The translations under genes and the position numbers were made by a program. Below are positions 1-64,000 of a DNA stretch of 64,000 nucleotides, in pieces. Below the pieces are notes generated by a model that saw nothing but the letters and a program-made list of their open reading frames with translations, made no database searches and was not told the DNA's origin. Position 1 is the stretch's first letter; every line of letters starts with the position of its first letter. Origin of the DNA: Streptomyces sp. NBC_00287 (GTDB taxonomy: Bacteria > Actinomycetota > Actinomycetes > Streptomycetales > Streptomycetaceae); contig NZ_CP108053.1 of the NCBI RefSeq assembly GCF_036173105.1, positions 496,001 through 560,000 on the forward strand, given 5' to 3'.

Positions 1-297
1 TTGCTACCGGCCAAAGCCGAAGTCGCCCGCCAGCTTGGGCGCTATCGGGCCTGGGAACGCGTCATGCTCGCGTCCCCGAACGACCAGGCCGTGCGGGCCA
101 CTTTCGAGGACTCGGGCTACACGCTGTGCGTGCTGATGGGCAAGCGCTGCGCGCGCGAGGCCGCGGACGCGGCCGAGCGCTATCTGCGCACCAACCTCGG
201 CACCTACCTGCGCGAGCAGAACGAACGCCCCCGTCCGGGCGGCGCCAAGAGACGGGGTCCACCGACCGCCAAGCGGCGTTCCCGGGCCGGCAGGTAG
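1..297 (+). CDS. DUF5133 domain protein (may be 5' partial)
   Basis: A 98-residue basic protein whose core (around residues 4-67, with the stretch CVLMGKRCAREAADAAERYL) resembles the small Streptomyces DUF5133 family, which has no established biochemical role. The reading frame is open from the first base of the window, a TTG, so the true start may lie a few codons upstream. The C-terminal 30 residues are rich in Arg, Pro and Gly and look disordered. It ends 74 bp before glgE, with a strong GC-rich hairpin between them, so it is probably a separate transcription unit. Family assignment is from memory of the family pattern. Confidence 0.75.
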   Translation: MLPAKAEVARQLGRYRAWERVMLASPNDQAVRATFEDSGYTLCVLMGKRCAREAADAAERYLRTNLGTYLREQNERPRPGGAKRRGPPTAKRRSRAGR

Positions 298-323
298 ACC
301 CTTCCGGCGCAGCTTGAATCCCC

Positions 324-348
324 GGCCGGGCCCTTGAGGGGCCCGGCC
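324..348 (+). terminator. GC-rich hairpin between the DUF5133 gene and glgE
   Basis: Ten-base perfect arms GGCCGGGCCC (324-333) and GGGCCCGGCC (339-348) enclose a 5-base loop. There is no T-tract, which is common for Streptomyces terminators. It lies after the DUF5133 stop and just before glgE, so it may terminate the first gene or shape the glgE leader. Confidence 0.5.
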
Positions 349-371
349 ATGAGCACGGCGGAGGCGAGACC

Positions 372-2350
372 ATGAAGGCAACCGCGGCCATCGGCCGTAT
401 CCCGGTACGGAATGTCCAGCCGGCCGTGGAGTGCGGCAGGCGCCCGGCGAAGGCGGTCGTGGGCGAGACGTTCGACGTCTCGGCGACCGTGTTCCGCGAG
501 GGGCACGACGCCGTGGCCGCCAATGTCGTGCTGCGGGATCCCGAGGGCCGCCCGGGCCCGTGGACGCCGATGCGTGAACTGGCGCCGGGTACCGACCGCT
601 GGGGCGCCGAGGTCACGCCCACCGCCGCGGGACACTGGACGTTCCATGTGGAGGCCTGGAGCGACCCGGTGGCCACCTGGCGCCACACCGCCCGCATCAA
701 GGTGCCCGCCGGGATCGACACCGGGGTGGTCCTGGAGGAGGGCGCGGATCTCCTCGAGCGTGCGGCGGCCGGGGTTCCCGCCGATCGGCGCGAGGTCCTC
801 CTGCGTGCGGTGGTCGCCCTCAGGGACGACTCCCTGCCGGTCGTGACCCGCCTCGCCGCCGCTTTCCGGCCCGAGGTCCACGCGGTGCTGTCCCGGTATC
901 CGCTGCGGGAGTTCGTGACCGCTTCCGAGCCGCTGCCGCTGCTGGTGGAGCGGGAACGGGCGCTGTACGGCTCGTGGTACGAGTTCTTCCCCCGCTCCGA
1001 GGGCACCGCCCAGGTGCCGCACGGCACCTTCCGGACGGCCGCGCGCCGGCTGCCCGCGATCGCCGCGATGGGCTTCGACGTCGTGTACCTGCCGCCGATC
1101 CATCCGATCGGCACCACGTTCCGCAAGGGCCGCAACAACACCCTCGACCCCACCCCCGACGATGTCGGCGTGCCCTGGGCGATCGGCTCCCCCGAGGGCG
1201 GGCATGACGCCGTCCACCCGGCCCTGGGCACCCTGGAGGACTTCACCTGGTTCGTCGAGCAGGCCCGCGCGCAGGGCCTGGAGGTGGCCCTCGACTTCGC
1301 CCTGCAGTGCTCCCCCGATCATCCCTGGGTGGCCAAGCATCCGGAGTGGTTCCACCACCGCCCCGACGGCACCATCGCCTACGCCGAGAACCCGCCGAAG
1401 AAGTACCAGGACATCTACCCCATCGCCTTCGACGCGGACCTGGACGGGCTCATCGCGGAGACGCTGCGGGTGCTGCGGCACTGGATGGCCTGCGGGGTGC
1501 GGATCTTCCGGGTGGACAATCCGCACACCAAGCCGGTGCTGTTCTGGGAGCGGGTGATCGCGGAGATCAACCGCACCGACCCGGATGTGATCTTCCTGGC
1601 CGAGGCGTTCACCCGCCCGGCGATGATGCACACCCTGGCGCAGATCGGTTTCCAGCAGTCGTACACGTACTTCACCTGGCGCAACACCAAGCAGGAGCTG
1701 ACCGAGTACCTGAGCGAGCTGTCCGGTGAGGCGGCGGCCTATATGCGGCCGAACTTCTTCGCCAACACCCCCGACATCCTGCACGCCTTCCTCCAGCAGG
1801 GCGGGCGCCCCGCCTTCGAACTGCGCGCCGTGCTGGCCGCGACGCTGTCTCCGACCTGGGGGATCTACAGCGGCTACGAGCTGTGCGAGAACACCCCGGT
1901 GCGGGAGGGCAGCGAAGAGTACCTGGACTCGGAGAAGTACCAGTTGCGTCCGCGTGACTGGGAAACGGCGGAAACCATCGCTCCACTCATCACCAAGCTG
2001 AACGCCGTCCGGCGCGACCACCCCGCGCTGCACCACCTCAGGAATCTCCGCTTCCACCACACCGACAACGACGCCGTGATCGCCTACAGCAAGCGCGCGG
2101 GCCAGGACACGGTTCTGGTGGTCGTCAACCTCGATCCGCACCACACCCAGGAAGCGACGATCTCGTTGGACATGCCGCAACTCGGCCGGGACCGGGACGA
2201 ACCCCTGTCCGTGCACGACGAACTGACGGGTGAGACCTATCTGTGGGGCAGGACCAACTATGTGCGCCTCGAGCCCGGCAGGGCACCCGCGCATGTGCTC
2301 CACGTCCAGGCCTCGCCCGCCTCGCCGCAGATCGGAGGGTCTACCGCGTC

Positions 2351-2354
<4 letters not shown>
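372..2354 (+). CDS. glgE: GlgE, alpha-1,4-glucan:maltose-1-phosphate maltosyltransferase
   Basis: A 660-residue GH13 maltosyltransferase that elongates alpha-1,4-glucan with maltose-1-phosphate in the cytoplasm. An N-terminal beta-sandwich domain (about residues 15-120) precedes the catalytic barrel. The nucleophile is seen in [10 protein letters not shown] (Asp382), the acid/base in FLAEAF (Glu411), and the third carboxylate in NTPDILH (Asp468). The length matches the Streptomyces enzyme. It is the first gene of a compact operon; its TGA overlaps the ATG of treS (ATGA), implying translational coupling. Together with TreS and maltokinase, which supply maltose-1-phosphate, and GlgB, which branches the product, it forms the GlgE pathway. 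No glycogen phosphorylase gene is visible inside the window. Confidence 0.95.
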
Positions 2355-4084
<1,730 letters not shown>

Positions 4085-4124
4085 GCGTGTGCCCTTGAGC
4101 GTGCCGACGAAAGGACGCGTCACC

Positions 4125-5492
4125 ATGCCGAAGACCGCATCCCTCAGACCGAGCCCTCCGGCCGTCGCCGACATCATGGTCTCGCTCGGCGGTCTGCTGC
4201 GTCAGTGGCTGCCGCGGCAGCGGTGGTTCGCGGGCAAGGACCGGCCGGTCACGGATCTGGCCCTGTTGTCCATGACCGAGCTGTTCCCGGGCTGTCTGCA
4301 CCTGCTGGTCCACGCCGGCCATGTCCCGGTGCCCGCCCCCGGCGGCACCACCGCGCCCCCGGCCGGCGACTGCTACCAGCTGCTGCTCGGGGTGCGCGAG
4401 CACCCCTCCCCGCGGCTGGGCCGCAGCCTGATCGGGCGGGCGGACGAGGGCCCGCTGGCGGGTCTCACGGTGTACGACGCCCTGCAGGACCTGCGGTCGG
4501 CGCAGATGCTGCTGGACCGGCTGCGGCACCCCGGCACGGCGGGCCCGCTGCGCTTCGAGTCCTGCTCGTCGGTGCCGGTCCCCTCCGGTCTGGCGCCGCG
4601 TCTGATGGACGCGGAGCAGTCCAACTCCTCGCTGGTGTACGGCGACGCCTTTGTGCTGAAGGTGTTCCGGCGCATCCAGCCGGGCGTCAACCCGGACCTG
4701 GAGGTGCCGGGCGCGCTGGCCCGGCAGGGCTGCCGACGGGTTCCCGCGCCGGTCGCCTGGTTCCGGACGACTCGTCCGTGGGAGGCCACCCTCGGGGTGC
4801 TCCAGCCGTTCCTGCGGGACGCCACCGACGGCTGGACGCTGGCGCTCCAGGCGCTCGCCCACGGTGACGACTTCACGGCGGAGGCCCACCAGTTGGGCCG
4901 GGCCACCGCGGAGGTCCACCTCGCCCTCGCTTCGGCGTTCGCGTTCGAGACCCGCCACGAGAATGCCGCTACGGCGGCTGCGATGACCGAGCGGCTGGAC
5001 TCCGCGGCGCACTGCGTACCGGCCCTCCAGCAGTTCGTACCGGGCCTGCGGACCGCCTTCGGGGCGCTCACCACCTGCGATCCCGGCCCGCCCGCCCAGC
5101 GCATCCACGGCGATCTGCACCTGGGGCAGGTGCTGCGGGCCGGACGCGAGTGGTTCGTGATCGACTTCGAGGGCGAACCGTCCCGCCCGCTCGCCGAGCG
5201 ACGCAGCCTCCACTCCCCCGTGCGGGACATCGCCGGGATGCTGCGCTCCTTCGACTACGCGGCACGCCAGCGCCGGCCCTGGCGGCCGGAGTGGGCCCGC
5301 CGCTGCCGGGAGGCCTTCTGCGCGGGCTACGCCACCGCCGCCGGATGGGACCCACGCAAGAAACACGGCCTGCTGCGCGCCTACGAGACCGACCGGGCCG
5401 TGTACGAAGTGCTCTACGAAGCCAGGCACCGCCCGGACTGGCTACCCGTACCGATGGCGGCGATCGAACGTCTCGCCGTACGAGGAGGCTGA
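4125..5492 (+). CDS. mak: Maltokinase (Pep2/Mak)
   Basis: A 455-residue kinase of the aminoglycoside-phosphotransferase fold that makes maltose-1-phosphate from maltose and ATP. Seen: the N-terminal RQRWFAGKDR motif typical of maltokinases, the catalytic loop HGDLHLGQVL (His328 onwards) and the metal-binding segment FEGEPSRPLAERR. The ATG at 4125 has a GAAAGGA ribosome site about 9 bases upstream, better than the GTG at 4089. It sits 40 bp after treS and only 4 bp before glgB. The product is the donor for GlgE two genes upstream, so the operon order follows the pathway. In Streptomyces the gene is often called pep2. Confidence 0.93.
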   Translation: MPKTASLRPSPPAVADIMVSLGGLLRQWLPRQRWFAGKDRPVTDLALLSMTELFPGCLHLLVHAGHVPVPAPGGTTAPPAGDCYQLLLGVREHPSPRLGRSLIGRADEGPLAGLTVYDALQDLRSAQMLLDRLRHPGTAGPLRFESCSSVPVPSGLAPRLMDAEQSNSSLVYGDAFVLKVFRRIQPGVNPDLEVPGALARQGCRRVPAPVAWFRTTRPWEATLGVLQPFLRDATDGWTLALQALAHGDDFTAEAHQLGRATAEVHLALASAFAFETRHENAATAAAMTERLDSAAHCVPALQQFVPGLRTAFGALTTCDPGPPAQRIHGDLHLGQVLRAGREWFVIDFEGEPSRPLAERRSLHSPVRDIAGMLRSFDYAARQRRPWRPEWARRCREAFCAGYATAAGWDPRKKHGLLRAYETDRAVYEVLYEARHRPDWLPVPMAAIERLAVRGG

Positions 5493-5496
5493 CCCC

Positions 5497-7707
5497 ATGG
5501 CGCTGCGTGACACCTCGCTGCCCGAGCCGTCCGGCCGCGCCCGGTGCGGGACGGCTCCGCCGCTGGACCCCACCGACCGCGGACGCCTGCTGGCCGGCGC
5601 CCACCACGACCCGCACGCGCTGCTCGGCGCCCATGTGGTCCCGGGCGGGGTCGCGTTCCGGGCGCTGCGCCCGTTCGCCCGCGCGGTGAGCGTAGTGATC
5701 GAAGGCGAGCGCAGAGAGCTCGTCTCCGAGGGCGACGGCCTCTTCTCCGGCGTACTGCCGCGGAGGAAGAAGATCCCGGCGTACACGCTGTTGGTGTCGT
5801 ACGAGGACGGGGAGCAGGAGGTCGACGACCCGTACCGCTTTCTGCCCGCCCTCGGGGAGCTGGATCTCCATCTGATCCGGGAGGGGCGGCACGAGCAGCT
5901 GTGGAAGGCGCTCGGGGCCGAGCCGATGACCCACGAGGGGGTGACCGGCACCCGGTTCACCGTGTGGGCGCCGAACGCCCAGGGGGTGCGGGTCGCCGCG
6001 GACTTCACCTACTGGGACGGCACCGCGTTCCCGATGCGGTCCCTCGGCGCGTCCGGGGTGTGGGAGCTGTTCCTGCCCGGGGTCGGCGAGGGCACCCGGT
6101 ACAAGTTCGAGATCCACTCCCGCCACGGCCACCGCTTCCTCAAGGCCGACCCGATGGCGCGGTACGCGGAGATCCCGCCGGACACGGCGTCCATCGTGCA
6201 CGCCTCCCGCTACGAGTGGGGCGACGCCCAGTGGATGGCGCACCGTGGGGACACCCCGGTGCACGTGGCGCCGTTCTCGGTCTACGAGGTGCACCTGCCG
6301 TCCTGGCGGCCGGGGCTGACCTACCGTGAGCTGGCCGAGGTGCTCCCGGCCTACGTCAACGACCTCGGCTTCACGCATGTGGAGTTCATGCCGGTCGCCC
6401 ACCACCCGTTCTCGGGCTCCTGGGGTTACCAGATCACCGGCTTCTACGCGACCATGGCGCGGCTGGGCACGCCCGACGACTTCAAGTTCCTGATCGACGC
6501 GCTCCACCGGGCGGGCATCGGCGTGATCATGGACTGGGTGCCCGCGCACTTCCCGAAGGACGACTGGGCGCTGGCCCGGTTCGACGGGGAGCCGCTCTAC
6601 GAGCCCGGGGACGACCGGCGGGCCGAGCATCCGGACTGGGGCACCTACGAGTTCGACTTCGGACGGGTCGAGGTGCGCAACTTCCTCGTCGCCAACGCCG
6701 TGTACTGGTGCGAGGAGTTCCACATCGACGGGCTGCGGGTGGACGCGGTCGCCTCGATGCTCTACCTCGACTACTCGCGGGACTCCGGGCAGTGGACGCC
6801 CAATGTGTTCGGCGGGCGGGAGGACCTGGACGCGGTGGCCTTCCTGCGCGAGATGAACGCCACCGTGTACCGGCGGGCGCCCGGCGTGGTGACGATCGCC
6901 GAGGAGTCCACCGCCTGGGACGGGGTGACCCGGCCCACCGACAGCGGCGGGCTCGGTTTCGGCCTGAAGTGGAACATGGGCTGGATGCACGACTCGCTCG
7001 GCTACATCAGCCACGAGCCGATCCACCGCAAGTACCACCACAACGAGATGACCTTCTCGATGGTGTACGCCTACAGCGAGAACTACGTCCTGCCGATCTC
7101 CCACGACGAAGTCGTCCACGGCAAGCAGGCGCTGGTGTCGAAGATGCCCGGCGACTGGTGGCAACAACGCGCCAATCACCGCGCTTACCTGGGCTTTATG
7201 TGGGCACACCCGGGCAAACAGCTCCTCTTCATGGGGCAGGAGTTCGCCCAGGGAGCGGAGTGGTCCGAGCCGCACGGGCCGGACTGGTGGCTGCTGGACC
7301 CCGGGTACAGCGCCGAGCCCGATCACCGGGGCGTCCGCGATCTCGTCCGTGATCTCAATACCGCCTACCTCGCCACGCCGGCGCTGTGGCAGCGGGACAC
7401 CGACCCGGGTGGCTTCCAGTGGGCTCTCGGCGACGCGGCCGACGACAACGTCTTCGCCTTCCTGCGGTACGCCACCGACGGCACTCCCCTGCTCGCGGTG
7501 TCGAACTTCTCCCCGGCCGTGCGGGAGGACTACCGGATCTGGGTCCCCGAGGGCGGTCTCGTCTGGGGGGAGACCCTGAACACGGACGCGGCGCAGTACG
7601 GGGGCAGCGACGTCACGAACCCCGGGCCGATCAAGCCGGAAGAGGACGGGATCCGGATCACCCTGCCTCCGCTGGCGACGGTGTGGCTGACGCCGTACCC
7701 CTTCTGA
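5497..7707 (+). CDS. glgB: 1,4-alpha-glucan branching enzyme
   Basis: A 736-residue GH13 branching enzyme that introduces alpha-1,6 branches into the glucan made by GlgE. An N-terminal extension and a CBM48-type domain (about residues 130-240) precede the catalytic barrel. The nucleophile is in LRVDAVASMLYLDYSR (Asp416), the acid/base in IAEESTAWDG (Glu469) and the transition-state Asp in ISHDEVVHGK (Asp537). Length and the motif LYLDYSR are typical of GlgB. It closes the glgE-treS-mak-glgB operon, starting 4 bp after mak. A pair of small hairpins follows in the next 100 bp. Confidence 0.96.
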   Translation: MALRDTSLPEPSGRARCGTAPPLDPTDRGRLLAGAHHDPHALLGAHVVPGGVAFRALRPFARAVSVVIEGERRELVSEGDGLFSGVLPRRKKIPAYTLLVSYEDGEQEVDDPYRFLPALGELDLHLIREGRHEQLWKALGAEPMTHEGVTGTRFTVWAPNAQGVRVAADFTYWDGTAFPMRSLGASGVWELFLPGVGEGTRYKFEIHSRHGHRFLKADPMARYAEIPPDTASIVHASRYEWGDAQWMAHRGDTPVHVAPFSVYEVHLPSWRPGLTYRELAEVLPAYVNDLGFTHVEFMPVAHHPFSGSWGYQITGFYATMARLGTPDDFKFLIDALHRAGIGVIMDWVPAHFPKDDWALARFDGEPLYEPGDDRRAEHPDWGTYEFDFGRVEVRNFLVANAVYWCEEFHIDGLRVDAVASMLYLDYSRDSGQWTPNVFGGREDLDAVAFLREMNATVYRRAPGVVTIAEESTAWDGVTRPTDSGGLGFGLKWNMGWMHDSLGYISHEPIHRKYHHNEMTFSMVYAYSENYVLPISHDEVVHGKQALVSKMPGDWWQQRANHRAYLGFMWAHPGKQLLFMGQEFAQGAEWSEPHGPDWWLLDPGYSAEPDHRGVRDLVRDLNTAYLATPALWQRDTDPGGFQWALGDAADDNVFAFLRYATDGTPLLAVSNFSPAVREDYRIWVPEGGLVWGETLNTDAAQYGGSDVTNPGPIKPEEDGIRITLPPLATVWLTPYPF

Positions 7708-7735
7708 GGCCCGCAAGGCGGTACGAGGTGTCCGA

Positions 7736-7783
7736 ATGCCCTGAAACGGGCAGTCGGGGCGTACGACGAAATCCTCGTCGTGC
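7736..7783 (+). terminator. Two short hairpins after glgB
   Basis: TGCCC-tgaaac-GGGCA (7738-7753) and ACGACGA-aatcc-TCGTCGT (about 7764-7782) form small consecutive stems in the gap after glgB. Neither has a T-run. They are plausible weak terminators of the glg operon, but the stems are short. Confidence 0.3.
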
Positions 7784-7813
7784 TCGCATCGGGCCACAGA
7801 AGGGGTGCCTCAG

Positions 7814-8905
7814 GTGCGCACCGTCGGAGTGGAGGAGGAACTCCTCCTGGTCGACCCGGAGACAGGTGAACCGCGGGCCCTGTCGGCCGCGATCGTCGCC
7901 CGGGCCGCGCTGGACAGCGTGGACGGCAAGGACGTGTTCGAGAAGGAACTGCACGACCAGATGCTGGAGTACGCCACCCAGCCGCAGTCCGGCATGGACG
8001 CCCTGGGCAGGGAGATCGTCCGGTGCCGCAAGGAGGCGGCGCGGCACGCAGGCGAGCTGGGCTGCGCCGTGGCGGCCCTGGCCACGTCCCCGCTGCCGGT
8101 CAGCCCGTGCATCGGGGAGCACCAGCGCTACCAGTGGATGGCGGAGCACTACGGCATCGCCACCCGGGAGCAGCTCGTCCTCGGCTGCCATGTCCATGTG
8201 GCCGTGGACTCCGACGACGAGGGCGTCGCCGTCATCGACCGGATGCGGCCGTGGCTGTCGGTGCTGTGCGCACTGAGCGCCAACTCGCCGTTCTGGCAGG
8301 GCAAGGACACCGGGTACAGCAGCTACCGCAGCCGGGTGTGGCAGCGCTGGCCGTCGGCCGGTCCCACCGAGATCTTCGGGTCGGCCGCGCGGTACCGGGA
8401 GGTGGTCGCCGAGATGCTCGACACCGGGGTGATCCTCGACAAGGCGATGGTCTACTTCGACGCCCGGCTGTCCCGGAACTATCCGACGGTGGAGATACGG
8501 GTGGCGGACGTGTGTCTGCACGCGGACACCGCCGTCCTGCTCGCCACCCTCGCCCGCGGACTGGTGGAGACCTCCGCACGGCAGTGGCGGGCGGGTCTCG
8601 AACCGGCGACGCACAGTGTGAGCGTGCTGCGTCTTGCGGCCTGGCAGGCGGCCCGGGCCGGGCTCACCGATGAGCTGCTGCACCCCGTGACCATGCGGCC
8701 CATGCCGGCACGGGCCGTGGTGCGGACCCTGCTGGACCATGTCGGGGAGGCGCTGGAGGACAGCGGCGACCTCGACCACGCACGCGACCGCGTCGCCGAG
8801 CTGCTGGGGCGCGGCAACGGCGCCCGGGTGCAGCGCGAGCTGATGCGGCGCGGCAGCAGTCTGCGGGACGTGGTCACGGAGTGCGTGCGGCGCACCCAGG
8901 GGTAA
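7814..8905 (+). CDS. YbdK-type carboxylate-amine ligase (glutamate-cysteine ligase 2 family)
   Basis: About 363 residues of the ATP-grasp-like GCS2 family, starting VRTVGVEEELLLVDP with the family VGVEEE signature. Further family-like segments are SPCIGEHQRYQW, LGCHVHVAVDS and VEIRVADVCLHAD. E. coli YbdK has weak gamma-glutamylcysteine ligase activity, but the physiological substrate of this family in actinobacteria, which use mycothiol, is not settled. The GTG at 7814 is chosen because AGAAGGGG (7798-7805) lies 8 bases upstream; GTG 7805 is an in-frame alternative that would overlap that site. It is separated from glgB by hairpins and stands alone. Confidence 0.85.
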   Translation: MRTVGVEEELLLVDPETGEPRALSAAIVARAALDSVDGKDVFEKELHDQMLEYATQPQSGMDALGREIVRCRKEAARHAGELGCAVAALATSPLPVSPCIGEHQRYQWMAEHYGIATREQLVLGCHVHVAVDSDDEGVAVIDRMRPWLSVLCALSANSPFWQGKDTGYSSYRSRVWQRWPSAGPTEIFGSAARYREVVAEMLDTGVILDKAMVYFDARLSRNYPTVEIRVADVCLHADTAVLLATLARGLVETSARQWRAGLEPATHSVSVLRLAAWQAARAGLTDELLHPVTMRPMPARAVVRTLLDHVGEALEDSGDLDHARDRVAELLGRGNGARVQRELMRRGSSLRDVVTECVRRTQG

Positions 8906-9024
8906 GACCCGAAGTCGACTTGTCGGATTCCGGCACCATTCGCTCGTACCTCGGCTAGATTCGAGCACCGCCGATAACTCTGCTCGTCGGTGGCGTCACA
9001 CCGCGTACACCACAGGAGCTGCGC

Positions 9025-10926
9025 ATGCGCGACTTCGCCCTGGCTCCCTCCGTCTCCGCGCCGCCGGCGGGCGGCCTCGCCGACAGCATCTTCGAACGGG
9101 CCCTGCTCGAACCCACCCTGCCGGTCCTCGCCCGCCGCCTCGGGGGCTCATCGGACTGGACCGAGATCACCGCGGTGGAGCTGCGGGACACGGTGGTGGA
9201 TCTGGCCAAGGGTCTGGTCGCCTCCGGGATCACGCCGGGCCACCGCGTCGCGATCATGGCGCGGACCCGGTACGAGTGGACGGTGTTCAGCTACGCCCTG
9301 TGGGCGGTGGGCGCCGAGGTCGTGCCCGTGTATCCGACGTCCTCGCGCGAGCAGGTGGAGTGGATCCTCAGGGACGCCGGGTGTGTGGGCGTGGTGGTCG
9401 AGGACGAGCAGTCGGTCATGACGGTCGGCTCCGTGTGCGCCTCGCTGCCCCTGCTGCGGCATGTGTGGCAGCTGGACGCGGGAGCGCTGGACCAGCTGGT
9501 CGAGCGGGGCACCTTCGTGCCGCTCGCCGCGGTCGACTCACTGCGCCGGATCGTGCTGCCGGACTCCACGGCCCTGATCGCCTACACCTCCGGCTCCACG
9601 GGCCGCCCGCTGGGGTGCGCGCTGAGCCATCGGAACCTGGCGAGCGGATGCGACACGCTGCTGCAGGGCTGGGGGCAACTGGTGGTGCCGCCGGGCGGAC
9701 AGGCCTCGGTGCTCGCCTTCCTGCCGTTCTCCCACGTGTACGGGCTCATGGTGCAGGGCCTGTGCGTGCGCGGCGGAATGCTGATGGGCCACGAGTCCGA
9801 CCCGAGCGGAGGCTCCCTGGAGGCGGCGCTGCGCTCGTTCCGTCCGACGTACTTCTGCGCCGTCCCCTCGGTCTTCGAGAAGATCTACAAGAACTTTCTG
9901 CGCTCCGCCCGGCAGTCGGGCCGTGGCGCGCTGTTCGAGCGGGCCGCCGACACGGCACGGGACTTCGCCGCGGCCGTGGAACGGCATCGGCTCGGCGAGG
10001 GGCCGGGGCCCGGCTTCGATCTACGGCTGCAGCACGCGCTGTACGAGCGGACGGTGTACCGCGGGCTGCGCGGCGCGCTGGGCGGCCGGGTGCTGCGGGC
10101 GTCGTCCGGCGGCTCGCCGCTGGACCGGGAGTTCTCCCTGTTCTACGAGGGCATCGGCATCTACCTCAATGACGGGTACGGGCTCACCGAGACCGCCGGC
10201 GGGGTCACCGCGCAGCCGCCGGGCGGGGGACGGTCGGGGACGGTCGGCAAAGTGCTGCCCGGCATGGACGTCCGGGTGGCCGACGACGGGGAGATCCTGG
10301 TGCGCGGTCCTTCGGTGTTCCAGGGCTATGTGGGCGACGAGGCGGCGACCCGGGCCGCGCTGCGCGGCGGCTGGCTGGCCACCGGGGACCTCGGGATCCT
10401 CGACCCCGACGGCTATCTGACGATCACCGGCCGCAAGAAGGACGTCATCATCACCAGCAGCGGCAAGAGCGTCGCGCCGACCGCTCTGGAGCAGCGGCTC
10501 AGGATGCACCCGCTGATCCATCAGGCGGTGGTGGTCGGCGACAACCGGCCCTGTGTCGGGGCGCTGCTCACACTGGACCCGGAGTTCCTGGCGTACTGGC
10601 GCGGCACGCTGGAGCCCCGTCCCGACCCGCGCAGCCGGGACGCCCGCGAGGAGAACGCGCTGCGGGAGGAGATCACGCGGGCGGTGGCGGCCGCCAACAG
10701 CGCGGTGTCGCGGTGGGAGTCGATCCGGGTGTTCCGGGTGCTGCCGGAGCCGTTCAACCTCACCAATGGCCTGCTGACGCCGTCGATGAAGCTGCGCAGG
10801 GACGTGATCGTGCGGCACTACGCGATGGAGATCGACGCGATGTACCAGGCGCGGGCGAACACCCGGCGGCAGCCGGTGCCGGACGAGTCCGCGGTGTGGG
10901 ACGACTCCGACAACGTCTTCAGGTGA
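9025..10926 (+). CDS. Long-chain fatty acid-CoA ligase (AMP-forming)
   Basis: A 633-residue member of the acyl-adenylate-forming superfamily. The ATP loop is IAYTSGSTGRPLG (Thr188 onwards), the A5-type motif is NDGYGLTETAGGV, the A7/A8 region is WLATGDLGILDPDGYLTITG followed by RKKDVIITSSGKSVAP, and the C-terminal region contains LTPSMKLRRDVI. The long insert before the A5 region is typical of bacterial and mycobacterial FAA-type acyl-CoA ligases. It probably activates free fatty acids for lipid synthesis or beta-oxidation at the membrane. The ATG at 9025 follows a CAGGAG ribosome site. Neighbours give no pathway hint. Confidence 0.9.
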   Translation: MRDFALAPSVSAPPAGGLADSIFERALLEPTLPVLARRLGGSSDWTEITAVELRDTVVDLAKGLVASGITPGHRVAIMARTRYEWTVFSYALWAVGAEVVPVYPTSSREQVEWILRDAGCVGVVVEDEQSVMTVGSVCASLPLLRHVWQLDAGALDQLVERGTFVPLAAVDSLRRIVLPDSTALIAYTSGSTGRPLGCALSHRNLASGCDTLLQGWGQLVVPPGGQASVLAFLPFSHVYGLMVQGLCVRGGMLMGHESDPSGGSLEAALRSFRPTYFCAVPSVFEKIYKNFLRSARQSGRGALFERAADTARDFAAAVERHRLGEGPGPGFDLRLQHALYERTVYRGLRGALGGRVLRASSGGSPLDREFSLFYEGIGIYLNDGYGLTETAGGVTAQPPGGGRSGTVGKVLPGMDVRVADDGEILVRGPSVFQGYVGDEAATRAALRGGWLATGDLGILDPDGYLTITGRKKDVIITSSGKSVAPTALEQRLRMHPLIHQAVVVGDNRPCVGALLTLDPEFLAYWRGTLEPRPDPRSRDAREENALREEITRAVAAANSAVSRWESIRVFRVLPEPFNLTNGLLTPSMKLRRDVIVRHYAMEIDAMYQARANTRRQPVPDESAVWDDSDNVFR

Positions 10927-10972
10927 CCGTGCGTAGGTCGCGGCGAGCGGGGAAGCCGGACAGCGCAGGTGC

Positions 10973-11404
10973 ATGGGGGGAGAGACGGACGATGACGCCT
11001 TGGCTGGACAGGAGATCGCGGACCGTCTCGTCCGCTTCTCGGGTGCGCACGAAGATGTGAGCGAGGCGCGCCTGGCCGCGGAGGCGTACCTCCACGACCT
11101 CGCGCGGGTCTCCCCGCCCGCCGAGCCCGACCGCCGCGACGACATCCTGCTGGTGGTCACGGAGCTGGCGGCGAACACCGTGGAGTACGCCCCGGGCCCG
11201 TTCGAGCTGCGCCTGAGCCGGGCCTTCGACGGAGTGCACGTGGTGCTGCGCGACACCAGTCCCGAGCCGCCCGCACCGCGTGCCTTCGATCCGCGCCGGG
11301 GCGGCCGCGGAGTTGGCTGGTATCTGGTGCAGACCCTGAGCCATCAGGTCGGTGTCATCACCCATGAGCGCGGCAAGGACGTGCATGTCTTCCTGCCGTG
11401 GTGA
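10973..11404 (+). CDS. ATP-binding anti-sigma-factor-like regulator (HATPase_c)
   Basis: A 143-residue single-domain GHKL ATPase of the RsbW-like kind abundant in Streptomyces. The N box is DDILLVVTELAANTVEYAPG and the G boxes are shortened to GGRGVGWYLVQTLSHQVG, followed by the terminal strand KDVHVFLPW. Such proteins usually bind sigma factors or phosphorylate anti-anti-sigma partners; no partner gene is adjacent, so the target is unknown. It begins 46 bp after the acyl-CoA ligase gene and is followed by a small hairpin and a 200-bp gap before the NADH dehydrogenase. Confidence 0.82.
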   Translation: MGGETDDDALAGQEIADRLVRFSGAHEDVSEARLAAEAYLHDLARVSPPAEPDRRDDILLVVTELAANTVEYAPGPFELRLSRAFDGVHVVLRDTSPEPPAPRAFDPRRGGRGVGWYLVQTLSHQVGVITHERGKDVHVFLPW

Positions 11405-11427
11405 TTGCGGGGCCGATCTCGGGGAAC

Positions 11428-11443
11428 CCCGTGTGCCCACGGG
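11428..11443 (+). terminator. Small hairpin after the HATPase gene
   Basis: CCCGTG (11428-11433) and CACGGG (11438-11443) form a 6-bp stem with a TGCC tetraloop 24 bp after the stop codon. It is short and lacks a T-run. The remaining part of the gap to 11608 shows no convincing coding capacity; it presumably holds the promoter of the NADH dehydrogenase gene, which I could not pinpoint. Confidence 0.35.
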
Positions 11444-11608
11444 CTCGGTGGGGCAGTGTGGCTCGAACAAGTCGTTCATCTGCCTGCCGCACCCGACTGG
11501 CGGAGCGGCCGGGAGCGCGGTGGGATCGATGAGGTGCGAGGCAGCGATCCAGGGGCAGGCGAACGACGTCGTGGCAGACCGCCTGGAGCCGCAGAAGGGA
11601 TGTACACC

Positions 11609-12973
11609 GTGACACGACCCAGGATCCTGGTGGTTGGCGCAGGCTTCGCCGGAGTGGGGTGCGTACGCCGTCTGGAGCGCAAGCTCGCCGCCGACGAGGC
11701 CGACGTCACCCTGGTGACGCCGTTCGCCTACCAGCTCTATCTGCCGCTGCTGCCCCAGGTCGCCTCCGGCGTGCTGACGCCCCAGTCGATCGCCCTGTCC
11801 CTGCGCCGCAGCCGCAAGTACCGCACCCGGATCATCCCGGGCGGTGCCATCGGCGTGGACCTCGCCTCCAAGGTGTGCGTCATCCGCACGATCACCGACG
11901 AGATCGTCAACGAGCCGTACGACTACATCGTGCTGGCCCCCGGGAGCATCACCCGCACCTTCGACATCCCGGGTCTGACGGACCACGCCTTCGGGATGAA
12001 GTCGCTCGCCGAGGCCGCCTACATCCGCGACCACGTCATCTCGCAGCTCGACCTCGCCGACGCCAGCCACGATCCGGCCGAGCGGGCCGCCCGGCTGCAG
12101 TTCGTGGTGGTCGGCGGCGGATACGCGGGCACCGAGACCGCGGCATGTCTGCAGCAGCTGACGCACAACGCGGTCAAGCGCTATCCGCGGCTCGACCCGG
12201 CGCTGATCCGGTGGCATCTGATCGACATCGCGCCGAAGCTGATGCCCGAGCTGGGCGAGAAGCTGGGCCGGGACGCTCAGGAGATCCTGCGCCGACGCGG
12301 CATCGAGATCTCCCTGGGTGTCTCCATCGCCAAGGCCGGCCCGGAGGAGGTCACCTTCACCGACGGCCGGGTGATTCCGACCCGCACCCTGATCTGGACG
12401 GCCGGTGTCGTCGCCAGCCCGCTGATCGGGACGCTCGGCGAGAAGACGGTCCGCGGACGGCTGGAGGTCAGCCCGGAGCTGAGCCTGCCGGGCCACGACG
12501 GTGTGTTCGCGCTCGGCGACGCGGCGGCCGTGCCCGACCTGGCCAAGAAGGAGGAGGGCGCGGTCTGCCCGCCCACCGCCCAGCACGCCATGCGGCAGGG
12601 CAAGGTGGCCGCCGACAACGTCATGGCCACCCTGCGCAACCAGCCGCTGCGGCCCTACGAGCACAAGGACCTCGGCCTGGTCGTCGACCTCGGGGGCAAG
12701 GACGCGTTGTCCAAGCCGCTCGGCGTCGAACTGCGCGGCCTGCCCGCCCAGGTGGTGGCCCGCGGCTACCACTGGTCGGCGCTGCGCACCAATGTCGCCA
12801 AGACGCGGGTGCTGACGAACTGGGTGCTCAACGCCGTCGCCGGCGACGACTTCGTGCGCACCGGCTTCCAGGCCCGCAAGCCCGCCAAGCTGAAGGACTT
12901 CGAGTACACGGACGCGTATCTGACGCCGGAGCAGCTGCGCGAGCACGTGACGGGGTCGGAGGGGCAGGCATAG
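11609..12973 (+). CDS. Type II NADH dehydrogenase-like FAD oxidoreductase
   Basis: A 454-residue pyridine nucleotide-disulfide oxidoreductase of the NDH-2 type, a peripheral membrane enzyme that passes electrons from NADH to quinone without pumping protons. The first dinucleotide fold is RPRILVVGAGFAGVGCV at the N-terminus, the second is FVVVGGGYAGTETAA near residue 170, and the FAD-binding C-terminal motif is GVFALGDAAAVPD. The segment CPPTAQHAMRQGKVAADN is typical of the family. GTG 11609 is preferred because AGAAGGGA lies about 8 bases upstream; ATG 11600 overlaps that site. The FUSC gene starts 12 bp after the stop. Confidence 0.88.
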   Translation: MTRPRILVVGAGFAGVGCVRRLERKLAADEADVTLVTPFAYQLYLPLLPQVASGVLTPQSIALSLRRSRKYRTRIIPGGAIGVDLASKVCVIRTITDEIVNEPYDYIVLAPGSITRTFDIPGLTDHAFGMKSLAEAAYIRDHVISQLDLADASHDPAERAARLQFVVVGGGYAGTETAACLQQLTHNAVKRYPRLDPALIRWHLIDIAPKLMPELGEKLGRDAQEILRRRGIEISLGVSIAKAGPEEVTFTDGRVIPTRTLIWTAGVVASPLIGTLGEKTVRGRLEVSPELSLPGHDGVFALGDAAAVPDLAKKEEGAVCPPTAQHAMRQGKVAADNVMATLRNQPLRPYEHKDLGLVVDLGGKDALSKPLGVELRGLPAQVVARGYHWSALRTNVAKTRVLTNWVLNAVAGDDFVRTGFQARKPAKLKDFEYTDAYLTPEQLREHVTGSEGQA

Positions 12974-12984
12974 GCACAGGGCCG

Positions 12985-15186
12985 GTGTGGGCGCGGCTGC
13001 GAGACCGGGTCGCGGCCTCCGATCCGGGGCTGCTGCGGCTGGCTGCGGGGCTGCGGACGGTGGCCTCGATCGCGCTCACCCTGGTCGTGCTCGCCCTGTT
13101 CGGGGCGGACGTGCCGCATCTGGTCGCGGGCGCCATGGCGGCGATGGTGTCCACCTTCGCCGTACGGGAGAAGCAGCGCGGCCCGCAAGCCGTCACGCTC
13201 GCCCTCGGTCTGCCGGTCGCGCTTGCCTCCGTCACGCTGGCCGCGCTGCTGCACTCCCATGTCGTCGCCGGTGACCTGTTCTTCATCGCGCTGATCTTCA
13301 GTGCGGTCTATGGCCGCCGGTTCGGCGACCGCGGCACCGCGCTCGGGCTGATCGGCTTCCAGCTGTACTTCGTGTCCCTGTTCGTCGGCGCCACCGTCTC
13401 GGATCTGCCGGAGCTGTGCGCCGCGGTCGTCACGGCCGTGGTGTGCAGTGCCGTGGTGCGGTTCGCGCTGGTGCCCGAGACTCCGGCCGGGACGCTGGAG
13501 CGGCTGCGCGACGCCTTCCGGGCCCGGTTCGCCCAGCTGGTGTCGGCACAGCTCGAGCTGCTGGACGCGGGACCGGAGGAGGCGGACCGGGCGCTGGGGA
13601 ACGTGCGCGAAGGGACGGCGCGGCTGCACGAGACGGCGCTGATGATCCAGGGGCGTCTTGAGGAGGGCACGGCCGACGAGGGCACGGCACGGCTGGTGCA
13701 GCGGCGGGTGGCGGACGCCGAGATCGCCGCCGAGCGGCTCGGGCTGCTGCTGCTCACCGCCCGCAGCGCCGAACGTACGGACACGCTGACCCTGCATCTG
13801 CCCGGCGCGCCCGTCCCCACGGCCGGCCGGCTGCCCGTACGGGACGAGGCGGTCGAGACACTGCGGCGGGATCTTCGGGCCCTGCGGCTGCTCGTGCAGC
13901 ACCCGGGCGGCACGGCGCTGGCCCATGTGCGCAACCGCCTGCTCTCCTACCGCGACGAGGAGAACCTGCCCGGGGCCTCCCCGGCCGTGCAGGACGTCTT
14001 CCGCGGGATCGGCGAGGCCGCCCGGGCGGTCCTGGGCCTGCGGATCGCGCTCGACGGGCCGCAGGACGAGTCGGACGACACCCCCTCCACGGCCCGCTCC
14101 CGTGAGGAGCTGGACGCCGAGGACGCCGCCATCGACGCCGCGAAGGACACGCCGCCGGAGGAGGAGACGGGGCTGCGGCGGCCGACCACCCGGGCCGCCG
14201 TGCAGGTCGCCGTGGGCTCGTCGCTGGCCATCGTCGGTGGGGAGCTGCTCTCCAGCCACCGCTGGTACTGGGCGGTGCTGACCTGCTGGATCGTGTTCCT
14301 CAACACCTCCTCCACGGGCGAGATCCTGGTCAAGGGATATCGCAGACTGCTGGGCACCGTGTTCGGGGTCGTGGCCGGCATCCTGCTGGCGGGTCTGGTC
14401 GGGCAGCACACCTGGACGGCGTTCGCGCTGGTGCTGCTGTGCGTGTTCGCGATGTTCTACACCGCGCCCCTGTCGTACACGCTGATGTCGTTCTTCGTCA
14501 CGGCCGCGCTGGGGCTGCTCTACACCCTGCTGCACACCTACAGCCTCTCGGTGCTGGTGCTGCGGATCGGGGAGACGGCGCTCGGGGCGGCCTGCGGGGT
14601 GATCGCGGCGGCGCTGGTGCTGCCGGTCGCCACCGACCGGCGTACGAATGAGCTGCTCGCCACCGTGCTGGAGCGGCTCGGCGAGGTCACCGGGACGGCC
14701 GTCGAGCAGCTCAGCGGCGGACCTCCGGTGGAGCTGCTCGACCAGGCGCGGGACCTGGACCAGGCGCTGGCGGATCTGCGGGCCGCGACCCAGCCGCTGA
14801 CCCACCCGGTCACCCCGCTGCGGGCCCGGCGCGATACCGCCCGCTATGTGGTGGCGCTGCTGGAGACGGCGGCCTATCACGCGCGCTCGCTGGCGGCGAC
14901 CGCCGAGCTGCTGCCCACGCATCCCTCGATCGCGGCGGACCCCCGGCTGCGCGGGGCCGGGCGGCGGATCGCGCACAACATCGAGGCCATCGCCGCGCAC
15001 GTCACCGACGAGCGGGCCACGGACCGGGTCGAGACCGGTCCGAGCATCGCCTCGCTCCTGGAACCCCAGGTCCCGGGCACCACCCGGTACGGCCGGGTCA
15101 CCGACCGGGTGCTGCGGCACCTTCAGCGGCTCGACGAGTCCGTGGTGGGCCTGGCGCGGCCGCTGGGCGTTCCGGTCGGCACGTAG
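12985..15186 (+). CDS. FUSC family membrane protein (aromatic-acid exporter/fusaric acid resistance-like)
   Basis: A protein of about 733 residues with two membrane blocks: an N-terminal set of about five or six hydrophobic segments (roughly residues 20-160) and a second set after residue 400 (GSSLAIVGGELLSSHRWYWAVL, shown shortened: SHRWYWAVLTCWIVF), separated by a long charged cytoplasmic region. This two-bundle plan is typical of the FUSC/YccS family, linked to efflux of aromatic acids or osmotic stress, though substrates of actinobacterial members are unknown. GTG 12985 follows CAGG and lies 12 bp after the NDH-2 stop, so co-transcription is likely. The same frame stays open far upstream but through the NDH-2 gene, which is an artefact of GC content. 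Confidence 0.82.
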   Translation: MWARLRDRVAASDPGLLRLAAGLRTVASIALTLVVLALFGADVPHLVAGAMAAMVSTFAVREKQRGPQAVTLALGLPVALASVTLAALLHSHVVAGDLFFIALIFSAVYGRRFGDRGTALGLIGFQLYFVSLFVGATVSDLPELCAAVVTAVVCSAVVRFALVPETPAGTLERLRDAFRARFAQLVSAQLELLDAGPEEADRALGNVREGTARLHETALMIQGRLEEGTADEGTARLVQRRVADAEIAAERLGLLLLTARSAERTDTLTLHLPGAPVPTAGRLPVRDEAVETLRRDLRALRLLVQHPGGTALAHVRNRLLSYRDEENLPGASPAVQDVFRGIGEAARAVLGLRIALDGPQDESDDTPSTARSREELDAEDAAIDAAKDTPPEEETGLRRPTTRAAVQVAVGSSLAIVGGELLSSHRWYWAVLTCWIVFLNTSSTGEILVKGYRRLLGTVFGVVAGILLAGLVGQHTWTAFALVLLCVFAMFYTAPLSYTLMSFFVTAALGLLYTLLHTYSLSVLVLRIGETALGAACGVIAAALVLPVATDRRTNELLATVLERLGEVTGTAVEQLSGGPPVELLDQARDLDQALADLRAATQPLTHPVTPLRARRDTARYVVALLETAAYHARSLAATAELLPTHPSIAADPRLRGAGRRIAHNIEAIAAHVTDERATDRVETGPSIASLLEPQVPGTTRYGRVTDRVLRHLQRLDESVVGLARPLGVPVGT

Positions 15187-15198
15187 CTCTCCGGCCGG

Positions 15199-15630
15199 TC
15201 AGAAGTCGGTGGGCAGGCCGCTTGCCTCGGCGATACCGCGCAGTTCCTCGTCGTCGTGGCGGCGGCCCTGGATGTAGGCCGCGATCTCGTCCAGGCGCGC
15301 GGGGTCCGCGGCGGTGGCCGCGTCGGTGACAACCCGGACCGAGCCGGTGTCCCCGAGGTCGATCTCGACGACCTCGTTGTCCAGTCGGCCGGTGACGGCG
15401 GTGGCGATGACCAGCGCCGCCTGATCGCGGATCTCCTGGGGCAGCTGTTCCGCGCTGTCGTCGTCCAGGGCGAACTCGGCGGGCGGAAGCCGCCGCTCGT
15501 CGATCGCCCGGAGGACGGGTTCGACGACGTCGAGCAGGCGAAGGTAGTCCTCCGTGTCCATTCGCGAACGCAGCAGGCCGAGGTAGATGTCCACGGGCCG
15601 GCCGTCGGGTGGAAGCTCGTAGTCGTTCAT
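15199..15630 (-). CDS. Hypothetical acidic protein
   Basis: A 143-residue acidic soluble protein starting MNDYELPPDGRPVDIY. I do not recognise a characterised family. It has no membrane segments, no Cys and no obvious catalytic motif; the composition (many Asp, Glu, Ala, Leu) suggests a helical globular protein. It is the second gene of a minus-strand pair, 28 bp downstream of the DUF1206 gene, and ends 12 bp from the convergent FUSC gene. An in-frame extension to 15732 would run into the DUF1206 coding region and is rejected. The function cannot be inferred beyond the pairing with DUF1206. Confidence 0.7.
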   Translation of the reverse strand: MNDYELPPDGRPVDIYLGLLRSRMDTEDYLRLLDVVEPVLRAIDERRLPPAEFALDDDSAEQLPQEIRDQAALVIATAVTGRLDNEVVEIDLGDTGSVRVVTDAATAADPARLDEIAAYIQGRRHDDEELRGIAEASGLPTDF

Positions 15631-15658
15631 CTGGCCCGCGTTCCCCGTCTGCGGGATC

Positions 15659-16501
15659 TCAGACGCGTCGCCGCCATGCCATCGCAAAGGAGAACAGGCC
15701 GAACAGCAGCAGGCCGAAGGCGACGGCGGCAAGCAGCCACGGGCCGAGCGCCGTCTCGGCGAACGAGCGCAGGGTGTCGTCCAGGCCCTTGGCCCTGTCG
15801 GGTTCGTAGTCGACGGCGGCGCGTACGGCGAAGGCGCCGAGCGCGGCGAACACCAGACCGCGGGCCACGCCCCCGCCCACGCCTGTCACGTCCGTCAGCC
15901 GCTGCCCGGTCCGGGACATCTCGCCGAGCTTGAGCTTGCCGCGGTAGCTGCGGCGCATCGCCCGGACGCCGATCCACCCGCCGGCGACGACGATCGCGGC
16001 CCCGCCGATGCCGACGATCCACTGTCCGGCGGGCAGGTCCAGCGCGGTGGCGGTGATGTCGCGGGACTGCTCGTCGGTGGAACCGCCGCCACCGCCGTTG
16101 TCGCCGCTTGCGGCAAAGAGCAGCACGGAGTAGGCGACGAAGCCGTAGAAGAGGCACCTGACCAGTGCCAGGAGACGCTTTCGGGGCTTGCGGCCGTCCC
16201 GTCCGACAGAGCCGAAGACCGCCTCCGAGAGCCGCCACAGGGCCATGCCGACCAGGCCGGTGCCCAGGGCCCACAGCAGGACGGAGCCGAAGGGTTTGTC
16301 GGAGAGTTCGGCCAGTGCGCCCGGGCGGTCCGCCTGACGGTGGCGGTCGCCGAAGGCAATCTGCAGGGCGAGGACGCCGACCAGCAGGTAGATCACGCCC
16401 CGCGCGGCCAGACCCGCCCGGGCGGCGCCCTCCGCCGTCGAAGCGGCGGCCTTCGGCTCGGTCGGGGCGCGTCCGGCCCCTGCCACGGCACTCGGGTTCA
16501 T
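15659..16501 (-). CDS. DUF1206 membrane protein
   Basis: A 280-residue protein with three tandem DUF1206 repeats, each a helical hairpin, giving about six transmembrane segments (for example GVIYLLVGVLALQIAFGD, FYGFVAYSVLLFAASGD, WIVGIGGAAIVVAGGWIG and LLAAVAFGLLLFGLFSFAMA). The repeats carry the recurring RxGxxARGxIY/FL-like entry motif (GLAARGVIYLL, GVARGLVFAAL). The molecular role of the family is unknown. The start at 16501 (MNPSAV) is preceded by GGGAGG; 15 extra codons upstream are open but lack a better ribosome site. It is followed by the acidic hypothetical gene in the same operon and lies 41 bp after an anti-sigma-type ATPase gene. Confidence 0.85.
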   Translation of the reverse strand: MNPSAVAGAGRAPTEPKAAASTAEGAARAGLAARGVIYLLVGVLALQIAFGDRHRQADRPGALAELSDKPFGSVLLWALGTGLVGMALWRLSEAVFGSVGRDGRKPRKRLLALVRCLFYGFVAYSVLLFAASGDNGGGGGSTDEQSRDITATALDLPAGQWIVGIGGAAIVVAGGWIGVRAMRRSYRGKLKLGEMSRTGQRLTDVTGVGGGVARGLVFAALGAFAVRAAVDYEPDRAKGLDDTLRSFAETALGPWLLAAVAFGLLLFGLFSFAMAWRRRV

Positions 16502-16542
16502 CACGGCCTCCCGGAGTCCGAATGCCCCGGTTGGGGCGGCAC

Positions 16543-16995
16543 TCACGCCGGGGACCGGTCAGCGGCGCCTGCTCCCCCGTACACCCGCGGCTTTCGGACC
16601 AGCGGCACCACCGCGCTGATGCGTTTGCCGCCCGCAGACAGCACCGACACCTGGATGTCGTGGGAGAGGCGGCACACGATCGGCCAGCCGTGGCCGCCGA
16701 AGCGGCGCTGGGCACGGCGCTCGCCGGGGTCGGTGACCACCGGGAACCGTTCGCTGCGGTCGCTCACCGAGACCCGGACGCCGGGTGCGACGAGGTCGAC
16801 GCGGAAGTCGGTGACTCCGCCGCCGTGCAGGATGGCGTTGGTGGTGAGCTCCGAGGCGACGAGCAGGGCGTCCTGGACGGCGCCGCGGTCGCACGACGCC
16901 CCGGTGGCGCGGCAGTGGTCGGCGACCGCGCGTTCCACGGCTCTGCGCGCCTGGGCCGGTTGGCTCACGGATTGAGTGGTGTGCTCCCCGCGCAT
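16543..16995 (-). CDS. ATP-binding regulator (HATPase_c, anti-sigma type)
   Basis: A 150-residue GHKL ATPase starting MRGEHTTQSVSQPAQARRAVERAV, given here only by its start MRGEHTTQ. It has the N box AVQDALLVASELTTNAILHGGG, key part VASELTTNAILHG, and the shortened G box RFGGHGWPIVCRLSHDIQV. The predicted role is regulation of a sigma factor or of an anti-anti-sigma protein. It is divergent from a small gene at 17148 with about 150 bp between them, and it precedes the DUF1206 pair on the same strand. The partner cannot be inferred. Confidence 0.8.
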   Translation of the reverse strand: MRGEHTTQSVSQPAQARRAVERAVADHCRATGASCDRGAVQDALLVASELTTNAILHGGGVTDFRVDLVAPGVRVSVSDRSERFPVVTDPGERRAQRRFGGHGWPIVCRLSHDIQVSVLSAGGKRISAVVPLVRKPRVYGGAGAADRSPA

Positions 16996-17131
16996 CGTCT
17001 GACTCCGAGAATCGGTGAATCGAGGGGCGCGCTCCCCCGGGCGCCTTGAAATCCCATCTCTTGTCTGGTCGCCTCTGCCCGCCCGGTCAAACCTCCCGGT
17101 GTCCGCGCCGGCTGCAGTAACCGGTGGCATC

Positions 17132-17138
17132 GGGGTAC
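17132..17138 (+). promoter_or_regulatory. Possible SigB-type -10 element
   Basis: GGGGTAC at 17132-17138 resembles the GGGTA(C/T) -10 box of Streptomyces SigB-like promoters and ends 9 bp before the ATG at 17148, which would make the mRNA leaderless or nearly so. The -35 box is not convincing, so this is weak. Confidence 0.25.
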
Positions 17139-17147
17139 GCGGATCCC

Positions 17148-17369
17148 ATGACCGATGTCGTGGACTCAGACGAACTGCTACGGCGCATTCAGCGCGCCCG
17201 GACCTGCGCACGACAGGAGGAGCAGGCGTGGCGGACGCGCAGTTTCGGCCTGCGGTCGAGCGACCCCGAAGGGGCTCAGGACGCCGCCGTACGAATGCTC
17301 GCCTATGAGGCTGTGCTCCGGGTGCTGGACGAGATCCTGACGCCGGGCTCGCATCCGGACGAGCCGTGA
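17148..17369 (+). CDS. Small hypothetical protein
   Basis: A 73-residue charged protein (MTDVVDSDELLRRIQRAR onward) that is probably all-helical. I do not recognise the family. It has one Cys and no membrane segment. Its TGA overlaps an in-frame GTG for the next gene (GTGA at 17366), suggesting translational linkage to the decarboxylase. A GGGGTAC element 10 bp upstream of its ATG may be a stress-sigma -10 box. Coding is supported by strong third-position GC and by the tight junction to the following gene. Confidence 0.6.
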   Translation: MTDVVDSDELLRRIQRARTCARQEEQAWRTRSFGLRSSDPEGAQDAAVRMLAYEAVLRVLDEILTPGSHPDEP

Positions 17370-17413
17370 GCGGGGCGCCGATTCGTCCTCGCCCTGCCGG
17401 GAACCCGGCACGT

Positions 17414-18889
17414 ATGAAGGCCGATCACAACCGAGCACCGGTACTGGAGGCCCTGGCCGAATACCACCGTCAAGGGCGGACCTCGTTCTCGCCGCCCGGG
17501 CACAAGCAGGCCCGCGGCGCGGATCGCGCCGTGCGGGAGATCCTCGGGGAGGCGGTCTTCCTCGGCGACGTCCTGGCGTCGGGTGGGCTCGACGACCGGC
17601 TCACCCGCGGGCAGGTGCTGCAGCGTGCCGAGGAGCTGATGGCCGACGTGGTCCACGCCGACCACACGTTCTTCACCACGTGCGGCAGCTCCCTGTCCGT
17701 CAAGGCGGCCATGCTGGCCGTCGCGGGCCCGCAGGAGCGGCTGCTGATCGGGCGGGACGCCCACAAGTCCGTGGTGTCGGGGCTGATCCTCGCCGGGATC
17801 GAGCCGGTGTGGGTGGAGCCCCAGTGGGACGCCGAGCGGCATCTCGCGCATCCGCCGTCCCCGGCGGACTTCGACCGGGCCTTCACCGAGCACCCCGGCG
17901 TCAAGGGCGCGCTGGTCACCAGTCCCACGCCGTACGGCACCTGCGCCGATCTGCGGGCGCTCGCCGAGATCTGTCACGGGCGGTCGCTGCCGCTGATCGT
18001 GGACGAGGCCTGGGGCGCGCATCTGCCCTTCCATCCCGATCTGCCGTCGTGGGCGATGGACGCGGGCGCCGACATCTGTGTGACGAGCGTCCACAAGATG
18101 GGCAGCGGTCTCGAACAGGGTTCCGTCTTCCATCTCCAGGGCGACCTGGTGCCGCCGCACCTGCTCAAGATGCGCTCGGACCTCCTCGGCAGCACCAGCC
18201 CGTCGGTGCTGATCTACGCCGGTCTGGACGGCTGGCGCCGGCAGATGGCGCTGCACGGCAAGGAGTTGATGGGCGCGGCGCTGGCCCTCGCGGCCCGGGT
18301 GCGGGCCTCCGTCGAACGGCTCGACGGGATGCATGTGAACGACCGGGACGACTTCTGCGGCGCGGGCCTCGCACACGATCTCGATCCGCTGATCGTCACC
18401 ATCGAGGTCGACGGGCTCGGTATGACCGGGTACCGGGCGGCGGACTGGCTGCGGCAGTACCGGTCCATCGACGTCCATCTCACCGACCACCGAAGGATCG
18501 GCGCGCAGATCACCCACGGGGACGACGAGGAGACAGTGGGCGAGCTGATCGCCGCGCTGGAGGATCTCGCGGCTGCCGCGTCAGGGCTGCGCCCGGTCCC
18601 CGGCGTGAAGGTGCCGCCGCCTGCCGAACTGCACCTCGAGCAGGTCCGAACACCACGGGAGGCGTTCTTCGGCCCCACCGAGGACGTTCCGACGGACAGG
18701 GCTGCCGGCCGGATCGCGGCCGAGATGATCACGCCGTATCCGCCGGGCATCCCGGTCGTCCTCCCCGGCGAGCGGCTGACCGAGCCGGTGCTGCGCTATC
18801 TGCTCACCGGGCGGGACGCGGGCATGAACCTCCCGGATCCGAGCGATCCGCATTTGGAGACGATCCGGGTGACGGCGGGTACGGAGTGA
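17414..18889 (+). CDS. Orn/Lys/Arg decarboxylase family PLP enzyme
   Basis: About 491 residues of the fold-type I PLP decarboxylase family. The PLP lysine lies in VTSVHKMGSGLEQGS, preceded by the Asp motif LIVDEAWGAHLPFH; the N-terminal signature is SFSPPGHKQARGAD and the segment GRDAHKSVVSGL follows. Family members decarboxylate lysine, ornithine or arginine to polyamine precursors; the exact substrate cannot be read from the sequence. ATG 17414 (MKADHNRAPVLEAL) matches where homologues normally begin; GTG 17366, overlapping the upstream stop, would add 16 proline-rich residues and is the alternative. A strong terminator-like structure follows at 19001-19037. Confidence 0.85.
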   Translation: MKADHNRAPVLEALAEYHRQGRTSFSPPGHKQARGADRAVREILGEAVFLGDVLASGGLDDRLTRGQVLQRAEELMADVVHADHTFFTTCGSSLSVKAAMLAVAGPQERLLIGRDAHKSVVSGLILAGIEPVWVEPQWDAERHLAHPPSPADFDRAFTEHPGVKGALVTSPTPYGTCADLRALAEICHGRSLPLIVDEAWGAHLPFHPDLPSWAMDAGADICVTSVHKMGSGLEQGSVFHLQGDLVPPHLLKMRSDLLGSTSPSVLIYAGLDGWRRQMALHGKELMGAALALAARVRASVERLDGMHVNDRDDFCGAGLAHDLDPLIVTIEVDGLGMTGYRAADWLRQYRSIDVHLTDHRRIGAQITHGDDEETVGELIAALEDLAAAASGLRPVPGVKVPPPAELHLEQVRTPREAFFGPTEDVPTDRAAGRIAAEMITPYPPGIPVVLPGERLTEPVLRYLLTGRDAGMNLPDPSDPHLETIRVTAGTE

Positions 18890-19000
18890 AACGGCTCACG
18901 TGACCCGCTACCGATTTCGCACGGTCCCCATAAATGGTTTACGGTTCATTCATACGTGGTCGCGGGGTCGATGAATACCGTCCCCCGGACCCCGCATACG
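18890..19000 (+). ncRNA. Possible small RNA or structured 3' region upstream of the terminator
   Basis: Between the decarboxylase and a cNMP-binding gene lies an AT-richer patch (about 18930-18957), which in this GC-rich background suggests a promoter. It is followed by a hairpin GCGGGGTC (18962-18969) with GACCCCGC (18988-18995) and then a textbook terminator. No reading frame fits. Either this is a 3' untranslated region with two stacked hairpins, or a short independent transcript of about 80-100 nt. This is inference from structure only. Confidence 0.3.
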
Positions 19001-19037
19001 GCCCTGGCTGGCCTCCCCCGTCCAGCCAGGGCTTTTT
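19001..19037 (+). terminator. Rho-independent terminator with T-tract
   Basis: Perfect 11-base arms GCCCTGGCTGG (19001-19011) and CCAGCCAGGGC (19022-19032) with a 10-base loop are followed directly by TTTTT (19033-19037). It is the clearest intrinsic terminator in the window. It ends either the decarboxylase transcript or a small RNA encoded just upstream of it. Confidence 0.9.
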
Positions 19038-19157
19038 CATGCCCGCGGAAATCTCCACCGGTTCTGTAGTCCGTCGAGGTGCTCTACGCGTCGGCAGCGG
19101 CTGAAATGGGCGTAGGGAAAGCCCCGGAACCCCGACGCCGGCGAGGAGCCCCGTGAC

Positions 19158-19613
19158 ATGACCAAAGCGACCAAACTACTGACCGCCCTTCCCCCGCCGC
19201 AGCGCCAGCACCTGATGACCGTGGCCCGGGAGGTCTCCTTCCCGGAGGACGCCCGTATCTTCGAGGCCGGCGGCACCGCCGACCGCTTCTGGGTGATCCG
19301 CTCCGGCGCCGTCTCGCTCGACCAGCAGGTGACATCCGTGCAGCGGGTCACCGTCGCAAGCCTTGGCGCCGGGGATCTGCTGGGCTGGTCCTGGCTGTTC
19401 CCGCCGTACCAGTGGGACTTCGGCGCGGAGGCCTTCAGCCCGGTGCGCGCCTACGAGTTCGACGCCGCGGCCGTGCTGCAGCTGTGCGAGGAGGACCAGC
19501 AGCTCGGCATGATCCTGGTCCGCACGGTCGCCGAAATCCTCGCCCACCGGCTGGAGATGACCCGGGGCAAACTCATGGAGCAGTACGGGATGCGCCGGGG
19601 CAGCGCGCTGTAG
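19158..19613 (+). CDS. Cyclic nucleotide-binding (CRP-like sensor) domain protein
   Basis: A 151-residue protein made of a single cNMP-binding beta-roll: PEDARIFEAGGTADRFWVIRSGAVSL (key part FEAGGTADRFWVIRSG), then LGAGDLLGWSWLFPPYQWDFGAEAFSPVRAYEFDAAAV (key part GAGDLLGWSWLFPP). It ends shortly after the dimerisation helix and lacks the HTH of CRP/FNR, so it probably does not bind DNA itself. Similar stand-alone cNMP-domain proteins are common in Streptomyces and have been proposed to act through partner proteins. The 120 bp upstream show no strong promoter match. Its convergent neighbour is the LysE-type exporter gene. Confidence 0.8.
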   Translation: MTKATKLLTALPPPQRQHLMTVAREVSFPEDARIFEAGGTADRFWVIRSGAVSLDQQVTSVQRVTVASLGAGDLLGWSWLFPPYQWDFGAEAFSPVRAYEFDAAAVLQLCEEDQQLGMILVRTVAEILAHRLEMTRGKLMEQYGMRRGSAL

Positions 19614-19651
19614 GCGGCGTCGGCCGCGGTGACGGCGCGGGGCACGTGATC

Positions 19652-20266
19652 TCAGCTGCCGAGAATCAGCGACGCACCCAGCGCGAGCATCATGACGGCG
19701 ATCAGGCCGTCCACGATCCGCCACGCCGCGGGCCGGGAGAGGAGCGGGCCGAGGAGCCTGGCGCCGAAGCCGAGCGCCGTGAACCAGCACAGGCTGGCGA
19801 GCGCGGCGCCGAGTCCGAACGTCCAGCGCAGATCACCGCGGTCGGCCGCGACGGAGCCGAGCAGGAACACGGTGTCCAGGTAGACGTGCGGGTTGAGAAA
19901 GGTCATCGCCAGACAGGTCAGCACCGCCCGGCGCCGTGACCCCGTGGCCTGCCCGTCCGCCTGCAACGCACCGGCCGGACGGAACACGCGCCGGGCGGCG
20001 AGGACGCCGTAGCCGATGAGGAACGCGCCGCCGATCCAGCCGACCGCCGTCAGCACCCCCGGCCAGGCCACGACCACCGCGCCGACGCCGCCGACACCGA
20101 GGGCGATGAGGGCGGCGTCGGACAGGGCGCAGATGGCGACGACGGCGAGCACCGAGTGGCCGCGGATCCCCTGGCGCAGGACGAAGGCGTTCTGGGCGCC
20201 GATGGCGACGATGAGCGAGAGGCCGGTTCCGAAACCGGCGGCGGCGGTGGCGAGTGCGGTGGGCAT
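19652..20266 (-). CDS. LysE/ArgO family basic amino acid exporter
   Basis: A 204-residue inner-membrane protein with about six hydrophobic segments and the LysE family entry motif IVAIGAQNAFVLRQGIRG near the N-terminus, plus TFLNPHVYLDTVFLLGSVA in the middle. LysE and ArgO export lysine and arginine. It is divergently transcribed from a LysR regulator of the LysG/ArgP type at 20336 with 69 bp between the starts. This is the classical arrangement in which the regulator senses the amino acid and activates the exporter. It is convergent with the cNMP-binding gene. Confidence 0.9.
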   Translation of the reverse strand: MPTALATAAAGFGTGLSLIVAIGAQNAFVLRQGIRGHSVLAVVAICALSDAALIALGVGGVGAVVVAWPGVLTAVGWIGGAFLIGYGVLAARRVFRPAGALQADGQATGSRRRAVLTCLAMTFLNPHVYLDTVFLLGSVAADRGDLRWTFGLGAALASLCWFTALGFGARLLGPLLSRPAAWRIVDGLIAVMMLALGASLILGS

Positions 20267-20335
20267 GACGTCGACGCTAAGGACACCACGATCCTGTGTA
20301 CAGCTAAAGATTCTTACGTACCATTAGCACTCGTG
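20267..20335. promoter_or_regulatory. Divergent lysE/lysR control region
   Basis: The 69-bp region holds an AT-rich core around 20295-20327 (ACAGCTAAAGATTCTTACG and following) that is unusual in this GC-rich background and should contain the overlapping promoters and the regulator binding site. LysG/ArgP-type activators bind such divergent regions; the exact boxes were not resolved. Confidence 0.5.
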
Positions 20336-21232
20336 ATGGTGACGGAGCTGCCCCTGGACCAAGTGCGCACGCTGCTCGCGGTGGTGGACGAGGGCACATT
20401 CGATGCCGCGGCGGCCGCGCTGCATGTGACGCCGTCCGCGGTCAGCCAGCGAGTCAAGGCGCTCGAGCAGCGCACCGGGCGCGTGCTGCTGGTGCGGACC
20501 AAGCCGGTACGGCCCACCGAGTCCGGTGCGGTCGTGGTGCGGTTCGCGCGCCAGCTCGCCCGGCTGGAGCGAGACGCGCGCGCCGAGCTCGGCATGGGCG
20601 GCGCCGAAGAGGAAGCGACCCGGGTGTCGATCGCGGTGAACGCCGACTCCCTGGCGACCTGGTTCCTCGACGCCCTCACCCGCGTACCGTCCGAGCCGCC
20701 GCTCTGCTTCGAACTGCACCGCGAGGACGAGGCCCATACGGCGGCCCTGCTCAGGGAGGGCCTGGTGATGGCGGCGGTGACCTCCGCGTCCGAGCCCGTG
20801 GCGGGGTGTTCGGTACGGCTGCTCGGGAGGATGCGGTACGTCGCTGCGGCGAGCCCCGACTTCGCCGAGCGGTATCTCGCCGGACCGCTGCGGGAGGCGC
20901 TGCCGCAAGCGCCGTTGGTGACCTTCGACCGCAGCGACGAAATCCAGGACTCCTTCCTGAGACGCCTGCGCTGGAGCGGCACGGGTTCGGTCCGCCATCA
21001 GATCCCCACCTCGGAGGGGTTCCTGGCGGCCATCGAGGCAGGACTGGGCTGGGGCATGGTCCCGGAGATCCAGGCCGGCACCCAATTGCGCGAGGGCCGC
21101 CTGATCTCCCTCGCCCCGAAGCGGCCGCTGGACGTCCCCCTGTACTGGCAGCAGTGGAAGCTGGACTCCCCCGCCCTCGCGTCAGTGGCGGAAGTGGTGG
21201 CGACGACGGCGACTCAGGCGCTGCGCGCCTAG
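20336..21232 (+). CDS. LysR-family regulator of the LysG/ArgP type
   Basis: A 298-residue LysR regulator. The winged HTH is near the N-terminus (LDQVRTLLAVVDEGTFDAAAAALHVTPSAVSQRVKALEQ; key part HVTPSAVSQRVKALE), followed by the effector-binding domain with LVTFDRSDEIQDSFL and EGFLAAIEAGLGWGMVPE. ArgP/LysG proteins respond to lysine or arginine and activate the divergent exporter. The ATG at 20336 is directly preceded by an in-frame GTG at 20333, which could serve as the start. The gene overlaps the end of the convergent TetR gene by 4 bp. Confidence 0.9.
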   Translation: MVTELPLDQVRTLLAVVDEGTFDAAAAALHVTPSAVSQRVKALEQRTGRVLLVRTKPVRPTESGAVVVRFARQLARLERDARAELGMGGAEEEATRVSIAVNADSLATWFLDALTRVPSEPPLCFELHREDEAHTAALLREGLVMAAVTSASEPVAGCSVRLLGRMRYVAAASPDFAERYLAGPLREALPQAPLVTFDRSDEIQDSFLRRLRWSGTGSVRHQIPTSEGFLAAIEAGLGWGMVPEIQAGTQLREGRLISLAPKRPLDVPLYWQQWKLDSPALASVAEVVATTATQALRA

Positions 21233-21930
21233 CGAACCGGCAACCGCGCCTCCGCGCTGTCCAGCAGCATCTCGAGCGCCGTCGGATAAGCACTGGTCAC
21301 CATGCGTGTCGCCAGCAGCGGTGCCGCCTCGGCGATACGGGGGTGGGTGGTGCGGGGCAGGCGGGCGTACGTCGAGCGCCACATCGCCTCGTCGGCGCGC
21401 TGCGAGGCGCTCGGCAGGGCCAGGGAGGCGGCGTCCAGGGCGGCGAAGGCCAGCGTCTGGTCGATGAAGGCGTGGTAGATCCGGACGGTCTCGGGCAGCG
21501 GGAAGCCCGCGGTGCGCAGGACGTCCAACACCGCCTCGTCGGCGGCGAGTTCGTTCGCCCGGCCGGTGACCCGGTTCGTCGTCAGCAGGGCGGCCTGCGG
21601 ATGGGCGACATAGGCGGCATGGATCCTCAGCCCGACCGTCCTCAGGTCCGCCCGCCACCGTCCCGTCGCCCGCCAGCCGCGCAGGGCCTGCCCGATGAGC
21701 GCGTCGCCGATGGCGAGGGTGAGGTCGTCCATGCCACGGAAGTACCGGTAGAGCGTGCTCGGGTCGGCGTCCAGGGCGAGCCCCAGGCGGCGCGCGGTGA
21801 GCCCGGCGCTGCCGTGTTCGCGCAGCAGGCGCAGCGCGGTCTCGACGATCAGCGCCTCGGACAGCACGGTGCCGCTCTTGGTCGGACGGCGCCGACGCCG
21901 CTTCTCCTCGGGGACCACTGCTTTCGGCAT
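21229..21930 (-). CDS. TetR/AcrR family transcriptional regulator
   Basis: A 233-residue TetR-type repressor. After a basic N-terminus (EKRRRRRPTKSG), the HTH spans about residues 25-70 with LTARRLGLALDADPSTLYRYFRGMDDLT. The C-terminal helical domain resembles the TetR_C type seen in ligand-responsive repressors. The ATG follows AGGAGAG. It is divergent from a saccharopine-dehydrogenase-like gene with 107 bp between starts, where an inverted repeat CAACGCC/GGCGTTG flanks a TTGACC box; it probably represses that gene and itself. Confidence 0.88.
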   Translation of the reverse strand: MPKAVVPEEKRRRRRPTKSGTVLSEALIVETALRLLREHGSAGLTARRLGLALDADPSTLYRYFRGMDDLTLAIGDALIGQALRGWRATGRWRADLRTVGLRIHAAYVAHPQAALLTTNRVTGRANELAADEAVLDVLRTAGFPLPETVRIYHAFIDQTLAFAALDAASLALPSASQRADEAMWRSTYARLPRTTHPRIAEAAPLLATRMVTSAYPTALEMLLDSAEARLPVR

Positions 21931-21950
21931 GCCGCTCTCCTGTCTTATGC

Positions 21951-21988
21951 CAACGCCATTGACCTTACGTGAGCCGCAGGCGTTGTAT
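21951..21988 (+). promoter_or_regulatory. Promoter and candidate TetR operator upstream of the saccharopine dehydrogenase gene
   Basis: TTGACC (21959-21964) and TTGTAT (21983-21988) with an 18-bp spacer form a plausible sigma-70-type promoter reading toward 22038. A 7-bp inverted repeat, CAACGCC (21951-21957) and GGCGTTG (21979-21985), brackets it and could be the binding site of the adjacent TetR protein. Confidence 0.45.
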
Positions 21989-22037
21989 CTCCGCCGGGGC
22001 CCCGCCGTACATCAACCTCCAGCAGGGAGTTCTCGTC

Positions 22038-23252
22038 ATGCGTGTACTGCTCGTGGGCGCCGGTGGTGTGGGTACCGCCGTGACCCGGATCGCCGCCCGG
22101 CGTCGGTTCTTCGAGGCGATGGTGGTCGCCGACTTCGACCCGGCGCGCGCCGAGGCGGCCGTCGCACACCTCGGCGACCCGCGCTTCCGCGCCGAGCGTG
22201 TCGACGCCGGCGACGAGGCCGCGGTGGCCGAACTGCTGCGGCGGCACTCCTGCGACGTGCTGCTCAACGCCACCGACCCGCGCTTCGTGATGCCGCTGTT
22301 CCGGGCGGCGCGAACCGCCGGTGCCACCTATGTCGACATGGCGATGTCCCTGTCGCGTCCGCACTCCGAGCGCCCGTACCAGGAGTGCGGGGTCAAGCTC
22401 GGCGACGAGCAGTTCGCCGAGGCCGAGCAGTGGGCGAAGGAGGGCGCGCTGGCTCTGGTCGGCATGGGAGTGGAGCCGGGTCTCTCGGATGTCTTCGCCC
22501 GGTACGCGGCCGATGAACTCTTCGACGATATCGAGGAGATCGGCGTCCGCGACGGCGCGAACCTCACCGTCGACGGCTACGACTTCGCCCCCTCCTTCAG
22601 CATCTGGACCACGATCGAGGAGTGCCTCAACCCGCCGGTCGTCTACGAGGCCGACCGGGGCTGGTTCACCACCGAACCCTTCAGCGAACCCGAGGTGTTC
22701 GACTTCCCCGAGGGCATCGGCCCGGTGGAGTGCGTGAACGTGGAGCACGAGGAGGTGCTGCTCGTCCCGCGCTGGGTCGACGCGCGCCGTGTCACCTTCA
22801 AATACGGCCTGGGCGAGGAGTTCATCAGCACGCTCAGGACGCTGCACCTGCTGGGCCTGGACCGCACCGAGCCGGTGACCGTACCGGGCCCCGAAGGGCC
22901 GGTGCAGGTCTCGCCCCGGGACGTGGTCGCCGCCTGTCTGCCGGATCCGGCGACGCTGGGTGAGCGGATGCGCGGCAAGACCTGCGCGGGCACCTGGGTG
23001 CGGGGCGTGAAGGACGGGGCGCCGCGGGAGGTGTACCTGTACCACGTCGTCGACAACGAGTGGTCGATGGCCGAGTACGGCAGCCAGGCCGTGGTGTGGC
23101 AGACGGCCGTCAACCCGGTCGTCGCGCTCGAACTCCTCGCCGGCGGCGCCTGGTCGGGCGCCGGCGTGCTGGGCCCGGAGGCCTTCCCGGCCCGTCCGTT
23201 CCTGGATCTGCTGACCGAGTACGGCTCTCCGTGGGGCCTGCGCGAGCAGTGA
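22038..23252 (+). CDS. Saccharopine dehydrogenase-like NAD(P) oxidoreductase
   Basis: A 404-residue protein of the saccharopine dehydrogenase family. The Rossmann motif is at the extreme N-terminus (MRVLLVGAGGVGTAV), followed by DVLLNATDPRFVMPLF and GVEPGLSDVFARYAAD, all characteristic of the Lys9/carboxynorspermidine synthase group. The reaction may be reductive formation or cleavage of a secondary amine between an amino acid and an oxo acid; the substrate is not evident. ATG 22038 follows CAGGGAG. It is controlled, by inference, by the divergent TetR gene. A role in lysine or polyamine metabolism would fit the decarboxylase and LysE genes a few kb upstream, but this is only circumstantial. 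Confidence 0.85.
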   Translation: MRVLLVGAGGVGTAVTRIAARRRFFEAMVVADFDPARAEAAVAHLGDPRFRAERVDAGDEAAVAELLRRHSCDVLLNATDPRFVMPLFRAARTAGATYVDMAMSLSRPHSERPYQECGVKLGDEQFAEAEQWAKEGALALVGMGVEPGLSDVFARYAADELFDDIEEIGVRDGANLTVDGYDFAPSFSIWTTIEECLNPPVVYEADRGWFTTEPFSEPEVFDFPEGIGPVECVNVEHEEVLLVPRWVDARRVTFKYGLGEEFISTLRTLHLLGLDRTEPVTVPGPEGPVQVSPRDVVAACLPDPATLGERMRGKTCAGTWVRGVKDGAPREVYLYHVVDNEWSMAEYGSQAVVWQTAVNPVVALELLAGGAWSGAGVLGPEAFPARPFLDLLTEYGSPWGLREQ

Positions 23253-23362
23253 CCGCGTTCCGACCCAGGACTCCGTGGTTTCACTTCCGTATCGACAGGT
23301 GACCCGAAAGCGACTAAAAGCATCCGAAAGGGCACGTACGACTTCGAGCGAAGGTGACTTCG

Positions 23363-23614
23363 ATGGATGACTGGCGCGACCGTGCCTCCTGCCGCCACGA
23401 GGATCCCGATCTCTTCTTCCCGATCGGCACCTCGGGCCCGGCGCTGCTGCAGACGGAGCAGGCGAAGGCGGTGTGCCGGCGCTGTCCGGTGCGGGAGCGG
23501 TGTCTGCGCTGGGCGTTGGACACCGGGCAGGCGGTCGGGGTGTGGGGCGCAACGAGCGAGGGGGAGCGCCTGGCGCTGCTGCGGCGTACGGCGGTGCGCC
23601 GCAGCAGCGGTTAG
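23363..23614 (+). CDS. WhiB-family iron-sulfur transcription factor
   Basis: An 83-residue Wbl protein starting MDDWRDRASCRHEDPDLFFP. The four cluster-binding cysteines are visible in ASCRHED, AVCRRCPVRERC, followed by the LRWALDTG and GVWGATSEGER turn and a basic C-terminus (LLRRTAVRRSSG). The family ligates a 4Fe-4S cluster and works with the principal sigma factor. It is close to WblE in the segment FPIGTSGPALLQTEQAK. The ATG at 23363 follows GAAGG; an upstream in-frame ATG at 23354 is less well placed. Its stop overlaps the stop of the convergent sensor kinase gene by 3 bp. Confidence 0.93.
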   Translation: MDDWRDRASCRHEDPDLFFPIGTSGPALLQTEQAKAVCRRCPVRERCLRWALDTGQAVGVWGATSEGERLALLRRTAVRRSSG

Positions 23615-25434
23615 CCCTCCGGTGCTTCGCCTCGCGGCAGTCGCAAGGTGAACACCGAGCCGGTGCCGGGCTGGCTCCTCGCCTCGGCCGTACCGCCGTG
23701 TGCGGCCAGCAGGTGGCGGACGATGGGCAGTCCGAGTCCGCTGCCGCCGGTGCGGCGACTGCGGGACTTCTCCGCCCGCCAGAACCGGTCGAAGACATGC
23801 GGCAGGTCCTCGGGAGCGATGCCGGTACCGGTGTCGATGACGTCCAGGACGACGTCGTCGCCGTCGCGGCGGGCGGCCAGGGTGACGGTGCCGCCGGACG
23901 GGGTGTGTCTGAGCGCGTTGGAGACGAGGTTGCCGAGCGCCTGGCGCATCCGGACGGGGTCGGCGTCCAGCCAGGGGGTGCCCTCGGCCGTGGTGCGCAG
24001 GGTGACGTCCGCCGCGTCGGCGGCGACGCGGTGGGCGGCGGCGACCTGGTCGAGGAGTTCGTCGGCGCGGACGGGTTCGCGGTGCAGCCGCAGGGTGCCG
24101 GCGTCGGCGTCGGCGAGGTCCTGGAGATCGTCGATGACGCGCTGGAGGACGAGCGCCTCGTCGTGCAGGGAGGCCAGCAGGGCGGGGTCGGGGTCGACGA
24201 CGCCGTCCCGGGTGACCTCGAGCCAGCCACGGATGTTGGTGAGAGGGCTGCGCAGTTCGTGGGCGATGTCGCTGACCATCGCCTTGCGCTGGGCCTCCAA
24301 CCGGGCGCGGCGCTCGGTGAGTTCGTTGAAGGCCGCCGCGAGGATCCCGGTCTCGTCGCGGGTGGTGACGGGCACCCGCACATGCCGGTCCGGGGGCTGC
24401 TGTGCGGCGGCGGTCAGCGCCCGCAGCGGTCTGACCAGCCGGGTGGCAACGGCGGCGGTCACGGCCACGGTGACGGCGAGTACGAGTCCCGCGGCGCCCA
24501 CGACCTTGGTCCAGTTGGCCGGGGACAGGTCGAAGCGCACGGCGGGCCGGTCCCCGACGCCGAGGAACAGGTCGGCGGCCGGGGCGACATAGGGGTCGAG
24601 CTGGGCCCGGCGGGCCCGGTCGAGGCAGGCCTGCGCCTGCTGCTGGGCGCGCTCTTGCGGCTGCGTGCCCAGCTTGGCCAGGAGGTACCGGGAGTCCATC
24701 CCCCGGTCGGTGACGTCGACGGAGACGAACAGCGGCTCGCGGAACTCCAGTCCGCGCTCGTCCAGACATCCGCGGGCGTGCTCGGTCAGCTCCGCCAGCG
24801 CCTTGTTCTCGGTGGCGGTGGGGGTGTTGAGCCGTCCGTCGGCGCACTCCAGGGGCACGTAATCGACGGCGCTGCCGTCGTCGTCGGTGAGGACCGGGCG
24901 GCCGGTCGGGGTGCGCTCCACGGTCGCGTTGACGCCGTTACGGGCGAAGCACTCGCGCCGCTCGCCGGCGAGGCGGTCGAGCCCGGCGCGCTCGGCGGCG
25001 GGCAGCCGGTAGGGGCCGACCACTCGGGGGTCGATGCCGCCGCGCTGGGCGCCGCGGTCGGTGTGGGTGTCGGTGGTCAGCGGGTCGACGGTGGCGGCGG
25101 CGCGCGGCGGCAGCGGGGTGCCGGGTGCCGCGGAGTCGGCGATCACCTTGCGGTCGGCGGTGGTCAGGGCGATGCGCCGGCCGATCCGGTCGGACAGCTC
25201 GCGCAGGGTGTCCTCGACGCCCTGCCAGTCGGGGTGGGTCGCCGCGTAGCCACTGAGCCGGTCGAGGACGTCCATGTCGTCGGCGAGGACCTGGCCCTGC
25301 TCCTCGCGCAGGGCGCGGGTCGTGGTCTCCACCGCCAGCCACGCCGTCGCCGCCACCGAGCACACCGCGATCAGCACCGAGGCGATCAGCAGCCGGACCA
25401 GGAGCCGCTTGCGCAGCGGTATGCCGGAGCTCAT
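23611..25434 (-). CDS. Two-component sensor histidine kinase
   Basis: A 607-residue membrane kinase. A first membrane segment (about residues 12-32, VRLLIASVLIAVCSVAATAWL, key part LLIASVLIAVCSVAATAW) leads to a large extracytoplasmic domain of about 270 residues with several Cys, then a second membrane segment (VVGAAGLVLAVTVAVTAAVAT region), HAMP, and the H box DIAHELRSPLTNIRGW (His392). The N and G boxes (NLVSNALRHTPSGG, GTGIAPEDLPHVFDRFWR, GGSGLGLPIV) are intact. It overlaps the upstream response regulator gene by 4 bp (ATGA). The operon begins with an L,D-transpeptidase gene, pointing to envelope sensing. Confidence 0.93.
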   Translation of the reverse strand: MSSGIPLRKRLLVRLLIASVLIAVCSVAATAWLAVETTTRALREEQGQVLADDMDVLDRLSGYAATHPDWQGVEDTLRELSDRIGRRIALTTADRKVIADSAAPGTPLPPRAAATVDPLTTDTHTDRGAQRGGIDPRVVGPYRLPAAERAGLDRLAGERRECFARNGVNATVERTPTGRPVLTDDDGSAVDYVPLECADGRLNTPTATENKALAELTEHARGCLDERGLEFREPLFVSVDVTDRGMDSRYLLAKLGTQPQERAQQQAQACLDRARRAQLDPYVAPAADLFLGVGDRPAVRFDLSPANWTKVVGAAGLVLAVTVAVTAAVATRLVRPLRALTAAAQQPPDRHVRVPVTTRDETGILAAAFNELTERRARLEAQRKAMVSDIAHELRSPLTNIRGWLEVTRDGVVDPDPALLASLHDEALVLQRVIDDLQDLADADAGTLRLHREPVRADELLDQVAAAHRVAADAADVTLRTTAEGTPWLDADPVRMRQALGNLVSNALRHTPSGGTVTLAARRDGDDVVLDVIDTGTGIAPEDLPHVFDRFWRAEKSRSRRTGGSGLGLPIVRHLLAAHGGTAEARSQPGTGSVFTLRLPRGEAPEG

Positions 25435-26135
25435 CCGCGGCCGCCGCTCAGCTTGTAGCCCACCCCGAACACCGTCAGCAGCCGGACCGGCCGCCGCGGG
25501 TCGGCCTCGATCTTGCGGCGCAGATTCATGATGTGGACGTCCACGGCCCGTTCGGTCGAGGCCCGGTCCGTGCCCCGCGTGCACTCCAGCAACTGCCGCC
25601 GGGAGAACACCCGCTCCGGCTCGGCGGTCATGGCGAGCAGGATCTGGAACTCGGCCGGCGTGCACTCCACCGGCTCCCCGTCACAGCGCACCTCGTGCCG
25701 CGCCGCATCGACGGCGAGCCCCGCGGCCCGTACGACGGGATCCTCCCGCCGGTCGGCGGCCCGTCCGCTGCGCCGCAGCACCGTACGGATCCGGGCCATC
25801 AACTCGCGCGGGCTGTACGGCTTGGTCATGTAGTCGTCGGCGCCGAGCTCCAGGCCCAGCAGGACGTCGTCCTCGGCGGAGCGGGCGGTGAGCATCAGCA
25901 CCGGGATGTCCGGATTCTCGGGGTTCCGGCGCAGCACCCGGCACACCCCGAAGCCGTCGATCACCGGAAGCATCAGATCCAGCACGACGAGATCGGGGCG
26001 CAGCCGACGGGCCGCGTCCAGGGCAGCCGCGCCGTCGTGGACCACCGTGGCGCTGTGACCCTCCGCCAGCAGGGAGCGCCGTATGAGTTCGGCCTGCATC
26101 TCGTCGTCCTCGGCAACCAGCACAAATGCGCACAC
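25431..26135 (-). CDS. OmpR-family response regulator
   Basis: A 234-residue receiver plus winged-helix protein. The receiver has the acidic pocket LVAEDDE, the phosphorylated Asp53 in LVVLDLMLPVIDGFG, the Thr in LMLTARSAEDD and the Lys in DDYMTKPYSPREL. The C-terminal trans_reg domain runs from about residue 135 (FQILLAMTAEPERVFSRRQLLE, key part EPERVFSRRQLLE) to YKLSGG. GTG 26135 is the start. It lies 19 bp after the L,D-transpeptidase gene and overlaps the kinase gene, so the three genes form one operon. Confidence 0.94.
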   Translation of the reverse strand: MCAFVLVAEDDEMQAELIRRSLLAEGHSATVVHDGAAALDAARRLRPDLVVLDLMLPVIDGFGVCRVLRRNPENPDIPVLMLTARSAEDDVLLGLELGADDYMTKPYSPRELMARIRTVLRRSGRAADRREDPVVRAAGLAVDAARHEVRCDGEPVECTPAEFQILLAMTAEPERVFSRRQLLECTRGTDRASTERAVDVHIMNLRRKIEADPRRPVRLLTVFGVGYKLSGGRG

Positions 26136-26154
26136 GCGGCGGATCCTAGGCGGT

Positions 26155-26883
26155 TCAGCGGGCGAGGGAGTCGGCGTCGCCCATGACGACGACGGGCTTC
26201 TTGTCGGGGTCCAGGGCCAGGAGCAGCGCCTTCATATGGTCCTTCGCGATGCTCACACAACCCTGGGTGGGTCCGTCGTGGTCGACGTGGAGCCATATGC
26301 CGCCACCGCGGCCGTCGCCCAGCGGGCGGGTCCAGTCGAGCGGTGAAGTCCCCGGCTTGCGGTTGTAGTTGATGGCGACGACGTAGTCGAAGGAGCCCGC
26401 CAGGGGTTCGCCCTCGAAGCCGGTCCCGGTCGCGGTGAAGCCGACGCCGTGATCGTACGGCAGCCGGGTTCCGGGGTCGCGCAGCCGTCCGCCGGCGTCG
26501 GTGAGGGCGAAGACCCCGATGGGTGTGCGCAGATCACCGGCCCGGTGCTGGTCGGTCCAGCCCCGCAGCGCGTTGTGCGCGGGCCATGTCTCGCGGGCCT
26601 CCCAGCCGGCGTCGGTGCGCTCGTACAGGACGGCTGTGGACCGCGAGGAGTTCTTGCCGCGTCCGGTGACCACGACGGCCTGGCGGGCGCCGGTCGGGAC
26701 CTCGGCCCAGGTCTTGGGCCCGAGCCCGGGCAGTTGCTGTGGGGCCAGGTCGAGGGAGATCTCGGGTGCGGGCGTCTGCTGCCGCATCGGGGCGTGGGCC
26801 GGGGTCCGCGCTGCTTCGGCGCCGCATCCGGTGAGCAGGAGGGCGGCGGCCAGCAGGGCGGCCCGAGGGTTCGGGGTGATCAT
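26155..26883 (-). CDS. L,D-transpeptidase family lipoprotein
   Basis: A 242-residue predicted lipoprotein: the signal peptide ends in the lipobox LTGC (Cys20). The catalytic domain has the YkuD-type signature GGIWLHVDHDGPTQGCVSI with His199 and Cys209 as likely catalytic residues. Such enzymes form 3-3 cross-links in peptidoglycan or attach proteins to it; the spacing of His and Cys is shorter than in classical YkuD, so substrate specificity is uncertain. It is the first gene of the operon with an OmpR-type regulator and sensor kinase, which suggests that the two-component system monitors the envelope and that the enzyme is part of its output. The ATG at 26883 starts MITPNPRAALLAAALLL. Confidence 0.87.
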   Translation of the reverse strand: MITPNPRAALLAAALLLTGCGAEAARTPAHAPMRQQTPAPEISLDLAPQQLPGLGPKTWAEVPTGARQAVVVTGRGKNSSRSTAVLYERTDAGWEARETWPAHNALRGWTDQHRAGDLRTPIGVFALTDAGGRLRDPGTRLPYDHGVGFTATGTGFEGEPLAGSFDYVVAINYNRKPGTSPLDWTRPLGDGRGGGIWLHVDHDGPTQGCVSIAKDHMKALLLALDPDKKPVVVMGDADSLAR

Positions 26884-26943
26884 GCGTCGACCTTGACGGA
26901 CACTTGTGAGGAACCCGTCAGCCCCGCGTGGAAAGGCCTGACA

Positions 26944-27291
26944 GTGAGCATCCGCATCCGCCGCGTCTACGACCCACCCGAGCCGCAGGACGGCGTGCGC
27001 GTCCTGGTCGACCGGCTGTGGCCGCGCGGGGTGTCGAAGGACGCGGCCCGCGTGGACGAGTGGCCCAAGGCGCTCACCCCGTCGAACGAACTGCGCCGCT
27101 GGTACCACGCGGGCGAGGGGTCGTACGAGGAGTTCGCGCGACGTTACGAGGCGGAGCTGGCCGCCCCTGAGGCGGCCGAACTCCTCGACCGCCTCAGGGA
27201 GTTGACCGGGAAGGGACCCCTGACGCTGCTGACGGCCGTGAAGACCCCCGAGGAGAGTCACGCGGCCGTCCTCGCCCGTCTGCTGGGCTGA
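26944..27291 (+). CDS. DUF488 family protein (YeaO-like)
   Basis: A 115-residue protein with the DUF488 signature YDPPEPQDGVRVLVDRLWPRGVSK near the N-terminus (key part VLVDRLWPRG) and LTLLTAVKTPEESHA at the C-terminal end, where the TPEE segment is typical. The function is not known. The start is GTG 26944 after GGAAAGG. It is divergent from the L,D-transpeptidase gene with 60 bp between starts and ends 4 bp before the convergent FAD dehydrogenase gene. Confidence 0.87.
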   Translation: MSIRIRRVYDPPEPQDGVRVLVDRLWPRGVSKDAARVDEWPKALTPSNELRRWYHAGEGSYEEFARRYEAELAAPEAAELLDRLRELTGKGPLTLLTAVKTPEESHAAVLARLLG

Positions 27292-27295
27292 GCGC

Positions 27296-28969
27296 TCAGC
27301 CGGTCTGCTGGGCGGCGGCCCGTCCCGCCGCCCGCCCGGAGAACAGACAGCCGCCGAGGAAGGTGCCCTCCAGCGCGTTGTAGCCGTGCACGCCGCCACC
27401 GCCGAAGCCAGCCACCTCACCGGCCGCGTACAGGCCCCCCACCGGCTGCCCGTCGACGCCGAGCGCCCGGGAGTCCAGGTCGGTCTGGATGCCGCCGAGG
27501 GTCTTGCGGGTGAGGATGTGCAGCTTGACGCCGATCAGCGGGCCCGCCGACGGGTCGAGGATGCGGTGCGGGGTGGCGACCCGGCCGAGACGGTCGCCGA
27601 TGTAGCGGCGGGCGTTGCGGATGCCCTGCACCTGGGCGTCCTTGCTGTAGGAGTTGGCGAGTTGGAGGTCGCGGGCCTCGATCTGGCGGCGCACCGTGGC
27701 CGCGTCGAGCAGCGGCTTCTCGGTCAACCCGTTCATCTTCTCGACGAGCTGCTCCAGGTTGGGGGCGGTCACGAAGTCCGCGCCCTTGCGCAGGAACGCG
27801 TCGACCGGTCCCGGCGCACCCTTGCCGAGCACGCGTTCCTTGAGGAAGCCCGCCCGGTCCTTGGCGGTGATGTCGGGGTTCTGCTCGGAGCCGGAGAGCG
27901 CGAACTCCTTCTCGATGATCTTCTGGGTGAGGATGAACCAGGAGTGGTCGTATCCGGCGATGTCCTCGGTGGTGCGCAGGTACTTGAGGGTGCCGAGGGT
28001 GTCGTAGCCGGGCAGGCACGGGTCGGGCAGCCGGCGGCCGAGCGCGTCGAACCACATCGAGGACGGTCCGGGCAGGATGCGGATGCCGTGTCCGGGCCAG
28101 ATCGGGTCCCAGTTCTGCAGGCCCTCGGTGTAGTGCCACATCCGGTCGCGGTTGACCAGCCGTACGCCCGCCTGCGCGCTGATGTCGAGCATCCGGCCGT
28201 CGACGTAGGCGGGGACTCCGGTGACCATCTCGGCGGGCGGGGTGCCGAGGCGCTCGGGCCAGTAGCGGCGGACGATGTCGTGGTCGGCGCCGATGCCGCC
28301 GGTGGTGACGACGACGGCCTGGGCGGTGAGCTCGAAGTCGCCGACGCGGTCGCGGTTGGACTTCACGCCCCGGGCCGAGGTGTCCTCGGCGAGGACGGTG
28401 CCGCGCACCCCGCGCGCCTGGCCGTCCTCGATGACGAGCTCGTCGACCTGGTGGCGGTAGTAGAAGGTCAGCAGCCCGTCACGGGCGGCCTGCTTGGCGT
28501 AGCCCACGAAGGGTTCCACCACGCCGGTGCCGGTGCCCCAGGCGATGTGGAAGCGGGGTACGGAGTTGCCGTGGCCGTGGGCGCGGAGGTCGCCGCGCTC
28601 GGCCCAGCCGACGGTGGGCAGGAACTTGATGCCGTGCCCCTCCAGCCAGGACCGTTTCTCGCCCGCCGCGAACTCGACGTAGGCCCGCGCCCAGCGCACC
28701 GCCCAGGAGTCCTCGTCGTCCACGCGGTCGAACCCGGCGCTGCCCTGCCAGTCGTTCCAGGCCAGCTCGAAGGAGTCCTTGATCTTCAGGCGCCGCTGCT
28801 CCGGTGAGTCGACCAGGAACAGCCCGCCGAACGACCAGAAGGCCTGTCCGCCCAGGTTGTTGGAGTTCTCCTGGTCCACCAGGGCGACCCGGCGGCCCCT
28901 GCTGGTGAGTTCATGTGCGGCAACGAGACCCGCGAGGCCCGCTCCGACGACGATGACGTCGGCATCCAT
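27296..28969 (-). CDS. FAD-binding dehydrogenase (flavocytochrome c / KstD-like)
   Basis: A 557-residue flavoprotein of the fumarate reductase/succinate dehydrogenase superfamily. The N-terminal FAD motif is DVIVVGAGLAGLVAAHELTSRG, shown here by VVGAGLAGLVAAHEL, followed by NNLGGQAFWSFGG. The C-terminus has GLYAAGEVAGFGGGGVHGYNALEG, key part AAGEVAGFGGGGVHG. Related enzymes dehydrogenate ketosteroids or reduce enoates; the substrate here is unknown. It lies 16 bp downstream of a TetR gene on the same strand, which has a palindromic operator upstream, so the pair is probably ligand-induced. Confidence 0.88.
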   Translation of the reverse strand: MDADVIVVGAGLAGLVAAHELTSRGRRVALVDQENSNNLGGQAFWSFGGLFLVDSPEQRRLKIKDSFELAWNDWQGSAGFDRVDDEDSWAVRWARAYVEFAAGEKRSWLEGHGIKFLPTVGWAERGDLRAHGHGNSVPRFHIAWGTGTGVVEPFVGYAKQAARDGLLTFYYRHQVDELVIEDGQARGVRGTVLAEDTSARGVKSNRDRVGDFELTAQAVVVTTGGIGADHDIVRRYWPERLGTPPAEMVTGVPAYVDGRMLDISAQAGVRLVNRDRMWHYTEGLQNWDPIWPGHGIRILPGPSSMWFDALGRRLPDPCLPGYDTLGTLKYLRTTEDIAGYDHSWFILTQKIIEKEFALSGSEQNPDITAKDRAGFLKERVLGKGAPGPVDAFLRKGADFVTAPNLEQLVEKMNGLTEKPLLDAATVRRQIEARDLQLANSYSKDAQVQGIRNARRYIGDRLGRVATPHRILDPSAGPLIGVKLHILTRKTLGGIQTDLDSRALGVDGQPVGGLYAAGEVAGFGGGGVHGYNALEGTFLGGCLFSGRAAGRAAAQQTG

Positions 28970-28985
28970 GCGACCGTTCCCTTCT

Positions 28986-29612
28986 TCATTCGGGGGTGCC
29001 GCTGCCGTCGGTCAGCAGGGCGGTGAGCAGTTGCTTGAGCCAGGCGCGGGCGCTGTCGACGTCCTTGTCCAGCAGCAGTTGGGTGGTGACCCCGTCGTAG
29101 GCGGCGACGACCGCACGGGCGGCGCCGTCGATGCCGTCGAACACGGCGGGCAGTGCGGTGTGCCCGGTGGCCCGGGCGAGCCGGTCGGCGATGGCCGCGC
29201 GCAGTCGCTCGCGGTGCTCCAGCAGGCTCTGCGCGACGGCCGGGTCCCGGGCCGCGTGCACCAGGAAGTCGGTCTTCACCAGCAGCCAGTCCACATCGAG
29301 CAGCAGCACCTCGGTGACCCGGTCCACGGACTCCGGTACGTCGAGCGCGGGTCCGTCCAGTGCCAGCGCCCCGGCGACCTGCTCGGCGATCAGGTCGGCG
29401 CGCTGCCGGTAGAGGGCGAAGAACAGCTCGTCGAGGCTGTCGAAGTTCGAGTAGAAGGCGCCCCGGCTGTAGCCGGCGGCTTCGCAGACCTCCTCGATCG
29501 AGACCCGGCCGAACCCTTTGGCGGCGAACACCTCGAAGGCGGCGTCGAGCAGATTGGCCCGTGTCCGCACGCGACGCCTGGTCACGCGCCGTGCCGTCCG
29601 CTCCGCCACCAT
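28986..29612 (-). CDS. TetR family transcriptional regulator
   Basis: A 208-residue TetR repressor starting MVAERTARRVTRRRVRTRANLL (first part MVAERTARRV). The HTH is FGRVSIEEVCEAAGYSRGAFYSNFDSLDELF, key part VCEAAGYSRGAFYSNF. It is the first gene of a two-gene operon with the FAD dehydrogenase. A palindrome TGTATCCGATACA lies 27 bp upstream of its start, so it probably represses its own operon and may also affect the divergent AlkB-like gene. An upstream in-frame extension through the intergenic region is rejected because it crosses the operator. Confidence 0.88.
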   Translation of the reverse strand: MVAERTARRVTRRRVRTRANLLDAAFEVFAAKGFGRVSIEEVCEAAGYSRGAFYSNFDSLDELFFALYRQRADLIAEQVAGALALDGPALDVPESVDRVTEVLLLDVDWLLVKTDFLVHAARDPAVAQSLLEHRERLRAAIADRLARATGHTALPAVFDGIDGAARAVVAAYDGVTTQLLLDKDVDSARAWLKQLLTALLTDGSGTPE

Positions 29613-29628
29613 GGCCGTCCCTTCGTTC

Positions 29629-29651
29629 GATACGGGAATGTATCCGATACA
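29629..29651. promoter_or_regulatory. Candidate operator of the TetR gene
   Basis: TGTATC-C-GATACA (29639-29651) is a perfect 6-bp inverted repeat with one central base. A third half-site GATAC (29629-29633) precedes it and pairs with the same GTATC. It lies in the 115-bp divergent region between the TetR and AlkB-like genes. Confidence 0.6.
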
Positions 29652-29727
29652 CCAGTGCATCGAAAGGTCAGCGGCAGCGCCGTTTATCCATGGGAACAGA
29701 TTTTCGATTACGGAGTACGCTGGACCC

Positions 29728-30354
29728 ATGACCACGCACCTCCAGGGCTCCCTCTTCGACCAGACGGACCAGCTGGAGCTCGGCTCCCTCGACGGGATCC
29801 GCCGGACCGGGCTCGCCCGGGGCGCCTGGATCGATGTACTGCCGGGCTGGCTCAGCGGCTCCGACACCCTGTTCGAACAGCTCGCCACGGACGTGCCCTG
29901 GCGCGCCGAGCGCCGGAAGATGTACGACCAGGTCGTCGACGTACCCCGACTGCTCGCCTTTTACGGCGCGCACGACCCGCTGCCGCATCCCGTGCTGGAC
30001 GAGGCAAGGGCGGCGCTCACGGCGCACTACGCCGAGGAGCTGGGCGAGCCGTTCACCACGGCGGGGCTCTGCTACTACCGCGACGGCCGGGACAGCGTCG
30101 CCTGGCACGGCGACCGGATCGGCCGGGGTGCGCGCGAGGACACGATGGTCGCGATCGTTTCGGTGGGCGCACCCCGGGACCTGCTGCTGCGCCCGATGGG
30201 CGGCGGCGAGACCGTACGCCGGCCCCTCGGCCACGGCGACCTGATCGTGATGGGCGGCTCCTGCCAGCGGACGTGGGAGCACGCGATCCCGAAGAGCTCG
30301 CGCGCCGCCGGCCCGCGCATCAGCATCCAGTTCCGCCCGCACGGCGTGAATTGA
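29728..30354 (+). CDS. AlkB-like 2-oxoglutarate/Fe(II) dioxygenase
   Basis: A 208-residue AlkB-fold oxygenase. Iron ligands are seen in WHGDRIG (His127, Asp129) and WEHAIPK (His185), and the 2-oxoglutarate Arg in RISIQFR (Arg197). The segment GLCYYRDGRDSVAWHGD is characteristic of AlkB proteins that oxidatively demethylate alkylated nucleic acid bases. The ATG at 29728 begins MTTHLQGSLFDQ. It is divergent from the TetR/FAD dehydrogenase operon and 51 bp upstream of a metallo-beta-lactamase-fold gene. DNA or RNA repair is the family role; the exact substrate cannot be told. Confidence 0.9.
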   Translation: MTTHLQGSLFDQTDQLELGSLDGIRRTGLARGAWIDVLPGWLSGSDTLFEQLATDVPWRAERRKMYDQVVDVPRLLAFYGAHDPLPHPVLDEARAALTAHYAEELGEPFTTAGLCYYRDGRDSVAWHGDRIGRGAREDTMVAIVSVGAPRDLLLRPMGGGETVRRPLGHGDLIVMGGSCQRTWEHAIPKSSRAAGPRISIQFRPHGVN

Positions 30355-30405
30355 GTTCTGGTTTGCTGTTCCCGTCGGGCAGGAACCTCGGGATGCGGGA
30401 CGATC

Positions 30406-31152
30406 ATGCGGGCAGACGTGCGCCAAGTCGCCGACGGCACCTATCTGGTGCACGGCAGCAACACCAACTGGGTCATCCTCTCCGAGGGGGACGCGGTCAC
30501 GCTGATCGACACCGGGTATCCCGGGGACCGGGAGCAGGTGCTCGCCTCCCTTGCCCAGGTGGGGAGTTCACCGGAGGCCGTGGCTGCCGTACTGATCACG
30601 CACGCCCACAACGACCACGTGGGTTCGGCCGAGTTCCTGCGCGCCACGTACGGCGCGCCGGTGCTGCTGCACGAGGCCGAAATGCCGCACGCGCGGCGGG
30701 AGTTCCTGCATCAGGTGTCCGTCGGGCAGGTGCTGAGGAACGGCTGGCGGCCGGGTGTCCTGCCGTGGGCGCTGCACGCGCTCCGCTCCGGCGGCAAGGC
30801 CCATGTTCCGGTCACCGCGCCTCAGGCGCTCGCGATGGACGCCCCGCTCGACCTGCCCGGCCGGCCGGTGCCCGTGCACACGCCGGGCCACACCAACGGC
30901 CACTGCGCCTTCCACCTGCCGCACACCGGCGTACTGATCGCGGGCGACGCCCTGGTGAGCGGACACCCGACGTCCCGGATCAAGGGTCCGCATCTGCTGC
31001 CGGACATGTTCCACCACGAGCGCGCTCGCGCCATGGCCTCGCTGGATCTGCTCGGCGCCCTGGAGGCCGACCTGCTCCTGCCCGGCCACGGCCCCGTCCA
31101 TCGCGGTCCGGTCCGTGAAGCGGCACTTCAGGCCCGGGAGCGTGCCGTCTAG
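30406..31152 (+). CDS. MBL-fold metallo-hydrolase
   Basis: A 248-residue metallo-beta-lactamase-fold protein. The metal motif is THAHNDHVG (His66, His68, Asp70, His71), followed by HTPGHTNGH, IAGDALVSG and the final LLPGHGPVH. The metal set is complete, so it should be an active hydrolase, of glyoxalase II or lactonase type; the substrate is not evident. The ATG at 30406 starts MRADVRQVADGTYLV. It is 41 bp upstream of the DUF4032 gene on the same strand. Confidence 0.88.
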   Translation: MRADVRQVADGTYLVHGSNTNWVILSEGDAVTLIDTGYPGDREQVLASLAQVGSSPEAVAAVLITHAHNDHVGSAEFLRATYGAPVLLHEAEMPHARREFLHQVSVGQVLRNGWRPGVLPWALHALRSGGKAHVPVTAPQALAMDAPLDLPGRPVPVHTPGHTNGHCAFHLPHTGVLIAGDALVSGHPTSRIKGPHLLPDMFHHERARAMASLDLLGALEADLLLPGHGPVHRGPVREAALQARERAV

Positions 31153-31193
31153 GCTGAGCTGACGATCACCGGCGAGACGAGGACACCCCGCCC

Positions 31194-32423
31194 ATGGCTC
31201 TGCAGATCAGCGCGACCAACCCCGAGCACCCCGCGCTCCTGTTGGAGCTGCCGTGGCACCTGCCGCTGGAGGAGTGGCCGGAGGAGTACCTCGTGCCGCT
31301 GCCGCGCGGTATCTCCCGGCACGTCGTGCGCTACGCCCGCGCCGGCGACGAGGTGATCGCGGTCAAGGAGCTGGCCGAACGGCCCGCGCTGCGCGAGTAC
31401 GAGCTGCTGCGCGACCTGGACCGGATCGGCATCCCGGCGGTGGACCCCCTCGCCGTCGTCACCGGACGCGTCGACGCCGACGGCGGTCCCCTGGAGTCGG
31501 TGCTGGTCACCCGGCACCTCGGCGGCTCCATGCCGTACCGCTCGATGTTCGAGACGACGATGCGCCCGGCGACCATGCACCGCCTGATGGACGCGCTGGC
31601 GGTGCTGCTGGTGCGGCTGCACCTGGCCGGGTTCGCCTGGGGCGACTGCTCGCTGTCCAACACGCTCTTCCGGCGCGACGCGGGCGCGTACGCCGCCTAT
31701 CTCGTCGATGCCGAGACCGGCGACCTGCACCCGCGGCTCAGCTCCGGGCAGCGCGACTACGACCTCGATCTCGCCCGGGTCAACATCAGCGGTGAGCTGC
31801 TGGACCTGGAGGCGTCCGGGGCGCTGCATCCCTCGGTGGACCCGATCGAGTTCGGCACCGAGATATGCGCCCGCTACCAGGGCCTGTGGCAGGAACTGAC
31901 CCGCACCTCGGTCTATCCGGCGGGCAAGTACCACTACATAGAGCGCCGCATACGCCGCCTGAACGACCTCGGCTTCGACGTCGCGGAGATGCAGATCGAC
32001 CACTCCTCCAACGGCGACACCGTCACCTTCGTCCCCAAGGTCGTCGACGCCGGCCACCACCAGCGCCAACTGCTGCGCCTGACGGGTCTGGACACCGAGG
32101 AGAACCAGGCCCGGCGGCTGCTGAACGACCTGGAGAGCTGGATGGCCACCCAGGACGACTACGCCCCGGGCGACCCCCTCGCCGCCCGCCCCGAGGTCCT
32201 CGCCCATCGCTGGGTGCGGGACGTGTTCCGCCCCACGGTGCGGGCGGTCCCGCTCGAACTGCGCGGCTCGATGGACCCGGCGGAGCTCTACCACGAACTC
32301 CTCGAACACCGTTGGTACCTGTCCGAGCGCGCACAGCACGACATCGGCCTGGACACGGCCGTACGCGACTACGTCGAGAGCATCCTGCCCAAGCTGCGCG
32401 AAACGCTCCCGGGCGCGGGCTGA
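31194..32423 (+). CDS. DUF4032 protein (kinase-like fold)
   Basis: A 409-residue protein of the actinobacterial DUF4032 family. Its N-terminal half resembles a lipopolysaccharide-kinase-like fold: DEVIAVKELAERPALREYELL has a candidate ATP lysine, LHLAGFAWGDCSLSNTLF a candidate catalytic loop with Asp, and YLVDAETGD a metal-binding Asp. The C-terminal half, from about residue 240, is the family-specific part with GFDVAEMQIDHSSNGDTVTF. Whether it phosphorylates anything is unknown. It starts 41 bp after the metallo-hydrolase gene and ends 1 bp from the convergent universal stress protein gene. Confidence 0.85.
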   Translation: MALQISATNPEHPALLLELPWHLPLEEWPEEYLVPLPRGISRHVVRYARAGDEVIAVKELAERPALREYELLRDLDRIGIPAVDPLAVVTGRVDADGGPLESVLVTRHLGGSMPYRSMFETTMRPATMHRLMDALAVLLVRLHLAGFAWGDCSLSNTLFRRDAGAYAAYLVDAETGDLHPRLSSGQRDYDLDLARVNISGELLDLEASGALHPSVDPIEFGTEICARYQGLWQELTRTSVYPAGKYHYIERRIRRLNDLGFDVAEMQIDHSSNGDTVTFVPKVVDAGHHQRQLLRLTGLDTEENQARRLLNDLESWMATQDDYAPGDPLAARPEVLAHRWVRDVFRPTVRAVPLELRGSMDPAELYHELLEHRWYLSERAQHDIGLDTAVRDYVESILPKLRETLPGAG

Positions 32424-32424
32424 C

Positions 32425-33300
32425 TCAAGAGGCGGGCGGCACCACGGCCACCGGGCAGTCCGCGTGGTGCAGCACGCCGTGCGCGACCGAGCCGATCCGC
32501 GCACCCACGGCCGTACGGTGGGCGCGACGCCCGACGACCATCAGCTGGGCCCGTCCCGCCACCGACAGCAGCACCTGCCCCGCACTGCCCATCTCCACGT
32601 GCTCCACGACACGGACGTCCGGGAACCGCTCCCGCCACGGCTGCACCGCCGCGGCCAGCGCCTTCTTCTCGTACGGCTCGAGACCGCCCGCTTCGTCGAG
32701 CAGCTTGAGTGAGGACGGGCTGTACGCGAACAGCGGCGGCAGCGTCCAGGCGCGCACCGCCCGCACGGTAGCTCCGCGCGCCGCAGCCGTCTCGAACGCG
32801 AACCGCAGCGCCGCCGCGCTGTCCTCCGGCTCGCCCTGCTGACCCACGACGACCTCGTGCGCGGCGGCCTCGACTGAGGGCCGGTCCCCGGCGCGCACCA
32901 GCACGACGGGCCGCTCGGCCTCGACGATCACCTGCTGCCCGACGGAGCCGAGCAGGAACCCGACGACGGCGCCGTGCCCCCGCGACCCGAGCACGAGCAT
33001 CTCGGCGTCCACGGCGGCGGCGACCAGCGCGTCGACGGGCCCGCCTTCCAGTACGTCGGTCGACACCTCAAGACCGGGATGCCGCTCACCGATGTCCCGA
33101 GCGGCCTGCGCCACCGCCTCCCGCGCCCACTGGGCCTGCGCGTCCGGATCGGCCTCCTCGACGGCCTCCAACGGCTGGAACCGCCAGGCATGCACCACCC
33201 GCAGCGCCAGCCCCCGCCGAACCGCCTCACGGGCCGCCCACCCCACTGCGGCCACGCTCTCCTCGGTTCCGTCGAATCCTGCCGTGATCGGGCGCGTCAT
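32425..33300 (-). CDS. Universal stress protein, two tandem UspA domains
   Basis: A 291-residue tandem USP. Domain 1 (about residues 1-145) starts ITAGFDGTEESVAAVGWA and ends with the ATP-binding loop VLGSRGHGAVVGFLLGSVGQ; domain 2 (about 150-288) ends in VVGRRAHRTAVGARIGSVAHGVLHH, key part VGRRAHRTAVGARIGSV. The first loop has the G-2x-G-9x-G(S/T) pattern of nucleotide-binding USPs; the second is slightly altered. Such proteins are induced by starvation or redox stress in actinobacteria. The start has a strong AGGGAGG site. Confidence 0.92.
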   Translation of the reverse strand: MTRPITAGFDGTEESVAAVGWAAREAVRRGLALRVVHAWRFQPLEAVEEADPDAQAQWAREAVAQAARDIGERHPGLEVSTDVLEGGPVDALVAAAVDAEMLVLGSRGHGAVVGFLLGSVGQQVIVEAERPVVLVRAGDRPSVEAAAHEVVVGQQGEPEDSAAALRFAFETAAARGATVRAVRAWTLPPLFAYSPSSLKLLDEAGGLEPYEKKALAAAVQPWRERFPDVRVVEHVEMGSAGQVLLSVAGRAQLMVVGRRAHRTAVGARIGSVAHGVLHHADCPVAVVPPAS

Positions 33301-33418
33301 GGCGGGTGCCTCCCTGTGTCGCGGTCACGTCCGTGCTCCCAGTCTTCACTACCCTGCTCCCATGGCTTCGGAGCGGGAACAAGACCGCTGACGACGCGGT
33401 GCGACGGAGGTCGGACGC

Positions 33419-34027
33419 ATGGGCAAGGTGGTCTGCGACATCACGGTCACGGCCGACGGGTACTCGGCCGGGCTCAACCAGTCTGAGGAACGCCCGTTCG
33501 GCGACGACGGCGGCGACGGCTCGGGCGCTCAGCTGCATGCCTGGATGTTCGACACTCCCGACGAGAACCGGGCGGAGATCGACCGGCTGGCCGCCGCCAA
33601 GGCCTTCATCATGGGGCGCAACATGTTCGGCCCCGTGCGCGGCGCGTGGGATCGGCAGTGGAACGGCTGGTGGGGCGACAATCCGCCGTTCCACGCGCCG
33701 GTGTTCGTGCTCACCCACCACGCGCGCGAGCCGCAGCCGATGGACGGCGGCACCACGTACTACTTCGTCACCGACGGAATCGAGTCGGCCCTGGCACAGG
33801 CACGCGCGGCGGCCGGCGGCGGCGAGGTCCTGATCCACGGCGGCGCGACCACCATCAACCAGTACCTCGCCGCCGGCCTGGTCGACGAGCTGCGACTGCA
33901 CATCGTGCCGTTCACGCTCGGCGCCGGCACCCGGGTGTTCGACGGGGTCCCGCCGCTGAAGCTGGAGCAGGTGACATCCCGGGCGGCGAGTCTGGTCACG
34001 CACGTGACCTACCGCGTGCTGTCCTGA
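33419..34027 (+). CDS. Dihydrofolate reductase-fold (RibD C-terminal) protein
   Basis: A 202-residue protein of the RibD_C/DHFR-fold group. Seen: VVCDITVTADGYSAG at the N-terminus, AFIMGRNMFGPV in the NADPH-binding region, GGEVLIHGGATTINQYLAAGLVDELRLHIVP (key part VLIHGGATTINQYL) and the C-terminal strand FTLGAGTRVFDG. Members often act as reductases of unknown substrate outside the folate and riboflavin pathways. It is preceded by 118 bp of divergent intergenic sequence and is not in an obvious operon. Confidence 0.85.
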   Translation: MGKVVCDITVTADGYSAGLNQSEERPFGDDGGDGSGAQLHAWMFDTPDENRAEIDRLAAAKAFIMGRNMFGPVRGAWDRQWNGWWGDNPPFHAPVFVLTHHAREPQPMDGGTTYYFVTDGIESALAQARAAAGGGEVLIHGGATTINQYLAAGLVDELRLHIVPFTLGAGTRVFDGVPPLKLEQVTSRAASLVTHVTYRVLS

Positions 34028-34148
34028 CCGCAGGGGCCCTCCCCCATACCTGAGCGAAGCCGGACGATCGAACATACGATGGCCACAGTCGGCCCGGTGG
34101 CTGTCGTCGCCGTGCCGGGGCACCGGAACCACTCGGGGTGGGAGTCGT

Positions 34149-35825
34149 ATGGCACAGGCCGCCGAATCCGCGCGGGCCGTCATCATGACCGTGGACGACG
34201 ACCCGGGGGTCTCCCGTGCCGTCGCGCGGGATCTGCGGCGGCGCTACGGCGAGTCGTACCGGATCGTGCGGGCCGAGTCCGGGGAATCCGCGCTGGAGGC
34301 GCTGCGGGAGCTGAAGCTGCGCGGCGATCTCGTGGCGGTGATTCTGGCCGACTACCGGATGCCGCAGATGAACGGCATCGAGTTCCTCGAACGGGCCATG
34401 GACATCCATCCCGGCGCCCGGCGGATCCTGCTCACCGCGTACGCCGACACCAGCGCGGCCATCGACGCCATCAATGTCGTCGATCTCGATCATTATCTGC
34501 TCAAGCCCTGGGATCCGCCCGAGGAGAAGCTCTACCCCGTCCTGGACGACCTGCTGGAGGCCTGGCGGTGCAGTGACTACCGGCCCGTTCCCGCGACCAA
34601 GGTCGTCGGGCACCGGTGGTCGGCCCGGTCGTCCGACGTACGGGAGTTCCTCGCCCGGAATCAGGTGCCCTATCGCTGGTACTCCGCCGACGAGCCCGAG
34701 GGGCAGCGACTGCTCGCCGCCGCGGGGCAGGACGGGCGGCGGCTGCCTCTGGTGATCACGCCGGAGGGGACTCCGCTGGTCGAGCCGGATGTGCCGGAGC
34801 TCGCCTCGCATGTCGGTCTCGCGACCACGCCGACCGCCGACTTCTACGACCTCGTCGTCATCGGCGGCGGGCCCGCCGGGCTCGGGGCCGCGGTGTACGG
34901 GGCGTCCGAGGGGCTGCGGACGGTGTTGGTGGAGCGATCGGCCACCGGCGGGCAGGCCGGGCAGAGCTCGCGGATCGAGAACTATCTCGGGTTCCCGGAC
35001 GGGGTGTCCGGCGCCCAGCTCACCGACCGGGCCCGCCGCCAGGCCGCCAAGTTCGGTGCCGAGGTCCTCACCGCGCGCGAGGTCACCGGCCTGGAGGTCA
35101 GCGGCGCCGCGCGCATCGTGCGGTTCTCGGACGGTTCGGCCATCGCCGCGCACAGCGTGATCCTGGCGACCGGTGTGTCGTACCGGCAGCTCCGGGCGCC
35201 CGGCTGTGCCGAACTGACCAGCTGCGGAGTGTTCTACGGCTCCGCGCTGACCGAGGCGCCCTCCTGCCAGGGCCAGGACGTGTACATCGTCGGCGGCGCC
35301 AACTCCGCGGGACAGGCGGCGATGTATCTGTCCAAGGGGGCGAAGTCGGTGACGCTGCTGGTGCGCGGGGCGGATCTGTCGGCGTCGATGTCGCACTATC
35401 TGATCCAGCAGATCAACGAGGCGCCCAACATCTCGGTCCGCCCGCGGACGGTCGTCGACGCCGCCCACGGCGACGGTCACCTCGAACAGCTGACGCTGCG
35501 CGACACGGAGACCGGGGACATCGAACTCGTCGACGCGCACTGGCTGTTCGTGTTCATCGGCGCCGCTCCGCTGACCGACTGGCTGGACGGCACCGTGCTG
35601 CGCGACAGCGGCGGCTTCATCCTCGCCGGGCCCGACCTCACCCCCGACGGACGGCCGCCGGCGGACTGGGAGCTGGACCGGCCGCCGTACCACCTGGAGA
35701 CCAATGTGCCCGGCGTCTTCGTGGCCGGCGACGCGCGCGCCGAGTCCGCCAAGCGGGTCGCGTCCGCCGTAGGAGAGGGAGCCATGGCCGTGATGCTCGT
35801 CCACCGTTATCTGGAGCAGTCGTGA
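34149..35825 (+). CDS. Receiver-glutaredoxin-like-thioredoxin reductase fusion protein
   Basis: A 558-residue fusion. Residues 1-130 are a CheY-like receiver (TVDDDPG acidic pair, Asp68 in ILADYRMPQMNG, LLTAYAD, Lys in YLLKPWDP). Residues 145-220 look like a glutaredoxin fold in which the active-site Cys pair is replaced (SARSSDVREFLARNQVPY). From residue 235 comes a thioredoxin-reductase-like flavoprotein with LVVIGGGPAGLGAA, GGQAGQSSRIENYLGFP and VFVAGDARAESAKRVASAVGEG. The CxxC of classical thioredoxin reductase is absent. Family name in databases is fused response regulator/thioredoxin-disulfide reductase. The stop overlaps the start of the next gene (GTGA), and that gene is a sensor kinase. 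Confidence 0.9.
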   Translation: MAQAAESARAVIMTVDDDPGVSRAVARDLRRRYGESYRIVRAESGESALEALRELKLRGDLVAVILADYRMPQMNGIEFLERAMDIHPGARRILLTAYADTSAAIDAINVVDLDHYLLKPWDPPEEKLYPVLDDLLEAWRCSDYRPVPATKVVGHRWSARSSDVREFLARNQVPYRWYSADEPEGQRLLAAAGQDGRRLPLVITPEGTPLVEPDVPELASHVGLATTPTADFYDLVVIGGGPAGLGAAVYGASEGLRTVLVERSATGGQAGQSSRIENYLGFPDGVSGAQLTDRARRQAAKFGAEVLTAREVTGLEVSGAARIVRFSDGSAIAAHSVILATGVSYRQLRAPGCAELTSCGVFYGSALTEAPSCQGQDVYIVGGANSAGQAAMYLSKGAKSVTLLVRGADLSASMSHYLIQQINEAPNISVRPRTVVDAAHGDGHLEQLTLRDTETGDIELVDAHWLFVFIGAAPLTDWLDGTVLRDSGGFILAGPDLTPDGRPPADWELDRPPYHLETNVPGVFVAGDARAESAKRVASAVGEGAMAVMLVHRYLEQS

Positions 35826-37282
35826 GCGGGCAGCCCGTGCCGTGCAGCCCCGCGGAGATCGGCTCGCTGTTCCTGTTCGAGAAGCTCTCCCCCGAGCAGC
35901 TCGGCAGGCTGTGCGCCGAGGGGCGGGTGGAGAGGTTCGAGCCGGGGCCGGTGTACGCCGAGGGCGATCCGGCCACCTGCTTCTACGTCATGATCGAGGG
36001 CACCGTCATCCTGTCCCGCCGGGTCGGCGCGGACGATGTGGAAGTGATCCGCAGCTCCCAGCGCGGGGTGTATTCGGGGGCCATGCAGGCCTACCTCGGG
36101 GACCGGGCGCGGCAGGTCTACAACAACTCCATGCGCGTGACGGAGCCGACGCGGTTCTTCGTGCTGCCCGCCGACACCTTCGCGGCCATCATGCGGGAGT
36201 GGTTCCCGATGGCCGTGCATCTGCTGGAGGGGCTGTTCTTCGGCTCGAAGGCCACCCAGCGGGTCATCGGGCAGCGTGAACGGCTGCTGGCGCTCGGCTC
36301 GTTGTCCGCGGGGCTCACCCACGAGCTCAACAATCCCGCCGCCGCGGCCGTACGGGCCACCGCCACCCTGCGCGAGCGGGTGGCGAAGATGCGGCACAAG
36401 CTGGCCGTGATCTCCTCCGGTCCGTACCCGCGCGAGAGCCTGGCCAGTCTCATCGACATCCAGGAGCGCACCGCCGAACGCGTCGGCAAGGCGCCCACCT
36501 TGAGCCCGCTGGAGGCCGCCGACCGCGAGGACGCGCTCACCGACTGGCTCGACGACCAGGGCATCCCGGAAGGCTGGCGTCTCGCGCCGACCTTCGTCCA
36601 GGCCGGGCTCGACGTCGACTGGCTGGAGCAGGTCGCCGCGGCCGTGGACGAGGACATCCTTCCCGGGGCGATCGGCTGGCTCAACTACACCGTCGAGACC
36701 GAGCTGTTGATGGACGAGATCGCGGACTCCACAACCCGTATCTCGCACCTGGTCGACGCCGCCAAGCAGTACTCCCAGCTCGACCGCGCCCCCTTCCGCA
36801 GCGTGGACGTCCATGAACTCCTCGACAGCACCCTGCTGATGCTCTCCGGGAAGATCGGCCCGCAGATCAAGGTCGTCAAGGAGTACGACCACGCCCTCCC
36901 GGAGATCCCCGCGTACCCGGCGGAGCTCAACCAGGTGTGGACCAACCTCATCGACAACGCGGTCTCCGCCATCAACAGCGCGGGCGGAGAAGGCACGTTG
37001 ATCGTGCGGACGGCATCGGACCACGACCGGCTGCTGGTGGAGTTCCGCGACACCGGCGTCGGTATCCCGCCGGAGAACCGCGGGCGGATCTTCGATCCCT
37101 TCTTCACCACCAAGCCGGTCGGCGAGGGCACCGGGCTCGGTCTGGACATCTCCTGGCGGATCGTGGTCAACAAGCATCACGGCACGCTCCAGGTCGAGTC
37201 CGAGCCGGGTGACACGCGGTTCCAGGTGCTGCTTCCGCTCACCGCTGCCGCGGAGGACGACACGAACGAGGAGTCCGTATGA
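35822..37282 (+). CDS. cNMP-binding domain sensor histidine kinase
   Basis: A 486-residue soluble kinase without membrane segments. An N-terminal cyclic-nucleotide-binding domain (LFLFEKLSPEQLGRLCAEGRVERFEPG, key part FEKLSPEQLGRLCAEG) is followed by the H box LSAGLTHELNNPAAAAVRA (His167), a long coiled spacer with no known fold, and HATPase boxes VWTNLIDNAVSAIN, DTGVGIPPENRGRIFDPFFTT and GEGTGLGLDISWRI. GTG 35822 overlaps the upstream stop, and its own stop overlaps the ATG of the zinc-finger gene, so all three are translationally coupled. The HELNNP type H box and architecture match actinobacterial kinases that pair with the fusion upstream, whose receiver is the obvious candidate target. 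Confidence 0.9.
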   Translation: MSGQPVPCSPAEIGSLFLFEKLSPEQLGRLCAEGRVERFEPGPVYAEGDPATCFYVMIEGTVILSRRVGADDVEVIRSSQRGVYSGAMQAYLGDRARQVYNNSMRVTEPTRFFVLPADTFAAIMREWFPMAVHLLEGLFFGSKATQRVIGQRERLLALGSLSAGLTHELNNPAAAAVRATATLRERVAKMRHKLAVISSGPYPRESLASLIDIQERTAERVGKAPTLSPLEAADREDALTDWLDDQGIPEGWRLAPTFVQAGLDVDWLEQVAAAVDEDILPGAIGWLNYTVETELLMDEIADSTTRISHLVDAAKQYSQLDRAPFRSVDVHELLDSTLLMLSGKIGPQIKVVKEYDHALPEIPAYPAELNQVWTNLIDNAVSAINSAGGEGTLIVRTASDHDRLLVEFRDTGVGIPPENRGRIFDPFFTTKPVGEGTGLGLDISWRIVVNKHHGTLQVESEPGDTRFQVLLPLTAAAEDDTNEESV

Positions 37283-37629
37283 CCAACGGTATCGATCCCA
37301 GTGTTCCGCCCAGCGGCGCCGGGTGCGTGGAGTGCGACGAGCACGGGGGGTGGTGGTTCCATCTGCGGCGGTGTGCGCAGTGCGGGCACGTGGGGTGCTG
37401 TGACTCCTCTCCTGCGAAGCATGCCACCGAGCATTTCAAGGCCACGGGGCATCCTGTGGTGCAGAGTTTCGAACCGGGTGAGGGGTGGTTCTGGGACTAC
37501 GGCTCGTCCGAGCTGTATGAGTCGGGGCCGGAGTTGGCTCCGCCGGTGAGTCATCCGGTGGATCAGCCTTCGCCGGGGCCTGCGGGGCGAGTTCCTTCGG
37601 ACTGGGCCCAGGTATTGAAGGGCGCCTAG
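37279..37629 (+). CDS. UBP-type zinc finger protein
   Basis: A 116-residue protein with a ubiquitin-protease-type zinc finger: Cys and His in GCVECDEHGGWWFHLRRCAQCGHVGCCDSS (key parts GCVECDEHG and CAQCGHVGCCDSS) and HATEHFKATGHPVV. In bacteria there is no ubiquitin, and the role of these fingers is unknown; they are often next to redox genes. The ATG overlaps the kinase stop (ATGA). The C-terminal 40 residues are proline-rich. As third gene of the redox-signalling operon it may bind a C-terminal peptide or act as a regulator of the kinase/reductase pair. Confidence 0.88.
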   Translation: MTNGIDPSVPPSGAGCVECDEHGGWWFHLRRCAQCGHVGCCDSSPAKHATEHFKATGHPVVQSFEPGEGWFWDYGSSELYESGPELAPPVSHPVDQPSPGPAGRVPSDWAQVLKGA

Positions 37630-37757
37630 GAGTTCGGGGCTGCGCGTCTCGTCGGCGGGTGCGGGCTCGTCGTGGTTTCTCGCGCCCACGCTTCAGAGCC
37701 GCATATCGGCGCAGTCCCGCGCCCCTCCAGGTCGGACAAGCGTGCCAGGATGAGGCT

Positions 37758-40688
37758 GTGCCGCAGATCATGTCGCCCTCTCCTCTCGTCGGTCGGGATC
37801 AAGAACTCGCCCGGCTCCTTGGTGTGCTTGAGCGGGCCCGTGGCGGTGAGGCTCGGGCCGTGCTTGTTGCCGGGGATGCCGGGGTCGGTAAGACGCGGGT
37901 GCTGGACGAGGTGGCCTCGCGGGCCACGACGGACGGAATGACCGTCCTCACCGGGCACTGCGTTGATCTCGGTGATGTCGGTCTGCCGTATCTGCCGTTC
38001 ACCGAAGTGTTGGGGGTGCTCGCCGGGGAGCCGCGATTCGCGGAGGTCATGGCCGCGCATCCGGTGGTCGGTCGGATCCTGGGGACCGCCGAGCGGGATT
38101 CCAGCGGGCGACTGCAACTGTTCGAAGGGATGGCCGCACTGCTGGCCGACCTTGCGGACGTGGCCCCGCTGCTGCTCGTCCTGGAAGACCTGCACTGGGC
38201 CGATCAGTCCTCCCGGGATCTGCTGCGATTCCTGCTCAGCCGGGGTGTGCTGCAACGGTCGGCGGGCGGGGTCGCGGTGCTGGCCTCCTACCGTGCGGAC
38301 GATCTGCACCGGCGGCATCCCTTGCGCCCACTGCTGGCCGAGCTCGTACGGCTGCCCGCGGTGGAGCGGCTTGAGCTGCGGCCGCTGGCCGACGCCGAGG
38401 TGACCCGGCTGGTGCGGGCTCTGGAGGAGCGTCCGCTGCCGGAGACCACGGTCCGCCGGATCGTCGAGCGGGCCGAGGGCAACGCCTTCTACGCCGAGGA
38501 ACTGCTCGCGGCCACGGACACCGAGGCCGGCGGTGTGCCGAGCGGTCTTGCCGATGTCCTGCTGATCCGGTTCGAGCAACTGTCCGACACCGCCCAGCAG
38601 GTGCTGCGCACCGCCGCGGTCGCCGGGCGGCGCGTCGAGCACGACCTGCTGCGGGACGCCGCGGGCCTGCCCGAGGGCGAGCTGGAGTCGGCGCTGCGCG
38701 AGGCCCTGGGACGCCAACTGCTGGTCCCGGGGGACGGCGACACGTACTCCTTCCGGCACGCCCTCGCACGCGAGGCGGTCTACGCCGATCTGCTGCCGGG
38801 CGAACGGTCCCGGCTGCACGGCGCGTTCGCCCGGCTGCTGGCAGGGCGGCCCCGGCGCGCCGAGACCGCCGCCGAGCGCGCCCACCACTACCGCGAGAGC
38901 CACGACCTGGCCGAGGCGCTCACCGCCTCGCTGGAGGCCGCCGACCACGCCCACCGGGTCGGCGCTCCCGCCGAGGAGCTACGGCATCTGGAGGCCGCGC
39001 TCGACCTGTGGCCGGCGGTGGAGCCGTCCGCGCGGCCCTCGGGCGAGGGCAGCGACCGGGTGACGCTCACCCTGCGCGCCTCCTCCGCGGCGGCGCACGC
39101 CGGTGAGGCGCACCGCGCGGTCGCGCTGACCCGGGCCGCGCTGGCGGGCGTCGACCAGGAGGCGGACTCGGAACTGGCCGCCCGGGTCCGTTACACGCTC
39201 GCGGGCAATCTGATGACCGTCGACAACCTGAGCGCGGCCTACGCCCACAGCAGCGAGGCGCTCGCCCTGATCCCCGCCGAGCCCCCGTCGCCCACCTGGG
39301 TATGGGCGGCCGCCACCCATGTGCTGGCGGCACGTCAGGTCGGGGAGAACGACACGGCGTTGCGGGTGGCCCGCGAGGCGCTGGCCGTCGCCGAGCGGTT
39401 GGGGGTGGCGGACGCCCGGGCCGATCTGCTCATCTCCCTGGCGATCCTCGAAGGTGACGGCCGGCGCAGCCCCGAGGGCCGGGAGCGGCTGCGCGAGGCC
39501 CGGGACCTGGCGCGGACTTCGGGCAACGCGCCGGTGGAGCTGCGCGCCCTGCTCCACTTCGCCATGGGCAGTTACGAGGCGGGCGAGCTGGAGGAGTGCC
39601 TGCCGTGGCTGACCGAGGGTCTCGACCGCGCCCGCCGCGCCGGGCTGCTGTCCTCGACGTATCCGATGGAGATGCGCTATCTGCGGCTGCTGGTGATGTA
39701 CACGCTGGGCCGCTGGGACGAGTGCGTCCGGGCCGCGGCGAGCGACACCGACGTGCTGCCGACGGCGGGCGGGTACACGTCCGGGCCCGCCTGGTACGTG
39801 TCTCTGGCCCGCGGTGACCTGCAGGCCGCCGAGCGGGCCCGGGCGCTGCTGGTGGGGCCGTTCGACTGGATGGGCACGCTGGTCGCGGGCATCGTGCTGA
39901 CCGACGCCGCCGGGCTGGCGGGCGATGCGGAGGCGGCGGTCGAGCGCATGCGGTCCACGGTCGACGCGCTCACCGACGACGCGGGGTTCCGCCCCGATGT
40001 GACGGTGCGGCTCGCCGCTCTCGCGCTGTCCGCCGTGGCCGACCGGGCCGCCGAGCTGCGGCGCAGCGGCGACGAGGCCGGGGCCGGGCGGTGTGCGGAC
40101 ACGGCGACGGAGCTCATGGAGCTGGCGCGGGACTCGGCCATGCAGAGCGCGGACCGGGCGCCGCAGGGGCCCGAGGGTATGGCGTGGCTGGCCCGTGCCG
40201 AGGCGGAGTGGCTGCGGGCGACTTCGGGGCCGGACGCGGAGTCCTGGGGCAAGGTGGTGGCCGCGTTCGACTACGGCGACGCCTACGAGCTGGCGCGCTG
40301 CCGGCTCCGGTACGCCGAGGCCCTGTTGACGGCCGAGCGGCGCGAGGAGGCGGCCGTCGAGGCGGCGGCGGTACGGGAGACCGCCGCGCGGCTCGGCGCA
40401 CTGCCGCTGCTGGAGCGGGTGGATGCGCTGATCCGCCGGGGCCGTCTGTCGGACACGCGGGACCACACCACCTCGCCGCTGACCGCCCGGGAGCAGGACG
40501 TACTGCGACTGCTGGCCCGTGGCCGCAGCAACCGGCAGATCGGCGAGGAACTGTTCATCAGCGGCAAGACGGCGAGCGTCCACGTCTCCAACATCCTCGC
40601 CAAGCTGGGCGCGGCGAGCCGTGGCGAGGCGGTGGCCATCGCCTACCGCGAGGGCCTGATCGCACCGGAGCCGACGGCATCCGGCTGA
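37758..40688 (+). CDS. LAL-type LuxR regulator (AAA ATPase, large ATP-binding)
   Basis: A protein of about 976 residues. The N-terminal ATPase domain begins PLVGRDQELARL with Walker A GDAGVGKT (about residues 39-46) and Walker B LLLVLEDLHWADQSS. A long helical TPR-like middle (about 380-880) follows. The C-terminal LuxR HTH is LTAREQDVLRLLARGRSNRQIGEELFISGKTASVHVSNILAKLG, key part GRSNRQIGEELFISGKTAS. LAL proteins are pathway-specific or global activators in Streptomyces. GTG 37758 is chosen because AGGA (37747-37750) is 7 bases upstream; ATG 37770 is the alternative. No gene cluster that it could control is immediately obvious. Confidence 0.92.
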   Translation: MPQIMSPSPLVGRDQELARLLGVLERARGGEARAVLVAGDAGVGKTRVLDEVASRATTDGMTVLTGHCVDLGDVGLPYLPFTEVLGVLAGEPRFAEVMAAHPVVGRILGTAERDSSGRLQLFEGMAALLADLADVAPLLLVLEDLHWADQSSRDLLRFLLSRGVLQRSAGGVAVLASYRADDLHRRHPLRPLLAELVRLPAVERLELRPLADAEVTRLVRALEERPLPETTVRRIVERAEGNAFYAEELLAATDTEAGGVPSGLADVLLIRFEQLSDTAQQVLRTAAVAGRRVEHDLLRDAAGLPEGELESALREALGRQLLVPGDGDTYSFRHALAREAVYADLLPGERSRLHGAFARLLAGRPRRAETAAERAHHYRESHDLAEALTASLEAADHAHRVGAPAEELRHLEAALDLWPAVEPSARPSGEGSDRVTLTLRASSAAAHAGEAHRAVALTRAALAGVDQEADSELAARVRYTLAGNLMTVDNLSAAYAHSSEALALIPAEPPSPTWVWAAATHVLAARQVGENDTALRVAREALAVAERLGVADARADLLISLAILEGDGRRSPEGRERLREARDLARTSGNAPVELRALLHFAMGSYEAGELEECLPWLTEGLDRARRAGLLSSTYPMEMRYLRLLVMYTLGRWDECVRAAASDTDVLPTAGGYTSGPAWYVSLARGDLQAAERARALLVGPFDWMGTLVAGIVLTDAAGLAGDAEAAVERMRSTVDALTDDAGFRPDVTVRLAALALSAVADRAAELRRSGDEAGAGRCADTATELMELARDSAMQSADRAPQGPEGMAWLARAEAEWLRATSGPDAESWGKVVAAFDYGDAYELARCRLRYAEALLTAERREEAAVEAAAVRETAARLGALPLLERVDALIRRGRLSDTRDHTTSPLTAREQDVLRLLARGRSNRQIGEELFISGKTASVHVSNILAKLGAASRGEAVAIAYREGLIAPEPTASG

Positions 40689-40739
40689 GCCTCCGCACGC
40701 CTCGTACGGGTGAGCCATATCCGCATATGACCTGAATGA

Positions 40740-42002
<1,263 letters not shown>

Positions 42003-42088
42003 GTTCGCGGGGCGGGAACCCTCGCGGTGCGGCGCACGTTTTCCGGACATCTCCCTCCGGAACGCGTACGACGACACCAGGACGGCCG

Positions 42089-43336
42089 ATGAGCGAGTTG
42101 GTCCCCGGGGGCAATGTGCCCCTCCCGGGCGGCGCCGTGGCCGTCCGGGTGTCCGGCCCCTTCGATGTGTCCGCGCTGATCACGGACGACGGCGGCAAGG
42201 TCCGCGGTGACGGCGACTTCGTGTTCTACAACCAGCCGGCCGCCCCGGGAGCGCGGCTGCACGGCGACACGCTGACCGTCGACCCGGCGCGGCTGCGCGC
42301 GGGCGCCACCCGGGTCACGATCGTCATCAGCCCCACCGACCCCGGCACCGCCCTCGGCAGCCTCCCCGCTCCCCTGCTCCATGTCACCGGCCCGGGCGGT
42401 CGCACCCTCGCCCGGTTCGCCCCACCGCGCCCCCGGCAGGAGACGGTGCTGCTGCTCGCGGAGCTGTACCGGCGTGGCGGTAGTTGGAAGCTGCGGGCCC
42501 TGGGCCAGGGGTACGCGGACGGGCTGGCGGGCCTGGCCCGTGACTTCGGGGTGGAGGTCGCACAGGACGCGCCCGCCGACCCGGACGGGTTCGTCGGTCT
42601 CGTCAACTCCGCGCGGGCATCGGCCGGTTCACCGCCCATTACCCTTAACGCCCGTCTGGCCTCCGCCGCGCGCGACCATGCCACCGCCATGGCAGGGCGC
42701 GGCCGCCTGGACGGGGAGGGCCTCTACCGGCGCGTCACCGCCACCGGATACACGTATGTGACCGTCGGAGAGCACCTGGTGTCCGGCCCCCGCTCGCCCG
42801 CCGAGTTCGTGGACTACTGTCTGCGCTCCGACCGCTCCCGGCGCACGCTGCTCGACCCGGTCTTCCTCCATGCCGGACTGGCCCAGGTTCCCGCCCGCTC
42901 CGGCGAGGTCTATTGGACGGCGCTGTGGGCCCGCCCTTTCACCCCCGCGGATCTGGCCCGGACCGCCATGGAGGTCGTGGAGCTCACCAACCGGGAGCGG
43001 GCCGGGGCCGGTCTGCGCCCGCTGGCCGTCGACCCGGTCCTCACCACCGCCGCGCAGGCGCACAGCGCTGACATGGTCGCGCGTGCCTTCTACTCCCACA
43101 CCTCGCCCGAGGGCAGCCAGCCCTGGGACCGGGCGGCCGCGGCGGGCTCCCGGCGGCGCTCCATCGGCGAGAACATAGCCTGCGGCCAGCGCTCCCCCGC
43201 CGAGGTCGTACGGGGCTGGATGAACAGCCCGGGCCACCGCGCCAACATCCTCAAGCGCGACTTCACCCACATCGGCATCGGCTTCGCGGGCGGCGGCGAA
43301 GCAGGCACGTACTGGACCCAACTCTTCGGCGCCTGA
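42089..43336 (+). CDS. TerD-CAP-CAP fusion protein
   Basis: A 415-residue fusion. Residues 1-155 are a TerD-like domain (LVPGGNVPLPGGAVAVRVSG, with DGDFVFYNQPAAPGARLHGD). Then come two CAP/SCP domains: the first (about 165-290, GFVGLVNSARASAGSPPITLN) is degenerate, lacking the His of the YSH motif and the WxxSPGH motif; the second (about 296-415) is canonical with YSHTSPEG, GENIACG and WMNSPGHRANIL. No signal peptide is visible, although CAP domains usually act outside the cell. TerD proteins bind calcium and belong to the tellurite-resistance/phage-stress family. The neighbour 55 bp downstream is AIM24, another TerD-associated family. Confidence 0.85.
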   Translation: MSELVPGGNVPLPGGAVAVRVSGPFDVSALITDDGGKVRGDGDFVFYNQPAAPGARLHGDTLTVDPARLRAGATRVTIVISPTDPGTALGSLPAPLLHVTGPGGRTLARFAPPRPRQETVLLLAELYRRGGSWKLRALGQGYADGLAGLARDFGVEVAQDAPADPDGFVGLVNSARASAGSPPITLNARLASAARDHATAMAGRGRLDGEGLYRRVTATGYTYVTVGEHLVSGPRSPAEFVDYCLRSDRSRRTLLDPVFLHAGLAQVPARSGEVYWTALWARPFTPADLARTAMEVVELTNRERAGAGLRPLAVDPVLTTAAQAHSADMVARAFYSHTSPEGSQPWDRAAAAGSRRRSIGENIACGQRSPAEVVRGWMNSPGHRANILKRDFTHIGIGFAGGGEAGTYWTQLFGA

Positions 43337-43391
43337 CGCGGGGTGCCGCGCGATCTAGGCGGAAGGACATCGTCCGCGACACGATGCCCTT

Positions 43392-44069
43392 ATGAAGGGT
43401 GACCTGTTTTCCAGCGAGCACATGGTCCAGCCCGCCACGGCGCCGGGCATGACGGTCGAGAACGCCAAGTGCATCAGATACGCGGTGAGCGGCGAGATGC
43501 TGGCCCGCCAGGGCGCGATGATCGCCTATCGGGGCAATCTCCAGTTCGAGCGCAAGGGCCAGGGCGTGGGCGGCATGCTCAAGCGTGCGGTCACCGGGGA
43601 GGGGTTGCCGCTGATGGCGGTGCGTGGACAGGGCGAGGCCTGGTTCGCGCACGAGGCGCAGAACTGCTTCCTCGTCGAGCTCGACCCCGGCGACGAGTTC
43701 ACCGTCAACGGCCGCAACGTCCTGTGCTTCGACGCCTCGCTGTCGTACCGGATCGCGACCGTGAAGGGGGCCGGCATCACCGGCGGTGGCCTGTTCAACA
43801 GCGTGTTCACCGGGCAGGGCCGGCTGGGTCTGGTCTGCGACGGCAATCCGCTGGTGATCCCGGTGTCGGCGCAGTATCCGGTGTACGTCGACACGGACGC
43901 TGTGGTCGGCTGGAGCGCGGGCCTTGCGACCTCGCTGCACCGTTCGCAGTCCATAGGGTCGATGCTGCGCGGCGGCTCCGGGGAGGCCGTCCAGCTGATG
44001 CTGAGCGGGGAGGGCTATGTCGTCGTACGGCCGAGCGAGGCGACACCGCAGAAGGCCCAGCAGCACTGA
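43392..44069 (+). CDS. AIM24 family protein
   Basis: A 225-residue protein of the AIM24 beta-sandwich family. Characteristic segments: MLARQGAMIAYRGNLQFE, GEAWFAHEAQNCFLVELDPGDEFTVNG (key part CFLVELDPGDEFTVNG) and GLGLVCDGNPLVIPVS-like strand (RLGLVCDGNPLVIPV). The family was named from a yeast mitochondrial protein; bacterial members are frequent beside TerD genes, but the function is not known. It starts 55 bp after the TerD-CAP gene on the same strand and may be cotranscribed with it. A hairpin pair and the 13-bp repeat array follow it. Confidence 0.88.
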   Translation: MKGDLFSSEHMVQPATAPGMTVENAKCIRYAVSGEMLARQGAMIAYRGNLQFERKGQGVGGMLKRAVTGEGLPLMAVRGQGEAWFAHEAQNCFLVELDPGDEFTVNGRNVLCFDASLSYRIATVKGAGITGGGLFNSVFTGQGRLGLVCDGNPLVIPVSAQYPVYVDTDAVVGWSAGLATSLHRSQSIGSMLRGGSGEAVQLMLSGEGYVVVRPSEATPQKAQQH

Positions 44070-44073
44070 CGGT

Positions 44074-44098
44074 CCGTGAGGTGATCTACGCCTCACGG
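44074..44098 (+). terminator. Hairpin after the AIM24 gene
   Basis: CCGTGAGG (44074-44081) and CCTCACGG (44091-44098) with a 9-base loop, right after the AIM24 stop. There is no T-run, but the perfect 8-bp stem fits a Streptomyces terminator. Confidence 0.55.
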
Positions 44099-44146
44099 GC
44101 AACCCTGTCGGCTCCGTCCACGTCTTGATCGACAACAGATCACACC

Positions 44147-44173
44147 GCCCTGGTCCCCCTGGGGGGCCAGGGC
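44147..44173 (+). terminator. Second hairpin upstream of the TPR operon
   Basis: GCCCTGG (44147-44153) and CCAGGGC (44167-44173) pair perfectly, with C-rich and G-rich inner bases that can extend the stem. It insulates AIM24 from the TPR operon; it lies just before the 13-bp repeats. Confidence 0.55.
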
Positions 44174-44185
44174 TGGTTTCCGACG

Positions 44186-44237
44186 TTCTATACACGTCAT
44201 GTATACGCTCAATGTATAGATGGGGTGTATACGGACC
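44186..44237 (+). repeat. Four contiguous 13-bp direct repeats upstream of the TPR gene
   Basis: Four units of exactly 13 bp start at 44186, 44199, 44212 and 44225: TTCTATACACGTC, ATGTATACGCTCA, ATGTATAGATGGG and GTGTATACGGACC. The shared core is T(G/C)TATA(C/G) at positions 2-8, often the palindrome GTATAC. The array ends directly at the GAAAGG ribosome site (44238-44243). It is probably the operator/promoter region of the TPR-prenyl synthase operon. Confidence 0.8.
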
Positions 44238-44248
44238 GAAAGGCATCC

Positions 44249-45283
44249 ATGTACGGCAAGGCATTCGCCCCGGAGTACCAGGGCGCCCTGACCACCCTCT
44301 CCGTGAACTCCTCGCTGACCGACGTCCTGGCGGCCGGCACCGAGGAGTTGCGGGCCGCCGAGCGCACGGGGCGGCACGGCGAGGCGGCGCGCTCGGGGCT
44401 CGCGGTCGCCGAGGCGCACCGACGGCTGGGGCAGATCGGGGAGGCGGATCAGGCGTGGAAGGCGAGTTACCGCGCGGCCCGCCTGGCCGGGGACACCGCG
44501 GCGATGGCCTGGGCGCTGTGGAGCGGCGGCACCCTGGCCCGGCAGCGAGGCGAGTTCGCGCTGGCCCGGCGCCTGCTCCAGCTCGCCGCCGACCTCGGCG
44601 AGCGCGGCGGGGACGTCGTCGTCCGCGGATACTCACTGGCCGGCCTCGCCGAAACGGGCCGGATCCAGGGCGACTACGAGGCCGTCGCCCGGCTGCACGA
44701 GCAACTGCTCGCCGAGGCCCGGCGGCGCGGCGAGGCGCGGCACACCGTGTGGGCACTGGAGGGCATCGCACAGATCCACCGCAACACCGGCTCCTACGAC
44801 ACCGCGTACGCCCTGTTCGAGGAGGCTGCCGAGATCGCCGCGCGCGCCGAGGACCGGCGCGGGCACGCCTGGGCGCTGCGCGGGCTCGCCGACATCGTAT
44901 CGGTGCGCGACGGGGACACCGAGCGGGCGCTCACGCTGCTGTCCGAGGCGGAGGCGATCTGCCGGGCGATGAACCTCTCCAGCGCGCTCGCCTACAACCA
45001 CAAGATGCGCGGCAACGTCCTGTACCGAGCGGGTCGTTACGCCGAGGCCCGGGAGCTGTACGAGCAGGCGCTCGCCGAGTTCCGCGCGATGAGCGAACCG
45101 CGCGGTCAGGCCCTGGCCCGCCTGGGCCTGACCAAGTCCAGGGCCCGACTGGGCCGCGACCACGCCGAGACGGCGGCCGAACTGGCGGAACTGGCAGGGA
45201 CGTTGGAACGGATCGGCCTCAAGCACGCCCGGGAAATGGTGGCCCGGGCGCAGGAGGAGCTCGGCGCGGAGGTCGTACGGTGA
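44249..45283 (+). CDS. Tetratricopeptide repeat (TPR) protein
   Basis: A 344-residue all-helical protein with TPR-like repeats of about 40 residues (for example ARHTVWALEGIAQIHRNTGSYDTAYALFEEA, key part WALEGIAQIHRNTGSYDTAYALF, here cut to IAQIHRNTGSYDTAYALF). It has no membrane segment or catalytic motif and would act as a scaffold or regulator. The ATG at 44249 follows GAAAGG; an in-frame start at 44225 lies inside the repeat array and is unlikely. Its stop overlaps GTG of the next gene, a polyprenyl synthase, by 4 bp (GTGA), so the pair is translationally coupled. The function is unknown; the coupling suggests that it binds or controls the synthase. Confidence 0.8.
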   Translation: MYGKAFAPEYQGALTTLSVNSSLTDVLAAGTEELRAAERTGRHGEAARSGLAVAEAHRRLGQIGEADQAWKASYRAARLAGDTAAMAWALWSGGTLARQRGEFALARRLLQLAADLGERGGDVVVRGYSLAGLAETGRIQGDYEAVARLHEQLLAEARRRGEARHTVWALEGIAQIHRNTGSYDTAYALFEEAAEIAARAEDRRGHAWALRGLADIVSVRDGDTERALTLLSEAEAICRAMNLSSALAYNHKMRGNVLYRAGRYAEARELYEQALAEFRAMSEPRGQALARLGLTKSRARLGRDHAETAAELAELAGTLERIGLKHAREMVARAQEELGAEVVR

Positions 45284-46305
45284 CGGTCTTCCCCTCGACG
45301 GCGCCGCTGACCGGCGTCCAAGTACTGGACCGCTGCCGCGAGTTGGTCCGCCCCGCGCTCGCCGAGGCCGTGGGGCGGCTGCATCCCTGGGTGGGTGAGA
45401 TGGCCGCGTACTCCTTCGGCTGGTGCGAGGTGGGCGGCGCACCGGTCACCGCCTCCGGGGGCAAGGGGGTGCGGCAGGCGCTGGCCGTGCTCTGCGCCGA
45501 GGCGGTGGGCGGTCCCACCGAGGCCGGGACGACGGCCGCGGTGGCGGTGGAGCTGGTGCACGCCTTCTCGCTACTGCACGACGACATCATGGACGGCGAC
45601 ACGGCCCGCCGCCGGCGCCCCACGGTGTGGAAGGCCTACGGCACCGGTCCGGCCGTCCTCACGGGCGACGCCCTGTTCGCGCTGGCCGTCGAGACGCTCG
45701 CCGCGGCACCCGGGGGCGCCGGCGCCGTACGGCTGCTGTCCGTGGCGCTCGGGGATCTGGTGCGCGGGCAGGCCGACGACCTGCTGTTCGCGACCCGCCC
45801 CTGGGCGGGACCGGAGCGGGTGCGGCCCGAGGAGTACCGGGCGATGGCCGAGCACAAGACGGGTGCGTTGCTGGGCTGTGCGGCCGCGTTGGGTGCCGCG
45901 CTCGGCGGGGCGCCGCCCGCGACGGTCGCCGCGCTGGACCGGGCCGGGCGGGACCTCGGCATCGCCTTCCAGATCGTCGACGACGTCCTCGGCATCTGGG
46001 GCGACCCCGCCATCACCGGCAAGCCCGTCCACGGCGATCTGCGGGAACGCAAGAAGACGTTCCCGGTGCTGGTCGCGCTCGACACTCCCCTGGCCCGGCG
46101 GCTGGCCGAACTCCTGGAATCCGGCGAGGATTCCGGCCTCGCGGCCGCGCTGATCGAACAGGCCGGCGGCCGGTCGGCCGCGCTGCGCGAGGCCCGGCGC
46201 CGGATCGCCGTCGCGGAGGCCGCCCTGGACGCCGTACCTCTGGAAGCGGGCGCGGCCGGGGAGTTGCGGTCGCTGCTGGACTTTCTGGTGCGACGCGACC
46301 TCTGA
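45280..46305 (+). CDS. Polyprenyl synthetase (isoprenyl diphosphate synthase)
   Basis: A 341-residue trans-prenyltransferase with both Asp-rich motifs: first DDIMD (Asp101, Asp102, Asp105, in HDDIMDGD) with the following RRRRPT, second DDVLG (Asp234, Asp235). The GKGVRQALAVLCAEAVGG segment carries the substrate-binding Gly-Lys-Gly-Arg region. It should make a C15 to C25-like diphosphate; product length cannot be called reliably. GTG 45280 overlaps the TPR stop. No terpene cyclase, cytochrome P450 or methyltransferase is adjacent, unlike typical terpene clusters. Confidence 0.9.
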   Translation: MTVFPSTAPLTGVQVLDRCRELVRPALAEAVGRLHPWVGEMAAYSFGWCEVGGAPVTASGGKGVRQALAVLCAEAVGGPTEAGTTAAVAVELVHAFSLLHDDIMDGDTARRRRPTVWKAYGTGPAVLTGDALFALAVETLAAAPGGAGAVRLLSVALGDLVRGQADDLLFATRPWAGPERVRPEEYRAMAEHKTGALLGCAAALGAALGGAPPATVAALDRAGRDLGIAFQIVDDVLGIWGDPAITGKPVHGDLRERKKTFPVLVALDTPLARRLAELLESGEDSGLAAALIEQAGGRSAALREARRRIAVAEAALDAVPLEAGAAGELRSLLDFLVRRDL

Positions 46306-46437
46306 TACGGGTGTTCGACTCCCCGGATGAACAAACGGGAATCGTCACATCTCGCGCGGCAAATCCTTGAACACACCCCGTCACACCCGCCGTACCTCTG
46401 GGAAAGGTGAGAGCCAGGGGTTCAGCGAGGGATGACC

Positions 46438-47964
46438 ATGGTCAAGGCGCACGTCTCCACACCCGTGTTGGTCGCCGGGAGATACCGGCTCGTCGAGGTG
46501 GTCAGTCGGGAGACCAACCGCGTCTGCTGGTACGGCGAGGACATCGGGGTGGAGCGGCCCGTTCTGATCACACAGATCGGGCTGCCGGACGATCCGGGTG
46601 GGGAGGAGGCGCGCCGGATCACCGCGCGCGTCGTTCGGACCTCCGAGCGGATGGCGTTGATGGTTGCCGACCGGGTCGCCGAAGTCGTCGATGTCGTCGA
46701 GGAGTCGGGCACGCTCTGGGTGGTCACTCGGTGGATCGACGGTGTGCCGCTGAGCGAACTCCTTGCCCAGCGGGGCACGTTGAACTATGTCCGGGCCGCG
46801 CGCATCGGTCTGGAACTGCTCGACGTACTGGAGGCCGCGCACGGGCAGGGCATCACGCACGGCGAACTCAGCCCTGCCCAGGTGTTCGTGCGCGACGAGG
46901 GTTCCGTCGTCGTCACCGGTTTCGGGCTGGCCGGCGCCACCCTCGCGCCCCGGCTCTCCGCCCCCGCCTACGCCTCCCCCGAGCAGGCACGCGACGAGCG
47001 CTTCGGGCCGGCCACCGATATGTGGAGCCTGGGCGCGCTGCTCTACACCATGCTGGAGGGACGCCCGCCCTTCCGGGACCGGGGGCGGCCGGAGGCCACG
47101 CTGAAGGGCGTGGACCGGCTGCCGCTGCGCACCCCGGTGCGTGCCGGGCCGCTCACCCAGGCCGTGCAGGGCCTGCTGCGCAAGGACCCGGTGGAGCGGC
47201 TGCCCCGCCCGGTGGTCCGCGAGGCCCTCGTCCGCACCCTCGACGAGGAGACCGCGGTGGCGATGCCGAGCCCCCGGCTGCGCGGCCGTTACGCGCACTG
47301 CCCGGGCTGGAGCAACCGCACCATGATCGCCGGGACCGCGCTGGCGGTCGTCACCGTCGCGGTCGCCGTTCTCGCGGTGACCGACCGGCTGCCGGGCGGC
47401 TCGGACTCCCCCGCCGCGGGGGCGAAGCCCGGCGCGACGACCCCGTCCGCGACCGCTTCCGCCTCCCCCAGTCCGTCGGCCACGCCATCGCCCACCCCCA
47501 CGGAATCGCCCTTTGGCCGCTACGACTCCCCCCAGGGCTTCTCCGTCACGCTCCCGGAGGGCTGGCAGCCGCTGAGCACCAACCGGGTCTCGGATCTGGC
47601 GTACCGGGTCGTCCTCGGCGCGGAGGGCGACCCACGGACGCTCACCGTCACCTACAGCGAACGGGTCGGCCCCGATCCCGTCGCCGTCTGGCGGGATGTG
47701 GAGCCCGGTCTGAAGCAGGCCGGCGGCTACCGGCGGATCGGCGAGATCCGGGCGACGACGTACCGGGGCCGGGAGGCCGCGGAGATGGAGTGGCTGGCGA
47801 ACGCCGACGGCACCCGGGTCCGTACCTTCGGCCGGGGCTACCTCATCGGCGGCGGGCGCGGCTATTCGCTGCGCTGGACGGCGGCCGCGGCCGACTGGGA
47901 CGACGCGGACAACCGCGAGGCCCTGGCCACCGCCCTGCGCACGTTCCAGGAGCCGTCAGACTGA
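46438..47964 (+). CDS. Membrane-anchored protein kinase homologue lacking catalytic residues
   Basis: About 508 residues. The N-terminal 270 residues have a Ser/Thr kinase-like fold, but the key residues are changed: the HRD loop is ITHGELSPAQV (His141 to Glu143, no Asp), and the DFG motif is TGFGLA (Gly161). The usual ATP lysine is also not seen in VLITQIGLP. A Ser/Pro/Thr-rich linker follows a membrane segment (about 296-316, IAGTALAVVTVAVAVLAV), and the C-terminal extracellular domain has FGRYDSPQGFSVTLPEGWQP. So it is probably a pseudokinase receptor. ATG 46438 is favoured over 46432 by AGGG six bases upstream. It overlaps the convergent hydrolase gene by 9 bp. Confidence 0.82.
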   Translation: MVKAHVSTPVLVAGRYRLVEVVSRETNRVCWYGEDIGVERPVLITQIGLPDDPGGEEARRITARVVRTSERMALMVADRVAEVVDVVEESGTLWVVTRWIDGVPLSELLAQRGTLNYVRAARIGLELLDVLEAAHGQGITHGELSPAQVFVRDEGSVVVTGFGLAGATLAPRLSAPAYASPEQARDERFGPATDMWSLGALLYTMLEGRPPFRDRGRPEATLKGVDRLPLRTPVRAGPLTQAVQGLLRKDPVERLPRPVVREALVRTLDEETAVAMPSPRLRGRYAHCPGWSNRTMIAGTALAVVTVAVAVLAVTDRLPGGSDSPAAGAKPGATTPSATASASPSPSATPSPTPTESPFGRYDSPQGFSVTLPEGWQPLSTNRVSDLAYRVVLGAEGDPRTLTVTYSERVGPDPVAVWRDVEPGLKQAGGYRRIGEIRATTYRGREAAEMEWLANADGTRVRTFGRGYLIGGGRGYSLRWTAAAADWDDADNREALATALRTFQEPSD

Positions 47965-49356
47965 CCGGCGGGGCGCGCCCATCGCGCTGAGCGGCCGGGG
48001 GTGCAGCGGCTGGGTGCGCCAGCGTGCCGTGCACGTGCGGTCCGGCAGCGAGCAGGTCACGGCGAGACGGTGGGGCGTCTCCAGGAAGAGCACGTCCACC
48101 TCCAGTGTGTCGGCGTCGGTCCAGCCGCCGCTCACCGCGGTGGGGACCGGCGCCTCGGCGACGCTCCAGCCGCTGTCCGCGAGCCGCAGTTCCAGCCGGT
48201 GACCGTCCTCGACGAGGGTCAGCCGGTGGCCGTCCGGATCCGCGATGACCTCCGCGGAGATCCCGTCGGAGCCGAAGGAGACGGCGGACCACTCCTCCGG
48301 CGCGGCCTTTCCGGCGGCCGGTGACAGCGCGAGCCCGGCCAGCCGCTCGGCCAGGGCCGCGTCCGCCTCCTCCCGGCCGGGCAGCGGCGCGGGACCGAAG
48401 GCGGGCAGCAGATGCGTCCAGACCAGATCCAGCATCCGCTGCATCTCCACGGTGGCCGCGGTCGTGGCGATCACCACGTCGTGCTCGGGCAGGACCATAC
48501 AGAACTGGCCATAGGCGCCGTCACCGCGGTAGCCGTGCCGAGACATCCAGAACTGCAGGCCGTACCCCTGCCGCCAGTCCGCGCCGCCCATCGGTCCCTG
48601 ATCGTTCGCCGTGTGCAGGCGGGTGGCCTCGGCCACCCAGGACTCGGGCAGGACCTGCCGTCCGTCCCACATGCCGCGGCTCAGGTAGAGCTGTCCCAGC
48701 CGGGCGATCGCGTCGGTGGTGGCGTGCAGCCCGCTGAAGCCGAGCTCGCGCCCGGCCCGGTCCCGCAGCCACGCCACCTCGCCGATGCCTATCGGGTCGA
48801 AGAGCCGGGGGCGCAGATAGTCGGTGAGCGACTGGCCGGAGACGCGCTGGACGATCCTGGCGAGGGTGTAGGTGGTGGGCTGGTTGTAGGCGAACACGGT
48901 CCCCGGATCATGCTCCGGCGGGAGCCGGAGGAACCCTCGCACCAGCTCGTCGGGGTCCAGCGCACGGGCCCGCTCGACGGTCTCGGCCTCGTGTCCGCTG
49001 GCCATCGACGCCACGTGGCGCACCAGCATCGCGCGGCTGCGCGGGTCGGTGACGTCGGCGTCGAGCTCGGGGAAGTACGAGATCACCGGGTCGTCGAGCC
49101 GCAGCAGCCCCTCGGCGACGGCGAACCCGGCGGCGGTGGAGGTGAAGCTCTTGCTGAGCGAGTACAGCAACTGCGGGCGTTCGGCGGTGTACGGCGCCCA
49201 CCAGCCGGAGGCGACGAGCCGGCCGTGCCGCATGATCATGAGGCTGTGCGGCTCGATGTCGGGGTCGGTTTCGAGGGCGTCGAGGAAGGCGTGGATGCCG
49301 GATGCTTCGACGCCCTGGGACGCGGGCGTGCTGGCGGGCAGTGCGCGTGTCGTCAT
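47956..49356 (-). CDS. Serine hydrolase (beta-lactamase family)
   Basis: A 466-residue cytoplasmic-looking beta-lactamase-fold hydrolase without a signal peptide. The catalytic motif is SLSK (Ser66, Lys69), then AYNQPTTYTLARIVQ with the Tyr-Asn pair, and a GYGLQFWM region in the last third. Many members are esterases or carboxypeptidases of unknown substrate. A C-terminal extension of about 100 residues (from about 360) has a beta-rich composition. The ATG at 49356 starts MTTRALPASTPASQG. It is divergent from an F420-dependent oxidoreductase with 58 bp between starts. Confidence 0.87.
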   Translation of the reverse strand: MTTRALPASTPASQGVEASGIHAFLDALETDPDIEPHSLMIMRHGRLVASGWWAPYTAERPQLLYSLSKSFTSTAAGFAVAEGLLRLDDPVISYFPELDADVTDPRSRAMLVRHVASMASGHEAETVERARALDPDELVRGFLRLPPEHDPGTVFAYNQPTTYTLARIVQRVSGQSLTDYLRPRLFDPIGIGEVAWLRDRAGRELGFSGLHATTDAIARLGQLYLSRGMWDGRQVLPESWVAEATRLHTANDQGPMGGADWRQGYGLQFWMSRHGYRGDGAYGQFCMVLPEHDVVIATTAATVEMQRMLDLVWTHLLPAFGPAPLPGREEADAALAERLAGLALSPAAGKAAPEEWSAVSFGSDGISAEVIADPDGHRLTLVEDGHRLELRLADSGWSVAEAPVPTAVSGGWTDADTLEVDVLFLETPHRLAVTCSLPDRTCTARWRTQPLHPRPLSAMGAPRRSV

Positions 49357-49414
49357 GACGGCATCCTTACCCACCAGGCCGTTTTCCCGTGCCCGGGTCG
49401 GGGACTCGGGCCGC

Positions 49415-50386
49415 ATGGTGCAAATCGGATACACGATGATGACCGAACAAGCCGGCCCCCGTGACCTCGTCGACCACGTGGTGCGCGCCGAAGAGGCGGG
49501 CTTCGATTTCTCCGTGACCTCGGACCACTACTTTCCCTGGCTGCGCTCGCAGGGTCACTCGCCGTACGCGTGGACCGTGCTCGGCGCGGCGGCCCAGGCG
49601 ACTCGGCGGATGCCGCTGATGACCTATGTGACGTGTCCGACCTTCCGCTACCACCCGGCGGTGGTCGCGCAGAAGGCGGCCACGATGCAACTGCTGTCCG
49701 ACGGCCGCTTCCGCCTCGGGCTCGGCTCCGGGGAGAACCTCAACGAGCATGTGGTGGGCGGTGGTTGGCCGTCCGTCGATGTGCGGCACGAGATGCTGGA
49801 GGAGGCGATCGGAATCATCCGGGCGCTCTTCGACGGCGGCCATGTCACCCATCACGGCGCCCACTACGACGTGGACTCGGCCCGCCTGTGGGACCTGCCC
49901 GAGCAGCCGCCGCCGATCGGCGTCGCCGTCTCCGGCGAACAGTCCTGCTCACTCGCGGGCCGGCTTGCCGACCTGGTGATCGCCACCGAGCCGAAGGCGG
50001 GTCTGCTGGAGGCCTTCGACCGGCACGGCGGCCAGGGCAAACCGCGTGTCGGCCAGCTGCCGGTGTGCCACGACCCCGACCGGGACACGGCGGTCAAGCG
50101 CGCCCATGCGCAGTTCCGCTGGTTCGGCGGTGGCTGGAAGGTCAACTCGGAGCTGCCGCACCCCGATTCCTTCGAGTCGGCCACCCAGTTCGTCACTCCG
50201 GACGACGTCTCCACCGCCATCCCGTGCGGCGACGACCCGGACGCCTTCGTCGAGGCCGTACGGCCGTACGCGGAGGCCGGGTTCGGCGAGATCGCCCTGG
50301 TGCAGATCGGCGGGGAGTCGCAGCCGGCCTATCTGGACTGGTCGGAGAAGACACTGCTGCCGGCGCTGCGGGACGCCTTCGGGTGA
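49415..50386 (+). CDS. LLM-class F420-dependent oxidoreductase
   Basis: A 323-residue luciferase-like monooxygenase-fold protein of the TIGR03557 F420 group. N-terminal VQIGYTMMTEQAGPRDLVDH with DHYFPWLRSQGHSPYAW, then TYVTCPTFRYHPAVVAQKAAT (key part YVTCPTFRYHPAVVAQ) and LGLGSGENLNEHVVG are strong signatures. Members reduce or oxidise organic substrates with the deazaflavin F420. The substrate is unknown. The ATG at 49415 has only a weak upstream site; it is divergent from the hydrolase gene at 49356, and a separate HTH gene follows 91 bp downstream. Confidence 0.9.
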   Translation: MVQIGYTMMTEQAGPRDLVDHVVRAEEAGFDFSVTSDHYFPWLRSQGHSPYAWTVLGAAAQATRRMPLMTYVTCPTFRYHPAVVAQKAATMQLLSDGRFRLGLGSGENLNEHVVGGGWPSVDVRHEMLEEAIGIIRALFDGGHVTHHGAHYDVDSARLWDLPEQPPPIGVAVSGEQSCSLAGRLADLVIATEPKAGLLEAFDRHGGQGKPRVGQLPVCHDPDRDTAVKRAHAQFRWFGGGWKVNSELPHPDSFESATQFVTPDDVSTAIPCGDDPDAFVEAVRPYAEAGFGEIALVQIGGESQPAYLDWSEKTLLPALRDAFG

Positions 50387-50412
50387 CACACCCGGGGTCG
50401 GCAAACCGTCGC

Positions 50413-50449
50413 ATGCAGGTGCATATAGGCTTGCCCGTCGGCACATGCA
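50413..50449 (+). promoter_or_regulatory. ATGCA repeats upstream of the HTH gene
   Basis: ATGCA-GG-TGCAT (50413-50424) is a near-palindrome, and a third ATGCA is at 50445-50449. They precede the GTG at 50478 with a TATAGG-like patch at 50424-50429 and are a candidate autoregulatory site. Confidence 0.35.
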
Positions 50450-50477
50450 ATCCGGCCCAGCCTCAGGAGAGTCCTCC

Positions 50478-51509
50478 GTGACCCTAGCCTTCGCCCCGTC
50501 CGAGTCGTCCCCCGCGCCGCTGTCCGACCTCGTCGCGCGGGACGCGCGTGAGTTCGGGGCGTACGCGCGCACCGGCGGGTGGGCCTTCGGCCTGATGGTG
50601 GCGCGCAGTGTGCGCCCCGGCGGTCAAGGCGCGGACGAGACGCCGAAGGTGTCGGCGAAGGAGTTCGCCGAGCTGGCCGGCTGCTCGCCCGAGCGAGTCA
50701 TGCGCTACTACAAGGCCTGGGACCGGGCCGCCGACGACGGTCTCGTCCCGCACTTCGAGGCGCTCCAGCCGGGCGCGGCGGTGGAGCTGCCGGACGCCGA
50801 CGTGTGGCTGAGCTACTACGTCTCCCGCAACAGCGCCACCTCCGAGCGGGGCACGGCCATCGCCGAGGCCGCCGAGGCGGAGGGCATCCGGCCGACGAAG
50901 GCGCTGGAGGTCGCGGAGAACCCCACCGCGCTGCGTGCCGCGATCCTCGCCGACCCTTCTACCGCCCGCGCGGCCCGCAGCGCGCTGCTCGACCGCATCA
51001 AGGAAGACCCGGAACTCCAGGCCGAGTTGGCCCGGGACGTGGTGCGCACCGACGATCTGAAGAAGGCCGTCGCCAGCGAGAGCCGGGCCGCCGACCGGAT
51101 CGGCTACGTCCGCCAGATCGCGGAGTCCGGCCAGGTCAAGACCCCCGCCGGGCAGACCATCGACGCGCCCGCCGACCTCCGCCAGGAGGCCGAGCGGCAT
51201 CTGTCCCTGCTCGACGAGCTGGACGAGGACGAGGACACCGGCGGGTGGGCCACCGAGGCCTACGACACCATGAAGACCCTCGTCGCCGAGACGGTGGAGG
51301 CCGACCCCGAGCTCCGCGTCCAGGAGCGGCGGACGAAGTTCTACAGCAGCCTGCAGCGGGCGACGAAGGTGTTCGAGGAGCTCACCTTCGATGATGTGCA
51401 GGAGTTCGTCGAGGACGACATGGTGCAGCAGTTGGAGGAGCTCCAGCAGGCGATCGCCTCGTGCATCACGGCGCTGCGCGGCGCCAAGGGAACCGGGGCG
51501 GCCGAGTAG
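50478..51509 (+). CDS. HTH-containing hypothetical regulator
   Basis: A 343-residue acidic protein. The only recognisable motif is a helix-turn-helix-like stretch around residues 58-84 (VSAKEFAELAGCSPERVMRYYKAW, key part FAELAGCSPERVMRYYKAW). The rest is long helical sequence with coiled-coil-like ends (EELTFDDVQEFVEDDMVQQLEELQQAI, key part DDMVQQLEELQQAI). I do not recognise a characterised family; a DNA-binding role is an inference from the HTH alone. GTG 50478 follows CAGGAGA. The final 90 residues could mediate oligomerisation. It is convergent with the DUF6328 gene through a bidirectional hairpin. Confidence 0.7.
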   Translation: MTLAFAPSESSPAPLSDLVARDAREFGAYARTGGWAFGLMVARSVRPGGQGADETPKVSAKEFAELAGCSPERVMRYYKAWDRAADDGLVPHFEALQPGAAVELPDADVWLSYYVSRNSATSERGTAIAEAAEAEGIRPTKALEVAENPTALRAAILADPSTARAARSALLDRIKEDPELQAELARDVVRTDDLKKAVASESRAADRIGYVRQIAESGQVKTPAGQTIDAPADLRQEAERHLSLLDELDEDEDTGGWATEAYDTMKTLVAETVEADPELRVQERRTKFYSSLQRATKVFEELTFDDVQEFVEDDMVQQLEELQQAIASCITALRGAKGTGAAE

Positions 51510-51530
51510 CCGTACGCATGCCGCTGGGCG

Positions 51531-51560
51531 GCCCACTGCCGCCACGATGGGGCGGTGGGC
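51531..51560. terminator. Bidirectional hairpin between convergent genes
   Basis: GCCCACTGCC (51531-51540) pairs with GGCGGTGGGC (51551-51560), with one G-T wobble, leaving a 10-base loop. It lies between the convergent stops at 51509 and 51564 and can terminate both. Confidence 0.65.
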
Positions 51561-51563
51561 GCG

Positions 51564-52055
51564 TCAGTCCCTCGACGTATAGCGGTGCCGGGTCCACCAC
51601 GGCAGGACGAACCAGCAGATCAGGTACCACAGCACCACGCCCGCGACGAGCCAGGGCACGTAGCCGTCATCCGTGGCGACCCGCAGGATCAGCAGCAGCG
51701 AGGACGTCATCGTGGCCAGCAGCAGCACCAGCCCGACGAAGGTCAGCCGGGAGGCCCACTCCACGGCACGCGGTTTGATGCGGCGCCCGGACACCAGACG
51801 GTGCAGGGACACAGGTCCGATCAGGGCGCCGGTGGCGGCGGCGCCCAGGACGACGGTCACGATGTAGATGGTCTTCTCGGTGTCGCCCAGGTCGGCGTAC
51901 GTAGGGGTGAACACGACGGTGAGCAGGAACGCGAACAGGATCTGCACACCCATCTGAGCCACCCGGACCTCCTGGATGAGCTCGGACCACATACGGTCGG
52001 CGCGCTCTTCCTCGGTCTCGTCGCGACCGGTGCGTCTCTCCGTTGCCTGCGACAT
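51564..52055 (-). CDS. DUF6328 membrane protein
   Basis: A 163-residue protein with four membrane segments (ILFAFLLTVVFTPTYADLG, TIYIVTVVLGAAATGALIG, LTFVGLVLLLATMTSSLLLI and YVPWLVAGVVLWYLICWFVL). The N-terminal 30 residues are charged and cytosolic (DETEEERADRMWSELIQEVRV, key part EEERADRMWSELIQEVRV), which is the conserved part of the DUF6328 family. The function is unknown. It is on the same strand as, and 54 bp downstream of, the GH127 gene, but the junction shows no sign of translational coupling. Confidence 0.82.
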   Translation of the reverse strand: MSQATERRTGRDETEEERADRMWSELIQEVRVAQMGVQILFAFLLTVVFTPTYADLGDTEKTIYIVTVVLGAAATGALIGPVSLHRLVSGRRIKPRAVEWASRLTFVGLVLLLATMTSSLLLILRVATDDGYVPWLVAGVVLWYLICWFVLPWWTRHRYTSRD

Positions 52056-52109
52056 GGGGTCCGGGTGACCCGGCGGTGATCGTTCAAACAGTTCTCGAGG
52101 GCCCGGGTG

Positions 52110-54425
52110 CTAGTTGCGCACGACACGCCATCGGTTGTCGGCCGTGCCGTCGTCCGAGTCCTGGACCGCGAAGGCGCCGACGGCGGTGGAGTTGCCCGCG
52201 ATGGCGAGCAGTTTCCCGCTGTGGACGTTGCGGATCTTGTAGGTGCCGTCGTTCTGGTCGAGCAGGGTCCACCGGTGGTCGGCGGTGCCGTTGTCCGCCC
52301 ATTGCAGGACGGTCGCGTCGTCGGCGGTGGACATGTCCTGGACGCCGAGGACCTTGCCGCTGTGGGCGTTGCGGAAGCGGAAGGCGCTGCCGTCGCTGAT
52401 CATTTCCCAGTTGTGGTCGGCGGTGCCGGAGTCGTTCCACTGGAGGGCGCGGCCGCCGTCGGCGGTGGACATGTCCTGGATGCCCAGCACCAGACCGCTG
52501 GCCGCGTTGACGAGGCGCACGGTGGGGGTGGTGCCGGTGCTCCAGTAGACGGTGTAGTTGTGACCGTGGGCGTCGTGGAACGGGCCCAGGTTCACGGTGG
52601 CGCCGGCCGCGGTGGCGGTGAAGGCGAGGGTGCTGGTGCTGGTCCGCCTGATCGAGGTCGTGTCCAGGGACGGCAGTGAACTGAGCGCGGTGTTGCCGTA
52701 GTTGCCGGACAGGACGACCGGGCCGTAGGTGATCGCGGCGACATTGGGGTTGTCGTTGGCCGGCCGCATGACGACCCGCATGGGGAGGCGGACGGTGACC
52801 GTGTCGCCGGACGTCCAGGCGCGGGTGAGGGCGGCGTAACTGCCGGGCGTGGTCGGGATGTTCTGGGCGGTGCCGTTGACGCTGACGGTGGCGCCGGTGG
52901 TCCAGCCCGGGATGCGGATGCGCATGGTCCAGGTGCCGGCGGCGTTGCCGGTGACGCGCAGGGTCGTGGTGTCGCTCGCCGGGTACGAGGTGGTCTGGGT
53001 GACGGTGATGCCGCGCTCGGACCAGGTGAGGACCGAGGGGACGAACAGGTTCACCGTCAGGGTGGTGCCGGCGCGGTAATACACGGAGTCCATCAGCCTG
53101 GTGTGCATCTCCAGGCCGGTGCCCTGGCAGCACCAGAAGGTGGTGTAGTCGGTGCTCCAGGTGCCGCCTCCCCACGCCGGTCCCACGCCGCGCCGGCCGC
53201 CGGGGTTGAGCGGGGTGAAGTAGGTGACGTGGCCGTGGGAGTCGGCCGGGTTCTGCTGGCCGATCATCTGGTTGAGCCACGCCTGCTCGTAGTAGTCGAA
53301 CAGCGCGGCCCGGCTCGGGTCGAGGGCGAACAACTCCCGAGTCAGGGTGAGCATGTTGAAGGTGTTGCAGCTCTCGCAGGTGTCCTGGCGCAGGTAGGCG
53401 GCGATGGCGTTGGGGGCGCGGAAGTGCTCGGCCTGGCTGTTGCCGCCGATGGCGTAGGTGTGGGTGCCGACGCAGATGTTCCAGGCGTTGGTGGCGATGT
53501 CGCGGTAGCGGGTGGTGCCGGTGGCCTTGTACTCGCGGGCGGCGCCTATCCACTTCGGCACCTGGGTGTTGGCGTGCAGGCCGTTGAGCTGGTCCTGGTT
53601 CGCGGCCAGGGGGTCGAAGACCGCGGCGTGGTCGAAGCGGCGGGCGACGGTGAGCCAGCGCGCGTCGCCGGTCTGCTGGTAGAGATCGGTCAGTACGGCG
53701 TTCATGCCGCCGAACTCGGTGCCCAGCATGGCCTGCATCTGCGCCGCGGTCAGCCGGCCGGTGCGTGCGTCGACCCACCCCGCCAGGGCCAGCAGTACGT
53801 CACGGGCCTGGGTGTTGCCGATGAAGCGCCATACGTCCAGCAGGCCGGTGAGCGTCTTGTGGATGGTGTAGTACGGCACATTGCCGTTGGTGAGGGTGCG
53901 CTGTTCCAGGGCGGTGAAGTCGGACTCGGGGTAGCCGGAGAGATATCCGGCGCCGAATCCGGCGGCGCTGTTGTTGGCCTGACACTTCGCCAGCTCCGCG
54001 ACCATGTACGTCGCCTTGTCCCGGCATACGGTGTCGCCGGTCACGGCGTACAGCTGGGCCCAGGCGGTGAGGAAGTGGCCCTGGACGTGGCTGCGGAAGG
54101 GGAAGTCCGGCGCGTCCCAGCCGCCGCCGGGGCTCGCGCCGGCCGTGGACAGGCGGTGGTTTGCGCGGAAGTTGTACACGAGCCGGTCGACGTCGACGAA
54201 CCGCAGGTAGCTCGCGGTGCGGTTCTGGTTGTCCAGCCAGCGGCTCGCGGTCAGTCGGACCTGGCCGAGTTCGAAGGGATGCGCCAGGGCCCCGATGTCG
54301 GACCGGACCGGCGGGACCACCGCCGCGTGGGCGGGCGCACTGCCGAGGAGAGAGCCGGTGGCGGAGGCGGCGACCGAGGCCCCGGCGGCTTGCAGGAGGC
54401 GGCGTCTGCTGAGCTCTGACGGCAT
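52110..54425 (-). CDS. Tat-exported GH127 beta-L-arabinofuranosidase-like enzyme with a ricin-like module
   Basis: A 771-residue secreted glycosidase. The signal is Tat-type (SRRRLLQAAGAS), with cleavage after AHA. The catalytic domain, about residues 45-590, has the GH127 zinc-thiolate set: Glu351 and Cys353 in CESCN and Cys432-Cys433 in WCCQG, matching Glu338/Cys340/Cys417/Cys418 of the Bifidobacterium enzyme HypBA1. From about 635 to the end come three ricin-type (CBM13) repeats, each with GIQDMSTADG-like or WADNGTADHRW motifs. It probably releases L-arabinose from plant polymers outside the cell. ATG 54425 follows GGAAAG. A clear promoter and operator lie about 260-330 bp upstream. Confidence 0.92.
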   Translation of the reverse strand: MPSELSRRRLLQAAGASVAASATGSLLGSAPAHAAVVPPVRSDIGALAHPFELGQVRLTASRWLDNQNRTASYLRFVDVDRLVYNFRANHRLSTAGASPGGGWDAPDFPFRSHVQGHFLTAWAQLYAVTGDTVCRDKATYMVAELAKCQANNSAAGFGAGYLSGYPESDFTALEQRTLTNGNVPYYTIHKTLTGLLDVWRFIGNTQARDVLLALAGWVDARTGRLTAAQMQAMLGTEFGGMNAVLTDLYQQTGDARWLTVARRFDHAAVFDPLAANQDQLNGLHANTQVPKWIGAAREYKATGTTRYRDIATNAWNICVGTHTYAIGGNSQAEHFRAPNAIAAYLRQDTCESCNTFNMLTLTRELFALDPSRAALFDYYEQAWLNQMIGQQNPADSHGHVTYFTPLNPGGRRGVGPAWGGGTWSTDYTTFWCCQGTGLEMHTRLMDSVYYRAGTTLTVNLFVPSVLTWSERGITVTQTTSYPASDTTTLRVTGNAAGTWTMRIRIPGWTTGATVSVNGTAQNIPTTPGSYAALTRAWTSGDTVTVRLPMRVVMRPANDNPNVAAITYGPVVLSGNYGNTALSSLPSLDTTSIRRTSTSTLAFTATAAGATVNLGPFHDAHGHNYTVYWSTGTTPTVRLVNAASGLVLGIQDMSTADGGRALQWNDSGTADHNWEMISDGSAFRFRNAHSGKVLGVQDMSTADDATVLQWADNGTADHRWTLLDQNDGTYKIRNVHSGKLLAIAGNSTAVGAFAVQDSDDGTADNRWRVVRN

Positions 54426-54685
54426 CGTGTGCTCTTTCCGTGGGGGGAGCTGACGGGGGCTCAGGCCCGCAGGAAGGGCCCGTTCGGAGGAGTCCCGGAG
54501 GCGGACGTGGCGGACAAGGACGAATAACGCGCAGACCACGTCTGGTTTTGGGCAAGTGCCGGTCGGCGAACGAGCACGCAAGAACGTCTCCTCACGGCCG
54601 AGGGCGGGATCGAGAACCCTCGGACCTGGCGTCTGAACGCGGACGGGTCGGGCTCGGCCCTCGGGACGGACAGGACGACTGACCA

Positions 54686-54710
54686 TGTTCGATATATCGA
54701 ACACTGTTCG
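54686..54710 (-). promoter_or_regulatory. Composite palindromic operator of the GH127 gene
   Basis: TGTTCGATATATCGAACA (54686-54703) is a perfect 18-bp palindrome. Its right half-site CGAACA together with C and TGTTCG (54705-54710) forms a second, 13-bp palindrome. So three half-sites are stacked. The site starts about 14 bp downstream of the inferred transcription start, the usual position for a repressor roadblock. Confidence 0.75.
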
Positions 54711-54723
54711 TTGTGTCGACGGC

Positions 54724-54752
54724 ACCATAATTAGCGCGAAATACGGCGTCAA
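54724..54752 (-). promoter_or_regulatory. Sigma-70-type promoter of the GH127 gene
   Basis: On the minus strand TTGACG (54752-54747) is followed by a 17-bp spacer and TATGGT (54729-54724). This is close to the HrdB consensus. The inferred transcription start near 54717 puts the palindromic operator just downstream. Confidence 0.7.
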
Positions 54753-54927
54753 CGCTGCGGACATTTTCTTCGTCGTCGGGAGGCGAAACCGGATGCCGCC
54801 CGACCGAGAACTGCGCGGTCAGGCATTGTCGGAGCGGCACTGTCGCTGGACGAACGGTGAGGACGGCGCCTTCACGGCCTGACGGGGTACTTCAGGGGGC
54901 TCACGTGAAGTCGGCGTGGAACGCCGG

Positions 54928-55884
54928 TCAGCTACCGAGGATGGTCTCGCGTGCCGCTCGTGCCCAGATGGCCTGCTGGCGCGTGGTGAAGCCCATCCGG
55001 TTCCAGTGGAAGAGAATGTGCCGTGCCAGGATGCCGCGCAGGCCGAGTTGAAGGTTGCCCACGCGTGCCGCGTCCGCGAGGGCTCGGCCGCCGCGCTCCA
55101 TGCCGGCAACCCAGATCCCCAGCAGCGCGAGTTGGCCACCGGTGAGTGCGGGGCCGGCATCGAGCGTCAGGAGGCGCCGTAGCGAGTCCACCATGCAGCT
55201 CACCTGGCCCGGGGACACATCTTCGGGGAGTGGTCGCCGGGCTTCGATCTGCCCCCAGACGTCTCCTTGTTCTCCCCATTCCAGTCCGGCGGCACGCAGG
55301 AACAGGGCGACGACGAGGAGGGAGGTCTCTTTGGCTCCGAGGAGGCCGCCGGTGCCTTCGGTGGCGTGCTGGTGGTAGTCGAGCACGCCGACGCTGTCGG
55401 CGTGGAACAGGGCGTGCCCGAGCATCAACCCTTCCGGGCCGCCGAACGCGATGGTTTCCGGCTCGTACAGGGAAGACCACCACCCCTTGGCCACGCCCCA
55501 GGACAGTGCGCTGTCGAGGACGTCGGTGACCTGCGCGACGGCGTCTTTGATCCGTGCCTCCGGGCTCGCCTGGACGCGCAGACGCCAGCAAGGGTACTTG
55601 CGCAAGAACCACCATGCTCCGACCGGCCCGGTGCGCAGGGCCGGCAGGATGTACGCACGAAAGGCGCGTTCCGCAGTGGGGTAGTCGGCGAACTCGATGT
55701 TCACCTGGTGCCAGCCTGCGGGTGAGGTGGTGAGTGCGGCTCGGCCGGCGGCGCGGTACCGCTCAACTGCGTCGGCCAATCGAGCAGGGGATGCGCGTAC
55801 CCTGCTGGCGGCCTCCTCGATTGGCGTTCCCGCCAGGACGGACAGGATGGCACCCTCCATCGCACTGGTGGCCGTGTGGTCCAC
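54928..55884 (-). CDS. Stand-alone SpaB_C/thiopeptide-type bacteriocin biosynthesis protein
   Basis: A 318-residue protein matching the C-terminal (elimination-type) domain of LanB dehydratases, as found alone in thiopeptide and FxLD clusters. Seen: AGWHQVNIEFADYPTAERAFRAYILPAL (key part WHQVNIEFADYPTAE) and WWFLRKYPCWRLRVQ at about residues 80-100. In the dehydration reaction this domain removes glutamate from glutamylated Ser/Thr. GTG 55884 follows GAGGGGG and lies 10 bp after the LanC stop, so it is in the same operon. Because the LanB of this cluster also has its own C-terminal domain, this is a second copy. Confidence 0.88.
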   Translation of the reverse strand: MDHTATSAMEGAILSVLAGTPIEEAASRVRASPARLADAVERYRAAGRAALTTSPAGWHQVNIEFADYPTAERAFRAYILPALRTGPVGAWWFLRKYPCWRLRVQASPEARIKDAVAQVTDVLDSALSWGVAKGWWSSLYEPETIAFGGPEGLMLGHALFHADSVGVLDYHQHATEGTGGLLGAKETSLLVVALFLRAAGLEWGEQGDVWGQIEARRPLPEDVSPGQVSCMVDSLRRLLTLDAGPALTGGQLALLGIWVAGMERGGRALADAARVGNLQLGLRGILARHILFHWNRMGFTTRQQAIWARAARETILGS

Positions 55885-55894
55885 GTCGTCCCCC

Positions 55895-57043
55895 TCAGCA
55901 CAGAAGCAGGCAGGCGTCCCAGTCGTTGGCGGGCGCGGACCCCGGTTCGGGACTCTGGAAGGCCAGGGCCGCTCCTGCCGCCCCTTCGAGGAAGCCGTCA
56001 TCTTCCGGAGGGGCGAGAGCGAGAAAACGCTCACGCAGTTCGGGGAGTCGGTCCGTGAACACCGTGGGGATCTCGGCGTCCTCAGCGACACGTTGCACGG
56101 TGCGCAGGAGGCCGCCGATTCCATGGCACAGGCCGCGGGTGGTGAGCTGGTCGAGCTGGTGCGGGTCGGACAGGCAGTACAGGAGCGCGCGTTCGGCCAT
56201 CCTCTTGCGGTCCTCGTCGCCGAGGGCGATCGCAGCGAGCTGCTGCGCACGAGCCACTCCGGGGACGCCGTAGCACCAGGACGGTGCGGTCGGCGCCGCG
56301 GACGTCGGGCCTGTAGTGGCGATCCAGCGCGGCCAGCGAGTTCCGTGGTGGTCACTGCGGCGTATGCGATCGAGCCAGCGACAGATACGGGCCATGGCGG
56401 CGTCGTGGCCGTTCACGGTGATGCCGTGGCGCTTGGCCAGGGCGAGAAGGGCGAGCGGGCCGGTGATGCCGTGGGCGAGACCGGCGTTGGCATGACCGCC
56501 CGGCGTTGCCGCCCGTTGGCCGGCCGGCGCGTGCCCGACCCACCAGCCGGGAAGCGGTTGCCCCTTGGGCCCAGCCGCGGGTTCGGTAAGCCGGACCAGG
56601 TACTCCAGGACGGCCTTCAGTTCGTCGCTCTCCGGTCGGCGCCGCAGCAGGAGGGCACCGAGTCCAGTCAGGCCCCGGAACAGGTCGTACTCGGCGAAGC
56701 TGGCGTAGCGGCCCTGGTCGATGCGTGCGTGAGCGGCAGCGAGGCGGCGGCGGATGTGTGTGGCGACGACGTCGTCCAGTGTGCGCAGGGCTCCGGCGTA
56801 GCGGTCGCTGTCGGCGGCGGCCAGGTGCAGGACATACGTCATCGCGGGCGCGCCGAGGAACAGGCTGGCATCGTCTCCGTCGATCAGGGGGCGGACGGCG
56901 GCGAGTTGCCGGTGGACGGACTGCCATGGGGCGAGGCCGCGCCGGGCTCGTTCGATGTGGAGCAGCGCGATGCCGAGGGGGCCATGCGCGAGAGACTGCC
57001 GGGTGGCCAGGCCAGCTTCGATGGCGGGTGGGGCGATGGTCAC
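55895..57043 (-). CDS. lanC: LanC-like lanthionine cyclase
   Basis: A 382-residue LanC cyclase, which adds Cys thiols to dehydrated Ser/Thr to make (methyl)lanthionines. Zinc ligands are visible: Cys257 in SWCYGVPG and Cys306-His307 in GLCHGIGG. The HxxNxGLAHG motif is seen as GGHANAGLAHGITG (His184, His191). GTG 57043 overlaps the LanB stop by 4 bp (GTGA), so translation is coupled. The length is close to the family mean of about 400. Confidence 0.93.
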   Translation of the reverse strand: MTIAPPAIEAGLATRQSLAHGPLGIALLHIERARRGLAPWQSVHRQLAAVRPLIDGDDASLFLGAPAMTYVLHLAAADSDRYAGALRTLDDVVATHIRRRLAAAHARIDQGRYASFAEYDLFRGLTGLGALLLRRRPESDELKAVLEYLVRLTEPAAGPKGQPLPGWWVGHAPAGQRAATPGGHANAGLAHGITGPLALLALAKRHGITVNGHDAAMARICRWLDRIRRSDHHGTRWPRWIATTGPTSAAPTAPSWCYGVPGVARAQQLAAIALGDEDRKRMAERALLYCLSDPHQLDQLTTRGLCHGIGGLLRTVQRVAEDAEIPTVFTDRLPELRERFLALAPPEDDGFLEGAAGAALAFQSPEPGSAPANDWDACLLLC

Positions 57044-60000
57044 CGCAGGGCTCCTTGGGTACGGGCGATCCAGGACAGTGCGGCGGCGCGGGCGAGGCGG
57101 CGGCAGGTGGCTTCGCCGTCCGGGTCGATGCCGGCGGTGCGGTTGTAGTGCATGTGCAGTAGGGATGGCAGTACGGCGGCTGGGTCGGCACTGTTGGCGG
57201 TGAGGGCCTGGTGGTAGGCGGTCAGGGCGCCTCGGCGCCGGGCCCACGTTGTGGCGACGTAGGCGCCGTCCGGCAGGGACCGCAGGCAGGCGTGGTCGTG
57301 GTCCGGGGTGATGAGTCGGATCGCTGTGGTGAGTACGTCACGGGGTGCGGGGTCGCCGTCGTTCTTCGGGATATTGGTCGTGAGCCATGCCCGGCTGTCT
57401 GCGCGTGAGCCGAGGCAGGCATCGGCGATGTCCACGAAGCTGGCGGCGGTGACGGCAGGCCGCAGGTGATCGGAGATGGGCAGGGCCATCTGCGCGAGGG
57501 CGGCGGCGGAGTCGGCGGCGAAGAACCGCTCGGCGGCCTCCAGGACGGTGCCGGTACCGTAGCGGCCGGTCTCCGGCTCGTCGGTGTCCCATTGCACGCG
57601 CTGGAGCAAGCCCTCGGCGCGCAGCTCGCTCGCCCACGCTGCGACGCGCTGTGCGGCGTCGCCGAAGGCGTGCGGGTCTGGCAGGCGGAGCCGCAGTCGC
57701 AGGTGGCTGTGGGGGTCGACGTAGCGGGTAAACCACCAGTCCGGCCCCTCGGCTCCCCACTCGCTCAGCAACCGCGGCAGGTGGGTTGTCAGCACCTCCG
57801 GCGCGCGGTCGGCGTTGCCGTACAGCTTCAGGTACGCCCACTCGCTTGCGCCCGGTATCCGGCCGGAGTTGCGCGCCACCACGGTCGTGGTCCGGAAGAT
57901 GGGCGCGGGGGCGGGTGGCTGGTCGGCGGCGAAGGGCACGGTGATCTCGTGCGCGCGTCCCAGCCAGCCGAACGCGCTCTCCGGGGACGCCTCGTGGAGC
58001 ACCACCGTTCCCTGTCGGTCCATCTCGGCCTGAAGGAGCCGGACGTGGGCGGGGATGTCGAGGTCCAGGCGCAGCCGCTGGTCGTCGCTGCCCACGTAGA
58101 CGGTGCGCGGCATGCCGTAGCGGATGCGCCATTCGGTGAAGCGGAAGGCCCAGTTGTCCCCGCCGAGGTCTCGGGCGCGGAGTCGCCAGCACGCGGCGGA
58201 CAGGATGGTCCGGCCGACGCGCACTTCGGGAAGGAACGGCAGTTGGACTGCCGCGCCCCAGGCGAAGGGCAGGAGGACCGCGGCGTGTGAGCGGGGCAGT
58301 TCGCACACGAAGCGGACCAGTGGGTGGGTGGCGTTGGTGAGTTCCACGGCGTTCATGACCGACGGTTCGATCGGCCGGCAGGTGGCAAGGTGCACGAGGT
58401 ACAGACGCTGGGAGTCGGCGACGACGCCGACGTCGTCCAGGTCGAGGGTGGCCTGCGGGTTGTGCTCGCTGATGGACAGCACGTTCGGCACGACAGCCGG
58501 GGCGCGTGCGACGTTGTACGTCGGCAGCCGCAGCGGCGGGCTGGAGACCTGGCCTCGGGCGGCGCCGACAGTGAGCGTCGGCAGGTCGGCATACGCGGCG
58601 GTCATCCGCTCCCGGTCGGGTCGCTCCAGCATGGTCAGGAAGCGGCCGGTAGTGGTACCGGCCGCGAGGGAGAGCCCGACCGTGGTCAGGGTGAACCGAC
58701 CCCGCTGCAGGTCCTTCAGGGAGGGCGACAGCACGGTGAAGCACAGTTCGACGTGCGCGGGAACCTGGTCGGGCTCGCCGAGGGACAGCGCCTGGATGTC
58801 CTCCTCGCTGAGGACGATCTCGCGCTGGTCGTTGAGGGCAGCGTGCTGGGCGAGGGCGAGGAGGTATTCGTCGCGCCGGCTCGTGGCCACCACTGGGCGT
58901 CTCAGGACCGTGCCGCGATAGCCCGCCGGAAGGCCGAGGCCGACATCTGGGTCGGTGAGGTCACGCAAGGGGACGATGGCGCCCATGCTGTAGCGCTCAA
59001 GGAACCGCGTCCGGTAATCCCGCCAGGCCCCAGAGCCATTCGGGTACGGCGTGATCCGGGCCATGACCTCCAGGGCGCGCTCCGCCTCACGGGTCACGAT
59101 CTTCGGGAGGACGATGTCGCAGTCGGGCTGTAGGTTGACGACCAGGGTGCGGTCCGTGATGCCGGTGAGGGCATTCATCCTCGCGCCTGCCTGTGCGCGG
59201 AGAGACTGCTGGTTGTCCAGTGGGCCGCTGTTGTGGGCGGTCAGCAGCGTGTGAACCTGCCGCAGCTTCCTGACCGCGTCGGAGGCGGCTGCGGCTGTTT
59301 CGAGCTGGTTGATCAGGTGACCGAGCGCGTCGTCGCATGTCATGGGGGCGTGCAGGCTGCTCAGAAGCACCCGGTGCGCGACAAGGTTGCGCAGCATGTC
59401 CTCGATCACCGCAAGCGGCGTGTTGGGGTAGTCGCTGCGCAGTTTGGTCGTGAGGTCGCCGACCGTGATGGGTGCACGGGCGAGAGCCAGTACCGCTTCG
59501 ACGGCTGGGGTGCGCCGTAGCCGCGTATCGGTGGGACCGTCAGCGCCGCCCGGCTGGTGCTGCACAGTGATGCTGCCCCCTCGCACGGTGCAGGTGGGGT
59601 CGGCGATGACATGCAGGTGCCGCAGCACGTCCAGATCGCGTTCCAGGACGGCGATGACCTCCTTCAGCCACATGGCGTCGGCGCGCGCGAAGGCGCGGTG
59701 ATCGGCGCCCCACTGGACTCGGGCTGTACCCCCGAAACGTACGGGTGCGGGCCCGGCGAACAGCCCGAATGGGGTGGCGCGGTGCTGCATCCGCAGCAGG
59801 TAGCGAGCCAGAGAGACAGCCGTGCGCCTGACGATCCGTGGTCGCCGGTGTTCTCCGCTCAGCACCTGCCCAACGGACTTGGCAAGGAGGGGGGTGGCGA
59901 ACTCGATCGCAGCGGCCACGGTGTCATCCGTCCAGACCTGAGCGATCCACTCCCGCAACGGGTGCACGTCGGCGGACGCGTCGCCGTACAGATTTGGCCA

Positions 60001-60069
60001 GGGAGGCAGCGTCGCCGCCAAGGGGAACACCGAAGCTCTGACCATGCCCGCATCAATGGCGCGATACAT
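57040..60069 (-). CDS. lanB: LanB lantibiotic dehydratase (full length)
   Basis: A 1009-residue class I dehydratase that glutamylates Ser/Thr using Glu-tRNA and eliminates to Dha/Dhb. The N-terminal glutamylation domain has RRTAVSLARYLLRMQHRATPFGLFAG (key part RMQHRATPFGLFAGP); the C-terminal elimination domain starts near residue 730 with EWAYLKLYGNADRAPEVL and WWFTRYVDPHSHLRLRLRL. The ATG at 60069 is set by a perfect AAGGAGG site (60078-60084) 8 bases upstream; an ATG at 60093 is discarded. It follows the precursor gene after an 80-bp gap containing a stable hairpin, and its stop overlaps lanC. Confidence 0.95.
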   Translation of the reverse strand: MYRAIDAGMVRASVFPLAATLPPWPNLYGDASADVHPLREWIAQVWTDDTVAAAIEFATPLLAKSVGQVLSGEHRRPRIVRRTAVSLARYLLRMQHRATPFGLFAGPAPVRFGGTARVQWGADHRAFARADAMWLKEVIAVLERDLDVLRHLHVIADPTCTVRGGSITVQHQPGGADGPTDTRLRRTPAVEAVLALARAPITVGDLTTKLRSDYPNTPLAVIEDMLRNLVAHRVLLSSLHAPMTCDDALGHLINQLETAAAASDAVRKLRQVHTLLTAHNSGPLDNQQSLRAQAGARMNALTGITDRTLVVNLQPDCDIVLPKIVTREAERALEVMARITPYPNGSGAWRDYRTRFLERYSMGAIVPLRDLTDPDVGLGLPAGYRGTVLRRPVVATSRRDEYLLALAQHAALNDQREIVLSEEDIQALSLGEPDQVPAHVELCFTVLSPSLKDLQRGRFTLTTVGLSLAAGTTTGRFLTMLERPDRERMTAAYADLPTLTVGAARGQVSSPPLRLPTYNVARAPAVVPNVLSISEHNPQATLDLDDVGVVADSQRLYLVHLATCRPIEPSVMNAVELTNATHPLVRFVCELPRSHAAVLLPFAWGAAVQLPFLPEVRVGRTILSAACWRLRARDLGGDNWAFRFTEWRIRYGMPRTVYVGSDDQRLRLDLDIPAHVRLLQAEMDRQGTVVLHEASPESAFGWLGRAHEITVPFAADQPPAPAPIFRTTTVVARNSGRIPGASEWAYLKLYGNADRAPEVLTTHLPRLLSEWGAEGPDWWFTRYVDPHSHLRLRLRLPDPHAFGDAAQRVAAWASELRAEGLLQRVQWDTDEPETGRYGTGTVLEAAERFFAADSAAALAQMALPISDHLRPAVTAASFVDIADACLGSRADSRAWLTTNIPKNDGDPAPRDVLTTAIRLITPDHDHACLRSLPDGAYVATTWARRRGALTAYHQALTANSADPAAVLPSLLHMHYNRTAGIDPDGEATCRRLARAAALSWIARTQGALR

Positions 60070-60077
60070 GGGACACG

Positions 60078-60084
60078 CCTCCTT
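60078..60084 (-). promoter_or_regulatory. Consensus ribosome binding site of lanB
   Basis: AAGGAGG on the minus strand, 8 bases before the ATG at 60069. It decides the lanB start and is much stronger than most sites in this window. Confidence 0.85.
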
Positions 60085-60104
60085 CATCGTCACGAGGGCG
60101 CGGA

Positions 60105-60136
60105 GGCCGGGCCCGGCAAGGAGCCTCGGCCCGGCC
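60105..60136 (-). terminator. Hairpin between lanA and lanB (probable partial terminator)
   Basis: GGCCGGGCC (60105-60113) and GGCCCGGCC (60128-60136) form a 9-bp perfect stem with a further inner GGC/GCC pairing. Such hairpins between precursor and enzyme genes attenuate read-through so that precursor exceeds enzyme in RiPP operons. Confidence 0.7.
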
Positions 60137-60149
60137 CCCGCGCGACGGA

Positions 60150-60344
60150 TCAGCCGCCGATGCAGGTGCTGTTGGAGCAGGCGGACTGGCAGGTGGAGCC
60201 GCAGTTGTCGCTGGTGTCGTTCAGCAGCGAGCCGAGGACCGGGGCGGAGGCGACGGTCTCGATACGGAGGTCGAAGTCCGAGTCTGCGTCGGCCCCGAAG
60301 TCCGTGGCGGCCGTCAGGGTGGTGCCTGTGTTCTGCGGTGCCAT
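60150..60344 (-). CDS. lanA: Lanthipeptide precursor (FxLD family)
   Basis: A 64-residue precursor. The leader (about residues 1-40) is acidic and Ala/Thr-rich with a FNLD-like recognition box FDLRI at 24-28. The core, ending at the C-terminus, is SLLNDTSDNCGSTCQSACSN plus STCIGG: four Cys (48, 52, 56, 61), each with Ser or Thr nearby upstream (44/45, 50/51, 54, 57/59/60). There is no tail. The start ATG 60344 follows GAGGAGAA. It lies between the methyltransferase gene and lanB on the same strand. The predicted product is a compact peptide with up to four thioether rings. The exact leader cleavage site is not visible. Confidence 0.93.
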   Translation of the reverse strand: MAPQNTGTTLTAATDFGADADSDFDLRIETVASAPVLGSLLNDTSDNCGSTCQSACSNSTCIGG

Positions 60345-60409
60345 CGCGTTCTCCTCGTCTGCAGAGGTGGGTGGAGGTGCCTTACGTCCTGATCGCAACG
60401 CGGGCGGCG

Positions 60410-61657
60410 TCACGGCCAGGAGATGGTGATCCGCGTGTGCTGCCGGTCGATGACCCGGCCTGCGGGAAGTTGGTCGTCCGGGGTTCCGGCCGGTTGGACC
60501 TCGATGTGCGCACGGTGACTGCGATGGTCGCGGTCCCAGGTCTGGATCTCCTCGACCAGGCGCTCGGCGACGGCCTTGCTCTGCGGCCCGTGGCCGACCG
60601 CGCCCAGCTCGAACCGGTCGGGGTCGTCGGTGGCGCGGACGATGCGGTAGGCGAGGCTGTCGCCGTCCACGAGGGTCGGCACGCCAAGTGGCGAGGCGGA
60701 AGCGACCAGGCCGCGTTGCCGGGCGGCGGGCTTCGCCGCCATCAGGGGGAGGTTGTCCAGGGCGGTCGTCAGCCACAGGTCCAGGTGTTCGTTGGACTCA
60801 TCGCCTGCGAGGGTCACGCCGGACCACGCCTCGGCGCGCGCGGTGCGCAGCGCGGCACGCAGGGCCTCGATGTCGGGCTCGGGGTGTCCGTCCAGGCGCA
60901 GAGCGACTTCCTCGCCCTCCGTGTCGTGGATGACGGCCAGGCGCACGCGGTTCTCGCCGGCGCCCTGCATCGGCACGAAGCCGCACAGCTCGAACCCGTC
61001 GCTGACCAGACGCTCGCCGTCGCGGACGAAGGCGATGGTGCGGGTCATGCCGCGAATCCGTAGCGGGGCGACGAGCCGGCCGCCTTCAGTGAGTTGGTGG
61101 ATCCAGGCCGGCGGGATGTCGGCTGCCTGCACGGTGACGAGGATGCGGTCGTACGGTGCATGGCCGGGCACGCCGTGCTCGCCGTCGGCAGTGATCACGG
61201 TGACGTTCCGGTGACCGGTCGCCTTGAGGAAGTCCTTCGCACGCTGTGTGACATCGCGATCGATGTCCATCGTGATGACGCGGCCTTGCTCTCCCACCAG
61301 CTCGGCGAGGTAGGCCGCGTTCACTCCGCCGGAGCCGATCTCCAAGACGTTCATCCCCGGCTGGATATCGGCCTGCTCGATCTGCATGGCCTGGATGCGC
61401 GGAGCGGACACCGAGCTGATGTCCACGCCCGTGGCGTCCGTCTTCGTCACGGCGGCGTACTCGGCGTCGTAGGTTCTGGCCAACTCCACCTCGGGAGTGG
61501 CCAGGTGTCGGGGGACCGAACGGAACGCGGCCACAACGCGAGGGCTTTGTGCGGCGCCCAGTTCGATCAGCCGCTGGACCATCGCGTCGCGCAGTTGCTG
61601 CTCGGGCACAGGGGTGCTGGCGTTGTTCCTCGTCGTCATGTTGGGATCGGCATCCAC
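60410..61657 (-). CDS. FxLD-system methyltransferase (PIMT-like, LanSA type)
   Basis: A 415-residue protein. Residues about 20-230 resemble protein-L-isoaspartate O-methyltransferase: VSAPRIQAMQIEQADIQPGM corresponds to the substrate loop (about 83-102), VLEIGSGGVNAAYLAEL is the SAM motif (GSG 108-110), and Asp131 in VITMDIDRDV binds the ribose. A C-terminal domain of about 180 residues is family-specific. By analogy with OlvSA it would methylate an Asp of the lanthipeptide and lead to isoaspartate, but this is inferred. The GTG at 61657 is chosen because GAAGGAGAG lies 5 bases upstream; ATG 61639 has no such site. It is 65 bp upstream of the precursor gene. Confidence 0.9.
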   Translation of the reverse strand: MDADPNMTTRNNASTPVPEQQLRDAMVQRLIELGAAQSPRVVAAFRSVPRHLATPEVELARTYDAEYAAVTKTDATGVDISSVSAPRIQAMQIEQADIQPGMNVLEIGSGGVNAAYLAELVGEQGRVITMDIDRDVTQRAKDFLKATGHRNVTVITADGEHGVPGHAPYDRILVTVQAADIPPAWIHQLTEGGRLVAPLRIRGMTRTIAFVRDGERLVSDGFELCGFVPMQGAGENRVRLAVIHDTEGEEVALRLDGHPEPDIEALRAALRTARAEAWSGVTLAGDESNEHLDLWLTTALDNLPLMAAKPAARQRGLVASASPLGVPTLVDGDSLAYRIVRATDDPDRFELGAVGHGPQSKAVAERLVEEIQTWDRDHRSHRAHIEVQPAGTPDDQLPAGRVIDRQHTRITISWP

Positions 61658-61662
61658 GAGCG

Positions 61663-61671
61663 CTCTCCTTC
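61663..61671 (-). promoter_or_regulatory. Ribosome binding site that fixes the methyltransferase start
   Basis: GAAGGAGAG on the minus strand ends 5 bases before the GTG at 61657. The next in-frame ATG (61639) has no comparable site. Confidence 0.75.
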
Positions 61672-61762
61672 TCGGCGGCGTGCACCGAGGGGTTGGGGAC
61701 GGGCGGTACAGAGGGTCGGAGGCGAGGCAGGCGCCCCGCGCCGGAGTAGTTCGATGTGGCGG

Positions 61763-61829
61763 CCCGCTCCCGCTGCGACCTGTCCTTCTGAGGCCAGGGG
61801 AAGCCTCCAGTTCGAACAGCGGGAGCGGG
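61763..61829 (-). repeat. 13-bp inverted repeat with nested hairpin in the leader of the lanthipeptide operon
   Basis: CCCGCTCCCGCTG (61763-61775) and CAGCGGGAGCGGG (61817-61829) are perfect inverted repeats separated by 41 bp. The loop contains TTCGAA and a smaller GAGGC/GCCTC hairpin. The structure lies in the 205-bp gap between the small Cys4 gene and the methyltransferase gene, on the minus-strand transcript. It may act as a terminator/antiterminator or leader control element. No promoter was resolved here. Confidence 0.6.
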
Positions 61830-61862
61830 GTTTGAAGGCCCGCCCAGAGCGCGGCTGGCTTC

Positions 61863-62162
61863 CTACGCGATGTGGACGGGCGGTCTGTCGAACGGCGCGC
61901 TCGTGGGCCACTTACCGACGGAGTAAGGCTGCGCAAGCGCGGAGTTGGGGGCGCGGTGCCGGCGGATGGGTTGCTCGCTCATCGTCCAGTGGAGCTGTTC
62001 GAGCCTGAAGACGCACCACTGGCAGGCGAAGAGGGGAAACGCCCTGTCTGCCACAGTGATGTCGCCGATCGCTGCTACCGGAACGCCGGTCTGTTCGCAC
62101 CTGAAGCAGCTCCCGTTCTGCCAGTCGAAACGGCCCCACAACTCACCCGGCCTCAAACCCAT
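61863..62162 (-). CDS. Small Cys4 (CxxC/CxxC) protein
   Basis: A 99-residue protein with two Cys pairs, CFRC and CQWC, about 28 residues apart, in a sequence MGLRPGELWGRFDWQNGS then CFRCEQTG and FACQWCVFRLEQLHW. This is the pattern of a zinc ribbon or rubredoxin-like knuckle. I do not recognise a family. The ATG at 62162 follows GGGAGG, and its coding region overlaps the preceding gene by 10 bp, so translation is likely coupled. It is 205 bp upstream of the lanthipeptide methyltransferase gene on the same strand. Confidence 0.65.
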   Translation of the reverse strand: MGLRPGELWGRFDWQNGSCFRCEQTGVPVAAIGDITVADRAFPLFACQWCVFRLEQLHWTMSEQPIRRHRAPNSALAQPYSVGKWPTSAPFDRPPVHIA

Positions 62163-62554
62163 GTCCGACCGCCTCCCGGGAGATGCGGCCTCGGGTGGCC
62201 GCCGACGAGGGGCAGAAAGATGACGGGACGGGCGTGCCACACGAAGGAGTGCGGTTCCGCCGTGAGCGGCAGCGTGAAGTCCGCTCCCTGCTTCAAGGCG
62301 GAGGCGGCGTTACGCCATCCCTGGTCGCGTAGGTCCACAAGCGGGTCGATGAACGCCGGTTCGACGGCCGAGGCGATGATGCGGATCTGGATTCGGGCCC
62401 ATCGGACGGCTGAGGCGGGGGTCTGCTGTGCGGCCGAGCTGATGCGCCGACCGTCAGCGTGACGCCACTCGCACCAGAAGCCTGGTTCGGGCCCGCAGGC
62501 GGCACGCGTACGCGCCGACGAGCGGTGAAGCAGCATGGGATGGTCAGGGCGCAT
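62153..62554 (-). CDS. Hypothetical protein next to the lanthipeptide cluster
   Basis: A 133-residue protein with no motif that I recognise. The ATG at 62554 follows GGAAG, and the C-terminal half (VWHARPVIFLPLVGGHPRPHL) looks like a folded domain. It starts inside the end of the upstream reading frame (11-bp overlap) and overlaps the next gene by 10 bp, an arrangement typical of a translationally coupled small operon. Codon third positions are G/C rich. Function unknown; linkage to the lanthipeptide cluster suggests an accessory role, but that is inference. Confidence 0.6.
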   Translation of the reverse strand: MRPDHPMLLHRSSARTRAACGPEPGFWCEWRHADGRRISSAAQQTPASAVRWARIQIRIIASAVEPAFIDPLVDLRDQGWRNAASALKQGADFTLPLTAEPHSFVWHARPVIFLPLVGGHPRPHLPGGGRTWV

Positions 62555-62843
62555 GGCTGTCTTCCACTGTGTACACCCACAGCAGACGGCGGGTCAGGCC
62601 GGCCACGTCCGCATGAACAAGAATGTGCTGTCCCTGACGGCGGGGTCCTCTTCGGCGCCCACCTTCTCGCCGAGAAGGAGGGCCACTGCTCGGTGATCGC
62701 CGTCGTCCTGACGTTGATGTCCTCGGGGGAAAGGTGCTCAGCTCCATCTTCAGTGTTGCGTCGGTGCTGTCCCCGATCAGCTCCGTGTCGATGGGCGAGC
62801 AGTCGACGGCTGGAGCCTTGCGTTCGTAGGTCACGGTGGCCAT
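62544..62843 (-). CDS. Small hypothetical gene with possible internal frame disturbance
   Basis: The frame encodes about 99 residues starting MATVTYERKAPAVDCSP after a good GGAGGGGAG site. The first 35 and last 25 codons are rich in G/C at third positions and look coding (N-terminal part ends at TLKMELS, C-terminal part VAGLTRRLLWVYTVEDS). The middle (about 62735-62640) has poor third-position GC in this frame but good GC in the neighbouring frames, which would read PEDINVRTTAITEQW or AVALLLGEKVGAEEDPAVRD. So there may be compensating frameshifts, a degenerate gene, or a sequencing error. No family recognised. Confidence 0.4.
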   Translation of the reverse strand: MATVTYERKAPAVDCSPIDTELIGDSTDATLKMELSTFPPRTSTSGRRRSPSSGPPSRREGGRRRGPRRQGQHILVHADVAGLTRRLLWVYTVEDSHAP

Positions 62844-63041
62844 CACGCATCTCCCCTCCGTACCGCAACCTTGGGCGGCTGCCTCGGATGCTCGGGTTCG
62901 AAGACGACCGTAGAGCGGCCGTCACCCAAGCCCCAAGAAGATTGCGCGAGTTTGCAGCAAGCTGATTGACGGGCTCGAATGCCTCCTCGACCATCGTCGT
63001 GTCGCGCAAACCTGAGCAAGGCAGCAGACAGGAGAACGACC

Positions 63042-63461
63042 ATGAAGCTACGGTTCCTTGGTAAGAACTCCACAGTCGGCGACTGCCCGACCCTGTACGC
63101 CACAGACCGGGACACCTACCTCGTCCAGGGCTGGAAGATCTTCGCGAACGACCTGTTGATGCAACTCGACATCTCCGAGGGGGAGACGGCGGTGGAGGTG
63201 CCTACGGAGCTGTTCGAGCACCTCACGAAAGACGGCCTGCCGGCCGGGGAGATCAAGCGCCTCGACGACCCGATCATGATCCTGACACCCGGCGGTACGT
63301 TCGTCGTCCAGGGCCGCGAGGTGACTGACCCCGAGGCCGTGACCCAGATGGAGATTCCGGACTACGAGACCGTGGTCGAGGTTCCCAAGGCCGCGATCAC
63401 CGCCCTACTGGAGGAACCGCGTGGAGCTGATCTCCAGCGCCGAGCGCAACCAGCTCTTTGA
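63042..63461 (+). CDS. Hypothetical protein upstream of the DUF6879 gene
   Basis: A 139-residue acidic protein with two half-repeats containing the parallel segments YLVQGWKI and FVVQGREVTDPE, each followed by an MxI-type strand and VEVP. I do not recognise a named family. ATG 63042 follows ACAGGAGAA. It overlaps the next gene by 41 bp in a different frame. This arrangement, unknown protein, DUF6879, then HTH gene, is a common Streptomyces accessory unit. Confidence 0.72.
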   Translation: MKLRFLGKNSTVGDCPTLYATDRDTYLVQGWKIFANDLLMQLDISEGETAVEVPTELFEHLTKDGLPAGEIKRLDDPIMILTPGGTFVVQGREVTDPEAVTQMEIPDYETVVEVPKAAITALLEEPRGADLQRRAQPAL

Positions 63462-63945
63462 GAGCTTCGCGCAGGACGCATTCCATCTGGAGCTGCGGGA
63501 CGACTACTCCGTCCCCGCCGAGGACAGTCCGTTCCCGAGCTGGCTGCGCGGCGAGGCCGTCGACTACTCCTACATGGAACCGTGGACGCAGCTCATGCGG
63601 CGCGTCACCGGGGATGGGAAAACCGTCCGACGCGTCCGCGTGGTCACGGAGCCGCACACTCCCTACATCCAATGGGAGCACGCCACCACCACCCTCAACG
63701 AGAAGGCAGGCGAACAGATTCGCTGGCTGCCCCGACACCGCTTGCCCGAGAGCGTCAAGTTCCCCGTGGGAGGCAACGACTGGTGGTTGTACGACGACCG
63801 CCTTCTCGCCGTGGGCCACTTCGACTCCGACGGCAGAGTCCTCGGATCGGAGATCGTCGAAGACCCGGACATCGTGGCCGAGTGTGTGCGCCTGCGGGAC
63901 CTCCTGTGGGCCGCCGCCATCCCCCACCCCGAGTACAAGCCCTGA
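63421..63945 (+). CDS. DUF6879 family protein
   Basis: A 174-residue protein. The family is recognised by FESFAQDAFHLELRDDYSVP, WLRGEAVDYSYMEPWTQLMRRV (key part EPWTQLMRRVTGDGKTVRR) and DWWLYDDRLLAVGHFDSDGR near the C-terminus. DUF6879 genes usually sit next to Scr1-type XRE regulator genes; the function is unknown. GTG 63421 follows GAGGA at a short spacing. It is followed 7 bp later by the start of an HTH gene. Confidence 0.82.
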   Translation: MELISSAERNQLFESFAQDAFHLELRDDYSVPAEDSPFPSWLRGEAVDYSYMEPWTQLMRRVTGDGKTVRRVRVVTEPHTPYIQWEHATTTLNEKAGEQIRWLPRHRLPESVKFPVGGNDWWLYDDRLLAVGHFDSDGRVLGSEIVEDPDIVAECVRLRDLLWAAAIPHPEYKP

Positions 63946-63952
63946 CCGACCC

Positions 63953-64000
63953 GTGACCACGCAAGTAGAAGAGGCACTGCAAGCGCTCGGTGCCCGGCTG
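63953..64000 (+). CDS. Start of an Scr1-like HTH (XRE) regulator gene, partial
   Basis: GTG 63953 opens a frame MTTQVEEALQALGARL that continues past the window edge. The pattern of an ALGARL-type helix matches the N-terminus of Streptomyces Scr1-family HTH regulators, and the position directly after a DUF6879 gene supports it. Only 16 codons are visible. Confidence 0.6.
   Translation, partial: MTTQVEEALQALGARL

Follow-up and report, generated by a model that had tools for sequence, protein, structure and literature searches.

The five genes at 54928-61657 on the minus strand of the window (the whole stretch of 64,000 nucleotides that was analysed) most probably build a class I lanthipeptide. 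The predicted product has up to four thioether rings; Asp46 is likely turned into isoaspartate, and net syn elimination likely takes place at one threonine at least. We put the probability of this reading at about 0.7. The proposal is based on gene content, active-site letters, conservation and predicted fold. The genes encode, in this order, a PIMT-like methyltransferase, a 64-residue FxLD precursor, LanB, LanC and a stand-alone SpaB_C protein (Table 1), and the cluster adds a member to a published kind that is widespread and common in Streptomyces.

Gene layout and precursor

The order and coordinates of the genes agree with those of a preliminary description of this DNA. All five reading frames are intact, with overlaps, and have plausible starts on the evidence of upstream sequence and of these overlaps. 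The likely start of LanB is ATG 60069 (GTG 60093 is possible), that of LanC is GTG 57043, overlapping the LanB stop, and that of the lyase is GTG 55884. The precursor starts with ATG at 60344, immediately preceded by the purine-rich GACGAGGAG. A five-gene set of this type was found only once in the genome.

Table 1. Features of the cluster (positions within the window).
Feature	Position	Strand	Evidence
LanSA-type O-methyltransferase (PIMT homologue, FxLD system)	60410..61657	-	TIGR04364 507 bits, PF01135 138.6 bits; likely GTG start 61657
FxLD lanthipeptide precursor, 64 residues, core about L40-G64	60150..60344	-	TIGR04363 51.1 bits
Codon of Asp46, predicted methyltransferase target (TSDNC, inside predicted Thr44-Cys48 ring)	60207..60209	-	Asp in 34/34 unique subfamily cores
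Codon of Thr51, favoured candidate syn-elimination site, predicted Cys56 partner	60192..60194	-	Thr in 66/67 stand-alone-type vs 45/64 fused-type cores
Stem-loop between lanA and lanB	60075..60149	-	-53.7 kcal/mol, z -4.23, 0/200 shuffles as low
LanB dehydratase, glutamylation domain and own anti-type lyase domain	57040..60069	-	PF04738 654.6 bits, PF14028 161.3 bits
LanC cyclase	55895..57043	-	PF05147 126.9 bits; LAHG, WCYG, CHG motifs
Stand-alone SpaB_C protein, predicted syn-glutamyl lyase, 318 residues	54928..55884	-	PF14028 69.5 bits, TIGR03891 136.1 bits; syn signature
Codon of lyase Lys96, syn-lyase signature residue	55597..55599	-	invariant in 45 aligned homologues

The assignment to the FxLD family with class I enzymes, made earlier from motifs, was borne out by the profile search (TIGR04363, PF04738, PF14028, PF05147). 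The precursor scores above the TIGR04363 cut-off of 30 bits, and it is the only such match in the 9.64-Mb genome (E 1.3e-12; the next has E 0.56). None of the 14 control genomes contains a match over the cut-off, so the match is not due to chance. Among the sampled genomes of the host's family an FxLD precursor occurs in 109 of 297. As had been described, the precursor (64 residues including Met) holds four Cys, all of them within the last 25 residues that make up the core; its core contains Ser, Thr and Cys, and LanB and LanC are encoded beside it, as is characteristic of class I. The family class had been described as known and the particular product as unfamiliar, and this holds: no characterised lanthipeptide with this core was found with three core strings in the literature or by comparison of the precursor with PDB sequences (0 matches).

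The stem-loop between lanA and lanB, for which a terminator scan revealed no T tract, is likely an attenuator or RNA stabiliser. Neither the five genes nor the seven neighbouring frames that were checked include a recognisable transporter, immunity gene or dedicated leader peptidase; genes elsewhere would therefore have to provide leader removal and export.

Modification enzymes and proposed pathway

Alignment of LanB to NisB, MibB and MadB demonstrates that its own lyase domain is canonical, with His, Arg826 and Tyr kept, and the three LanC motifs (Table 1) align with those of NisC and MadC. The methyltransferase (416 residues translated) is a PIMT homologue with a C-terminal extension; its match to TIGR04364 exceeds the cut-off of 320 bits and spans positions 2-394 of the 394 in the profile. 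According to the available text of PMC13001092 and PMC10787088, PIMT-type enzymes of this family act on Asp of a TxD[G/N]C motif, which is present here as TSDNC. The analogy with OlvSA proposed previously stands, given the full-length TIGR04364 match and the position of Asp46 in the motif, and the predicted product likely carries one isoaspartate, at this residue.

The preliminary description gave the stand-alone SpaB_C protein no role. Its active-site letters are those of the syn-glutamyl lyases SptBb and CoiSA, letters linked to unusual ring stereochemistry: Lys replaces Tyr, Arg826 is replaced, the catalytic His is absent and the Arg pair is kept (Lys96, Ala146, Leu291, Arg101, Arg103). The signature Lys is found in 88/90 stand-alone lyases and 58/58 fused ones but in 0/156 LanB domains. 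From these residues the protein is predicted to be a syn-glutamyl lyase. Since it has no match among PDB sequences, it was examined by its predicted fold, which is closest to NisB, MadB and MibB. The N-terminus is helical, with a weak PF13518 match there.

The family name, thiopeptide-type bacteriocin biosynthesis protein, would suggest a thiopeptide-like [4+2] pyridine synthase. The fold is shared with pyridine synthases and does not decide the question; this reading was rejected because the active-site letters speak against it and no YcaO gene lies close by (the nearest of the five YcaO matches in the genome is about 480 kb away), and we regard it as hardly credible.

In the proposed pathway LanB would bind the leader and glutamylate Ser and Thr residues of the core from Glu-tRNA. 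Its own lyase domain would then process some of the glutamylated residues by anti elimination to Dha or (Z)-Dhb, and the stand-alone lyase (Lys96, no catalytic His) would convert at least one glutamyl-Thr to (E)-Dhb. Addition of cysteines by LanC would form the Thr44-Cys48 and Thr51-Cys56 rings, as expected from the homologues CoiA1 and OlvA, and further rings may arise from Cys52 and perhaps Cys61. The methyltransferase would then methylate Asp46 within the first ring, and the methyl ester would pass through an aspartimide that is hydrolysed mostly to isoaspartate.

A silent or decaying cluster that yields nothing in this strain is very improbable. In one relative (L188) the Lys is indeed missing, and the frames of its LanC and lyase appear disrupted; furthermore, the available text of PMC9486935 reports no native coi or olv product by 2022. 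Against this stand the intact frames, overlaps and plausible starts described above, as well as the fact that every active-site letter tested in this cluster is kept.

Possible sites of action of the stand-alone lyase

The comparison covered 189 loci, taken among the matches listed (cluster G050:C1:5402983 was left out). Profile search gave no precursor in 20 of them, several of which are truncated by contig ends, and 48 named loci were found with the lyase of this cluster as query and lean to its own subfamily. The gene order seen here is common to 77 of the 169 precursor-bearing loci, and in 66 of the 169 the lyase and the methyltransferase are fused as in coi. Removal of duplicates and of frames longer than 60 residues reduced 182 precursor frames to 156 unique cores. 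Eight of these deviate from the ring pattern (two L109 frames and one each from L078, L082, L130, L139, L171 and L173), and seven belong to loci whose architecture is unclear. L093 was not counted with the stand-alone type, because its frames for lyase and methyltransferase resemble a fused gene that has been broken. Thinning at 75 percent identity left 112 rows for the lyase tree, including 8 LanB domains. All counts refer to unique sequences and not to independent events.

According to the part of PMC9486935 available, CoiSA acts on Thr57 of CoiA1, as deduced there from the product. The corresponding residue here is Asn58, and the syn target therefore cannot be the Thr57 equivalent. Thr occupies this position in 58/64 fused-type cores and in 0/67 unique stand-alone-type cores (L093, before it was dropped, was the one stand-alone-type row with Thr); the sections of the literature consulted make no mention of the missing equivalent. 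By kinship this difference is close to a single event. Stark as the counts are, the LanB tree (130 rows) shows just three changes of lyase architecture and only two independent pairs, so that no test of architecture against the residue at this position can reach significance.

Either the syn-lyase would have moved to another Thr (Thr51 being the favoured candidate, then Thr60) or it would serve serine. The Thr of ring A is present in 68/68 stand-alone-type cores and that of ring B in 66/67. The constancy of the ring-B Thr, stand-alone versus fused, gives a Fisher p of 3.4e-6, which ignores kinship; when branch lengths are taken into account, the residue changes once in the stand-alone type and 6 times in the fused one (p 0.047), a value used as a lean only. 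It is conceivable, though we hold this tentatively, that the syn site has moved in the stand-alone lineage, with the rare D-allo-L-methyllanthionine placed in the Thr51-Cys56 ring, beside the isoaspartate ring, instead of in the C-terminal ring that holds it in CoiA1, and with the third ring formed from serine or rebuilt around the added C-terminal Cys. If so, nearly the same scaffold and enzyme pair would lead to a different stereochemical pattern.

The stand-alone lyase might instead serve serine (e.g. Ser59), giving Dha, which leaves no stereochemical mark, and finishing dehydrations that the LanB domain does poorly; we consider this rather doubtful. The position of CoiA1 Thr57 is Ser in 32/67 stand-alone-type cores and Ser59 is kept in 34/34 subfamily cores, and CoiB alone stalled after one dehydration (PMC9486935, available text). 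A syn-type lyase can evidently handle serine, because SapT has one lanthionine with SptBb as its only lyase (PMC9011353, likewise). However, the threonines of the first two rings are nearly constant in stand-alone-type cores, and CoiA1-T57S was poorly processed, which the authors of PMC9486935 read as possible Thr specificity.

A swap of the fourth Cys between the core ends was also considered as a repeated pattern. None of the 148 unique cores fitting the ring pattern carries an extra Cys at both ends. The idea of a repeated swap was rejected since a single change on the LanB tree (branch support only 31) accounts for the C-terminal Cys, and two changes account for the N-terminal one.

A small peptide on which two lyases of opposite geometry act is a natural system for studying the site-by-site assignment of ring stereochemistry. 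The stand-alone lineage lacks the one site so far assigned to a coi syn-lyase, and a member of it would therefore show whether syn-lyase specificity follows position, threonine or neither.

Relation to known systems

The cluster falls within a published predicted group with a stand-alone syn-lyase beside a full dehydratase (group 3 in Figure 7 of PMC9486935, as far as that paper was available) and has the same arrangement; no characterised member of this group was found in the literature searched. The following comparisons draw on the accessible portions of the papers cited. SptBb of the SapT cluster (PMC9011353, PMC9890492) is also a separate lyase in which Lys takes the place of Tyr, a hydrophobic residue that of Arg826 and the catalytic His is absent, and its product was shown by NMR to be (E)-Dhb. 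SptBb is, however, the only lyase of a split LanB, whereas LanB is complete here and has its own lyase domain.

In the olv system of Streptomyces olivaceus NRRL B-3009 (OlvA, OlvSA; PMC13001092, PMC9486935) a PIMT-like methyltransferase likewise acts on Asp inside the first MeLan ring, and the precursor region contains four Cys. In contrast to the present cluster, olv is without the extra lyase, and in the ten loci with the olv gene order the extra Cys mostly precedes the first ring (8/9 unique cores), while here it lies at the C-terminal end.

The coi cluster of Streptomyces coelicolor A3(2) (CoiA1, CoiB, CoiC, CoiSA; PMC9486935) similarly combines a full LanB bearing an anti-type lyase domain with LanC, a PIMT-like methyltransferase and an extra lyase that bears the syn signature. 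The first two Thr-Cys pairs of the CoiA1 core and their spacing match those of the precursor described here. The features of the coi type, a fused lyase-methyltransferase and Thr at the CoiA1 Thr57 position, are both absent from the present cluster: the lyase and the methyltransferase are encoded by two separate genes at opposite ends of the operon, with the methyltransferase upstream, and the core has Asn58 at the Thr57 position and a fourth Cys at its end.

The five-gene set and its surroundings

The five genes that the preliminary description had placed on one strand, in the order methyltransferase, precursor, LanB, LanC and stand-alone SpaB_C, were found in this series, and its FxLD-type precursor is recognised in NCBIfam by TIGR04363 (FxLD family lanthipeptide) with 51 bits against a cut-off of 30. 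The methyltransferase belongs to TIGR04364 (methyltransferase, FxLD system; 507 bits) and both SpaB_C domains are matched by TIGR03891; Pfam agrees with the NCBIfam assignments of the set. The LanC start is overlapped by the LanB stop, and the gap from LanC to the lyase gene is 10 bases. The stem-loop in the lanA-lanB gap, at which no T tract was found, would fit a greater output of precursor than of enzyme.

Features in and around the cluster (window positions)
Feature	Position	Strand	Basis
Methyltransferase, precursor, LanB, LanC, stand-alone SpaB_C	54928-61657	minus	sequence
Strong GC-rich stem-loop, lanA/lanB gap	60075-60149		z -4.23 vs shuffles
PF00144 serine hydrolase family member	47956-49434		Pfam
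Frame, no match	50484-51545		Pfam
GH127 beta-L-arabinofuranosidase carrying ricin-type lectin repeats, immediately downstream of cluster	52110-54425		Pfam
Frame, no match	61863-62237		Pfam
Frame, no match	62153-62554		Pfam
Frame, no match	63042-63461		Pfam
DUF6879	63421-63945		Pfam

None of the seven neighbouring frames compared with Pfam is readily recognisable as a transporter, an immunity protein or a leader peptidase. The GH127 gene likely serves a sugar metabolism unrelated to the cluster. The upstream frames at 61863 and 62153 are also present in five to six of the loci compared with the window, chiefly the nearest relatives, that at 63042 in nine and that at 63421 in twelve.

In the whole genome TIGR04363 has one match above cut-off, the two matches of PF14028 both lie within the window cluster, and the single complete PF04738 gene is the window LanB, the other match being a fragment with an internal stop at 9.4 Mb. 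This fragment (G000:C1:9417540-9417881, on the genome's own contig), part of a second LanB N-terminal domain, is perhaps the remnant of another cluster. Two YcaO matches of equal score, one on each strand, nearly mirror each other along the contig (14759-15697 and 9627167-9628105), and weak ones are likewise mirrored at 29.9 kb and 9.613 Mb; this likely reflects a linear chromosome whose terminal inverted repeats span about 30 kb or more.

Distribution of the cluster and atypical relatives

TIGR04363 is matched in 109 of 297 sampled genomes of the window's taxonomic family. The window itself, 140 regions around listed matches and 48 named loci found with the lyase gave 189 loci for comparison, in 169 of which a custom profile recognised the precursor. 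The gene order of the window occurs in 77 of these 169, precursor-LanB-LanC-fused lyase/methyltransferase in 66, precursor-LanB-LanC-methyltransferase in 10 and a partial or mixed order in the remaining 16, where counts over loci, as over cores, represent far fewer independent events than rows owing to kinship. The precursors of S. tuirus PHM034, S. albus NRRL F-4971 and Streptomyces sp. F63 are identical to that of the window from the FxLD region through the end, and in the LanB tree the window LanB has its nearest neighbour in Streptomyces tuirus, with 87 percent identity. Many homologues among the matches listed are named FxLD family lanthipeptide or thiopeptide-type bacteriocin biosynthesis protein. 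The window set is thus part of a large, already recognised family. Walker et al. describe Asp-bearing, methyltransferase-associated precursors as the most abundant class I type in Actinobacteria.

Three fused-type loci (L171, L173 and L174) encode precursors with two Cys only (STDDGC...GDC). Their lyases have the Lys, yet Arg at the Arg826 position, and are placed among the stand-alone forms in the lyase tree, hinting at a second fusion event. The closest lyase by identity (87 percent) is that of Streptomyces europaeiscabiei (L188), where the LanC and lyase frames appear disrupted, the Lys column holds Gln and no precursor was found with the custom profile.

Core peptide and predicted modifications

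The window core reads T44-S-D46-N-C48-G-S-T51-C52-Q-S-A-C56-S-N58-S-T60-C61. In the NSTC subfamily (34 unique cores) T44, D46, C48, T51, C52, S54, A55, C56, N58, S59 and C61 are invariant, T60 is retained in 33 and position 57 is Ser in 30. According to the review PMC13001092, from which the OlvSA facts are also taken, a PIMT homologue of the FxLD-type family methylates a specific Asp following cyclisation, the aspartimide opens chiefly to isoaspartate, and Asn is noted as the residue next after the modified Asp. The window methyltransferase matches its family along its entire length, and no subfamily core departs from Asp at position 46; methylation of Asp46 leading to isoaspartate is therefore likely.

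The rings of CoiA1 are reported in PMC9486935 as Thr43-Cys47, Thr50-Cys55 and Cys51-Thr57, the last of D-allo-L type and assigned to CoiSA. The Thr57 position is Thr in 58/64 fused-type cores versus 0/67 stand-alone-type cores, which have Ser (32/67) or Asn (33/67); thus the lyase of stand-alone-type clusters, syn-type as judged from its active-site residues, occurs where its known target site is absent. Ser at this position in 8/9 olv-like cores (without extra lyase) is consistent with the C-terminal lanthionine of the olv product reported in the same source. In 14/67 stand-alone-type cores the first two ring positions hold the sole threonines, so that the target there would be one of these or a serine. 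The ring-B Thr is retained in 66/67 stand-alone-type versus 45/64 fused-type cores, a signal that weakens to p 0.047 once branch lengths are counted. This constancy and the missing Thr57 equivalent favour Thr51 as the putative target of the window lyase; Thr60, Thr44 or a serine may also serve. Like CoiA1, the window core retains the first two Thr-Cys pairs with equal spacing and an Asp inside the first ring; it differs in having Asn58 where CoiA1 has Thr57, and in a fourth Cys close to its end.
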